DNA from: Mya arenaria
Taxonomy: Eukaryota; Mollusca; Bivalvia; Myida; Myidae
Length of the DNA: 64,000 nt
Assembly (NCBI RefSeq): GCF_026914265.1
Contig: NC_069138.1
Span: 55,810,085 to 55,874,084 of the forward strand
Direction of reading: 5' to 3'
The number at the start of each line of letters is the position of its first letter. Positions within the stretch are counted from its first letter, which is position 1. This document shows positions 1 through 64,000 of the stretch, piece after piece. The notes beneath the pieces were generated by a model. It worked only from the letters and a program-made list of their open reading frames with translations. It did no database searches and was not told the DNA's origin. The position numbers and the translations under genes were made by a program.

Positions 1-82
1 AATGTAAGAAAAATATATACAAGTTGATCGGATGATTGAACAAAATAAACCTCTTGAAAAAGTAATATTTTTAATTTAACAG

Positions 83-3000
83 TTCAAATGTAAAGGCGAG
101 AAAGTGGGGAAGCGGCTGTTGAGGCAAAACTACAATCTTGATGGTGATGGTGCAAAGGTTAGTATGATTGCATCTGTAATGTATTCAACATACAGTATAT
201 TATCAATGTTTGAAATTAGCAGTAGACCGATAGCCAGAGGCTAACAAATTTCATCTGGGGCTACTGATTTTCCACAGGATATGAACACATGTCAAAACTA
301 ATTAACTCCCGAAGTGACAATTAATTGTCAATCAGTTTCTAACCAGTAACTGTCTATTAGCAGCAGTCAAACTATGTGACGTCAATAACTCCGCCGCCCA
401 TTCTGTAAATTAACGGATAACGTTGGTAGTTTTGACAACTACGATACTCCATACTTACGAAATTCAACAATGCTTGAAAACCCATTATATATTTAACAGT
501 TTCGTGGAACTACAAACAACGTGGAGTTCCTCAAAGTGATAGAAAGTTTGGGTGTTCCTATTCACAGGAGATCAACAAAGAAAAGTAGGTCTTTGCCCTG
601 TTTGATCCTGTATAAGTTACTTACATAACTGCACTATAAAGCCAAATAAAAAAATAGGTACGTTTCAGGTAACGCTGCCAAAAAAATATGGTAGGTAGGT
701 CAGATTTTTTTGATTTTTTTCTTAACTATAGATTTCAGCACAAATCCTTAGAATGTATAGATGATTTTTGAACAATCCCTGCTATATAAAATTCAGAATT
801 TGAGCAAGCCCAACAATAAATTTTACCAGTGCAGGGCTTGTGCTAATTTCGACCACTGGGCTTGCAGGCTTGTGCTAATTTCGACCATTGTATAAAGAAA
901 ACAATTCAGGTTATGAAGAAGGGGCTTAAGTCAAAATGTCACATGAATACATTATTCCCCCTGTAAAAATCAAATTCCGGATATGCCCCTGAATTGGACC
1001 TGAGTTGACAATTAATTAATCGGAATTTATTCTCAGGAAACGTTCACAGTGAAGATTTTGCTGAGTGTGTGACTGACCATGATCCTGTACCAGAGACGGT
1101 TACTGTTCCTGATGGTCATAAAATCATCCAATCTAAATGCGCCGGTAACATAACAAGTGCTCGAAGCATTACATTTGTATCTGACATTATTTATAAAAAT
1201 TGAACCTTAGATATGATACATATCAAATTCAATGTTCAACCACTAATACTTAAAACTGTGCTTTTCGGAACTGATCATTGCCATCAGCTGCTGGCGATTT
1301 TAAAATCAACACGCATAAAAAAACTTATCTTTACTGCATAATGTTAATCTATGTCATTAACTTATGTGTGTCTATCATAAAAACAAAAGTATGCATTTTT
1401 TAATTAAGTTTTATATCTATCTTGTGGTAATTAAATTATGTTCATATCTATTTCAAGGATTGCATATCTTCTGAAAAAATTGAGTGTCTTTAAATTTAAC
1501 ATGCCTTTTTTTAATTTTTATTCCTGAATTTGAACCATGCACATTTCAGTGAGTTAAAACAGAAGTGATCTTGTCATTTACTCGAAACAGGTGTCTTCTG
1601 TATTGCCATCAGTCAGTTGGTACGCAGCGAAAGTTTCTGTATCAGGCCTATCAATACATCATGGGTCAGTGCTATCAAAAAAGATCTGCTGAAGACCCCG
1701 TCACAGCCGGTCACCACGATACCGGTTGTACTAGACTCTGAGGTTTGTCATCTATTCAATGATCAAAACGATCAGCAGCTAATTGCATAAAACTGAATAA
1801 GTTATGCAATGTTATATTTTGTCTAGTTTGCTCATGAAAGCATTATTTTTTAATGGTACTCATTAATTTTTGGATAAATATTGACCAATCAAAAAATAAT
1901 TTGGCTAACTTCAACCCTTATCAAAGCCACAACCAGTTCTATACAATTAGTGCTGATGTGTTACAGCCAATTCGTTAACACAGCTTCTTTTTTATTATGT
2001 TTCAATATGTACATGGTAGTTGAAATCCTTACGTTTACAAACACATAGTCATTTGTATAGATAATGCCCTACGTTCATATTTCATTACATACAATAAGTG
2101 TTGACGTAAATGTTTCGATGTTGCACTTCTTTAAGAACAATATTTGGGGAGGGGGGGGGGGGCGTTCTTTGGTAAGGGGAAACAGCCTTCAGAAAGCAGT
2201 GAATTGCTCCAAAAAATAACTTTCATACACATATTGATTTAGCATAATATCACACATTAAATTTATACAGTTGTGCCTGTCAATTGATGACTTCCAAGCT
2301 GATGACAACAACTCGTACATCATACTGGGTGGGAACCATTTAGTATCAGCTATGAAGCTTATCATGGCGGATCAGACCAGCAGTGATTATGAATGCCTAG
2401 GGTATGTACATTTGTGTTATGAGTACGGAAAATTGGACTGGAAACTATTTGTGATTATTAAAAATGCGTACAGTTTTATCTTGCTAAAGTTGCTGATTTT
2501 TTATAAGGCTGTAAATGGGGCGATACTATTTCCCGGTCTCTCCTCGTAAAATCTGGTCTCATCCGGCCTCTCAATTCCCGGTTTATAACTTATGGCATCA
2601 GGCAGCAGATTGTGTTTGCGAAGTATGTTAAACTAATATGACAATCTTATTTGCTTTTATATGTTACAAAATGGAATAAAATATATAAACATTATGTTTT
2701 AATTTATGCAATTTGTTACATGTGTTAACTATTGATGCGATATGTTATAGGTGTAAACTATTACGTCTGTATTTTTCGTCCTTCGGACTCCACACACTTT
2801 GACCAGCCCAATTGCGTTCATACCCCGATAATGACTTCAACCCCGCAATTCATTCCTTAAATAAATTTGAATACCTTTGTCATTATTACACAAATTTAGC
2901 AGAATATATTTTATTCGTCTACTGGAACTTTGCAATGAATCTCTAACCGTTTATGAAATATGATGCTGATTACAGTATTTATTTTAAAATTTGGTTAGAT

Positions 3001-6000
3001 GTTAAAATCATTTTATTTTTAATCTTTATTAGAGCCTTTGCATAACAATCATTTATTCTATATCATTGTCTTTATAATAAACAACAATATTTTAGAATTC
3101 CTGAATTACTGAATTAATTTGCAAAATTGATTTACAGGTATTCATGCATTGTTTCTATTTCTATTAATATTATCATTAATATATACATAACTAAATTTAA
3201 TATTGAAAAATCAAACAAACAATGTGTTGACATTAATTTTAGTACATGTGTATATTATATGTGTTTTTTATCTTTGCTTTAATTTTTTACTTGTTTTATT
3301 GATAAAAAATATGAAATAATTATCATCAAAATATTAATAAACTGTAATCTTTTGCAATCCTATTACCCCCATGGTCCTTCACACCTTCACGATCACGCCC
3401 AATACCTACTATAACATTTTGAAAACAGAGACCGGATGAGACCGGGACCGTGAAATAGTATCGCCACCGTCAATGTTGTTTTATTTGTATAAAGTAACAG
3501 TTTGACATTAATTTCAAATAACATCGTAGAACTTTTACTAGTTATTATAATACACATTATATGATTAAGACAGCTACCACACTGGCAATCTGCCCATTGA
3601 TGTATGACCTAAAAGTTGATTAATCATTACCATTTGTTTCAGCAAAGTCAATGCGCAGGTGTATGTGGGATTAAATGATGTGGAAGCGTTGTACTTGTCA
3701 TCCCTCCACAATGCTAAGACAAAAACACTACAGCTGTCCTTCCAGGTATGATATGATAATGGGACTGCGCCGCTGTTATATTAGAAAATATTCAAAGAAT
3801 CTAACAGTGGTCAAAATTAGCACAAGACCTCAAGCCCTGCACTGGCAAAATGTCATTCAGGTTTACTCTTATTCTTAATTTTATATAGCATGGCTTGTTC
3901 AAAAATTGCCAAGCAATTTTATATGAAATCAGACTTGTTCATCCGAAAGTCTTTTTTCGATGACTGATCTAAATACATATACAAAATAAAATTCATTTCT
4001 TATTGTGTGATTAAGTTTTGATATTACTGGGAGAAAACAATCTCTAAACAATTAAGATTTAGCTTATGGGGATAGGGTGTCCCTATTGATTATGTTTTAT
4101 AATTAAATTGAGACAGATAGTTAGATATTGTGATCGGTTTTAGTCCATCAGTCCGTCCGTCAACAATTGCTGAAAATAATGGCCAACTTACTGTTTTGCT
4201 TTTAAAAAAATCTATGATACTACCCGGCCAAATTCATATGAAACTTTATAGGTGGCTTCATTAAATGACCCATTACAATTATAAACAAGGCATTGTCATC
4301 AGTAAATAAAAGTTTAAATTGCAGCATTTTTATTAAAGCGTTTTCACAGAGTTGTGGCCCTTTCCCTAGGTGAGCATTTTAGGGCCATCATGGCCACTTG
4401 TTTGTACGTTCCAAGTGTAAAGTTAATGATACACCGTGCAATCCGTTCTTTTGATAGTATTGTTATTCTAATTAACAACTTCAAATCTTTTAAGAATATA
4501 ACAAGTTCATTTGGCTCTTCAGTAATGAAAGGTTATCTTAGCCTATGTGTTTGAATGTTTCCAAATAAGATCATTATGTTTGGTGAACTAACATAACAAC
4601 AATGAACATTTCACACATTAATGTAATACTTCAGTTTATCAACAACATATGGTGCACAATAGATAGCTGTTAAGACATTCTTTGACCATTGTAAAAGTTT
4701 GAATAGACATTGTTTTTGAAGAATTAGAACAGGAATAAAAAACTGGTTTCTCATTGTATGACATAGAAATGACAGTCTATGATAATAAAAACATGGAAAT
4801 ATTGACAGCTATCCTAGAACAACCTGTTTTGACCAACGTAGTATTACTTACATTTCAATCATAAAATTGATGATACTAGACAAAAGTTTGTGTACCATTT
4901 GAATAAATAATTCATCTTTAATTTGTTAAATGTTTCAATCATCTGTTGTTTACATATTGCATCCAAAATGGCAGCTGTCACATGTTGTATTGGACCTTTA
5001 TACAACCTGTTTTTTGACCATATTTATACCAAAAGTGACGCAACATAGAAGTGTTTTACCTACTTTATGGGGGCGGTCGAAAATAAGCTGTGGTCAAAAA
5101 AGGTTGTGCCTGGAAATATAAAGTTGAAATTAACTAGTCCTCTTAATGCCAGCTGTTGTGCATGCTCATTTATTGCATGCTGTTCATGATTATCTTGTTA
5201 ATAACATTTTGAAAGCATAAAGCATAAGTTGTACTATAACTTTCACAATGCAGGATAAAGTACGAGTTGCCCGACGGGCATATATGAAAAATGAGGACTC
5301 GTGGAAAGAAGAGGCTGTTGTATCTTTGGGATACATAGAGGGAAAGGTATGAGTACAGTATTAATCAAGCTCATGTTGAAGTCGTACATGTCTTTCATTT
5401 CTGTGTCAATATTCAATTAAGACAAAATTCCAGCCCTACATTTACTGAATGAGATAATTGTTAGCTCGACTATTCGACGAATAAGGAGACCTATCCTACT
5501 CACCCGAGCGTAACCACTTATGTTAAAGTTTGCGTACCACCTCAAATATCTTACTAGTCCTTTGACCTATGGCTTTAAAACTTTGCACACTTGTTCACCA
5601 TCATGCCCCCACCCTATACTCATGAGGAGGAAACTCTATCAAGCATTTTGACAAAATAATACCCCTTTTCACCTTAAAATTTATGTTCAAGTTTGCGTAC
5701 CACCTAAAATATTTTCAATGCCCATTGACATCTGGCATTGAAACTTCGCACGCTTGTTCACCATCATGCTTCCAACCTGTACACAGGAGGAGGTAACTTT
5801 ATCAAGCATTTTGAAAAAATTATGCCCCTTTTTCTACTTAGAATTTACGTTTAAGTTTGCATACCACCTCAGTTATTTTCAATGTCCATTGACATCTGCC
5901 TTTGAAACTTTGAACACTTGTTCACCAACATGCCCTCATCATGTACACAAGAGGAGGTACCTCTATCAAGCATTTTGACAAAATTATGCCCCTTTTTATA

Positions 6001-7662
6001 CTCAGAATGTACGTTAAAGTTTGCGAACCAATTCTAAAATTTTCCATTCAAATGTAAATATCTCAGCACATCATGTATTTTATTAAAATCTAATCTAACA
6101 ATGATCCATGCATGTTTCGCCAAAACTTAACAATCCATACACCGAAAAGCGGCGGAATAGTCAAGCGCGCTGTCTCTGTGACATCTCTTGTTAAAAAATA
6201 GTCTTTGGTCAAAGTCAATGTAATGTATATACAGCAATTTTAATATAAGTTTATACTTTGCAGACGCATACGAAGGCCGGTTTGTCCACAATCTTATCTG
6301 TGGCATGTTATTCCACAAATAATTACCTGCTGGTTGAACAAGTGTTCAACCACTTCAGTGATGGATCGTTCCCCCAAATGGTAAATATATGAAAGAACAT
6401 ATACAAAGTCAGTTCCATCCCAGTATCATATCATTACGTTAGAGTATTTAATTTCATATGTTAAGAACAAATTTTTCGTTCATTAATCCATTATTGGCTG
6501 TTAAAGCAAATATACAAATGTATGCCCTTTTATACATTGTATAAAAAAAGCCTGTGAATTAAACACATATTTAACTTTTAAAGAAAATCTTCACTTACAG
6601 CTGTTCCGAAACTTACAGTCAGTCGCAGATGATAAGAGGACCCCCTACCTGTCCAAAGCTGTTGGGACGAACGGAGTAAAAGTGTCCCGAATCATTGTGG
6701 CAGACAAACGGAGGTGACATCATTACGCATTGACCAATCATCGTCATTTAAATAGGGCAACTTATGCTTACCATCCATATCTGATGGAAGAATATTACGT
6801 AATAAAACACTGTTGAATGTAACGTTAAGAAATTCATTTCAATCAATCAGTGGGAATAAATTAACATAGGATGACATTAAGTCATCATTTCATTACAATT
6901 ATATAAATATATATGCCATTTAAGGTGATAGCATATGATATTAACACCTGATGAAAATGTTTTATGTCAGTGTAACAGTACGGAATATATAATGTCATGT
7001 ACGTGAGATTACAACATGGACAATTCGCGTGAGATAAATATTCATATCATTAACAACAAAATAACTCCATGTTAACACTGGACTTATGGTTTTGATTCAT
7101 CCACATGCATATTTTGTTATTAATAAGACCTTTAACCCCGTTCAATTTACAGGGAAAACTTAAAGATCCTTGCATGTCAGTCGCTAAACCAGCAAACATG
7201 GGAAGATGTTGAAGAACATTTCTTCAAATCTGAAGAAATGCTCCGTTACACGGGTATGAAAATGAAATTCTAAAACATTTATGAATTATTTGGCAGTCTG
7301 TTCAGACAATTTCAATGATTTATTTCACTAAATTGTCATACCAAAAGGCGAGTCATACAGCATTTTTTAATTTTTATATTATTATGCCATAAATGCCATA
7401 TGTTGTAAACTGAAATAAGCATACATGCTTTTTCTACTGCTTACAATGAACTATCTTCTACATTACAGGAGAAATTTCTTCACCTGAAGGAAGGGGGAGA
7501 TATGTCACTTTTGTGAACAAACTTTCATTGAACAGTGACAATTGTGTAATAATTTCCATAATTGTTAATGGAATTGAGAGGACATTCGACAATGAGATAC
7601 TCGGGAAGAAAATCAAAGAAATCAAGACATTGGTCGAAAAAGAAATAATGAATGAGGAATAA
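83..7662 (+). CDS. Uncharacterised protein with ParB/sulfiredoxin-like core (3' part of gene, 11 exons)
   Basis: Exons at 83-157, 500-584, 1037-1144, 1591-1742, 2271-2401, 3643-3745, 5254-5346, 6264-6380, 6601-6713, 7153-7253 and 7469-7662, all GT-AG. Phase is kept throughout, giving 423 residues and a TAA stop. No start codon is visible, so the 5' end probably lies left of the window. I do not recognise the family with certainty. Seen: a segment RPINTSWVSAIKKDLL (exon 4), then YIILGGNHLVSAMKLI (exon 5), then VYVGLNDVEALYLSSLHN (exon 6), then a basic helix-rich part. This order resembles ParB/Srx-fold domains: an instruction-like strand, a G(G/E)xHR-type loop followed by an A-K helix, then a strand, acidic residues and an 'LxxxxN' segment. 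The C-terminus is charged (KKIKEIKTLVEKEI). No membrane segment or signal peptide is visible. Its role is unknown; a nuclear or DNA-related function would be inference from the fold guess only. Gene structure confidence is high, domain confidence moderate. Confidence 0.75.
764..889 (-). mobile_element. Short MITE, family A, partial copy
   Basis: The reverse complement matches the 168-bp element at 20441-20608: 'ggtcgaaattagcacaag', then 'agccctgcactggtaaaat', then 'ctcaaattctgaattttata'. One end is duplicated internally, so the motif with 'ctaatttcgacca' appears twice, and the other terminus is missing. It lies in the intron between 500-584 and 1037-1144 of the ParB-like gene. Confidence 0.6.
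2517..3467. mobile_element. Non-autonomous DNA transposon with terminal inverted repeats (about 950 bp)
   Basis: The left end contains 'ggcgatactatttcccggtc' and 'ggtctcatccgg'. The right end carries the reverse complement, 'ccggatgagaccgggaccg' followed by 'tgaaatagtatcgcc'. The interior is AT-rich and has no coding potential that I can see. A stretch at about 2785-2860 matches one arm of the foldback element at 9036-9172, so another repeat may be nested inside. No clear target-site duplication was found. Intronic in the ParB-like gene. Confidence 0.6.
3804..3967 (+). mobile_element. Short MITE, family A, complete copy (164 bp) with TCTA duplication
   Basis: The ends are 'acagtggtcaaaatta' and 'ttttcgatgactga', which are imperfect inverted repeats. 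The element is flanked directly by TCTA at 3800-3803 and 3968-3971. The interior shares 'agccctgcactgg' and 'aattttatatagcatggctt' with the other copies. It starts about 60 bp downstream of the exon ending at 3745. Confidence 0.7.
4040..4260. repeat. Dispersed repeat fragment with 'ccgtccgtc' motif
   Basis: 'tagtccatcagtccgtccg' resembles the heads of the larger array elements at 7677 and 46275. It sits in an intron of the ParB-like gene. The boundaries are uncertain and nothing coding is seen. Confidence 0.35.
5462..6192. mobile_element. Non-autonomous element with internal ~127-bp tandem units
   Basis: Starts 'tagctcgactattcgacga' and ends with 'gaatagtcaagcgcgctgtc' followed by 'tctgtgacatctcttgtt'. 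The first part of the right end is the inverted complement of the start (ctcgactattc / gaatagtc). Inside are about four diverged units, each with 'gtttgcgtaccacct', 'cttgttcaccatcatgc', 'tatcaagcattttgac' and 'atgcccctttt'. It lies in the intron between 5254-5346 and 6264-6380 and ends only about 70 bp before the latter exon. Confidence 0.6.
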
Positions 7663-7676
7663 TGCAATTTTATTAT

Positions 7677-8290
7677 AGTAATGCACTTCGTCCGTCTGTC
7701 AGTTCATCCGTCCGTCAGTCCATCTGTCCGTCTGTATCATTTATTGTCCAGCCTATAACTTATTTATGCATTGATTGATAACCATATTACTTGGTACAAA
7801 TGTTGTCCTCATTGATGATGTGCAGTGACCTTGACTCGGATCAATACATCAAAGGTCAAGGTCACACGAGACATTAAAAGGTCAGAGTACACATGCTAGT
7901 GTCCGTGCTAAAACTTACTTATGCATTGATTGATTACCAAATTACTAGGTAAAAATGTTGTCCTCATTGACACGATGTGCAGTGACCTTGAAGAGGGTCA
8001 ATACCTCAAAGGTCTAGGTTTCATGATACTTCTTTAGGTCTGAGTACACCCGCTCGTTTCCGTACTTATGCATTTCAGGATTACCAAAAAAACTATAACT
8101 TGGTACAAATGTTGTCCTTATTGTGCAAGGATCTGGACCTGAGTCCAGTATCTTATGGTCGAGGTCACATATGCCATTTGAAGGTCATAGTACACATGCT
8201 TGTGTCCAGGCTTTTTACATTTAGCAGTGAAGGCATGTCAATTATTATTATATTCATTGACCTTATAGATTTCATGTACTTTTAGCAACA
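7677..8290. repeat. Array-type dispersed repeat with ~150-bp units
   Basis: Begins 'atgcacttcgtccgtctgtc'. It then has about three diverged units containing 'acttatgcattgattga', 'aaatgttgtcctcattg', 'gtgcagtgaccttga' and 'aaaggtcaaggtcaca'. It follows directly on the last exon of the ParB-like gene. It is related in style to the 46275-48059 element. Confidence 0.5.
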
Positions 8291-9035
8291 ATAACTGAAT
8301 TGATCCAAGAACACGTACCAATTGCAATTCGTGCTAGTAATCCATCATTACGTTTTGGGTCCATATTATGACAATGCTAAATAGAGGATAAGATATTAAT
8401 GCTATTTGAAAGTGTTTCAACAAGTTGCACAGATTGATATTTGGCGCATTATATCAAGCAATATCATTAGGTGAAACAAGCTTAATATATAAAAATACAA
8501 TGGACTCAAATGCGATTATATATTTACAACATGTGTTTTCTCTTCAAAAGCATTAAAACTATGTTATGACGTCACCACAACACATATGTATCACTTGATC
8601 ATATATATTTAAGGCTTGCTATTTCATCAATGTTATACATCAAGGACTAATTCTCCTTCTTATTTTTAGTCAAAATAATCTTTAAGAATCTTTAAATGAT
8701 ATTGAAGGTTACCGATCAAACTAATTGTATTACCTACATTTCCACTCTTGACCAGTTGTGTACAATTTTGGTCAGATTAAGCGTATCAGTCATGTTGCGA
8801 GATAAACAAAATATACTAAAAAACAACGGTAGGGGACTGCCTTGTTCCAATTAATAACTATAATATAGTGCTCTGGCCAAGACCTGAAAAGGGATGATTT
8901 ATTTAATCACTTGCAAAGGACAATGATCACTACCTATTGTGTATGAGCTGCAAATACTTTTACTAGGTTTGCCATGAATACTTTAGCTGTTATATATACT
9001 TCAATGTCAACAGAACGGATGTTATTTTAGGAATG

Positions 9036-9172
9036 AATTGTGGGGTTGATGTCATTTCGGTTATCAATGCAAATGGGCTGGTCAAAGTGTGTGGAGTCCA
9101 AAAGACTTGATGCATACTTTGACCAGCCAAAATGCGTTCATATCTCCGAAAATGACATCGGTCCTGCAATTT
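9036..9172. repeat. Foldback (long inverted repeat) element
   Basis: The left arm, about 55 bp, contains 'gttgatgtcatttcgg' and 'gggctggtcaaagtgtg'. The right arm contains 'tactttgaccagcc' and 'ccgaaaatgacatcgg', in inverted orientation. The two arms are separated by about 25 bp. A single arm of the same sequence lies at about 2785-2860. Confidence 0.6.
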
Positions 9173-11720
9173 ATAACTTATATTAAAACCAATAGTTCAT
9201 TACTTTGAAATAACACTTAGTATTTAGATAGATGGCTTGATAGAAGATGCATTGGGCTGGTACCATAATCCTTTAATGCATAGTTATAAAATCCACCCCA
9301 ACAGCCATTCTTCACAATTGGTGCTTGTCCAGGCAATAACTGCAAAAACTACTGATGGGACTGATATGATACTTTGTATTTACACAAATTGCAATGAGAG
9401 TGAGTGTACTGCACATTCATCATAAGCCTATCATTCATATTAAGGTAGCACATTCCTTATGAGAACCGCCACTTGAAACTTGTTAAGCTCAATGCTTTTC
9501 ACCCCTTGCTGTATACAAACATGACTACCAAACTTTTGGGGGTTTCAAGGTAGCGCTACGGTTCAAATACATCAATAACCATCATAAATGTTTTTCATTT
9601 TCATACATTTCTTGGCAGGAGTTCATCTGCTCCATACCTTCAATATTGATGGATTTCAATTGCTGCTTTTGTGCTTCATTCATTGTAAATTAGCTTTAAA
9701 TTTATTATTCAAACCTGCCCACATCTCTCCATATTATGAATCTTTCCAACTGTGTATAATAATGCTACAACAATTTAGTTTTTACTAGCAATTGTATTAC
9801 AAGTTCTGCTTTTTCATAGCAAACGGGCGTTTAGAATCATGCATCGCTTTCAGCGATATTGTATATCCATATTATCATTGTTTGAGCTATTCCTCATGTA
9901 AAGGGTATTACAAATTTGTAAATTGTTATGTAACGAATATAATACTTGTTCTTCATTTGCCTTCTGAATGTAACATAAGATTGACTGAGAATGACTGCCT
10001 TCTGGATTTATCATCAAAGATCTAAATAGATCATTTGTCACATTCAATTACAACAGTCACTGACACAAGTCATAATAAATGATGACTACTAAAACGATAA
10101 CCTTCATGCATTGGTACTCTTTCATTGTAAGAAAGCTTCTCATGTAATAGTTATGACTTTAAATAAAGAAATTGGGTATAACCACTGGTCATAATTTGAA
10201 GAAGTCAATCTGATATTCATGATGAAGGTAGATATAAATTGTGCTGATGTGTATTACATGTTAGGAGTCGATGAAAGTTATTTTCAAACACAATTGTGCG
10301 CAATATTGTTATAATTGAAACTAAATGTAATTTTTCTTACCCTTCAAACATAATAAGAAAAGGATGGTGTTTGTTTCATTTGTAGTAGTGTGTTTATGCT
10401 GTACAAAATGACAACTATAAATTGTTAATTTTTCTATTCACAACCAGCAAACAGTATTACATTTTCAATAATAATATAGTAACATTAACTGAGATTTTGA
10501 CAATTACATATTTTTGTTAATCATTTCCAAATAATTTTATATTAGGTTATAAAGTATAAGTTATTTCTTCCATTTAAAAATCAGTAAACAAATTTGTTGC
10601 AAAAATTGTCTAAAACATACGCTATTTTACTGAGAACTGGATAAACATTTTTTACCAAAAACTCCTTAGTACATCAAAACTATGAATTATTGAATGCATC
10701 CCCTTTAAGTGTTAATTCTATATTGTTTAGCCATGTTTTCATTGTTTTAGCTACTACTCATGTACAGGGAACCAATTTTGCAAGCATTTTGAGTTTGAAA
10801 ATATAATTCAGATTTGCAAGTATGTCAATTCATTACAGTTGTCCAATTGACTGGTTGTCATGAAGAATATGGAACTTTCACCTTAATAAGCATGTATATT
10901 TGGGAAAAGTCATACTTAATAACAAAACATAAAGTCATTTCTAGCCCCAAAATAAATGCAAACCATCCCTAATACAGTCTTGAGTCTTTCATGAACCACT
11001 TACCTGACTTATACAAGGATTACATGTTAAAAAGTAATATGGCGAACACCTATGGTGAGCCCCAAGGTCCCCTGCACACTGGGGTTGCCTTGTTAACCAA
11101 CCATCACCCACTGCAAACTACTAGGAGTTAGTATGAATTGAAGTAATGAGAAGAATGGATGAATGGTTGGAATGAATTTTCAGTGCCTATCACTTCCAAA
11201 GTTAGAGGCCATGTCAGATTAACAAGCTCTAGATTAAGACAATAAAAATTTGAAAAGGGCTCTGAAAATTCATTAATCCAGAACGGTTATGTGTGACAGG
11301 GATATGCAATGCAGGATACACAAGAAACATGCGTGCACACAAGCATATATACGGTACAGCCATCATGCATATCAACAATTTTACCGCCCACCATATCACT
11401 ATGTTATAAACACCATAGCATGTGAATAGGTAGTTAGTGGACTATGGGCATCTAGTGTTACCATGTTTCAATAAAACAAGACAAAAACACATACATAATG
11501 AATTTGTGAAGTATTCAATTGCTGAAAAAAGCAAAGAAAAGCATAAAAGTGGCCAGATTCACTTTGTGTGGCAGTGAACATTAAGTTCAACCACTCTAAA
11601 ATAACACATAAGCTAAGTAGCAGGGTCCAATATGGTAGCTTTGTTGAAATGCAATTGTTGGTTATAAGTGAAAAGTTGACTTGCTGAAATGTTCATTTTG
11701 CTTAACAGTGAAATGCGTCT

Positions 11721-13088
11721 TTGTTGAAGTGTTCTACTTCCTTGAAGAACAAAGCTGCATTGTTGATGCATGCACCAACAATGAAGCTTTGTTGAAGTGT
11801 TCTACTTCCTTGAAGTACAAAGCTGCATTGTTGATGCATGCACCAACAATGCCGCTTTGTTGATGTGTTCTAGTTCCTTGAAGTACAAAGTACCATTGTT
11901 GATGCACACACCAACAATGAAACTTTGTTGAATTGTTCCAGTTTCTTGAAGTACAAAGCTGCATTGTTGATGCATGCACCAACAATGCAGCTTTGTTGAA
12001 GTGTTCTAGTTCCTTGAAGTACAAAGCTGCATTGTTGATGCACGCACCAACAATGCCGCTTTGTTGATGTGTTGTAGTTCCTTGAAGTACAAAGTACCAT
12101 TGTTGATGCACACACCAACAATGCCGCTTTGTTGATGTGTTGTAGTTCCTTGAAGTACAAAGTACCATTGTTGATGCATGCACCAACAATGCCGCTTTGT
12201 TGATGTGTTGTAGTTCCTTGAAGTACTAAGTACCATTGTTGATGCATGCACCAACAATGCCGCTTTGTTGATGTGTTGTAGTTCCTTGAAGTACAAAGTA
12301 CCATTGTTGATGCATGCACCAACAATGCCGCTTTGTTGATGTGTTGTAGTTCCTTGAAGTACAAAGTACCATTGTTGATGCACGCACCAACAATGCCGCT
12401 TTGTTGATGTGTTGTAGTTCCTTGAAGTACAAAGTACCATTGTTGATGCACGCACCAACAATGCCGCTTTGTTGATGTGTTGTAGTTCCTTGAAGTACAA
12501 AGTACCATTGTTGATGCATGCACCAACAATGCCGCTTTGTTGATGTGTTGTAGTTCCTTGAAGTACAAAGTACCATTGTTGATGCATGCACCAACAATGC
12601 CGCTTTGTTGATGTGTTGTAGTTCCTTGAAGTACAAAGTACCATTGTTGATGCATGCACCAACAATGCCGCTTTGTTGATGTGTTCTAGTGCCTTGAAGT
12701 ACAAAGCTGCATTGTTGATGCATGCACCAACAATGCCGCTTTGTTGATGTGTTGTAGTGCCTTGAAGTACAAAGTACCATTGTTGATGCATGCACCAACA
12801 ATGCCGCTTTGTTGATGTGTTGTAGTTCCTTGAAGTACAAAGTACCATTGTTGATGCACGCACCAACAATGCCGCTTTGTTGATGTGTTGTAGTTCCTTG
12901 AAGTACAAAGTACCATTGTTGATGCACGCACCAACAATGCCGCTTTGTTGATGTGTTGTAGTTCCTTGAAGTACAAAGTACCATTGTTGATGCACGCACC
13001 AACAATGCCGCTTTGTTGATGTGTTGTAGTTCCTTGAAGTACAAAGTACCATTGTTGATGCACGCACCAACAATGCAGCTTTGTGTAA
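11721..13088. repeat. 68-bp tandem array, 20 copies
   Basis: The unit contains 'tttgttgatgtgttgtagtt', then 'ccttgaagtacaaagtacc', then the inverted repeat 'cattgttgatgcatgca' / 'ccaacaatg'. The shared 'caccaacaatg' recurs every 68 bp from 11773 to 13065. Central units are nearly identical and edge units diverged, as expected from unequal exchange. Because 68 is not a multiple of three and the unit lacks stops on the minus strand, long minus-strand frames of up to 355 codons appear in all three phases; I regard these as non-coding. The array lies 0.6 kb downstream of the last OGG1 exon found. Confidence 0.9.
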
Positions 13089-13376
13089 TTATTCCAGTTC
13101 TTTGAAGTACAAAGTGCAGTCGTTATTGCCCATTTTGGCTATGTTATCCTCAACTTTGTTAAACAATGTTTTGTGGAAGGGAACATGGCTTTTCTAGATT
13201 TAATGTGGTTTTCTAACTTCACATAATACAGTGTTATTAATATAATGCGATGTATATCTAGACAAATTAATTATTTTAAACCAAATTATGGTTACTGTAT
13301 GAAATGGTTAACAACTTAACAGTGCAATAAACTAGACTAGTGTAAGAAAATTTTTCATTTTCCTAAACAAAAGTTA

Positions 13377-13640
13377 TTACTTATGATTTTGAAAGACAGC
13401 AGCTAATAAATCTAATACATAAAGCTTCTCCACATGGTTTTTCCAAACGACTTCATGACAAGATACTCTCTTTTCACCAATGAGTACAGGGTGCGATTCC
13501 CCCTTGGGCATACATGAGTTTGGTTGGTGGTTCCAAAACCAGACTTGTAGATTTTCTCTAGCTACTCCTGTTTCCCCACAACATAAGACCACACTCCAGT
13601 GGAACATCATGTCAATGAGAGTGAATTAGCATAAGTTCAT
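13377..13640. repeat. Probable dispersed repeat downstream of OGG1
   Basis: It contains 'ctcctgtttccccacaac' and 'ttccaaacgacttcatgac', with the look of a dispersed mollusc repeat. A 77-codon minus-strand frame crosses it but shows no similarity to the OGG1 C-terminus. This call rests partly on recall and is uncertain. Confidence 0.3.
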
Positions 13641-13719
13641 GTAACTTTCTTCACAAACGTTGTAAAATAAATCAATCATAAAGGAACTTAATTTTAATTA
13701 GTTCAACATGAACATGTAC

Positions 13720-16700
13720 CCACCAATCTCATTATACAGTGTATCAGTGAGAGACTTTGCTTGCTTCAGCTTTGGCATGTAATCTCGTGCAGCTATCTGC
13801 CATACATGGGTGTCCACAGGAATGGCTCCCGGCTTGTCCAAACACATCAGTAACACACAGTCAGCTACCTGCAATATGGATGATGTCAGAGGTGAATAGT
13901 TGGTTGAAATACTTCATGAAAACATTTCCTAATACCTGTATTAGTTTTAATTACACTATTTTTATTGAAAGTACAATGCACTATTACCATGTAAGCATGT
14001 ACCAGTAACCCTGTTTTAATCATACAGTTATGTATTTTTTCTAAAAGACTAAAGATACTCAACCATTTAAAAATAGACGTGATCCATTTAATAGTGTTAG
14101 AAGTTGCACAAATTTGGAAAAAGAATATGTTGGTGTTTTAAAAAAAATGAATTAATGAATCAGAGCTACAGATAACGTTTTTACTGAAAGTGAACTTAAC
14201 ACCCTTAGCCAATCTTGTAAAGTGTATGGTAAACCCTTGGGTCATTCATTAAAGTGTAATGCTGATTTCTATAGTGTACTGATACATTAAATTACAAAAT
14301 TAAATGAATTATTTTATTTATGAACTTTTATAGTACATAATTATATAAGAACTTTAAAATTAAAATGTTGCTCAGCAAAGTACAAGTCCTGATTAATTTA
14401 AACATCTTCACTATTTTGCTTTCTTGGCTGATAGCCTTGTGAATGTCTCTTAGGATAGTAAATCGATTTTGACAAACCGGTTTAACATTTAGTCAAAATG
14501 GCTAGCTAGAACAGTAAAAAATACTCGGAAGAATGCTACGCCCTATTTATTTTTTTAAACAGCTGTTTGATTTTATGTCGTAATGGGCGATTTTTAAAGT
14601 GTATTTACGCCCATTACAACCCTTTTCTATAGCTCTGATGAATTCACTTGAAAATCAATACCTTAGCCCCAACTCCACACAATTTCAGCAAGCTAGCCTT
14701 TGCATCTGGATAGTCCATTTCCCGTAAGTCATACAGCCATTTTTCCCCACCCTGTGCTATTATGTATTCAGCAGACCTCTGGAATAAATGCAGGTAGTGG
14801 TAAAGGGATACATGTACTGTCACAATCACCACGGTTACAATTCACTTGAAAACACTTAGCCTATTATCATCTGAGTCAACAAGTCGAAAGACAATGACTG
14901 GTCAATACATAAAAACACATGACTTTTTCATATTTATGCATTAAATTTAGAAAACAATGGTTATCTATTAACAATACAAACTAATCAGTAAACATTTGAA
15001 AGGGTACAAAACAGAATTTTTTCTGTTATAAACAGGTGTAATGGTAAATCAAATTATTTATCTAAATTAAAAGTCACATTTTTAGTTCAAAGACTCAAAA
15101 GTTTATGGTTTATGGTTAGTAACATATAAGTAATTTAAGTCTCAGGGTATGGCTCATATAACAGCACCATTTTTCTATGAAGTGGTGCTACCTTACCTGT
15201 ATATATTTAGCTCTGTATCCAAACCCAAGGGTTCTTAAACGCTCTTCAACCCCATCTTTTGCCAATGACGACACTTGTGGAAATGAAAAGTACTCCTGAC
15301 CATCTAATTCCATTATTTTTTCGCCATAATTAGAAGCCAGTTTTTCTACCATAGATGTTATCCGTGAAATGTTATTATTAGAAGAACATATGAAGGAAAA
15401 GAGGCATTCAATCGGGTCTTGCCTTAGCATTCTAATACCAGTAAAAGTTCTTGCAACATTTCTGAAGTTTTCGTCACTTTCTGACCACAGTTCATACATA
15501 TTTTCTAAGCTGACATTAAGCTGTAAGTAATCTCTTAGAATATTTAAGTCAGTTTTTTGGCAATTGCACATAATGTCTTCAGATTTCTTGCCATATGAAA
15601 CACACTTGCAGCAGCTCTCTAAGCTGTCCTCCGAAGAAAACTTGTGCACTAAAAGAAGTATAGGTTAAAACAGAATCAGAATTTTAAAAATGAATATGTT
15701 TGTATTTTCAAAATAAAATTCATGTCACTCTTTTATTTTCAAAGGTATTGTACCCAAACAACTATCAGCTAACCTTGGTTCAAAAAAGATCATAAATTAT
15801 ATAAGTTTTTATATTCTCTTTTTAAAAAATTCAGATCTATGGATAACAACAGCAAAACGCAGCTTGAATTACCCCGGTACCAGGTAATCAATCAAACAAA
15901 TATGAACATCATCATTGTTTAACTCTGAAAATGTATCTGTCAATGGAAACTTTTCTGAAGGCCTTTTTAATTAAATGAATGTACAAATTGAATGTATTAT
16001 TTGTTTAAAAACTACAAGCTTTTATACAGAATACAACCAATCATAAATATTGCAAGGAGACTTACTTGGGTGTATCATTGGCAATGTGGAGTGAACGTTG
16101 CGGAAGGTTTGGTAGAAAATCTCTGTTTCAGACTGCTTCAATCGCCATACTGCATTGCCAATAACCCCTGTCCATTCCCCTTGTGTTGTCTGCTTCCATC
16201 TGCATTGTATAATATAAGAATCATAATAATTGGAAACATTATTGCATGATTAAATAAATGAGGTAATTAACAGATCAGATTCAAGACAATGTTAATACCA
16301 GACTGTGACCCATCATCTGAAACCCCCAATACACTTCAACACTATGCTTCTTTGTGTACAATGGGTGATTTGGCTAAGAAAATCTCGTAATTATGAATAA
16401 TTAATGAGGCAGTTTGATTGGTTCTGCATGGTACTAGATGCTTTCCCATTAAAAATTATAATTCTGGTGGAATCCAGGACGTGAATCGGGTCCTACTTTT
16501 CAGTACAATAATATTTGTCAGCAGTCAAGACCACTTGGCAGTGGTGGCTACTGACACTACTGAGTGAAGAATATTTAATTGTAAAATGTGAATTTATTGA
16601 AAAAAAGTTATCATATACACATACATGCCATATTTCTGAGAGGCTTCCCAGGGGGTTTTGGTCTGAATTCCAGGGGATTTTGATATTACACCAGGGGATT

Positions 16701-18600
16701 TTTATGTGACGAAAATTTGCGCAATATGTGCATTTAAAATATAAGAATAAATACAGAAATACACTCAAATTACAATAATGGTCCTTCATGGAATTTCACA
16801 CTCATAATATTATTGATGCTTTCCACTGTCAACCTTAAGCTAGTTTTGAACAAAAAAAAAATCCCCGGCGGGCGACCAGGGGATTGGTCGAAATTCCGGG
16901 GGATTATTCCCCCCCGCCGGGGGATATGGCATGTATGTATACATATTTTAAAAAGAGATTTTGTCAGTCAATTGTCCCATTTATTTATAAAGTATAACAG
17001 ATTCAAGTACTGTGGTTTCCAACCATGACACTGACTCTGACCACCTTAATACAATAACTCAATATCTGACTCTATTCCTATTTGCAGTTCTATTTCTATT
17101 TGCAGTTATTGATTTACCGTAATGTTACCAGGGTGACAAGGTATTTCAAGAAGGTGTTTTCTTTGAAATAAGTTAAAAGTCTATTTCTTATACACAATAC
17201 ATTATCAGCAAAATCAGTCCATTATTACGCCTGGTTATGGTCAAGTACTGACATGTTACCCTGCTTCCTGCTGTCCGTAGTAGCTCATCCTCCAGTGTTA
17301 TTAGTTAAGTCTCACCGAGCTCTGCACTTTTGTTGGAAACTATGCTATGTTACCGTATGTGTTATATTAATTGCAACCTGGAGCTACCCATGTGGTTGGC
17401 ATAATGGGATTTTTTTATTTTAATAAATAAAGAAGGGCTGATATGTGGCGCCTGTACATAATAATGTCGAGATATAACCAACCCCAGGCTAGATTAAACA
17501 TTATAAACAGAAAATAAAATACAAACAGATATATATCTGTAGCGCCTAAAATTCTCTGGGCATAATAAACAAGAGAAATACTGTCTAACATTCAACCACG
17601 TCTTATTTGGTAATCTCATAACAGAGTGTCATGATGTATATTTACTCAATCCCAATTATATTCTACTCTCAAAACATAATCCTCTCCTTTTATATCATTC
17701 GTAAACATCCAATATGCCATAATAATCATACAATCCCTAAGTTCCACCTAATCCAATATTTCCGAAACATCCATTTCTGTTAAATATCTTATTAACAAAA
17801 GTGTACATGTCGCTGTATTGCCAGGCAAACCAGGGTGGAGAATGTAACCAGTCCCAGCATAAGACTCCAACTTTAATGTAACAAATATGGAACGAGTTTG
17901 CCAAGGAAATTTAAACGTAGCATTTAATTAGTTTTCTCCTCCTGAGTGAAATTAAAAGATAAACTAAAACTGCTTCCAGTAGATATTTATGTTGGCATAA
18001 ACAAAGACTATAAATACAAATTGAAATCATGAAAACAATCCTTTTCAGGGCAAATTATTTTTTTTCAGGGCAAATTGATTTTAATATATTTTAAAACATT
18101 TTAATTGTCAACAAATGTAATGTCTTGAAATTAGTTTATAAATGTTTGATAAGCAATTATGTAAATGGAATATATCTTAAAAATATTACAACCTACCTTC
18201 ATAATATAATTTCAAATAAAAACATGAGTGCAGGCTATTTGACCAAAATGGGAATGTTTGACCAAATTGGGGGCGTTTTGACCATTTTTTTCCAAGTGGG
18301 GGCTATTTGACCAAAAGTGTGGGGGCGTTTTGACTAGGGGGCTTTTTAACTTGGGGGCTATTTGACCAGGTTCCAAATCAATATAAATGGAAGAGTCAAT
18401 GTTTACATCGCGAAATTTGGTGACATTTTCTTACTTCGGGAAAGCATGAATTGTTTAGCGCAATTTTAAATCGTATGAAGAAATAAACGTTAGGTAAATA
18501 GAAACCTGAAGTTTTGGCCACATGCAAGGGCTCTGTCTAATCGAATTTCCGCAATTTTACACGGAAAACTCAGAAAAGTGGATGATAAGGGCGCAGACAT
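13720..18600 (-). CDS. OGG1: 8-oxoguanine DNA glycosylase/AP lyase (OGG1), terminal exon not found
   Basis: Excises 8-oxoguanine opposite cytosine in base-excision repair, in nucleus and mitochondria (family knowledge). Exons on the minus strand: 18600-18506 (starts MSAPLSSTFL), 16199-16066, 15648-15197, 14778-14662 and 13868-13720, in consistent phase, giving 315 complete codons. Seen: CGQNFRW near residue 28 (family CGQSFRW); RQDPIECLFSFICSSNNNIS, the strongly conserved core; LGFGYRAKYIQ; and the helix-hairpin-helix segment LCGVGAKVADCVLLMCLDKP with the nucleophilic Lys at 266. The catalytic Asp is 285 in IPVDTHVWQ. The Lys-Asp spacing of 19 matches human K249/D268. The last exon found ends with two bases of a codon at a GT donor (NEIGG). 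The usual FFRxLxGPYAGWAxxVLF segment was not found down to about 9 kb, so the 3' end is incomplete. Confidence 0.93.
16630..16935. repeat. G/C-run repeat cluster in OGG1 intron 1
   Basis: Repeated 'ccaggggatttt' blocks are followed by an inverted repeat, 'atccccggcgggcg' versus 'cccgccgggggat'. This is non-coding and lies within the intron between the first and second OGG1 exons. Confidence 0.45.
18220..18372. repeat. Degenerate 'ggggGCTATTTGACCA' repeats in OGG1 intron 1
   Basis: About six short units alternate 'gggggctatttgacca', 'gggggcgttttgac' and 'gggggctttttaac'. They sit about 130-280 bp into the intron after the first OGG1 coding exon. G-rich runs are on the plus strand, the template for OGG1. 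Confidence 0.6.
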
Positions 18601-21600
18601 CTTGTCGACTGGTTTTCAACTTCGCGAAAAACGCGATCAAAGTTAAAAGACGCATATACAATATTTTGCTATCCGTCAAGCGCCTGTATGAATTGAATAA
18701 CATAATCCTAAACCTGTCAAGTTGCTTGGGGAGACGTTTACAAATGGATAACTAATTGATAATTTTTGATGGACAAAATAGTCCTATTTAGCTGAATGAC
18801 AGTGATTCCATTAATGGTAAAGTTGGTTTAACTTTCTAAACATTATGTTCCCTCTCGAATGAAGCATGGGTTGAATTAGGGAATGAAAAGAAAAACAGTT
18901 TATTTAAAATAAATATTCGCAAGTTTATTTAATCGTTTTGAACTACAAATTACTACTTTGTTCTACTCAACTTCATGCACATCAGTTTAAAAAACTGTAT
19001 CAAACAGTTCTATGTTGCTGACTGATCTTGTTTGGTAAACCTTAAATTTTGTAACAAGGAAAACGTGAAGTTTGGCCTTTGGTTCCGGTCTAGTCCAAAT
19101 AATTGTACGTTGACAGATTTTTTTTAGATATTTGATATGGCAAATCCTTCACGTACAAATTGTTTAGTATCAAAAGTGGGTAGTTGTTCCGATCAGGATT
19201 CCGGGTTAAAGCATATAGCGTCTATAAAATATCATAAAAACAAGAAATATTACCAGATAATGTTATTTTATATTAGTTCCGTACACAAAAAATAAATATC
19301 CAACTTATAATTATGAGTTTGACGGCTTTTCTTCATTTCATTCTGTCAAAACATAACGATATATACATGAAGGGCACCTGTAAGGCTTTAGGGCACAGTT
19401 TTAAATCGCTCGGAACATTTCGGCCATGGCCGATTTGTTACGATTGTATAACGAGGTCTATCTGAAGCTTTCTCGGAGGAGGCCGAGCTATTACGATTGT
19501 ATCGAGTTGTTCCCCTTCGCATAATTGTTGTCTGTGTCAGTCAACTTTCGTTTTATTGAAAAGGTAAACAACTTGTTTTAATGCATTAAATGCTTGTTTA
19601 GTGCAAAATAACATTTCACTTACATGGTGAAATATGAGTATAACTCTTTATGATCAATTTCAACCATAAAATACTTCACTTAAAACAATTTCAATATTTC
19701 TAAAACACCCCCGTTTTTTGCACATTCCCGTTTAGACGTTAGGGATTGGAAGAATCCCGTTTAACACGTCTATTATTTTAGACTAGTTCCGGTCAGTTTA
19801 ACGACCATTTATAGTCTTTTTATAATTTTTGTACTTGCAGATTCCTACTTCCATATAACTGACTGCCAATAATTACATAGTTTATTAAGTGCAATGATTT
19901 CAAATCTCTTCTAAAACAACAACATTTAATTAAAACTGGGTCCAATACTCCCAGATTAAAATTGTAATTTTTTATAAGTCCTGAAAATGTTTGTGCTTTC
20001 ATATTATGATATTATAACAATAAAGCACTAAAAATAAAAAGCCCATATAGTGGCTACCAGCTATTTTTGTCATGCACTTTGGTCCCCAAGTTCATCTTTT
20101 GGCCAAAGAATATATTAAAATGCATTCTAAAACACTGCGATATATATACAATAATCAAATGTTTGTGTTTATTTTACGAATGAAAATTCTCACTAATTCA
20201 TACATTTTATAAGACAAATTGAGGGACCAAGAGATCAACTAGGGGACCATATTGCCGGTTGAACACAAGTACAGAGCTCTAAAATAGGTGACCTTTTATA
20301 ATAGTTACTCTTATTAAGTTCCTCCCCACACAAAATACAAAGAGTTATTTTAATTGATGGATGTCAGAACTAAATTGAGTTTAGAACTGAATAGACTGAG
20401 ATTAAAATGTTGTTGTCTAACTGACAACTTAGACATTTTACCAGTGGTCGAAATTAGCACAAGCCCACAAGCCCTGCACTGGTAAAATGTCTTTTGGGCT
20501 TGCTCAAATTCTGAATTTTATATAGCAGGGCTTGTTTAAAAATTTGATGCCAAGCAATAGTATAATAATTCGGGCTTGTTGATCCAAAAGTCTAATTTCG
20601 ATGACTGGTTTACTTGCATCAATCTCATCTGATGATGTGCATTCCTTAGATCACCAATACATCCAATGGCAAAGATTTTTTTAAATATATATGAAAATAA
20701 CACACATTCTGAAACCATACCTTTTTAACCAGGATATCAACAATGCATCTATAACTGTGTGACAGTGTAAAGTATCAGGATTTGGTGGTGTTCACACATG
20801 GGACCAGGTAGCCCTACATGTTGTTATTCCACAAACAATCATCTATGAGTGTTTTTTCAATTATAGGTCTAAACATTGTTACTGCACTTTTATTAACACT
20901 TAATAAATATAACTATGAAACATCACAAAGTTTGGTTGATTTTATTTTTAGATAAGAAAAACTAACAATATTTACATAAATAATAATGTAAAAGTTAATG
21001 ATATAATGATATCTGTTAAACTTTGTTTTACTGTGATTTTGTTTCTAAGAGCTAATTTTTAGTGTGTTTTTTTTAATTAATTGTATATAATTGGTTAAAA
21101 TGGCATTTTAGTATTTTTTCAAAATATCTGTTAGTATATTTCCATAGTGATATTATATTTTCATAGTGATATTATGATAGTGATTTATTATATAATATTA
21201 GTCAAATCAAAATAGAGATTGTTCGTATTGAAGTTGTTTCTTTTAAATAGTCTGATATATTTGTGTACCATTATAGTTGAAATGTTTGCCTATCATATTA
21301 AGCCCCGCTGTGCTTTAATGTTTAATTTCCATAAAGGTCTCAAAATAAACAATAACCTATACAAAAATTATCTTGTTTAATGATACAAAAATCAAACATC
21401 TGACAAAACACATCTCTATCTTATCTTTAAAGCACATTCAATTACAATATACACTGTCAAAAGTACTATACTAGTATTAGTAAATTATTGAATCAGTATG
21501 ACTGTCATATACTTTATTTTAGTTACAAACAGTCTGTGCAAAATGCCACTAGCTTGTAAAGTTTCTTCTGTGTGAAAATAAATTCCTTTGCTTTTAATTA

Positions 21601-24600
21601 TTAAACCACCCAATGGGCTGCAGTGAGAAGTCTTTAAACAAAATCAAGAACTTGTGTAAAATATTGTGTTGTGGTCAATAATTGATTACGTCAATTGCAA
21701 ATTTATGTGTTTTGCAAAATCTGTGACATTGACTTCATCAACAGTATTTTTTTTAAATTGATAATATTTAACTACTTGGAATTACCAACATTAAAAAATG
21801 ATTGTACTGTCATTCATTGATATTATTTAGGGTCCCTTATAATGTCTGTAATACATGTTTCAAACCTTTGAAAATTATCTATTTTATTTTTAAAAGAAAC
21901 ACATAAAAGAAACACATATTTTTTTCAAAATAAATATTATAAACTCAGGTTAATGAATTTATGCAGTATCAGCTAAAGCAAATTTGCTTGGTTATTAGTG
22001 TTTAATTTATGGACCATTATAAATTATTATGAAGATATATCTTAAAAAGTTTGTAGTACCATTAATTGTAAATCAGTAGTTAAAAAATGTCTTAAAGCAA
22101 TAAATTTACTGATAAGATATTATAATTTATATAGAAATCATAACTTTAAAAAAATGTCTTACCGCCATAAATTAAAGATAAGATATTATAATTTATATAG
22201 AAATACAGGTATTTTTACCCAAGTATTGCACTTATTAATCTTAAACAAAAATTAAATTGGTAATAAAAGTGCAGATTTAAGATCTAATGGGTAATATTAC
22301 AGTGAGGTTTATCTGTCTTATAATGTTATTTGTCATATTGCCAGTATGGTGATTTAAGCCTCGTTGAATATTGCAAATCTTTTATCCTCGATAGTTCAGT
22401 TGGAAATAAATGGAATAACACTATTTTGACACCTGAATTATCCATTTAAACGGGAAGCTCATATTTCATGGTATGATTCTGCTAAAATATTGATATAAGG
22501 CTTAACTGCTATTAGATATTTGGTTGCAATATTGTGAAACGTCAATATTGATTGGTTTATATCTTCGGGTAGAGAAATGCGCCCAAAGAATTAGGGTTAA
22601 AGAAACTATCAATTAAAATATCTCTGTAAAGGTTTTTTATATGGTGACTTGCAGCCTATGGATTACCAGAGTTTATTAGAATAACGTAGAAGGTTTCTTC
22701 GATAGATTGTTTTTCCTTCTTTTGGTGTCGGTTGGATTGTGAGTTGGATACTTTACATTTGCATAAAATTTTATGTGTTTTTGAACTGGTAAGGAAGTTT
22801 GTATTTTCATACTCTGATATATTGAAAACAGTTTGATAAATGCAGAATGATAAAAATAAACAACAGATATGATCAAATAAGTTGTAATATTTCATTATTT
22901 TCAATACATTATGTATATATAAAAGGCCTGCACACTATAGATCTTATGCAGTTTTGACCTCTTTTGCAAGTCTAATTAAGGTTGATTTATTTAATCAACA
23001 CTTGATGGTATAAATTTCATGTTTATACCCTTTCACTTTTTGTCCCCACAATTGAAATGAACCTTACTGATTGTCTGTGCCTGACCGCTGTGCCTAACTG
23101 CATAGGTTCTGAAATCGTTATGAAATTGACTTGGAAGATGGTTTCAGTTTTGTTTTCCCTCCATTCTAAACATTAAAGCCTTTTAGAGCTTTTATCCATT
23201 AGTAATGCTAATCATTTTTGCCCTACTTTTTTCCTTGCATATTCTTCAACCCTTTTTTAGTATGATTATTTATGAATTAAAAAATGATACTATAATTGTA
23301 TTATCATGACTTTTTTATAGCAATAATTAATGTACAAATAATTATAACTAAAATTAATACTAAATTTAAATAACATTATATATATATATATATATGAATG
23401 TTTTTTTGATGGTTTTTTTCATATGCTAAACCCTATGGATGACATAGAGACAGTATTTGAAAGATTGCTCAATTTTAATTGATCTAAAAACTGCAAAATA
23501 AGTGTAAATGGTTTTGCCATGTATTGAACATATATTGATATTCAAATATCAAGTTTCAACTTCTAGCCAGAAATAAAACTTCAAACAACTAATGACTACA
23601 TGAATAATTGAATGTTTAATTTCGTTTAAACTAAATGAGTCCCAGAAAATCGTTGGGTGATCCAGGGTTTGATGGAAAACTGGACTTTTAAGTGGTGGTA
23701 TCCAATATAATCAAACTCAAAATTGATCTGATCTGGTCTGATTTTAAATAGCTTGATCAAAGAGTTTGAAAAAAGCGGTTAGTGGTTTACATTATATTGT
23801 CTAAACTAGCTACTAACTTGGCCAGCCATTGTTTTAATCTACCACTTTAATTGATTATAATCAATAACTGCTGACTTGTGAATAATTTGTGATATTGATG
23901 TACTAGAAAACTTAAGAAATACTGCCTTCTCATTGGACAAAATATAACGTTGAACACTAATGTCCTTCAGCAGTTAAACAAAAATGTTCAGTGATCAGGT
24001 TTGGTGGAAAGCTGGACTTTGAAGTCCCAGGAGGAAACAATCAAATATAATGGAACTCAAGACTTGTTTGATTTTAAATATCCTTTTCTAAAACTTTGAA
24101 AGAAGGCTCTTTCTAAAGCAGGGCTTTGTACAGAAATAGGCCCAGATTTAATGGTTTTGCTTCTGATTGCCAGGCACCGTAATGTCTTTATTAGCAATTT
24201 TCACAATGAATAAAACACTGTGTGTACAATTTACAGATCAATTTTAATAAACTTTACTAAACTCAATACTGCAGTTAGTTCTTTGGTGTTAAAGTTGTAC
24301 TGGATTATAAACTTAACATTTATAAAGAAGTTTTGTTACGAGTCTTTCCTATATGGCAGCGCTAACATTGGTTGCTGGGATAGTAAAATAAACAAAATAT
24401 GCAATGAATGGAAAAATAGATTAAATTTTTATTATTGTTGAATCAATGTCATCTGTGTTCCTACTTTTGTAATATAATGCTTCCGCAAAGATTGAAGGAA
24501 ATTTAATTAAATTTCATTTTGACGCAAAAGTAAGCTGGAGATCAAAATACACTGTAATACAGCTCCCTGTACAACCAATCATTTTGCAAAAAAAGGTTCT

Positions 24601-25638
24601 GGGTCCAGCTCTTGTAAAAATTACTGTATAATGTTTGTTGTTTTTTCATCTTACTTTTCTACATCTACATTGAAGGATGCATTCTAATAATTATTTAATT
24701 GATGTTATTTAATGAACTCGGGCATTCTGTTGATATATCAAATATAAATAGATTATAGATATAAGGTTTTAATTGTTATTTAAGTATAAAATAAGACTGA
24801 AAGTTCAGAACTTCATTAAGGTTAACAATTTGATTAACAATATTGCTGTTAACTTTCAAACAGGATTTTTTTTAGTTTTCAGATGGGCTCATATATTTAT
24901 ATTTAAATAAAATGAGTCAATGAGTACAGCTGAAACAGTTGTCTCAAATCTTGTTAGAAATACAGCAGATCACAAGTTCCAGAGTGACAGTAAAGATTTG
25001 AAAGTTAACAATGATGATCTTAACATCGTTGTTAACTTTACCAATTTATTGAAAATCTTCCCACTGTCTTATCTATATACTACAAATGTATTAATTTATT
25101 GACATTAAGCCAAGAAAATTATTTTCACAACGGTATTGCTAAGATATTGGGCGGTTTAAGAAACATGTCATTTGAGATGTTTGGTTGAAATAAAAGTTTA
25201 TGTTTATGATTTATTTAAGTAATTTGGTATAAACTTCAGCAAACAAGGCTTATTTGAGACTGTGTACAGCAGTCATTAAAGTTTAAATTTGACTCAACAA
25301 GTCTGAAGCCTTACATTTGAATTGCTATGTATACATGCCTGTTAAAATCAAAAGAATTCCTGATTACGTAAAATTTATTGAAACCAACCTGGAAACAATC
25401 GTAGTGCCGGGCCTGAGTTGACCAAGCTCTGAGGACTGGTACTAAATCGACTACTATCATACAGCATGATCTTTTACTTAGAGTAACAGTGCTATCTAAT
25501 TGTTTATTTCACAGTGTCATAAAAATGGAAATTCATCTCATTATAAGTCTATAATGGTATTACAGCACAATATTTCACTAATAATATTTCTGTTAGAAAA
25601 AAACTAATAAGTAAATTAATTGTTTTTCTCCTTTTCAG
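18601..25638. other. Long AT-rich stretch, no gene recognised
   Basis: Lies between the OGG1 start and the first coding exon of LRRIQ3. No exon chain was recognised. At 19380-19562 is a GC-richer patch ending in a donor-like 'attgaaaag|gtaaac', which could be a non-coding first exon of LRRIQ3 (inference). A complete MITE lies at 20441-20608. Direct repeats are seen at about 22110/22172 ('gataagatattataattta') and at about 23655/23995 ('gatttggtggaaagctgg'-like). A short (TA)n run lies near 23375. Confidence 0.5.
20441..20608 (+). mobile_element. Short MITE, family A, complete copy (168 bp) with TTTA duplication
   Basis: Ends 'ccagtggtcgaaatta' and 'taatttcgatgactgg' are inverted repeats. TTTA flanks both sides (20437-20440 and 20609-20612). 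This is the best-preserved copy of the family also seen at 764-889, 3804-3967 and 28822-28985. Confidence 0.75.
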
Positions 25639-28600
25639 TTGAATCTAACAAACTACCCATAAAATTGAAAACCAGTCAAAATGGTGAGTATACCAGACTG
25701 GACAAAGTTTCAACGTCTCAATGAGACACAACGGGAGGGGTCGAACGTTGGAAATCTCGATAAATACTACAAGCAAAGGGAAGAGGAAACAATTAGACAG
25801 GCGGAACACCAGGTAACATCATAGTTGTCCCTGTTATGTTAGTAGTTTTTCATCATCGGCAACCACGGTACTTAATTCTGTAATACTTCATAAATACCCA
25901 GGAACAATTGACTGACAAAATCTCATTTTATATTATATACATGAGGCAGGGAAAGCAAGTCTTCTTCCAATGAATTTGCATGTTACCAATAAGTATTCTT
26001 AAATAACAATGAAGGGCAAGTTATCATTCTACATAGCTGAGTGGTCTTGACTGAAAACAAAACAATTATTGTACTGATGATCACAATATGTTTTTTTACA
26101 TAATTGTTATGATAGAAATAAGTGATAAGTGAAAAATGATAAGATTCATTTCTAACAGAATGATGCTAGATAATTTGCCCTTTCTTAACAATTAGTTTTG
26201 CATCATTACAAAGTTTAAGCTTTTTGTAGGGGAGATGGGGTTATGATTGTATAGATAGTTAGAAAATAAGCACCTGGACAATATAGCTTCAATGAATACA
26301 AGTATACAATAGGGTTATAAGTACCCCGTTTTGAGCCAGGAGGTTGTAATATTGTATGCATAATGCCACACAAGTGGATTTTGGCAGGTTCTGATTTCAG
26401 GAGGCAGTGAAGCGAGTGAAAGCAAAATTTGAAAAACTTAAATTATGCACTTTTTAACTTTGTCTGACGTCATTAAGCATTGCCCAATAATACTTGTTAT
26501 GAAGATAATTTTGTTACACGTATTTCTTGCAGAATGGTGATGAGTACACAATAAATTTAAAAATATGTTTAATAAAAAAACACATCTTTTTCCAGGGACT
26601 GCTTATAACTCCTTCACAAGATTTCCTCATCAGAAACTGTGGTAAGCTATCCAATGGAAAATACATCAAGGATGTCTCTCAGTTGTTGTTTGTTCGATTG
26701 GACGGTTACCATCTGCGGAAAATCGGGGATTTGACATTCTGTATGAACATAAGGATTTTGGTTCTGAACAATAACTTTTTAACAAAGATAGATGGATTAG
26801 CAGCATGCAGGCATCTGATTAAGCTAGACCTTCATAGTAATCAGATAAGCCAACTTCCAGGCCTGGCATTCTGGTCAGGAATGCGAGCCCTGAAATTCCT
26901 TCATCTCCATGACAACCCCCTTGGGAAGTATGAAAGCCTGCAGAATCTTGCCACCTGCCCGAACCTTATGGCCCTGACGATGTTTGATACGCCCCTCAGT
27001 TTGAAGCGGAACTATCGACATCATGTGGTCAATAGTGTTTGGACGTTGAAGGTATTATTTATTTTACAATGTTTGTGAAACAACTATATTAACTTATGCT
27101 AAGTTGTGCAAGAGTGTGGTCTTGTGTTGTTGGGGTAACCGAAGTACCCAGAGAAAACACACTTAATGCCCACAAACCAAACTCACATATGGCCATTCAG
27201 GTAATAGAACCTGGGATGTCTGTTTGAGAAGTGAGTGTGTTAGCATTAGAACTAAATTTGTATACTTAATAAACCCGAGAAATTGTTTGAGAACTTTTCC
27301 TCATATGCATAAATTATCGAAGATGGAAAGCCAAAATCCTCATTACAGGATATTTTTTAATAAACAATTTCGTCTCTTGTTTTCAGGCATTGGACAACTA
27401 TGTGATCTCAGATGAGGAAATTATTGAGGATGCTGTGTTTGGGGGTCCATTTGGAGCTAAAAATCCAAACTTCAGGGTCCAGTTGTATCATAACACCGGG
27501 GAGGTAAGAATGGTTTACTGTTCTTAACATGTGCTTTACATATATAGAAACAATTTATGGTATAATTGTGAAAGCTGGTGTCTTTTTCATTGGCATGCAA
27601 CATTTAGTCCGCATGGCCATAACTCAAAATCAGCTCAAGATATTCATGTGGTGTTTAGTACGCATTTTGGCGACAATACCCTCATGTGTTTTACATACCA
27701 TGACTTAGACTTTGAATAATGCTCCTTTCTTGGCTAAAAAACCCAACAGACTGCCAAATGGGATCACATGATTTCACATATGAAATACTATGGCTGATAA
27801 GCCCATTACAATGGACATTGTATGATCTCATAAGCTATTTTTATTTTTGCTATTGAAAAAAACGTTTGACACAGAAATTTCTGTTAGATTTTAACCTTAA
27901 ACTGTTAGACATGAAAGCAGAAAATTTACAGTCATGTATTGGAAGGTAGATGTTTTTGTTTCTGTGTTAAATTGACAATTTCATAACATTGCACAGTCTA
28001 GATCTAGTGAACTTAAGGTTACAGATTAACAGTAGATTGGTTGAATTTAAAAATAAACCATGTGTACATTACCAACTTATGAAAGAAATATCCTCAGTAA
28101 GTTAATGTATTTAAAAGTGACATATAATGTTTGATTAACAGCGATCAAGTTTTGCTGATGAGCTTCACCTAATGAAGGAGATAGAGTGGCATATTAACCA
28201 AATACAGGCACACTTCTCCCCGGTGTTGATTGTGCAGAAGTTCATGAGGGGACATCTATCTAGAAAAAAGTGAGTAGATTGTATTTGTAAGATAAAGACT
28301 TATTGAAGATACTTGATGGTGGTTAAAGATTATCCAGTGATTATAAGATAAGGTGATGAAACATAATGTTTGTGGCTGTTGAACCAAATTCTAGCCAACT
28401 TCTCCCCAGTGTTAATTGTGCTGAAGTTCATGAGGGGACATCTGTCTAGAAAAAAGTGAGTAGATTGTGTGAATAAGATAAAGACTTATTGAAGATACTT
28501 GATGCTGGTTAAAGATTAACAAATGAGTAATAAAACATAATGTTTGTGGCTGTTGAACCAAATTCTAGCCAACTTCTCCCCAGTGTTAATTGTGCAGAAG

Positions 28601-31600
28601 TTCATGAGGGGACATCTGTCTAGAAAAAAGTGAGTAGACTGTGTGAATAAGATAAAGACTTATTGAAGATACTTGATGCTGGTTAAAGATTAACAAATGA
28701 GTAATAAAACATAATGTTTGTGGCTGTTGAACCAAATTCCAACCCTGTTCTCCCCTGTGTTAATTGTAATGAAGGTTTAGGGGGCTTCAGGGCATCTGTC
28801 TAGAGAAAGATTGGAGTTATATGGTGGTCGAAATTGGCACAAGCCCGTAAGCTCTGCACTGGTAAAATGCTTTCCGGGTTTGCTCAAATTCTGAAATTAT
28901 ATATTCGGGCTTAATGATTTGTTTTATGGCAATCACCAGTATAATTCAGGCTTGTTTATCCAAAAGTCTAATTTCGATTACTGTCTATAACATCTGTAAT
29001 CATTTATTATGTTCATTTACTATTAATAGAATGGGTTTGCGCACAGATTTAAGTTTGAGTGGGCAGGGGGCATAACTCTGTCAATTTTGTTTAAAACATG
29101 TTAGTTATCTATTAACATCCTGAAAATCAGCTCCTCGATCTTTCAGTCATGGTCAGCTTAATGGTGGCATAACTTTGCCAACAATAATATTATATATATT
29201 TTCTAACATTCCTATTTCTTTTTACAGAAGGTACTAGTAGCCCATGTTTTTCAGATTAACAAAAAGTTAAATTGGACTCTTGAAGACTATATTTTTATGT
29301 TACAGGTATGGCTCTGTGCGTCAGCCCAAGGTCAAGTCAGCCCGGGGTACTGTCCCCCCACCCCCTAGTTCTTCTCCAGTACCTGATTCCATACAGCGGG
29401 TTAGTCTAGATATGTTGTTATTGTTAGAAATATTGACATATTTTATCAGTAATTACCTTGTTCTTCCTTATTAAACTTTTTTAATCAATTTTTTTATGAC
29501 ATTACTTGTATTTGATATGATGATCTAGTTAAACATAAACTATAATAATGATGAACAATGCATGATCTTTCTAACTAGTGTTTTGGAAAAACATGTTTTA
29601 TTTTTCTATTGGACAGTTGTATTTGTAACCATATGATTGCCTTGTATATCAGGAGGCAACAATGATCCACTTCACTGATCGACTGCAGGCTTCCCCTTCA
29701 CCCAGTGAGGATACGTCATATCAGAGAAAAGAACAAACGGAGGTACATTAGTATACCTGATACTGAATCAATGAAACTGTTGGTGATGATAAGCCATTTT
29801 ATAATATCATCTTGATATGTAAGCTTTCATAAAAGGGACTAAAACATAAAGTCAGTTATGAAATATAGACCTCAGATTGATGATGCCTCTAGTTTTAAGA
29901 TTAAGTTATTTGTAAGTTACACTTTTAATTCCTGGCTATTAAGCTATGTCAGGCCCCAATTTTATGAAAGTTCTTAAGCGTAACAAGCTTTACTAGCTTA
30001 TTTCATTAAGCCAAAGTTCTTAAGCGTAACAAGCTTTACTAGCTTATTTCATTAAGCCAAAGTTCTTAAGCGTAACAAGCTTTACTAGCTTATTTCATTA
30101 AGCCAAAGTTCTTAAGCGTAACAAGCTTTACTAGCTTATTTCATTAAGCCAAAGTTCTTAAGCGTAACAAGCTTTACTAGCTTATTTCATTAAGCCAAAG
30201 TTCTTAAGCGTAACAAGCTTTACTAGCTTATTTCATTAAGCCAAAGTTCTTAAGCGTAACAAGCTTTACTAGCTTATTTCATTAAGCCAAAGTTCTTAAG
30301 CGTAACAAGCTTTACTAGCTTATTTCATTAAGCCAAAGTTCTTAAGCGTAACAAGCTTTACTAGCTTATTTCATTAAGCCAAAGTTCTTAAGCGTAACAA
30401 GCTTTACTAGCTTATTTCATTAAGCCAAAGTTCTTGTTAAGTCTTGATTTTACTGAACAGTTTTTCCTGATTTCTCTTAAAGATAATTTCCTTTTAAAGT
30501 CCAAAGACTGTTAAGATTGTTGATATCGCACAAATAATTTCAAAAACAAGTATAGTGAGCTTGGCTTAATCCTGTTATAAGAGACTTAAGATGTTTCAAG
30601 AAATTGGGGCCAGATGTCTTCCCTATAACATTAATAGATCAAATGAATATAATGGTGTTTCATATAGTATTCTCTTATAATTTGATTGTAGAATTAACTG
30701 TAACTTGTAAAGAAACATATTTTTGTACAAATAGATAATTGCATGTTTCAGCTCAAGATATGCAATATATTTCACCGAGTTGTGCACTAAAAGTAATATA
30801 TCACGAGTGGCTTTGCCACAAGTAAAATATTTACTTTTGGTGTTCACAAGATGATATATACTGCAATCTTGAACTGAAACATGCAATTTTTCTTATTATT
30901 CATGCTTATAATTAATTTTAACAAAAACAAATTAGGTATTTAATAGGAAAACCCTGCAAAGTTCCATCCAAATCACATCATACTGAAAACAAAATTAAAT
31001 GACTTTATTCCATTTTCTTCACAGCATTGTATGTTTTTAGGTTACCATTTTACCAAGAAACAGGTAAAATCTGCGGGCACAACGAAATTATGTTACGATA
31101 AACTCGCTGTTTTGTACGGTGCATTTATCGACATATAATCCACCGTTTTATTCCAATTAACCACCGGAATGCAAGAAATAAAGTCTAATAATTACATTCC
31201 AGGGATACCAGGAGCCTTTTACCACACCCTTGGACATGGCCTATGACCCAGGCACAGGACCACCATCTGAGGCCATGACACGGAATGGCTCTCCTCGTAA
31301 ACGTAAAAACCTCCTGATCAACCTTGCTAAACTTGAAACTGGAACTTTTTCAAGCATTTACGATGCAGAGCAGATTGCAATTGAAACAGTTCTACCTCAG
31401 GACTCCAGTGAAAAACCTGAGTCTTCGGCAAAACGACGATTACGAAAAAGGAAAGAGAAAACACCACAGAGAAAGATTGTGAAAAGCGTAAGACAATTTT
31501 TTGGGCCAATGGTCGGTAGCACTCCGACTCCCGATATTGAAGACAGACAGGAAGACGAGGAAGAAACACCGGTGACGGAATATCGATTACGAGGGTATAA

Positions 31601-32543
31601 ACCAAATATAATACTTATCGATCCGACGACAGAGATGATTTTGTCAAAGCAGGAAGCGGGACGGTTCGTTCGGGATGCTGAGTTTGAACATCATAAGAGA
31701 TTACAAGATGCAGCTACTCCCAGAATTAAACAGCCAAAAAAGATTGTCAGTAACGATCAAAGGATTTATTCCCGCGCGCACGGCACTATGGGAATGTCAT
31801 GTTTGTTTGCCGTGCATCAGGCATACAAGGATAGAGAAAAGGCAGAAAAGACAGCATCAAAAATGGAACATATTCTGAGTATGAGAGATGAAAGAGATAG
31901 AGCAAAAGAGAGAATTAAGTTGTATCATGATGAGAAAAGGTCAAACGCTCTGAAGCAAAGAGATTTAGAAAGGGCAAAGACTCTGGAACATTTGGAAAAG
32001 CGTGAAATGCAGCGATTGAACTACCTTGACAAGAGGCATGAGATTAAGAACAAATCTGCTGATTTGAACAAGTCTTACAGACAAGATTACACGTTCATTA
32101 CAGAATTTAGTAACCAACATACGTCCGTGTCTAATGCTCTTATGCGTCATGACAGACAGGCAAAGTTTGAAGATCACATACAAGGAAAGACAGACTTGGT
32201 TGCAAATATGAGTGCGGCTGAACAGGAACAGAAAGAGGTTGTTAAGAAGTACCTAGAACATCGTCAACTTATGCGACAAACAGAGTCTGCCATGGCGCGG
32301 GCTACTCTTGACACAAGAATGCTGACGGAGGTGAATGATCGCATGCTAGAAGCACGCACAAGAGTTGCACAACAAAAAGCACGAAGGGACACAGTTCAAG
32401 CATTCTATCCACTGCCAGTGATGACCCCTGTCCCAACCGCTAGCTCAGCCCCTGCTAACGTGGTACCAGGTTTACCTAGGTGGGATACAAACATTCTTAT
32501 GACTTATGCTCGAGGAAGCAAACATCAAACTATGGTGCAGTGA
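25639..32543 (+). CDS. LRRIQ3: Leucine-rich repeats and IQ motif-containing protein 3 (LRRIQ3)
   Basis: Coding exons 25681-25812, 26596-27051, 27387-27503, 28142-28269, 29306-29399, 29653-29742 and 31203-32543; total 785 residues, phase consistent. The exon carrying the ATG starts at 25639 after a pyrimidine-rich acceptor. Residues 45-196 hold leucine-rich repeats (LVLNNNFLTKID, LIKLDLHSNQISQLP, LKFLHLHDNPL). They are followed by ALTMFDTPLSLKRNYRHHVV and YVISDEEII, both close to vertebrate LRRIQ3. An IQ motif, VLIVQKFMRGHLSRKK, lies at about 262-278. A proline/serine linker follows, and the large last exon is highly charged and probably coiled-coil from about residue 540 to 740. The family is poorly characterised; the IQ motif implies calmodulin or light-chain binding (inference). 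AATAAA signals at 33074 and 33851 may end the transcript. Longer than the human protein (about 620 residues), mainly in the linker. Confidence 0.93.
27115..27260 (-). mobile_element. tRNA-derived SINE-like fragment
   Basis: Contains 'ggggtaaccgaagtaccc' and 'agagaaaacacac', then a complement of a degenerate B box ('atagaacctgg') and of an A-box-like segment ('gtgagtgtgttagca'). This is the usual layout of an inverted mollusc SINE. It lies in the intron between 26596-27051 and 27387-27503 of LRRIQ3. Confidence 0.4.
28384..28815 (+). repeat. Tandem intronic duplications of the LRRIQ3 IQ-motif exon
   Basis: Two good copies (cores at 28399 and 28573, spacing 174 bp) and one decayed copy (about 28747) repeat the last ~60 bp of exon 28142-28269, its GTGAGT donor and the following intron. 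All carry 'ttctccccagtgttaattgt', and the good ones also 'aagttcatgaggggacatct'. Splicing through the apparent acceptor 'caaattctag' would bring in a stop in the required phase, so they look non-coding. Confidence 0.85.
28822..28985 (+). mobile_element. Short MITE, family A, diverged copy
   Basis: 'ggtggtcgaaattggcacaa', 'ctctgcactggtaaaatgc' and 'aaaagtctaatttcgatta' match the family, but the termini are eroded. It lies just after the duplicated IQ-exon block in LRRIQ3. Confidence 0.6.
29952..30611. mobile_element. MITE with GGCCCCAATTT termini, 660 bp
   Basis: The left end is 'ggccccaattttatgaaag' and the right end 'caagaaattggggcc', which are inverted repeats. 'cttaag' also recurs near both ends. 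Ten perfect 46-bp repeats fill two thirds of the element. It lies in the last intron of LRRIQ3. Confidence 0.65.
29971..30430. repeat. Perfect 46-bp tandem array, ten copies
   Basis: The unit begins 'ttcttaagcgtaacaagctt' and ends 'cattaagccaaag', repeated ten times with no difference that I can see. Flanking MITE sequence shows the single-copy ancestor. Perfect identity implies very recent expansion, or an assembly effect. Confidence 0.93.
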
Positions 32544-35500
32544 ATATTTTTTTGGTCAATTTTGATTGGTTAATTACATGCTTTGTTGATGAATATGGTT
32601 TTTCACCTTTTTTTAATAAAAATATCAAGGGAATAGAGCTCATATCACCATTCTGTTTCTAAATGCGATAGTGAATGTTTTGTGAGAGTATACTTGTAAA
32701 CTATGCAGCATCTTTATGCAGAAAAATGGTCAAGACTTAGTACATGTATTTTGTAACTATTGTATCATTTGTAACTAAATTCTGATCAATGCACTGTTCA
32801 TTCAGTTGATTTAACATCATGTGTTTCTAAATATTGTATTTTTTTTCATTATCTGATATTAAATTCCTTTAAATTTGAAATTTTACCACCGATCTATCTA
32901 AAATCATCTTACTACTCTGAGAGTTATCATATTAATCCTTTATTTAGTAAAACCTGTATTTAGTACTATTGCAAATAACCATTCAAGGAAAGGAACTTTA
33001 TTAGTTAATTCTACCATTCCAATCCTTTATTTTATATGTTTGTAACAAATGCTGTATTGTTGTTTTTCTGCATAATAAATATGTTTAAACTAAGTGATAG
33101 TTACATGTATGTCACCAAATTCATGATTGCTGTATATTTGGTTGTGTGGTTTCTCATTTTAAAATATTTCTTTTTATTTTATTTACAATTATGCTCAATT
33201 GAAACATTCATTTAGTACTTCGATCATTTTCCCATACATTTTTGTTATGGGAGACATATAATTGTTCATGTATATTTTTTGTTGATTTTCTATATGTATA
33301 TGTTTGATATTTTCTGTGATAGTTTATTTTACACCTGTATATTTTTTCAGTATTTACATTCATAGTTTCAATTTCCAGTCATTAGATTAGGATTTTTTTT
33401 TGAGTCTGTTAATGTTGTAGTCTTGTGGTCTTCAACACCAGAATGCTTGGAAAATAATTAAAAATATGTTAAAAATATTAAATATATGGTAAACTTTGGT
33501 GAAGGATCGAAATTTAGTGTTGCATCAGGATGCAGAGCTGAAGTTAAAATATATAATAAACAGATCATATCTAGTATTAGGGCAAAAAGTGATTGTATAC
33601 TTCTATCATTTACTTTTATTGAAGATGCATTTTTTTATTATTTTTCTGTATACAGTATTGTTTATAAAATTGAGGTTATACGTATATAATTATGCAATGA
33701 AACAGGTTAACATTTCTTTTGTATTTTATGCATGATTCATATACTTTATATCCATCTGAGCCTTCTTCATAAAGATTTCAATCACAATTAAGATGTAAAA
33801 AATTTGTAAAACATGTACATCAAAGTATTTTCAGCTGAGAACAAAAGTCAAATAAAATGAATTATATTGTATACAATTTGCTTTACTTCTTTGCACAACA
33901 GAGAGGTTGTCATAGACTACATGTACAGTATTGTGTATGTGTGGGCTTCCTTTTGTGCACTCCATCATCAAGGTATGTGTATTTTGAACATGATTTGAAA
34001 TTTTGAATGATATGTCTGTTAATATGAGAGAAAAGATTTATCCGAGTATTTTACAGCCTGTACATGTTTACAGTAAAATTTTGTAAACAACTCAAACTGA
34101 ACAGTAACTTTTACACCTGTGTGTCATACAATGACAAGAACACTGTGTTTTGCAACCTATCTTATGCTGAGCTTGTAACTGTTTGACTTTGGCTTAAACC
34201 ATTAAAAAGCAATTGTGCAGCTCGATTGAAACATATGCCATGGTGACTGAGCGCAGAGCTTGACATGTTAATAACCAAGTACAAGACTAGAATTACGCTA
34301 AGCTGATGTGCTGAACGTCGGGAGTTCTATAGTTTTTCTAGTGACGGTCACCATGACCTTAATATTTGATCCAATGACCCCAAAATCAATTTACATACCA
34401 AGTTTAAAGACTATACTAAGTAATGTGACACCAACTATGCTGATGATGCCGCCGGACAAAGTAATCCCTGTGTCTGCAATGCTTTCCAGGTGACACAGAA
34501 ATGCTCCTCGGTGAAGTCTACATGATCGGGCACCCATATAGGCAAGAGGTTTTGAAGCTTTGTTGATAACATCAGTGGTTTCATCTCCCTCCACAACCGG
34601 AGTCCTATACTCATTGTTTTCCTCAGGACGCATTATTTTTCAACAGGACATTCCGCTTCAGTAGGATGCTAGTTTTCAAGTATTGTGTTGGAATGCTGAC
34701 TTAATAGTTATCACTTAAGACTTTGTTTTTGCTCAGGATTCATCGCTACGAGATGAAAAGTTCAGAATATCACACAAAAAGGGTAAATCATTGTTAATCA
34801 CATTATGTAGATGAATTTAATCTTAAGATGTAAATGTTGTTGTCACTAAAAGCTTTCCAGAGCTTATTATACTTGCTGAATTATAATCCAATAAAATAAA
34901 TCAGTCTTCAACTATTTAATAAATTGCTTTCCTAAGGTGAAGAATTAATCCTGAAATCAGTATTAAGAGCATTTAACTTCAGAAAATTGTAAAGATTGTT
35001 TTTTTGCTTTGTACCTTGAAATGAAATACATAGGATACAATTTCAAAAGGGGTCTAAGTCCCTTTACTCTTCTTTGGGCCTTAATCCCTTATACTCGAAA
35101 CAGATACCCAGCTATTTTTCAGGATAGACTAATATCAGCTCTTAACACCCCTGATTATACCATCCCTGCAATGGGTACATACAAAAACAAACAAGCTAGA
35201 GTTTGAACACATTTAATAAATTAAAGTAGCACGTTTTAACAATAACAGGGTGAAATGAAATAGTGAAAATCAAAATCATATTGCAGCAAGGCAACAATAA
35301 AATATCAACTAAATTAACAACACTAGATTCTGCACATAAACTCTGAGCTTCAATTGTTACAATCTGTTATTTAGATGTTTTAGTCTACACAAGATTTATA
35401 TACATGGAATTTAAAAGATCTTGTAATACTACCTACAAAGCCGAAGTGAAAACCATAGAATAATTAACATCTATATGTAACTAATTAATTATCATTGTAT

Positions 35501-35648
35501 CTTTTAAATTAATTAACAACAACAAATACACTTACAAAGACCGATATTTATTATGATACCATTCTTTAACTGTTTCAGTCTTTTTAGAAGTGTCTTGTTA
35601 TAATGTCTAGATCCATTCTTCCACATATCACATGCATGTCTTTAATAT
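32544..35648. other. Convergent 3' region between LRRIQ3 and IDH3B
   Basis: The LRRIQ3 3' UTR probably runs to AATAAA at 33074 or 33851. IDH3B has a minus-strand AATAAA at 35547-35552. Between them, about 34310-34498 holds a repeat whose right end ('ccggacaaagtaatccctgt' then 'ccaggtgacac') resembles the right end of the element at 37485-38988. No gene recognised. Confidence 0.5.
35547..35552 (-). other. Poly(A) signal AATAAA of IDH3B
   Basis: TTTATT on the plus strand lies 97 bp beyond the IDH3B stop. Confidence 0.6.
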
Positions 35649-38600
35649 CTACTGGAGGGAATTTACTATTGCATTTGTGAAGTCTACAGTAGTGGCATAA
35701 CCTCCCATGTCTTGTGTCCTCGTCTGAAAAACATATCAGACGGAAAATGTAGAAATGCAACAACAACTTTGACAGAAATATCCTGATCATTGGTGATGGT
35801 TAGAAAAGATCACATAATATTCTATAAAGTATATTTTATTGCCAAACCTTATGTTTGCAAAGCTAAAGGGTCCAACAAAGGCACTTTACAGGTATGTCAT
35901 ATTAATGTATATGTGATTTCATATTAAAATACAGTAAAATTAAACATTCTTTTCAGTATATCATTTATAGAGAAGCTGTATAGATTTTGTTCTAATTGAT
36001 TCTTTTTAATCACTTAATTTTATGCGTATTTCACATTAATGTAATTGTTACAGTGTCCAAGACCAAGTTACTGTATTATAAATAGATAATTCCTATCATG
36101 AGGGTACTTGGTGACATGACTGTTGTGTACCATGCTGTCAACAGCAATGTTCGATAAAAAGCTTGTGGTATAAGTGAATAGTGTAATAATTTATCCACAT
36201 GCTAGTTACTGAATGGTTGAGCTCCACCAGTCTGGCAGTTAATGTATATAGGACAACAAAGAAAAACTTAAAAACAAAGTACTCCATACTGGAATGCTTT
36301 GTGTCACAAAAGACACACAGAGAACATCAAAATTCGTTTATTTACTATGATAGATCATATGAAATTAGCCTAAGGTAGAAAAATAAAATGCTTAAAAAAA
36401 TTTGAATGACTTTTCGTAAGATTAATAATTAATACATTAAACCAACCTTTCCACCTTTGACAACTTTATGTATGGCAGTTTCAATCTGCTGGGCATGGAA
36501 GTCTAGAGACATGTGGCGCAGCATGTTACATCCAGCAAGTAACACTGCAGTCGGGTTGGCTATATTCTTGCCTACAGCGGTGGCAAATGAATGGCGTGCT
36601 CCCTGAAAAGTGTAAGAGATGTCAATGTTTTTTTTGTATAAAAAATGATACTTATTGAATATACTTCAAATAGATACAATTATGCTCATTTATTTTGCCA
36701 TCCAGGAAGTAACACAACCGTGAAGTTGGCTATATTCTTGCCTTAAACAGTTGCAAAAAAATGGAGAGCCCTAAAGAGCGAAAGTTACGACAAAGGCAAA
36801 TGACAGCCTATTCAATTCTGGTTAGAACATAAATTCTGATCTTTACAATAAGATATGATACACCACTAAGAGACAAAAATATCAATGCAAACAGTGAAAC
36901 TAAATTCACACCATGCCTCACTCTAAGAAAGGGCATTAATGCAATTAGGATGCTGGTACCTGTTCAAAGACAGCAACATTGTCACTGTAGCACTCCCCCG
37001 GTACAACGCCTGCCCCACCCACCAGCCCGGCAGCCAGGTTGTCTATTATGTTACCATAGAGATTTGGCATCACCATCACGTCAAACTGGTGCGGGTTGGA
37101 CACAAGCTGAAAGAAGAATAAAAGTACAATAAAGAAGATTTGAAATAAATATGAACATCAGCGATAGTGGATGAGAGTGGCACCCATTATGTTGTGGGTT
37201 TGATCCCCACCAGGGGTACTTTCTCATGGCCACTCAAAAAGGACAGGCAGTGTTCGGTTTTTGCCCAGAAAAAGAAATCGAGAGTGATTTTATTAGTAAT
37301 CAGTTTGTTACAATCAAGCTAAAACAAATTAGTAAATCACTTAAACTTTGAATTATATAAATTTTATAAAGGCTCCTAATTTCACATACTTTAAAATTCT
37401 AATAGTAGAATACACAGATTGATGCAGACTATGATGGCAGACTTACCTTTGGTATGGTGAAACTAGAACTCCGAGAGTCGGATGTGTCGCCTGACGAATT
37501 ATTTACTGTCGACATTATAGCTGTTAGATTGGTATTTTATTTATTTATAGACAATGATGTTGCCATTTAACTTCAAGTGGCATTTGAACCCTCAATCAGA
37601 AATACCTACGGAATAAGTTTCAGGTTGAAACCTCCTATAGTTTACGAGATATGCCACGGACAAAACCTAAGCAAGAAAATTAACAAAGGGCAATAACTCT
37701 AAAAATATGGCAACAAGAGTAACGGTTCTTGTGCACTGCACTTGCCCTCAATGAGATCTATTTAGCTATGAAGTTGATACCTCTTATATTCTTCAAGATA
37801 TGCCCCGGACAAAACTTTAAGCATGAAAATTAACAAAGGGCAATAACTTTAAAACTAAGGAAGCAAGAGTTACTGTTATTGTGCACTGCACTTGCCCTCA
37901 ATGAGATATATCTAGCTATAAAGTTTCAAGTTGATACCTCTTATATTCTTCAAGATATGCCCCGGACAAAACTTTAAGCATGAAAATTAACAAAGGGCAA
38001 TAACTTTAAAACTAAGAAAGCAAGAGTTACTGTTATTGTGCACTGCACTTGCCCTCCATGAGATCTATCTACATATGAAGTTTCATGTTGATGCCTCTTA
38101 TATTCTTCAAGATATGCCCCGGACAAAACTTTAAACATGAAAAATAACAAAGGGCAATAACTCAAAAAATATGGAAGCAAGAGTAACAGCTCTTGTGCAC
38201 TGCACTTGCCCTCAATTAGATCTATGTACATATGAAGTTTCAAGTTGATACCACTAATAGTTTAAGAGATATACCCCGGACAAGCGAAAATGGGACGCGA
38301 ACGCCGCCGCCACTAAGAAAGCAAGAGTTACTGTTATTGTGCACTGCACTTGCCCTCAATGAGATATATCTAGCTATGAAGTTTCAAGTTGATACCTCTT
38401 ATATTCTTCAAGATATGCCCCGGACAAAACTTTAAGCATGAAAATTAACAAAGGGCAATAACTTTAAAACTAAGACAGCAAGAGTTACTGTTATTGTGCA
38501 CTGCACTTGCCCTCAATGAGATCTATCTAGCTATGAAGTTTCAAGTTGATGCCTCTTATATTCTTCAAGATATGCCCCGGACAAAACTTTAAACATGAAA

Positions 38601-41600
38601 ATTAACAAAGGGCAATAATTTTAAAAATAAGACAGCAAGAGTTACTGTTATTGTGCACTGCACTTGCCCTCCATGAGATCTATCTACATATGAAGTTTCA
38701 AGTTGATAACTCTTATATTCTACAAGATATGACCCGGACAAAACTTTAAGCATGAAAAATAACAAAGGGCAATAACTCAAAAAATATGGAAGCAAGAGTA
38801 ACAGTTCTTGTGCACTGCACTTGCCCTCAATTAGATCTATGTACATATGAAGTTTCAAGTTGATACCACTAATAGTTTAGGAGATATACCCCGGACAAGC
38901 GAAAATGGGACGCGGACGCCGCCGCCACCGCCGCCGCCGACAAAAGTAACCCCTATATGTCGTCTTTTCAGGCGACACAAAAAGCATTTCTTCACTTTAT
39001 AGGAGTCATTAGGATGACAATATTTTTAGATTTTAGTAATCTTATAAATCTTTGATGTACCGTATTCATTTCAGTTCTCATTGCTCAGAAATGGTCAACT
39101 GTCTAATGAGTAGAAATTCCATAAATCCTGTACACTCATCGTATTACCTACCTGCATACAGCAGTTGTCAATTATCATGTTTTCCAGTTTTATTGAGGGG
39201 TAAAATTTGGCCACCTCTTCACATGATTTCAGGAACATCCCGTCAGCCAGCTTCCTGAAAAAATAGAAATGAGATTTATAATGTCCAAACAGTTGATTTG
39301 TTTTTATGCATAGTCAGCTTTATACTTGAGCATCCACTTTAGGAGCGGGAGGTTGCAGGTTCAACCCTCGGCTGTGTTATACAAAACATTTTCAAATGCT
39401 GTTGGTAGCTCCCTTGCCAGGGAAATAGTGAATACAAGTAAGAATCTGTTATTGGATACATTGTTATGTCACAAAATAACTCAGCAATCTTAGTATGTCT
39501 GTTTCTTACAAGAGACATTCAATGTTATGAGGACAGAGAAGTCTTTATCTTTGTCTTTATCTACTATATGTTTAAACATCAACATCAGACTATTTCAAAA
39601 TCTTATGGTTTTTTTATAATTACAAGCCTTTTGCTACTATTTAAAGACATACAATTAGTTCACAGGAAATAGAAGTACATGTATATCATATTTATAATTG
39701 TCTTCAATTTACTGGATGAAAACAAGAAATAAACCAAATTAGTTTAACAATGTTTTTATGAAAATTAATACAAGGTCTTTAACTGATATGTAGCGAATGA
39801 TTTAAATGTGTATTAAGATCATGATCCAAATATACATGAACATGTACAACCTAGTCCATAACAAGCAAACTTACATGATGTTAGCTTTGTGTACTGCTGT
39901 CACCTTTTTCCTGTTGTGCCTCATCGCGTAATCGAAAGCAAACTTGGCGATGCGCTTTGACTTCACGGCGGTCACAATCTTCAGGGATTCTATAACTCCT
40001 GGGACACACTGTAAAACATAACATAATTACATGACTACTTTTACAAGATCACCATAAGACTGTTTTAAAAATTCAAGACTTGTCAATTAAAAAAAACTAT
40101 GTATTTCTGAAAATATACATTTCTTTTTTATATGGAAGAAATGTTTTCAAAATTAATTTCATTTATTCAGCAATAATATTGAACATTTTGAGCTATTAAA
40201 TAAGGTTGTCAGATATCTTTTAAAGACTAATTGTTAAGAGCAATACAAATAGATACCAGTTTGCTCATCTGCTTCTTTCTTTTTTTAATATGAATAACAC
40301 TTCGCTCATGTATTGGCCCTGCTACACAGTGAGTGTAGTACAATAAAACAATAATAAAGAGTTATGGATCTTGATAAATAAGGTTCATGGGAAGTTGTTC
40401 AAAGCAATTTTCAGTTATGTCTAAGGTTTAAATTTTTGCATGACGACCCTTACAACACCATCATGGTAATAACATATCTTTACCTTTTTCATGGAAAAAC
40501 AGACAAGTTAAAAAACCTTTGTCCATGAATGCCTTGAATTGTTTACAAGTTATGTACAAGGCTCAATATTTTGTACAATGACCCTGACAACAACATAAAA
40601 ACTTCATATGACAATACATTGATTTCTTTTGACAGACTACCGGTAGTTAAAAGAATTTTATTGAAAAATGCCTTGAAATGTTTTCAAGCTATTGACTAAT
40701 TGACAAGGTTCAATATTTTGCATAAAGACCCAGACTATTACACAGGGTTTCATGTGACAATACCGTACCTTGAAATTTTTTGTTGAAAAACAAACAAGCT
40801 AAAAATGTTAACATAGAAACCTCATGCTCCAGCGCACTGTATTCCCCCTCAGTCTGTTCTCGTATAATGACAAAGTCTAGGTTATTGTGCCGGGTGACGT
40901 ACCCTGGAAGGCTTCGTACCAGCACTACGTTGGCAAACAGATCAAGGTCACGTCTGGAAACATAGAAATGCTGGTAAATCTCATTATATGTTTACCTCAA
41001 GTGGTTTTAGCTTGAAAACAAAAACACTAATGATCACAATCTGTCTTTGGTACACCTATTTTTAACAAATTAATTTACTTCCTCAAAAGAGGCATATAAA
41101 AAATTCACATTCAAAGGGTTTTTCACCTTAAATATAGATAGTATTGGGAATTTTATTATCAATTATGAAGATTTTGAAATCTGCTCAAAGGGTGATTTAT
41201 CATCAAATATGTTTGTGCTTAGTTTACTAATTTAATATGCAAATAACAATAAGATTACCATGTTACATAGCTTTATGGCAATGTTTTCTCAAAGGAGGTT
41301 TAAACATTGCATTTGAAGGAAAAAAAACATTAAAATAAATTAGCCATGGAAGTCAATAGTTTTGCAGAAATCAAATTTGATGTGATGCATTATCTTCAAC
41401 ACATACCTGAGTTTCATGTTGAGGGTCTGCAGTTCTGTCCCCTGAAAGGTATGGGGAGAGGAGATAATGCCCTTTAAGCCAACTCCATTTCTCTTGAATG
41501 ACTCCAATACAGTCTCATAGCTGGCACTTTGGGATCGGTGCACCTCACTGAATTAAAAAAGAATGATGTAGTGAAGTTGTAATATGAAATCCAAGCTTTA

Positions 41601-44600
41601 AACAATGGTATGTATAAAAGTTGGTGTAATACAAACTGTATTTGCATTATTTGGCCAACAGATTTGAGCCAAAAAAGTAATATCATTGTCTGTGGGTTTC
41701 TTTTGATTCTGATGAAAAGAAATAGTGGAAATGTCTTACAATTTAAGTTCAGTATTGTATATGAAATCCACAACATTTACAGTTGCATAATTCAATATCA
41801 AAAGGATAATAGTATAGTTTATCTAGACAAAAAACTTATCATAAACTGGACACTGGAAAATAATTTTATAAGAACAAAGCTCCACCAAACCTGAGAAAAT
41901 GTTCTTCAAAGTTAATAGGCACCCCAGCAGTCTTGAACACCTGCTGTACACTGGCCATCATCTCTGGCCCCACCCCATCCCCAGGCACCAGGGTCACTGT
42001 GTGACGTCCAGCTGGCTTTGACACTGGCTTTGTGACTGCCTTAAATGTATATCAGTATTAGTTAGCAGACTTACTGGAGACCGTCTGTAAATGGCTTTCT
42101 TTTTTGGTCAGTTGCACAAACATCATTGTATGAGGTTAGCAGGCTTTGATACCAGTTCTGCAAATGCCTATAAATGTTCAGCATTAAAAGAGCATACAAG
42201 AATAATCTTACTCTGAATGTGATTTCAGGAGCTATATAATCATATAAATAAATTTTAATTTATAACAGGTTTAGTTTTCACATGCTTTTAAAGTGGCTGA
42301 GTTTTGACAAGCTATGTGGAAACAAATTCAGAGATTACCTTTTTAGACAGGCATTGCCTGCGACTCTGACTTTCACAACTGGACTCAATATTCCTTGGTA
42401 AATACATTTTAATTCCAATATTGATATAATTATTTTCAAATGGTTAAACTGAGTAACATCCATACCTGTTGCACCGATGAAAGGTGAATTTCATTCTTTA
42501 CAACCTGCTGCACCTAAAATATAAAAATGGAAGACGGACTTGTATTATCTACCGGGGAGGAATGACAGGTGAAATACTTTTCGGCCTTGCTTGAGATTTC
42601 AGATTGTTATTAGAGGTTTTTTTTGACATTTCTTCATTTATGGCAAGCACTAGTGTGAGAATTATGGCTTTTTCATTCAAAATTCTAATTCCATGACTGC
42701 TCACCTTATTTTCCTCAGCCTGTGCCAAATGTCATCAGTGATAAAAAAATAAAATGTTGACTTAATATAGTGTTTTAGCTAAAGCAGAATGGAAGGGCGG
42801 CCCGCCCTGCCCTTTTTTTACTCCGCCCTGTTGCCCCTTTTTACACGCCCTGTCATATTTTTCCCGCCCCCTTGCGCCCTTTTGGCCATTCAGATCGTTG
42901 TTTATCACAAAGTTACACCCTAAAAGTATTTCATTGGTCAATGTCGCTGTCTGATTAACGGTAATTCACGCTTATAATCAGGGTGCTAATTGCTGTTCAT
43001 TATGACACATTATTCCTTGTCTGAGACATCGAAGTTGTACCTCTAAATGTCGACCTTTGATGCCGATGTTGTTACAAATTTAATTAATTTAGCCATTTAA
43101 TCTCCTAATCACATAATAGGGTCGTATATAATCCAATTATCGAAACGTCCCATTTTAACCAATCAGAGAAGACACTGGTCAAATGATAAAAAGTTTGTAA
43201 AATTGCAATAGATAAAGCGAAGAATTAATGAAAAATGTTGTCAAGCATTAGTAAACAATTGATACTTGCAGTGTAAAAACAAGGCACACTTTTTAGAACA
43301 GTGTTTCGTTTGAAGCAGACGGTCATTGAAAAACAGACGGTGGCGCTAAGAAAACCAAATATTTGACTTCATGACCAATATTTGATAGTTTTTGTGTTGA
43401 ATGATCATAATGGATATTTTTGTTATCTCAAATCTTTTTTATTTGCTTTATATAGCGTTTACTTGTGGTATTTTCCTCATTTGTTCAATGTACAAAAGTA
43501 GAAGATTCGGCGAGTCACCGCCATTTTGTCAGAACATTTTTCGGAGTTTATTTCTCAATTTTCTAGTTCTATTATTAAGTATTAGTGAGTTTTTCATGAA
43601 GGATAGAGACTTTAAATGTCATTTTGTTTTAAAATGTCAGCATATTGAAATTTATTTAACCAAAGACAAGTAAACAACAGCAAAGCTGAATGTGACATTC
43701 GTACCCTATCCTGATCGTACCAAAACAAGATTCGCCCTCTGCACTTAAATGTTTTTAACAGCTCATATTTAAGGCCATTCTGATTTTTTCTAATGGTATT
43801 TTTTTTTAATGTCTTTGTTTTTATTTTCGACGCTTTTTGGAGGTAAACTTTACATTGCAAAAAGGAGACTCAAGTCAAGTACACTTTTGATAGGCCAAAA
43901 CCCCCCACTTTTTTTAACATTCCATCTAGTTAAAGCAATCAAATTAAATCTGAATTTAAAGTTTTGTGGCATGGCACAATATTTATTTCAAGTTTTACAA
44001 TAAGTATCCTTAAAGTCTCCCCACTTCTCCCTAATTTGACTGGCTAGAGAAGTGGCTTCTCCCCCAAAAAACCGCCTTGTGAGAGCCCTGGTGACAACAA
44101 CCCAAGATGGTAAAGAAAGTGTCTGAAGTGAAAATGAACAAGAAAGAATTAAGAGTATTCTGTTGGGATATTACTACAATGTGTGCATGAACATGCATGT
44201 ACTTTGATAAGGTACATGGTCGTTTTACAATTATACAAAGCTAATATTGTACGCATTGTTTTCCCATTCAAGAAAACACCATGCCCCTATTTGGGCCCAC
44301 CCTGCCCTTTTTTTGGCCCACCCTGCTTTGGCCCACCCTGCCCTTTTTAATTCCTGGCTAAAACACTACTTAATAACCAAACATTGACAAATGAAATTGT
44401 ATTAATAAATATGTTAATTATGTATGAAAAAAGTTCGACTAAAAAAACAAGTAAAGTTTACAACTGTCAAATCAGGACAAACATAAAACAGTGGAAATCC
44501 TACTGATCCAATTTGGCTCAACAATATACAAAACTTAAACTTTCCCCACCCACCTTCCATTTATCTAATGTCAACCATAATATTATATAAGTAAACTCGA

Positions 44601-44747
44601 ACTCATAGAAATTACCCCAAACATTTTTAATAATCTCATATAACTCTATTATTAAATTTATATGTGATAAATTAGCATAAAAAGTACCAGTGAACACAAT
44701 TTAGCAGACTTCTTAAGAACATTCGTTCTTGACATGGAGGCTGCCAT
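35649..44747 (-). CDS. IDH3B: Isocitrate dehydrogenase [NAD] subunit beta, mitochondrial (IDH3B)
   Basis: Non-catalytic subunit of the NAD-dependent isocitrate dehydrogenase of the TCA cycle, which turns isocitrate into 2-oxoglutarate in the mitochondrial matrix. Ten minus-strand exons: 44747-44688, 42513-42466, 42039-41891, 41547-41407, 40953-40821, 40008-39875, 39254-39152, 37106-36960, 36602-36447 and 35723-35649. The phase is consistent and gives 381 residues, the usual length. The N-terminus [20 protein letters not shown] is basic and lacks acidic residues, as in mitochondrial presequences. Family segments seen: [97 protein letters not shown]. The [16 protein letters not shown] context and the C-terminus VNSLQ fit the beta rather than the gamma or alpha subunit. 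It is head-to-head with the AhpD-like gene. Large introns hold several transposons. Confidence 0.95.
36695..36785 (-). repeat. Decayed intronic copy of part of IDH3B exon 9
   Basis: Plus-strand 'gttggctatattcttgcct' and the preceding 'ccaggaagtaacac' match exon 36447-36602 ('ccagcaagtaacac', then 'gttggctatattcttgcct'). The copy lies about 95 bp upstream of that exon in gene direction and is clearly diverged. It covers the 5' half of the exon and reaches toward its acceptor. Confidence 0.7.
37150..37265 (+). mobile_element. tRNA-derived SINE fragment
   Basis: 'gatagtggatgagagtgg' resembles an A box and 'gtgggtttgatccccacc' forms a T-arm with a B box. A tRNA-unrelated part follows. It lies in an IDH3B intron. 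Confidence 0.6.
37485..38988. mobile_element. Array-type non-autonomous element with 'tgtcgcctga' termini
   Basis: The left end 'gtgtcgcctga' and the right end 'tcaggcgacac' are inverted repeats. In between lie eight tandem units of about 155 bp sharing 'gtgcactgcacttgccctc', 'aagtttcaagttgatacc', 'agatatgccccggacaaaac' and 'aacaaagggcaataact'. A 'gacgccgccgccac' stretch comes before the right end. It fills most of the IDH3B intron between 37106 and 39152. Confidence 0.75.
39316..39425 (+). mobile_element. tRNA-derived SINE fragment
   Basis: 'ggaggttgcaggttcaaccc' carries a B box, followed by 'tcggctgtgtta'. The upstream half is a poor tRNA match. Intronic in IDH3B. Confidence 0.5.
42768..44368. 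mobile_element. 1.6-kb non-autonomous DNA transposon with CTTAATA duplication
   Basis: The left end 'tagtgttttagctaaagc' and the right end 'ttcctggctaaaacacta' are inverted repeats. CTTAATA flanks both sides directly (42761-42767 and 44369-44375). Next to both ends are pyrimidine-rich 'ccgccctgccctttttt'-type blocks. No transposase is seen. The size of the duplication and the termini suggest a hAT-like group, but this is inference. It sits in the first intron of IDH3B. Confidence 0.7.
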
Positions 44748-44937
44748 CTTGGATACTGGGAGAAGTAAGAATATTAAAATATAAAATTAATCGTCTCAAT
44801 TTTGAGAAAGTGCTTTATTTTTTCCCCAAAATAGTTAAAAAATCTTTTTTTAAGATATCACTGATCATTAATAATAAAAATACTGATGATTTTCTGTACA
44901 ATATATATTTTTTAATAACTTATCCCTGTAGAGCAAA
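44748..44937. promoter_or_regulatory. Short bidirectional promoter region, IDH3B / AhpD-like gene
   Basis: 190 bp separate the two start codons, which face apart, so both promoters must overlap here or within 5' UTRs. The sequence is AT-rich with no clear TATA box or CpG richness that I could single out. Confidence 0.6.
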
Positions 44938-47900
44938 ATGTCACTACAAAGGCACTTGATTAATTCGGTCCAAAAGGTGAGATTAAAGAAGAATGGAAAG
45001 TAAATTTTGTAATTTGGGGTTGTTTCTAAAGATGATTTATCAAAATCGTTCAACATACATGAATGACATTGATTATTTACGATTATCTTAACTCAGTTGC
45101 TGACCCTGGCAAACATACAGTAGGGGTTTCTCCAGATGTGTATTACCTTATACGTTACAATAGGTCCCCCATGCCTTCTAATGTGGAGTTAATGTGGCAG
45201 ATTTCTCAGGAACTGGGCATGCAGGGTTGGCTGGACTGTTTTTGTTCTTTAGGTGTCTGACGCAACGTGACCCTCAACGCACCTCGATCTGACGTAATTG
45301 CTCCACCCCCTCTCTAATTTTCATAATATTCAGCCATCCATATAGTTCTTCGCAAACACGCCATAATCGGCCATTTTAAGCAAGTTCAGGCAGCATCGCA
45401 ACTTTTAGAACATACATACATGTAGTATCAGCAGATTATACTGCGTCAGCAGATTATCTTGCTTGGCAAACTCAAAAAAGAAATGATGACACATTATATA
45501 ATCTAAGGACACTCTGCGAGCACTAATTGTATCGTCTGGATCTGTTTAAGTTTTGAATTCCCTTTAAATTTGAAAAAGAGTACCTTTTTATTTTGACAGT
45601 TTACATCTTTAAATAGTATTAAGTACCAGAAAATTGTTCGTTGAAGTTTATTTAGTGTAAACATCCAAAAATATAACAGCCAAATTTTAAGTAAGGAAGT
45701 GTAGATCCACAGCTCAAATCGATTGATGATACAGAACCCAAATCTATATACTATATTCCCAGTGTGATGCCCGGTTAAAAGATAGAAAAGAAATTGGTTA
45801 CCAGTAGTTCATTCTTTTATAAAATATATTTATTTTTGCAGGCATACAGAAGACTGCCTTTGTTGCCTATGGTATCCAAACAAAATAGGCCAGTCCACAA
45901 TACTGCTACCTTGACCAGTGATGAATTCAGCAGGTTTCCTGTGCCACCCACAGACAGTCTTCCAGAAGATGTGAAAGCTAGAATTTCAGAAGTCACAGAA
46001 AAGGTCAGTTTATATTATTATTATTATTATTATTTTAGAGCATGAGAATGTAGTTAATACTTAAAGCTGCACTCTCACAGATATACCATTTTTACATCTT
46101 TTTTATTTTTTGTCTTGGAAAGAGCAAATTTATGCGTAAATATCTGCAAACCAATGATATAAGATTGCTGACAAAAAATCAAATCATAGATTTTCATATT
46201 TCCGTTCGAAAATTAATGTTTTATGACTTAAATTGTACTAACGGTTTAAGAAAAATGCATAAAACATCAATTTTTATGCCCCCGAAGGTGGGCATATTAA
46301 AATCGCACCGTCTGTCCGTCCGTCCGTCCCTCCATCCGTCCGTCCGGCTCTGTAACTTTCCCTTGTGTGGACAGATTTTAAAATTACTTGCCACATGTGT
46401 TCCACATACCAAGACGACGTGTGGCGTGCAAGACTCGTGTCCCTACCTCAAAGGTCAAGGTCACACTTAGTGTTTATTCACAATGGAGTGCTGCATATAA
46501 GGACATAGAGTATAGGTTGTCGTGTCCGGGCTGTAACTTTCTCTTGTATGGACAGATTTTAAAATAACTTGCCACATGTGTTCCACATACCAGGACGACG
46601 TGTCGCCTGCAAGACCCGTGTCCCTACCTCAAAGGTCAAGGTCACACTTAGTGTTTATTCACAATGGAGTGCTGCATATAAGGACATAGAGTATAGGTTG
46701 TCGTGTCCGGGCTGTAACTTTCCCTTGTATGGACAGATTTTAAAATAACTTGCCACATGTGTTCCACATACCAAGACGATGTGTCGCGTGCAAAACCCAT
46801 GTCCCTACCTCAAAGGTCAAGGTCACACTTAGTGTTTATTCACAATGGAGTGCTGCATATAAGGACATAGAGTGTAGGTTGTCGTGTCCGGGCTGTAACT
46901 TTCTCTTGTATGGACAGATTTTAAAATAACTTGCTACATGTGTTCCACATACCAAGACGACATGTCGCGTGCAAGACCCGTGTCCCTACCTCAAAGGTCA
47001 AGGTCACACTTAGTGTTTATTTACAATGGAGTGCTGCATATAAGGACATAGAGTGTAGGTTGTCGTGTCTGGGCTGTAACTTTCTCTTGTATGGACAGAT
47101 TTTAAAATAACTTGCTACATGTGTTCCACATACCAAGACGACGTGTCGCGTGCAAGACCCGTGTCCCTACCTCAAAGGTCAAGGTCACACTTAGTCTTTA
47201 TTTACAATGTAGTGCTGCATATAAGGACATAGAGTATAGGTTGTCATGTCCGGGCTGTAACTTTCCCTTGTATGGACAGATTTTAAAATAACTTGCCACA
47301 TGTGTTCCACATACCAAGACGATGTGTCGCGTGCAAGACCCGTGTCCCTACCTTAAAGGTCAAGGTCACACTTAGTGTTTATTCACAATGGAGTGCTGCA
47401 TATAAGGACATAAGAGTATAGGTTGTCGTGTCCGGGCTGTAACTTTCCCTTGTATGGACAGATTTTAAAATAACTTGCCACATGTGTTCCACATACCAAG
47501 ACGACGTGTCGCGTGCAAGACCCGTGTCCCTACCTCAAAGGTCAAGGTCACACTTAGTGTTTATTCACAATGGAGTGCTGCATACAAGGACATAGAGTAT
47601 AGGTTGTCGTGTCCGGGCTGTAACTTTCTCTTGTATGGACAGATTTTAAAATAACTAGCCAAATGTGTTCCACATACCAAGACGACGTGTCGTGTGCAAG
47701 ACCCATGTCCCTACCTCTAAGGTGAAAGATACACTAAGTGTTTATTCACAATGGAGTGCTGCATATAAGGACATAGAGTATAGGTTGTCGTGTCCGGGCT
47801 GTAACTTTCCCTTGTATGGACAGATTTTAAAATAACTTGCCACATGTGTTCCACATACCAAGGGAATTCTGAATATAAGGACAGAACAGTGTAGGTTGTC

Positions 47901-50900
47901 AAGTATAGGTGGTATTTTTTTATGTTCAGAGGCAATTTAAAATAACTTGCCATATGTATTTGACACGTAAAGGCAAGATCAACTTTTCATGTACTGACCT
48001 TGTTCGTAGGTCAATGTCACATTCGGGGGCATTCGTCACATACTGTGACAGCTCTTGTTGAACTTAAATTTGTAGTAATGTGAATTAGACTATAGGTTGA
48101 TATTACTTATGGTTTGCATTGTCTAAATGTATTCAGTTGTACTGTGATGCTTGTCGAGAATAAATGTGTGTAAAGCTTATGAAATCTTAAATTATTACAA
48201 AATATAAAAATCTGCGATCTATTTTTTTGTCAGCAGTCTTATATAACTGGTTTCCATGGATTTTCCCCAAAAATGGCTCGTTCCAAGACAAAAAAAAAAA
48301 AAGTTGTCAAAACATTCAATTTGTGAGAGAGCAGCTTTTAAGATTGATCACATTTTTTCTTGCATTTATGCAGTATGAATGCAGAAGTGCTCACAAGCAA
48401 GTTCCATGAAGTGCACTAGCCTTATCGCTAATTGCTGCAGTTGGATTCTTTGATGTAAGAATTTGTTCGACAAGCTATAAATGTCAACATGTTTTTTATT
48501 TTCTTTCAGTCAGGGTTCACCCCGAATGTATTTTCCACCCTTTCATATCGACCTGCAGAGTTTAGGGCTTTCTTCAACTACTATGATATTGTTATGGAAG
48601 ACAGAGGTATTGAACAACAGGTTTGAGGTTTATTCATTTTTTGTAGTTAATAAGTCTTTAGATTTAAAAGTTACTTCATGAAGAATACTTATATTTATTC
48701 ATTATTACATTCTACATTAAACAAATCAAGCTTTAAAGGTATTGTTTCTTGTGGCATCTTAGAATTCATGCAAATAATGGTTTTAAAGAGGGATGGGAAC
48801 AAGATCATTATTTTCAGCTTAAACAATATTATTATGTTTCATTTTGGCTTAAAGGGACTTGCTCATGTTTTGTTAAATGCACTATCATTAACACGAAATA
48901 GAATCTGGAAAATTATTAGGAGTGTCAAAAATAAGATGCTGACTGCTGGATCCCTTTAACAAATGTTGATATCTGCTCAAAAATTGTCTTTGAATAACGT
49001 AACTAGCAATTCAGTAAATTTTTGTAGTGTGATTGATTGATGGATATTATTATAAGATGTATTAGATAAAGGTTAAAATACACATCAGCTATTGTGTAAG
49101 TCCTTGTGACTTTTTTCTTGACTGTACAGGCAGTGGTTAAGAATTTTTGTTAATACTTAAATTGTTGTTGTTTTCTGCAATTTCAGTATCAAAGAGTACT
49201 ATTTATAAAATAAGCTTTCAGATGCATTGGTGGGAAAATTTTAGTCCAAAAATCATGAGCAGGTCCCTTTAAGGTTGTCAGAAATAAGTATAAAAAATGA
49301 AGACAGCAGCATAAAAAGGAATTTATATTGTTCTTTTACATGATAACAAGTTTTGTTGATAGGAAATATATATTGAAAACACAATTTAATGAGTATACAT
49401 GCACGTTTTTACTAAACCATTTTTATAATTTCACAGGAAGCCTGACAATGGCAGACAAAGAAATGATAGTGGTTGTAACCTCGGCAGAAAACAAATGTCT
49501 ATATTGTATCATTGCTCACAGTGCCCTGCATAGAATCTACTCCAAACAGCCTGAACTGGCAGATCAGGTGAGAAATTAATGGCTGTACTGTGTCATTGCT
49601 CACAGCACACTGCACATTATATACTCTACTATACTCAACTAGCAGATCAGGTGACTTGAGTGAGGAATCAAATGTCTGTATTGAATCATTTGCCCACAGT
49701 GCCCTTCATAGAATCTACTCCAAACAGCCTGAAATGGCAAATCAGGTGAGGAATCAAATGTCTGTATTGAATCATTGCTCACAGTGCCCTGCATAGAATA
49801 TACTCCAAACAGCCTGAATTGGCAAAGCAGGTGAGGAATCAAATGTCTGTATTGAATCATTGCTCACAGCGCCCTGCATAGAATCTACTCCAAACAGCCT
49901 GAATTGGCAGATCAGGTGAGGAATCAAATGTCTGTATTGAATCATTGCTCACTGTGAGCCTTGCATAGAATCTACTCCAAACAGCCTGAACTAGCAGATC
50001 AGGTGAGGAATCAAATGACTGTATCACTGAATCACTGCTCGCATGCCCTGCATAGAATATACTCCAAACAGCCTGAACTGGCAAATCAGTGGCAGATCAG
50101 GTGAGGAATCAGATGTCTGTATTGAATCATTGCTCACTGTGCGCCCTGCATAGAATCTACTCCAAACAGCCTGAACTGGCAGATCAGGTGAGGAATCAAA
50201 TGTCTCTATTGAATCATTTGCCCACAGTGCCCTGCATAGAATCTACTCCAAACAGCCTGAACGGGCAGATCAGGTGAGGAACCAAATGTCTCTATTGAAT
50301 CATTGCTCACAGTGCTCTACATAGAATCTACTCCAAACAGCCTGAATTGGCAGGTCAGGTGAGGATACACATGTATGTACTGTATCATCATCATAGCGCC
50401 CTGCATAGAATACCATGGTACACTCCAAACAGCTACAACTGAGGAAACAAATGTTTGAACTGCATAATATGCTCACAGCACACTGCACAGAATAAACTCC
50501 AATTATCCGCAGCTGACAGATTAGGTATGGCCTAAACCAAATGGGTATGGCGTAAGATTTACTCATCCTTTTTTTATCAGTTTCTGTATACAAAAAATGA
50601 ACAAAAATTCAAAGAAAGTATAAATTTCTTAAGAATTCAGGAAAATATGCTATATAGTAAAATTCTATTAGAATATTTAATATTATACTATTAGTTCCTA
50701 ACAAATACCAAAAATAAGAACTTTCAATGGCATTATTTTTGCATATTTGCTGAAATTCTTAGCTAAAATTTTATTTTTAAAATGCTGGATGAAACAATGA
50801 TGAAAAACACACAGTAAATGCTTTGTAAGTATGAGATGGTCATCCTTGATCAATACTTCTTCCTATAACTGTTCTTGTTTGATGCTCTTTCAGCTTTCTG

Positions 50901-51851
50901 CAAACTGGCGTACAGCAGATATAGACAATAGACAGAGGGCTATTCTAGAGTTTGCCTTAGATCTGTGCCACTGTAGACCGCTCACAGAGGTATACTTAGT
51001 CTATTTTATGGAATGCCCGGACTCTGTTTCAAAAAGATATCCAAGTCGTAAACCTGACGCTGCATAGGAGCGCTCAGATACACCGGTAAAGTTAAAGGCA
51101 GAATCTATGCAATAGATGTCCTAGCAATAATTTTATTGAAGCATAGTTAACACCAAAAACGGGGTTATGCCTGGAAATTTACAATCTTTATTGAAAAATG
51201 CCCTGTGTTGCAGTTTTACATTTGACTTTATTGTCAGCCTTCCTGTGGTTCAAATTATTTATCAATTATTATTTTTGATTATTATTAAGTTTCTACGTTT
51301 TGAGATTTAAGTCTGTTTTCATGTCCAAATTAAATATTCACGCACATAGGACATGGTTTTAAAGATGATATAAGATTGATAAACCATGTGGTGTTTTTCT
51401 GAAAAACTACAATTAACTGTCATTTTATATCCTTTTAGGCAAATGATAAAAAGAACAGTTGTTTGTTTCACTGTAAGATCACAATAAATTTCACTTAGTA
51501 AATGTTTCACTCATGAAATATATAGCTTTTGGTGCTCCCGTTGTGATATATATTGAAACAAACAGTACAGGAATTGTTGCGCCACTGTTGAAATATAATT
51601 TTCGGTGCTCACACGGTGAAATATATTACTATCTTACACTGAAACAAACAAAAATTTTATTATCGTCTATGTTTTTACTTCAGGAACACTTTACAAAGCT
51701 GGAGGCTCATGGACTTACCCAAGACGATGCCTGGGACATCGGCTCAGTTGTAGGGCTATTTGCTTTGTCAAACAGAATGGCGTTTCTTACAAACATGAAA
51801 CCAAATAAAGAGTTTTACCTGATGGGCAGAGTGAAAAAAGAGAAAAAATGA
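44938..51851 (+). CDS. AhpD-like (carboxymuconolactone decarboxylase family) protein, probably mitochondrial
   Basis: Exons 44938-44976, 45842-46003, 48510-48606, 49437-49567, 50894-50989 and 51684-51851; 230 residues, phase consistent. The N-terminus MSLQRHLINSVQKAYRRL is basic and amphipathic, like a mitochondrial presequence. The core has SAENKCLYCIIAH with Cys120, Cys123 and His127, the CxxC-x3-H site of alkylhydroperoxidase D-type proteins, preceded by Glu117. These family members reduce peroxides or serve as thiol relay partners; 'peroxidase-related' is family knowledge and the substrate is unknown. The helical remainder (AILEFALDLCHCRPLTEEHF, WDIGSVVGLFALSNRMAFLT) fits the all-helical fold. 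It ends in a lysine-rich tail. AATAAA at 52406 is a likely poly(A) signal. It is head-to-head with IDH3B. An array derived from its own fourth exon occupies the next intron. Confidence 0.88.
46061..48341. mobile_element. TTAA-flanked MITE split by a nested array element
   Basis: The left end 'ttaaagctgcactctcacag' (46061) and the right end 'ttgtgagagagcagctttta' (ending with TTAA at 48338-48341) are inverted repeats with TTAA at both outer edges, as for piggyBac-type insertion. The MITE itself is about 500 bp; the rest is the element at 46275-48059 inserted into it. Intron 2 of the AhpD-like gene. Confidence 0.7.
46275..48059. mobile_element. Array-type element with 181-bp tandem units (nine copies)
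   Basis: Begins 'tatgcccccgaaggtgggca', then a 'ccgtccgtccgtcc' run. Nine units follow, starting near 46350, 46531, 46712, 46893, 47074, 47255, 47437, 47618 and 47799. It ends 'cacatactgtgacagctctt' + 'gtt'. Units carry 'ctgtaactttcccttgtatg', 'acatgtgttccacatacc' and 'tcaaaggtcaaggtcacac'. The later units are diverged. Nested in the MITE at 46061-48341. Confidence 0.85.
48849..49272. mobile_element. TTAA-flanked MITE, about 420 bp
   Basis: The left end 'ttaaagggacttgctcatg' and the right end 'catgagcaggtccctttaa' are near-perfect inverted repeats with TTAA at each edge. No coding content. It lies in the intron before exon 49437-49567 of the AhpD-like gene. Confidence 0.75.
49575..50525 (+). 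repeat. Tandem array (~85-bp units) derived from exon 4 of the AhpD-like gene
   Basis: About nine units with 'caaacagcct' at 49721, 49806, 49891, 49978, 50065, 50163, 50249 and 50334, plus two decayed ones. Each copies the exon's 3' half (cattgctcacagtgccctgc; agaatctactccaaacagcc) with its GTGAGG donor and a few intron bases. The real exon is at 49437-49567. The protein reading frame shifts from unit to unit, so they do not form an extended coding sequence. Confidence 0.9.
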
Positions 51852-54010
51852 TTGTAGAGAGTTTGCCAATTGTCATTTGATTTTATTGTTCAGGATTATG
51901 CGTAGACTCAATAGTGTCTAATCAGGTTTTAACTACATTTACATGTATATTATGATTGATCATTATATATAGGATACATATTTATATATATGAATTATAT
52001 ACTTCAATGTTATAATCAGACTAACTTGAAATGCCTTTAAGTCATTTTGTGTGGGAGCGTGTCAAGATATGGAACAATTTTTTACTTATTTGGCTTTTGA
52101 AAAGCCTGTTAGAGCTTGCTTGTTGGTTTTGATTCCTGTACTTTTAGGTCTTGGTTAAAATTTTAGGCTACTTGGCCTGACCCTGTAGTTGAAACTGTTG
52201 TATTGAAAATTTTGTCTTGTTTTTTTCATGACTTTGTTAGTAAATGCAAGTTCTCTGATCAGTTTCTTAAGAACTCGCACATTGAATGTTCCTGCCTAAC
52301 AGAATGAGGCTCCTTACAAGGATGTATTCATGATTCCAATTACACGTCAACGAGAGTGATAAATGTTATGTTGTAGAGACTTGTTTCAAAATTGTTGTAC
52401 GGTAAAATAAACAAGTTTAAACTATTTTATTACAAGTATTTTGGTGTTTGTATTGGTATTTAATTGTTAATGTACATAACACATGCTCAGTCATGTTTAA
52501 TCAAGCAAAATTGTTGTAAATACTCATGGACTATATCTGTAGGAAGTTAATCACTCCCTCTTTTAATCCAACTAGGTACAGTTTTGAAGTATAAATAAAA
52601 TACAAAACATATTTATTTTTAAACATTTATAAGTAGGAATCTAAGTAATGAAATAAAACAAGCAAGGAAAACAAAGAGATCTATTTTTTCCTTCTTTAAC
52701 ATGATCCTCTTCTTTTTTAGTCCAGGTTGTTAACCTATATTTACCAATGAGGAATTTTGCCAGGTTTTAATTGAAATCAGAAGGACTATTGAATGTTCAA
52801 ATAAAAAATAGTTTAATGTTATATAGATCAGGGAAACAATCCTTACATTAATATGTAAAAAAATGTTATGATATATGTTGATGATATGATTATCTCCAAA
52901 CCAAATTTCTTTAACCATCCACATGTCCAGGTAGCATGTTGGGGTATTATTCATAGCAGTGATATATCTTTGGGTATGTTATAAATTGATGTTAATTATA
53001 GTGTTTTCACTACAATTGATGTTGATTAAGATATCTTGTGATACTTCAGAAAGAATTATTGTGATTGTGTATTTTACGAAAATATCAGATTTTTTTAATC
53101 TATAGTTACATGGAAATAAATTATATTTTTCCTTCATTGTATGTGTTCAATTAAAGAAGTGTGTTGAAAAGTGCGCTATTCTTATCCTGCTTATTTACAA
53201 AAAAATGTATACTCTTAAGAGCCTTCTCATAGTATTGTGCTGGTCCTTCAATTATCATATTTACTGTCTGTTTAAAATCAAAGGTTGAATAAGGTAACAT
53301 TTAAAGTTAATGTCACACTGTAGAAAAGTATTACTTTGAAAGTAAGGGTATTAATAAGTTAAAATTCAGCTATTTTAACTGACAATCTTATTAAGAACCA
53401 TGGGCCGTACTTATTTGTGCAGGGAAGAACAGGGGGCACACCCTCAGACCAAGAGTCAGATACGCTAACCATGTGACCATAGCTACCATTGAACGCAACT
53501 TCCACATATCTTATTGCATCTTTTTTAACTTTGATCATAAGACTGGGTTATGTCTTTATTGGGTCTCCTTAAAATAGCACTGCAAGCGAATACTGGTAGG
53601 TACGCTACTTTTCACAGTTGATAAAGAGTCACTATTCAGCAACTGTTTTCTGCTTTTACTGTCACTACTTAAACAAGTAAGAAGTTTCTTGTGAATATCT
53701 TGAATGTTTTTTGAGTTATATGCCTATAGCTTAGGTAAGATATTTTGCAGGCCTTTTTCATGACATAAAGGGGCACTGCCTGACAAAACCAGAATTAGTT
53801 CAATGATCAATTGGATCCTACAGAGTTATGGCCCTTGATCTTTTGTATCTCTGCACATGGACAGGTGTATATGCTCTGCATCATGTCTCCCTTGTTTACC
53901 AATATAAAAACAAAACTAAAGTAATAAATCATGATACATTTATTAATCTTTACAATCATCAATGTATAAGAAGTTCATTACAAAAAAACAACAATATAAA
54001 ACAACGCCCT
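51852..54010. other. 3' region between AhpD-like gene and DR1
   Basis: Convergent genes. The AhpD-like 3' UTR probably ends shortly after AATAAA at 52406-52411. A weak tRNA-like inverted segment (complement of 'tggttagcgtatctgac') lies near 53450. No further gene seen. Confidence 0.5.
53939..53944 (-). other. Poly(A) signal AATAAA of DR1
   Basis: TTTATT on the plus strand lies 67 bp beyond the DR1 stop. Confidence 0.6.
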
Positions 54011-55515
54011 TCAAGAATAGTCATCATCATCCTCTGTCCCATCCCCATGTTGTGAGGCTGTATTAACTGGCTGGTGTTGCTGCATTACTTGCTGCAGTTG
54101 TTGCCACTCTTGTTGCTCCTTCTGGGCTTGCTCTTGTCGGGCCTGGGAGCAAATAAATCATACAATGGTAAAATTAGGCTAAAACTTGTTAGGCAAGAAA
54201 AAATGGCAAGTTGACATGTTATGTATACAATACATGTACTTACTATGCTGAACAAATGCAAAGGTCATACAAACCACACAATGTTGCTGGTATTTTCACA
54301 GACAAAATCTGATTTTAAACCAGTGTGGAGTTTAAGCACCTGGTGACCCAGATTTCAGATTTCAAGCACCTTAGTGCCTGATCACTAAAAGTTTCAAAAG
54401 GCCTGCAGAAAGCCCTGACACATAACCAACAAGTGGATGCTCTGTTTTTATCAATTAAAGGGCAAAATATGACAACTTTTACAGCCAGAGTTATGAGCCT
54501 TTTTACAAATGTGCATTATGTCACTGGTGATATGTACACTAAGTTTCATGTGAAAAATTTAATTCATCAACAGGGTTATACTCACTAACAATATTTTAAG
54601 ACAATCAATGGTCATAACTGGACAATGATTAATGCGCATTGCGGCATATGCATGTTGTTAACAAGTTTTATGGTCATATCTTGAAAAAAGATTCAGTTAT
54701 ATTTAATTTTAATTTTAATAATTTTGAACACTATTGAGTTAAAGTCAAAGTGTTTGCAATCCAACAAGCCTACAATACTTTTTTCTTGACTAGGTAAACA
54801 TTGCAAACTATTGATTGACACCATGAAATGACATAACTAAGGTACTTTATTTGTCAAGAAATACCTGAGCAAAGAGCTCCTGTTGTTGCCTGACCAGTTC
54901 CTCCTCAGGAATGCCTAGGTTTTCAAGGCGCGAGCTTCCCCTCCGTCTCTTGGCGGCCACAGCCTTGGCTTCCTTCAACACCTCTGTAGCATCCTCCTTG
55001 TATGCGCCAAATCCTAGACTGTCGAGGGCTAAGAGAGAGATCAGTCCTTTTTTAGTGGTACACATGAGAGATAGTGAACTAAGTATTTAAAGGATACCAT
55101 TCTTTAATATGAAATCTGTAACAGCCAAGGCCAGGGACTGCATAAAGTCAAGTTTAGTGAGAACCCTGATTTAATAAAGTTTAATGTTTATTTAAATTTC
55201 TGCAATGATCTGTGTTATGTTCGTGCAATTAAATCTTATAATATCATAAATATGTTAAGTATAAACAAAATCTACATCACAGAGCAAAAAAGCTGTACCT
55301 GCAAGAACATGTTCTGGTGATATCGTTTTCTTGAGCTGTTTATTGCAGATATCATTTGCTTCTGTAGACACAAGGTGGATAAACTCTGTACAGCAGTTGA
55401 GAATTAGTTCTCTTGAGTCGTTCGCCACTCGAACATTGGGTATTACTTCCTTAATCATCTTGTTCAAGGAAGCCCGAGGAATACTAAGATCATCGTCATC
55501 TCGATTGTCTCCCAT
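54011..55515 (-). CDS. DR1: Protein Dr1 (negative cofactor 2 beta)
   Basis: Histone-fold transcription regulator that pairs with DRAP1 (NC2-alpha) and binds TBP on promoter DNA, blocking TFIIA/TFIIB; also part of ATAC in animals (family knowledge). Minus-strand exons 55515-55299, 55028-54865 and 54142-54011; 170 residues, phase consistent, close to the human 176. Seen: DDDDLSIPRASLNKMIKE and VRVANDSRELILNCCTEF, then KKTISPEHVLAALDSLGFG, forming the histone fold over about residues 7-85. Then RLENLGIPEEELVRQQQELF, almost identical to human. The glutamine-rich tail (QEQAQKEQQEWQQLQQ) ends in acidic EDDDDYS. The start is the first ATG, matching the family N-terminus. An upstream in-frame extension has no similarity. 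Confidence 0.96.
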
Positions 55516-56704
55516 GATGTTTAATTGTGATCTCACATGTATATAATGGGAATATTGTGAATACAACAAGGGCTTGGTAAAACGTCAACTGTATCTAGCA
55601 TCTACAGCATTGTCAGTGTGTGAAGAAAAATTAATCTGAAAATGAAAATCATTTTTTCATGAATCGAAATGGACCAATCAACTTTGTAGAATAAAACAAA
55701 TTTCATTTCATAAACAATGATGTTTAAGAATATAGATTAATTGCCAAACTAGCCATAATTGATAATGATCAGTACAGTAAATGGGTTGTCAAGTGCATAT
55801 TTATTGTAATATTTTGACATTTATGAACAAAATTTGTTGCAAGGATTCGAACCTAGGATAGTTCCGGTCAAAAATAGATGTTGTGAAAGTAAGATGTGTA
55901 AAATTAAACACAGAAGGACCAAAAAATTATTTTGCATTAGCGATAATTTTGGATAAACAGTGTTCAGAATAGCGGTGTTTAAATGTATGTGGAAATATAG
56001 TTATTTCTATAAGAATAAGTTGTTGTAACGTTATTATGTCTCTTTACTTCCACAGACACCAGAATGTATGATGCAGAACCAGATTTTTGGGCTGTTTATC
56101 ACGTCATGGGATATAAGAATAAGACTAAGAGCTGTGAGAAAGTCAGCTGTGGATGTTTAAAATAAAAGACGATTAATATAGCGTTTCAGCCTTATTGTAA
56201 TATCAATATCAAAAACAAAAATGTCATTATATTTGAAAATAAATGCAGTATACATACTTTTATTCTCTTAAGCACATTGAGGATACGCACATCTTGTATT
56301 TTTTCATTTTGTAATACATGGCAAATTTATATATAAGGGCAGTAACTACGATTGCAACAGGCTATCGGTTACGATTAACTAACTTGCTTGTCTATTGAAA
56401 ATCTTTACCTTCATCACAGTCTGCTGACAATTTGAGTGCCAATATTCCCTATGGACTCATCAGTAAGAATGAGTGGATTTGTACATATACCTCCCTTTGC
56501 ACAAAACTCGAGTGTCATTAGTGTTGTGATCAGGTGTGTATCACATGGTCCGGGAGGTGGGGGCGCTGCGAACAGAGTCAATATGCATCTATTAGTCGAT
56601 GGGCCGTACTTACAAATATGACTCATTCTGGTTATCCGGGGTTTCAAGACTTTTCCTAAAATATTTGTTTATGCGTACATGTACCTGCAGTTATGTTTAC
56701 CATT

Positions 56705-56805
56705 CCTTGGTGTAGTCATCGACGAAGCTCCGCCGAGCTGGGATCGAACCGCTACGCAACTTACCGATCGGCCGTCGCCATCCAAACGCTAAGCCCGGTT
56801 TAATA
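56705..56805 (-). mobile_element. tRNA-like SINE head
   Basis: On the minus strand 'gcttagcgtttggatgg' resembles an A box and 'gtagcggttcgatcccagct' holds a canonical B box GGTTCGATCCC. The arms do not make a full cloverleaf, so this is more likely SINE-derived than a working tRNA. Confidence 0.45.
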
Positions 56806-57278
56806 TTGGTGATCCTCACGCAAAACAAAGAAATTTTGTCAATGGAAAAACAACAAGGATAAGGTTTAATAAGCCGTAACTGTGTTTAAGTTCATTTCTC
56901 GGTCACCAGAGAGTGAGGTAATGTGACTTACTCAAGCTTTTTGATAATAATAAGAAACTCCTGGCTAATATTAGCAGACGAGTTGTAATAATCCAAAGGT
57001 AATACAGGGACAAGCCCAGTAGCCTAATATGTAATCAATACATGTCTAGTCCAAAAAACACTTACAAACAGCAGACACATGGAAGACCCCCCCCCCCCCA
57101 AAAAAAAAAGAAAAAAGAAGAAAAAAAGAGCATTTATCGCAATTAAAAAATGCAACAAAACCGAAAGTTACTTTTAGTATAATCTATATTTAGCGCACAT
57201 GTACAACGTCACTCCGAAATTTGCATATCACGTGTCTTACTGAATACCTAATGATTTAATTGCATTTTTAAACTAAGA

Positions 57279-57653
57279 CGTTTTGGTTTTGAATTGTTTT
57301 CCCGTTTATGCATCTGAATACACTTATTTTATCATTATTTTACTCTTTGATATTGAAATTGCAGAAAAATATTGTTATAGTATAAAAAAGTATGTTGGTT
57401 TTAGTGGGGTGTGAACCCACGCCGGTAAAGTCAAGAAAAAGGTAACCAAAGTGAACCAACACCAAACGTTTTGGTTTTGAATTGTTTTCCCGTTAATGCA
57501 TCTGAATACACTTAATTTATCATTATTTTACTCTTTGATATTGAAATTGCAGAAAAATATTGTTATAGTATAAAAAAAAGTATGTTGGTTTTAGTGGGGT
57601 GTGAACCCACGCCGGTAAAGTCAAGAAAAAGGTAACCAAAGTGAACCAACACG
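57279..57653. repeat. 187-bp direct tandem duplication
   Basis: Two nearly identical copies, each starting 'acgttttggttttgaattgt' (57279 and 57466). Each ends with 'ggtaaccaaagtgaaccaac'. Each copy contains a T-arm-like 'gtggggtgtgaacccacgcc' on the plus strand. Confidence 0.85.
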
Positions 57654-59009
57654 AAAACCATAAGGCCAACACGCCTTCCTTAAACGCAACGGATATTTTG
57701 ACATGTTAACCATACATTGATAACATCACGTGACAATGTTAATCAACCAATTTCTCAACAACAAAGCTGTTGACGCTTGTATGAAAATAGTTGTCTTCAA
57801 AAACGATAATTGAGCAAATATCAACATTTGCTGAAGGGTTCCATTTTTTGGTATCTTAGATTTGCCACACATAATTTCTTCATGTTTACACAAAAAAGTG
57901 CTTTTTACAAAAACATGAGCGAGAACCAATCTGCGATTTTTCACTAAATAACATTTGTATTTATCATTCGAAAAGACTTGCATGACATTTACTTTAGAAA
58001 CAGAAGCTTAATTTCTTTATGTGAAATTCCATTTGAAAATATTCAGTATTTCTCTAGTTATTTCTCCAGACTATTCCTGCAACTGCCCAGGTACTGTGTG
58101 CAAAGCGCTATGCTCCACACACTTATCTAACTCATTAACACATAGCGATTCAGTGGTCCAGTTTGGATTTTCGTTGGTGTCCCCCCCCCCCACCCACCTC
58201 CCAAAAAAATAATTAAATAAATAATATAATAATAATATATTTACTAAACAATCGTGTGGACTCTGGAATCTACCAGACAATATATGGGACTCTATTATAG
58301 TTATATACTCACTTTTTTCTCTAATTGTTTAAGCATTTAACAAATTAAAAACTAATTAAAAGTGCATATACTTAAATAACAACGCAAAGAACCAGAGAAA
58401 CAAACAACAACATTAATTTAATTCAACTTGTTTAATAGAATGAACTTGTTTGAAATTATTAAATACTAATGAAAATAGTTCTCGTTTATATACATTGGTA
58501 ATTGTGAGGTAATAAATTAAGCTATCTATAAAGTTACCATCGAATAGGAAACCATAATAAATGAAATCTTTACTGTCATGCCGTGCATATATCAACTAAA
58601 CATACACTTAACTATATCAAAATAATATAGCAACATGGTATGTCTATGTCAAAGTATTGTCTAGAACATGTTACGACCACCAAACGCAACAGCGAAATGA
58701 GCAACACACTTTAAACAACATTTATCAACTAACAGTTTTACTACCGTAGCTTCAACAACGTATATACGAGTAAATACCTAGACTAAAGAATAATGTCCAA
58801 AATCCTAAAGTTCACAATATATATTCACTGATCATTCTGGTAGTTTGAATGTCCACATAATTAAATGAAACATTGAACACACCATATGATCACTATCTAA
58901 ATCTAACAAAAATTTCAGAAAATATAATACTCACAAAATGGTTCAATTAAATCCATGATTGTAGAAATGTCCCTAGCACTAAAAAAACTTTTACAGATTT
59001 ATTTTTTTT

Positions 59010-60430
59010 ACCCAAGGACCAATGATTAGAGAAATTTGCCATTATATGAATAATAAACACATCAAGGACGTTACCTCAAATACACACTTGGGTGTCACAC
59101 ACCCGAGTTCATCGTCCTGGCATGAACATATTCAGTATGTCAAACAAAAGGCATGGAAGAGAATACATTAATGAGGTCTAACAAATTCCTCTTCGACGGA
59201 AGATCATTACATTTATTTTATACAACCTTTATCAGACCCTTATTCGAGTACGCGGATGTCGCCTGGTACAATATCGCGCATGCGGAAGAAGAACTTGAGA
59301 AAATTCAACACGAGGCCGCTAGAATGATTTCTGATGCAACACGTCTTGTGCCCTTAAACAATCTATATCCGAAACTGCCCTAGAACCACTTAAGGACAGA
59401 TCACGCACACAAAAGCTCACCATATTTTACTAGATGTTTCATTCAATGACCCCGCTCTACTCGTCGTCCATGATACCCTCCCGTGTCAGAGATACAACCA
59501 CTTTTTACTTTCGGAACTCGGGTAATATCCGCAACTTGCCATGCAGATCAAAGCTGTTCAAAGCTGTTGTCCACCTCTTTTTCTTCCTTCTACTATATAT
59601 CTTCGTAGAATGCCCTTCATGACGAAACTCGAACAGCCCCGTACCTTCCAGCTTTCAAACGCAATCTGAACAAAACCAATGCAATTGTTCCTCAGTTTTA
59701 TTACGTTGGATATTGGAAGACCAACCAATTGGAAGAGTGTACACCAAGCAATGTCATGCTCTTTCAACGAGCATTATATAGCAGCCGGTCCATCTTGCCA
59801 GTGTCAGACACATACCACTTTTTCTTTCTCTGTCCACTTTACCGACAACACGAAAGCAAGAATACTTGACAAGCTACATACCCCAAGACCGATCACATTT
59901 CAACTCCTTTTCTCAGGCTCTAAAGATGCAAATGACCAAAGAAACTCGATGTGACCAAACATGTATCCAAGTGACTAACATATTTTTACTCATCATCAAC
60001 AAAATTTGAACAGATTTGACATCTACCACCTACTTCTTGACATGTCATTTCTCTACTTTCCCAATCAGTCGTATTCGTCCGCTTAACATATCGTATTTGA
60101 AACCCTGTTACACGTCTATCATCTGCAATTTACTCTTATGCATAACTCATTACAATTTCCATTACGTACGATTCATAATGATTTACACTATATAAACACT
60201 TTAATACACGTACATAGCTTACACCAAATATTTTTTACGCTTTAAAAACAGCTTATTAAAACAACAGAAACGAGACATTGCATAAACTTTCTTCTCAGTT
60301 CTGTCATAACATTTCGAACAACATTATGCATTCTCATGAACGTAAGCTTACGTTTTTACTTGCACTATTTTGATTATGCTCAATGTTTGTATCATTTATC
60401 ATGTATTGTTTATCTAAATAAATACTGTTT
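59010..60430 (+). mobile_element. Decayed LINE (non-LTR retrotransposon), 3' part of reverse-transcriptase ORF plus tail
   Basis: 59153-59383 reads FLFDGRSLHLFYTTFIRPLF, then EYADVAWYN and KIQHEAARMISDATRLV, the conserved region after the RT catalytic core in LINE ORF2. Matching pieces continue in other frames to about 60000: LTIFYKMFHSMTPLY, YFRNSGNIRNLPCRSKLFK, and a C-terminal stretch with 'ARILDKLHTPRPITFQLL'. The upstream piece 59060-59150 reads HLGVT-like. The catalytic motif itself is not present. Frames change several times, so the copy is 5'-truncated and dead. The following 60010-60430 is AT-rich 3' tail, with AATAAA near 60417. Confidence 0.75.
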
Positions 60431-60995
60431 ATACCAAATGAGCTGCTCTGGTCAAAAGCTCCTACACAACTGTCCCCAAACTGGTTTTGCAACAGGTGGA
60501 CTATTTATTATAAAAGGAGATAATTGTTTCAAGTTAAAATTCATGTATTACTTATGACTCAACACCTCATTGAGCTACATAAAAATATGTACTTTCGATT
60601 TTCAAGTATGTAAACATATGTTTGCACAAATGTTTGAAACACTCGCTTTGTAAGTATTATGCGATTGAGATCACATGCGTGAGATTTTATAACAAAACAA
60701 TAAACACTGTTCTACAATTATATCTACTTAGTGTAAAATAATGTGAAACAAACGGATGTTACTAAAATTGTTGAACATGTATTCGTTATGAAGCTATATC
60801 AATGTAGATCTGTATAATATTCCTTGAAAAAAGAAAATTAAGAGTAAACAAATGAAAGCATGCATTAAGTGTTGAAAGCATGTGATCTTCAAAGGAATGA
60901 AGGACAATTATAGCTTGATGTTAAACTCGTGTGACATTTTACAAATAGTGATTTGGCCCATTTTAAAGCATTAATAAACGGAGCGGTGACACTAC
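60431..60995. other. Non-coding stretch, nothing recognised
   Basis: AT-rich; no similarity, repeat or exon seen. Confidence 0.4.
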
Positions 60996-60999
60996 TGGC

Positions 61000-61645
61000 A
61001 AAGCTTGTACGGGTTGTTGTTCATATGAATACATATTTATAAACTCGACTGACGATAAAGCAAAGATTCTCCAGAGAGTTGTCTACATAGGTATGAACTG
61101 ACCAATGACACTATAGCGAAGATTACAAAGAGGTCCGTCCTAAATGTAGCAAGCTTCTCCAGGGTGTTGTCCGTATAGGCGTGAACTGGACAGTGACACT
61201 AAAGCAAAGATTTTCCACAGGTTTGTCTGTATAGTGTAAACTGAACAGTGACAAAATAGCAAAGATTCTCAAGAAAGTTGTCTACATAGGTATAAACTGA
61301 CCAATGACACTATAGCGAAGATTCCAAAGAGATGCGTCCTAAATATAGCAAGCTTCTCCAGGATGTTGTCCGTATATGCGTGAACTGGACAGTGACGATA
61401 TAGCAAATATTCTCCAGAGAGTTGTCTGTATAGTGTGACCGAAACAGTGACAACAAAGTGAACTGAACAGTGAAATTTAGCAAAGATTCTCAAGACATTT
61501 GTCTGTAACGGCGTGAACTAAACAGTGACACTTAAACAAAAATTCTCAAGAGAGTTGTCCGTACTGGCGTGGACTAAACAGTGATATTATCTCCGTATCA
61601 TTGTGAACCAATGTTGGCGCCAGTACAAACTAATGTGAACTTATG
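61000..61645. repeat. Degenerate ~52-bp tandem repeat upstream of the otopetrin-like gene
   Basis: About eleven imperfect units share 'gtgaactgaacagtgacact', 'atagcaaagattctcc' and 'agagagttgtccgtatag'. A larger-order repeat is visible, with 'aagcttctccaggrtgttgt' at about 61150 and 61350. It ends about 75 bp before the ATG at 61718. Confidence 0.75.
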
Positions 61646-61717
61646 AGCATAAAGTGAAAAATGACAATTTAGCAAAAAAACTTCTACGAACGTTTTTATG
61701 TATACTACCAATCGATC

Positions 61718-63325
61718 ATGGATGCTCCACGAGTAGTCCCAGAAGGTAGAACCACTGCTCTCCTGACAGTTGTGGTTGTAACAGTTTGTTCTATCATCCT
61801 TCCAGTTGCTTGCCTATTATCCGAGGTAACAAAGCACGAACTGTCATTCTCAATTGTTTTCACATGGAACATATGCTGGTTTATTTTGAATGTCGCAGCC
61901 ATAGGCATATTCTGCTATCTTGTGGTGAAAAGAAGTCATACGCATGTGATTCGAAGTGAGGAAATCGAGAGCAATATTCTGTTTCTTATACCAACTATAA
62001 TGTTCGGTTTAGCAACTAGTTGCTCTCAAATATATTATTCCACCCGGGTGTTTCTTTGCATCAAGAATGAACTTGGATTGTTTTTAAACCTGACGAAATT
62101 TTTGTCAACGTTTTTCACCGGATTTCTTAGTTTAATACAGACTGGTTTCATAGCGTGTGTCTACAGGTGGCAATGCACAAGCTCCTATTCCCGGATGTTG
62201 TTGGCCATAATTATCTCCCAAAACATGTTCTTCAGTGTGAACAACATTTTAGATGTCTTCAGAGCATCGAACACAGATTCCAACAATACGTATGTTTTGC
62301 ACAGTAATAACAATAACTCTAAATGGGATTATTTTCACAATACTCTTGTGTTTACAACGTGTAACACAACCACGGAAGCTACAGACAGTGTCGCCAAACA
62401 TGTGTACAAGTATGTGTATTCTTTCCAATTTGAGTACTGCATGTTATCTCTTTGTTTTCTCCTGCCAATATGGAACATCACAATTTCTACACCACAGGAG
62501 TTTCATGTCAATGTCAGCGACGGAGAGGACGACGAATATAATGAATATTCGCCGTTGTTAACGACCGAGGTTCCATCGTCAAGACATATGTTTTCAAGAG
62601 TGATGACTATCATTTTTGGGTTCCTTTCACGACATTCGTTGAAGTTCACTGTCGTATACGTATCAATTTACTTTGCCTTTAGAGTTTTTGTTGAAATTGA
62701 AAGTGCAGTCGAAGGCAGCGAAGTTGCTAAGAATGTATTGAAAGCAAGTTATTATGTTCAGACTATCTATACATACATTATATGTGTTGTGCCGTTCTTC
62801 GGTTACTTAGTTTCCCGAAAGAATAATCCTTCAAGTTGGAAGTTTGACATATGGAATACAATGCTGATTGTATGCGCCAGTGGCTTCCTCATACTGATTA
62901 TATTCGAAACAATTGACAAAATTTCAGTGTTACATAATCATGATAAAAGTCACATAGGAGAGAAAGTTATCTACCTTGTTAACATTTTATTACATTTTGT
63001 TGGAATATACTGCCAAATACAGTTTATTCTCAAGGCCAACGATTTAGTCTCCGACTCTCAATCGAGCGGGCAACAGTACCTGTATGTGAAAGGCATGCTC
63101 ATGTTCCTATTCCTTGTAAATGTGGAGCACTCTGTTTCAGACACATTTTTGACCGCCCCTCCTTTAGAATACATTCAGGATATGGAAGGAGATGATACAT
63201 ATGGACGTAGGAATTGGTGGCTTATAACAAGGATTTTGTTTCCTATTGTTATTTATTATCGTATTTTTTCAGCCCTTATGTGCTTTAAAGTGTATCAGAA
63301 AACTCGAAATTGGAATGACATATGA
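61718..63325 (+). CDS. Otopetrin-family proton channel, intronless
   Basis: Otopetrins are proton-selective channels with twelve membrane helices (two six-helix halves), used in acid sensing and otolith or shell-related calcification (family knowledge). This 535-residue single-exon frame shows twelve hydrophobic stretches. Examples are near residues 15-37 (LLTVVVVTVCSIILPVACLL), 44-70, 86-108, 125-150, 157-180 and 230-255, then a long acidic, polar loop (DGEDDEYNEYSPLL), then six more. Family-like features are FEYCMLSLCFLLPIW in helix 6, MFLFLVNVEHSVSDTF in helix 11 and the end WWLITRILFPIVIYYRIFSA, comparable to the P-(L/I)-x-(I/L)-FYR-x-H-S signature of helix 12; here the His is replaced by Phe. 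Several N-x-S/T sites lie in the loop around residues 185-215. AATAAA at 63680 may end the transcript. The intronless form suggests a retrocopy or a mollusc-specific expansion (inference). Confidence 0.82.
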   Translation: MDAPRVVPEGRTTALLTVVVVTVCSIILPVACLLSEVTKHELSFSIVFTWNICWFILNVAAIGIFCYLVVKRSHTHVIRSEEIESNILFLIPTIMFGLATSCSQIYYSTRVFLCIKNELGLFLNLTKFLSTFFTGFLSLIQTGFIACVYRWQCTSSYSRMLLAIIISQNMFFSVNNILDVFRASNTDSNNTYVLHSNNNNSKWDYFHNTLVFTTCNTTTEATDSVAKHVYKYVYSFQFEYCMLSLCFLLPIWNITISTPQEFHVNVSDGEDDEYNEYSPLLTTEVPSSRHMFSRVMTIIFGFLSRHSLKFTVVYVSIYFAFRVFVEIESAVEGSEVAKNVLKASYYVQTIYTYIICVVPFFGYLVSRKNNPSSWKFDIWNTMLIVCASGFLILIIFETIDKISVLHNHDKSHIGEKVIYLVNILLHFVGIYCQIQFILKANDLVSDSQSSGQQYLYVKGMLMFLFLVNVEHSVSDTFLTAPPLEYIQDMEGDDTYGRRNWWLITRILFPIVIYYRIFSALMCFKVYQKTRNWNDI

Positions 63326-64000
63326 AATGCATTGGTTAAAGACAGGCTCACTTGTTTGGTGATTGATAGAAATAAAACAGATAATAGTCGTTTTCTTATC
63401 TCTATATATGAAGCTTTAATTAAAAAACTCGAATCTTTACCTAAGCTACATGACACTGGTTATGTATCTTATTCGAACCCGAGAAAACAACCTATTGGAA
63501 CTGATGACCCGCAAGTTCGGAGGCTAAACTGTACGTGCTACCGTTGCAAAAGAGAGTGTGTATAGTTAAAATAGAAAACTAAACTCTTGAACTGAATTGC
63601 GAATTTCGCGCTAACGGGGCACCGTATATGTTTGCACATCAATTCGCAAACGTCTATTAACATTTCAAACTGAAGAGCTAATAAATCTTTCTGCAAACAT
63701 ACAACTATTTAGTCTAACTTTAAAGTGATACTCGTATTTATAATCAATCTAAATAATGTATTTCTGGAAAATATCAATTACTGATTGTAATCGTGTATTT
63801 AATAGCTGAAAACGCACACATATTAAATAACTGGTGGGTCCTAAAATATTTATGGAGATCAATGATCGTCTCATAGAAATACCGTTTTTTATTCACCTTT
63901 CTATCAAATTAAACACGGTATCCTTTAAAAGAAGTTAAGAACCTTTGATGTTGATATTTATTCGAACTTTTTGGTACATTAAAACAATTTTCTTAATTGT
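63326..64000. other. 3' flank of otopetrin-like gene
   Basis: 3' UTR with AATAAA at 63680-63685. A 77-codon frame at 63332-63565 has no recognisable similarity. Nothing else seen. Confidence 0.45.

Follow-up and report, generated by a model that had tools for sequence, protein, structure and literature searches.

A coding exon tail and its splice donor repeated as a minisatellite in an intron of an AhpD-like gene of Mya arenaria

The intron behind the CLYC-encoding exon of an AhpD-like gene in the bivalve Mya arenaria contains a tandem array in which the end of that exon is repeated together with its splice donor. The array lies in a 64,000-nt stretch of forward-strand DNA (NC_069138.1, positions 55,810,085 to 55,874,084; hereafter the window), and all positions below are those of the window unless a contig is named. 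We think it rather probable that this is a VNTR-like minisatellite made from a coding exon end, with a core that was re-seeded from the exon, and that the first donor dominates in splicing, the array being at most a mild brake.

The gene model covers five exons on the + strand, from 45842 to the stop. These exons are located at 45842-46003 (AYRRLPLL to VTEK), 48510-48606 (SGFTPNVF to MEDRG), 49437-49567 (131 nt, ending in CLYCIIAHSALHRIYSKQPELADQ), 50894-50989 (LSANWRT to PLTE, phase 0) and 51684-51851 (EHFTKLEA to KKEKK, with the stop), and their in-phase join encodes 217 residues followed by a stop codon. The third exon is the source of the array, and its frame and splice phases fit those of the neighbouring exons. 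It is preceded by an intron of 830 nt and followed by the array-bearing intron of 1,326 nt (49568-50893, limits from the gene model). The 217-residue product matched the peroxidase-related protein 2prr with an E value of 2.4e-65, ungapped at the source-exon junction, and Pfam CMD with 8.6e-8. Its C-terminal 127 residues scored 116 bits against TIGR01926 (AhpD-like peroxidase-related enzyme), above the cut-off of 81.8, and this score together with the match to 2prr bears out the AhpD-like identity that an earlier note on this DNA had proposed. The same 127-residue part alone matched no Pfam family at E 0.001. The source exon encodes CLYC, which we take to be the CxxC of the AhpD-like family and the motif that defines it.

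TRF called the array as an 85-bp repeat of 10.5 copies at 49492-50411 (score 1131), and cutting at the donors resolved it into the exon tail followed by 11 units (49573-50529). Each unit consists of 80 nt of exon, the CLYC codons included, plus GTGAG. The exonic part corresponds to 49488-49567 (+ strand), the final 80 nt of the source exon, and thus to 61% of the 131-nt exon, with only 5 nt contributed by the intron. The array starts directly after the true donor and fills about 72% of the 1,326-nt intron. The earlier note had described an intronic satellite of about nine 85-bp copies of the 3' part of the exon with its donor. A tandem exon-derived array with an 85-bp period is indeed present in the intron, and its origin from the exon is confirmed by the match of the units to the exon tail plus GTGAG. 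The count, however, is 11 units, the repeated segment spans 80 nt of exon and 5 nt of intron rather than just HSALHRIYSKQPELADQ, and minisatellite or VNTR is a better name than satellite for this tandem repeat.

The 11 units, all on the + strand, fall into a core and its edges. U1 (49573-49664) is diverged, differing from the exon at 21 of 83 sites, and carries the weaker donor CAGGTGACT. The core units U2-U9 (49665-50363) each differ from the exon at 6-8 sites and each carry CAG/GTGAGG (the slash marks the exon-intron boundary). U10 (50364-50443) and U11 (50444-50529) are decayed, with 15 of 72 and 23 of 85 sites off the exon; U11 has TAG/GTATGG in the place of the donor.

The true donor was inferred from the gene model as the end of the aligned exon, and reads CAG/GTGAGA, with the exon ending at 49567 and the GT at 49568-49569 (+ strand). 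The core donors of U2-U9 have their GT at 49746, 49831, 49916, 50003, 50101, 50188, 50274 and 50359 on the same strand. With an approximate scoring matrix, the core donors reached 7.31 bits and the true donor 6.89 bits, compared with 4.44 bits for the donor of U1 and 3.4 bits for an extra CAGGTCAGG inside U9; no donor of at least 3 bits by this matrix was reported for U10 and U11. The pairing energy with the end of U1 RNA was -11.6 for the core donors and -11.1 for the true donor. Extra donors are therefore real, as the earlier note had stated, though its nine strong ones come down to eight strong ones (CAG/GTGAGG in 8 of 11 units) and a weak one (CAGGTGACT in 1 of 11). By the same matrix, the two strands of the 64-kb window together hold 14 sites that score at least as high as the true donor minus 0.5 bit; nine of these, counting the true donor itself, fall on the + strand of the 1.09-kb array stretch. 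This clustering of donors is not a product of chance.

We searched the genome (1,216,080,610 bases in 18 contigs, the window being C17:55810085-55874084) for further copies. All 20 exon-tail matches fell in two places, namely the window array and a second array on the minus strand at C17:54926579-54927687, 0.93 Mb away, and no third place was found in 1.216 Gb, repeat counts being lower bounds. The earlier note had raised two prospects, an assembly with a single exon copy and a dispersed repeat that the exon resembles by chance. The assembly holds the array, and a dispersed repeat or satellite family was ruled out by the finding of only two places in the genome. No phage match was obtained.

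The second array comprises the exon tail and 12 units, nine of them core units, which is one core unit more than in the window. The order of units is common to both copies, and the U1 of the second copy has a 16-nt deletion. Within the window, U2 joins a left part resembling U2 of the second copy to a right part resembling U3 or U4 of that copy, as expected from exchange out of register. The source exon is identical between the two copies (0 of 131 differences), and the five exons together differ at 3 of 654 sites. An inverted near-copy of the window surrounds the second array, with 95 mismatches in 9,101 columns for window 30381-39458, 90 in 10,930 for 39525-50411, 39 in 3,998 for 49660-53648 and 66 in 10,409 for 53646-64000; across these long aligned blocks, 0.6-1.0% of columns differ by substitution. 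Because two near-identical copies hold 11 and 12 units, the length of the array has changed while the surrounding sequence changed by about 1%. The earlier note had suggested that copy number may vary among individuals; variation in length is seen here between two assembled copies, be they alleles or paralogues.

The inverted block reaches at least window 20000-24000 (97%). In sampled long matches, window 20000-64000 was about 97-98.7% identical, gaps included, to the minus strand of C17 at 54.91-54.957 Mb. For window 100-4100, scoring 40 of 5,925 candidates gave no match close to the mirror place; this segment was 99-100% identical to C1:25508284-25515534 in three pieces and is perhaps a young mobile element insertion. 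Mirror samples at 55.74 and 56.28 Mb gave no match, the sample at 55.60 Mb gave two pieces (608 bases at 95% and 452 at 89%), and the sample at 56.00 Mb gave several pieces of up to 1,232 bases at 90-92%. The Mya arenaria assembly was made by a diploid method with haplotig purging, in a study that also drew on RNA-seq reads from six tissues (PMC10663159). The second copy could represent either an allele left unpurged or a paralogue recently formed by segmental duplication, and both the 0.6-1.0% of substitutions and the block limits are compatible with either.

The units record more than one episode in the history of the array. Against the exon, the core consensus shows differences at 4 of 85 sites, compared with 21-27% of sites in the edge units, and this divergence between edge and core was significant for U1, U10 and U11 (Fisher P 0.0002, 0.003 and 0.0001). 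In a tree of these very short sequences, in which 3 of 17 inner branches were well supported, one branch parted the exon and the edge units from all 17 core units of the two copies (support 84/86), and U1 grouped with U11 (94/89). The pattern points to two or more rounds of seeding from the exon, an argument that presumes one neutral rate for all units and draws on very short sequences. As homogenisation within the core would not hold it near the exon, the founding of the core from the exon probably postdates that of the edge units.

The second CxxC codon is TGA in seven of the eight core units of the window, U6 having a 3-nt insert before its TGA, and it is TGT or TGC in U1, U10 and U11. With TGA at the second cysteine, core units cannot have replaced the exon unbroken. 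A reading of this TGA as selenocysteine was rejected: the exon, U1, U10 and U11 carry TGT or TGC there, read-through from the exon meets a stop ahead of the first core unit, and the window gave no Rfam match at gathering level. The 127-residue C-terminal part matched the NCBIfam '(seleno)protein' family NF041238 weakly, below its cut-off.

The array may have arisen by tandem duplication of 80 nt of exon with GTGAG, perhaps between short direct repeats; AGAAA is present at 49486 and at 49571. Its length would then have grown and shrunk through out-of-register exchanges, and one or more subsequent events would have inserted new exon sequence inside the array, from which core U2-U9 derives. If the exon of one chromatid crossed over with a mid-array unit of the other, such sequence could end up between U1 and U10. 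Differences between the 17 core units and the exon were uneven over codon positions 1, 2 and 3 (23/442, 44/457 and 59/457), with shared changes counted many times and one unit, U6, misaligned; such unevenness is not predicted by pure neutral drift of the core. Variants within the window core numbered 5, 6 and 10 at the three positions, too few to judge and again with U6 misaligned. A wider proposal can be framed, in which exchange ran one way, the exon re-seeding the array at least twice and reverse exchange, with TGA at the CxxC, being weeded out, and in which the array, with the second exon-tail array in the neighbouring IQ-motif gene, belongs to a genome-wide class of constructs with many equal donors in equal exon context, haplotypes differing in the length of these constructs and host-gene output being adjusted by it. 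Taken as a whole, we regard this proposal as speculative and rather unlikely.

For splicing, we infer that the first donor is the true one and dominant, being most likely the source of nearly all mature mRNA, and that the eight near-equal downstream donors would see low-level use. First-donor dominance is expected from an exon defined across itself (131 nt between introns of 830 and 1,326 nt), and in the treatment of competing donors in PMC9225289, exon definition means that cross-exon proximity gives the upstream one of two equal donors the advantage. Each use of an array donor would give an mRNA with an immediate stop, for which nonsense-mediated decay is expected. Read-through past the true donor adds VRN before a stop at 49577, and in the second copy a stop follows after 11 residues. 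In both copies this stop precedes the first array donor, so that any array donor would give the same short product within a copy and exon extension would not yield a longer enzyme. Segments running from CACAG to the donor are exactly 46 nt long in five core units here and in six of the second copy, and all 11 have an in-frame stop at codon 4. Both kinds of mis-splicing modelled here are predicted to be unproductive, and since use of an array donor or of a 46-nt unit leads to a stop, leakage should only cost dosage. For the ABCA7 VNTR, retention of a single unit is given as 2 ± 1% in the tissues tested, constant across length (PMC5954066), and by analogy we expect leakage of the same order here. 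The earlier note had raised alternative donor use, exon extension or slow splicing; the effect of the array on splicing is probably mild, and the array would then act as at most a mild, length-dependent brake on the enzyme.

Several points run counter to this preferred explanation. The older Reed and Maniatis cross-intron rule, as told in PMC9225289, would select the downstream donor; the scores of the core donors slightly exceed that of the true donor (7.31 versus 6.89 bits); 17 of 17 core donors are intact in the two copies, which could mean that they are kept; and the codon-position differences over the 17 core units (23/442, 44/457, 59/457) are uneven. A stronger, working brake, in which the donors compete strongly, unit number sets the amount of intact AhpD-like mRNA and selection keeps the donors, would accommodate eight donors that are slightly better than the true one by both the matrix score and U1 RNA pairing. 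It would also fit the survival of the donor in every core unit (8 of 8 and 9 of 9), set against loss of the acceptor-like CACAG from 3 of 8 and 3 of 9, and the correlation reported for ABCA7, where exon 19 skipping rises and expression falls with VNTR length (PMC5954066). However, 65 of the 85 core columns show no variation in the window, as do 66 of 85 in the second copy, and the probability that all eight donor columns are invariant by chance is 0.105, 0.119 and, for both together, 0.08. Selection on the 17 core donors of the two copies is thus not significant (P 0.08-0.12). As exon definition predicts that the first donor wins (PMC9225289) and single-unit retention in ABCA7 is given as unchanged with length (PMC5954066), we hold a working brake of this kind to be unlikely.

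The exact 46-nt segments, five here and six in the second copy, each with its stop at codon 4, could alternatively serve as poison exons, units being spliced in at times from TTGCTCACAG-like acceptors to the CAGGTGAGG donor. Pyrimidines before the five acceptors here (12-14 of 20) are close to those before the five modelled acceptors of the gene (12-15 of 20), but 46 nt is short for an exon and the AG is lost in 3 of 8 core units here, which makes us judge this use decidedly unlikely. A pure bystander, without any splicing effect, seems very improbable, because the units carry real exon context and not the octamer alone, and because the similar IFI6 and ABCA7 arrays do give alternative junctions in the published accounts. 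Such a bystander would nevertheless suit five modelled exons that are open in the window copy and changed at 3 of 654 sites in the other, donors without significant selection, and donor-like octamers that are common in the tandem arrays of this genome, at 1.3 times (CAGGTGAG) and 2.0 times (CAGGTAAG) the reversed control. That the array is an error of assembly, or a dispersed satellite with a chance likeness to the exon, is scarcely credible. The second copy has the opposite orientation on the contig that also carries the window, a placement which an unpurged haplotig might show, yet unit order and private changes are common to the two assembled copies, the search of 1.216 Gb yielded no third place, repeat counts being lower bounds, and homology to bacterial enzymes fixes the exon.

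A genome census of three CAGGTGAG spaced 70-100 bp apart returned 1,278 and 491 matches on the two strands versus 986 and 414 for the reversed pattern, and the corresponding numbers for CAGGTAAG were 682 and 1,024 versus 561 and 292; overlapping matches count many times in these figures, which cover donor-like arrays of any origin. At least 12 separate clusters were distinguished by eye among the CAGGTGAG matches listed, which cover contig C1 and part of C2. Donor-like arrays are common in this genome, and the AhpD-like array is unexceptional in that respect.

A second case of an exon tail copied with its donor lies 21 kb from the AhpD-like array. An IQ-like exon at 28142-28269 (+ strand, IVQKFMRGHLSRKK; donor GT at 28270), whose IQ motif is weak (18.2 bits, below the cut-off of 20.3), is followed on the same strand by two intronic copies of its tail and donor, at 28398-28464 (94% over 67 nt) and 28572-28638 (96% over 67 nt). 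The copies carry AAA/GTGAGT at a spacing of 174 bp, and TRF called 174 bp x 2.4 at 28359-28767. By eye, a decayed third copy was seen at about 28744-28806, which the search did not return. Window 28140-28830 is present in the inverted copy at 95%. Other tandem arrays in the window include a 46-bp repeat at 29967-30435 (10.2 copies, 100% matches), which is a very young array, a 181-bp array at 46342-47862 (8.4 copies, 95% matches) in another intron of the AhpD-like gene, and a 68-bp array at 11712-13115 (20.6 copies, 95% matches).

Minisatellites that repeat splice donors are already known from a few human genes (IFI6, ABCA7 and boundary repeats). The unit of the IFI6 (6-16) minisatellite is about 12 bp. 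Like the clam array, that minisatellite supplies multiple splice donors, and two of its downstream units are used, giving three mRNA species (Turri et al. 1995, as told in PMC2572611 and PMC4526556); the IFI6 unit is short, whereas the clam unit is 85 bp and mostly coding exon, and extension into it meets a stop. In intron 18 of ABCA7, too, the array begins at the exon's own donor, the exon-18 donor being the first two bases of the VNTR, and splicing also uses a cryptic donor located one unit further downstream, which results in a frameshift (PMC5954066). The ABCA7 array is very variable in length, at about 12 to 427 units, with a unit of 25 bp of intron, compared with 80 of 85 bp of exon in the clam (PMC5954066). 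Internal tandem repeats of human segmental duplicates likewise include exon-intron boundary minisatellites that vary between near-identical copies, among which 27 intron modifications were reported (PMC2812944). Use of the donors was shown for IFI6, effects were measured for ABCA7, and the changed intron structure of the human duplicates has transcript support according to the same accounts, whereas the clam array is described at the level of the genome. The intron gain by tandem duplication described for potato RdRp also involved a duplicated segment bearing an exon-intron junction (PMC4974935), but the clam gene model keeps one intron with the array inside it. No new intron is evident between the duplicates in that model, and the modelled protein is unaltered.

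A narrow literature search for such junction repeats in bivalves found no paper. The clam array is distinctive in the large share of coding exon in its unit, in the indication that the exon seeded it more than once and in the second example 21 kb away. The choice of the spliceosome among equal donors has been studied with built genes that carry duplicated sites. In this intron, nine near-equal donors (the true one plus eight copies) stand naturally in a row, each after nearly the same 80 nt of exon, and the row exists in two near-identical copies that differ by one unit. The array also suggests that a single exon can give rise to intronic repeats more than once.
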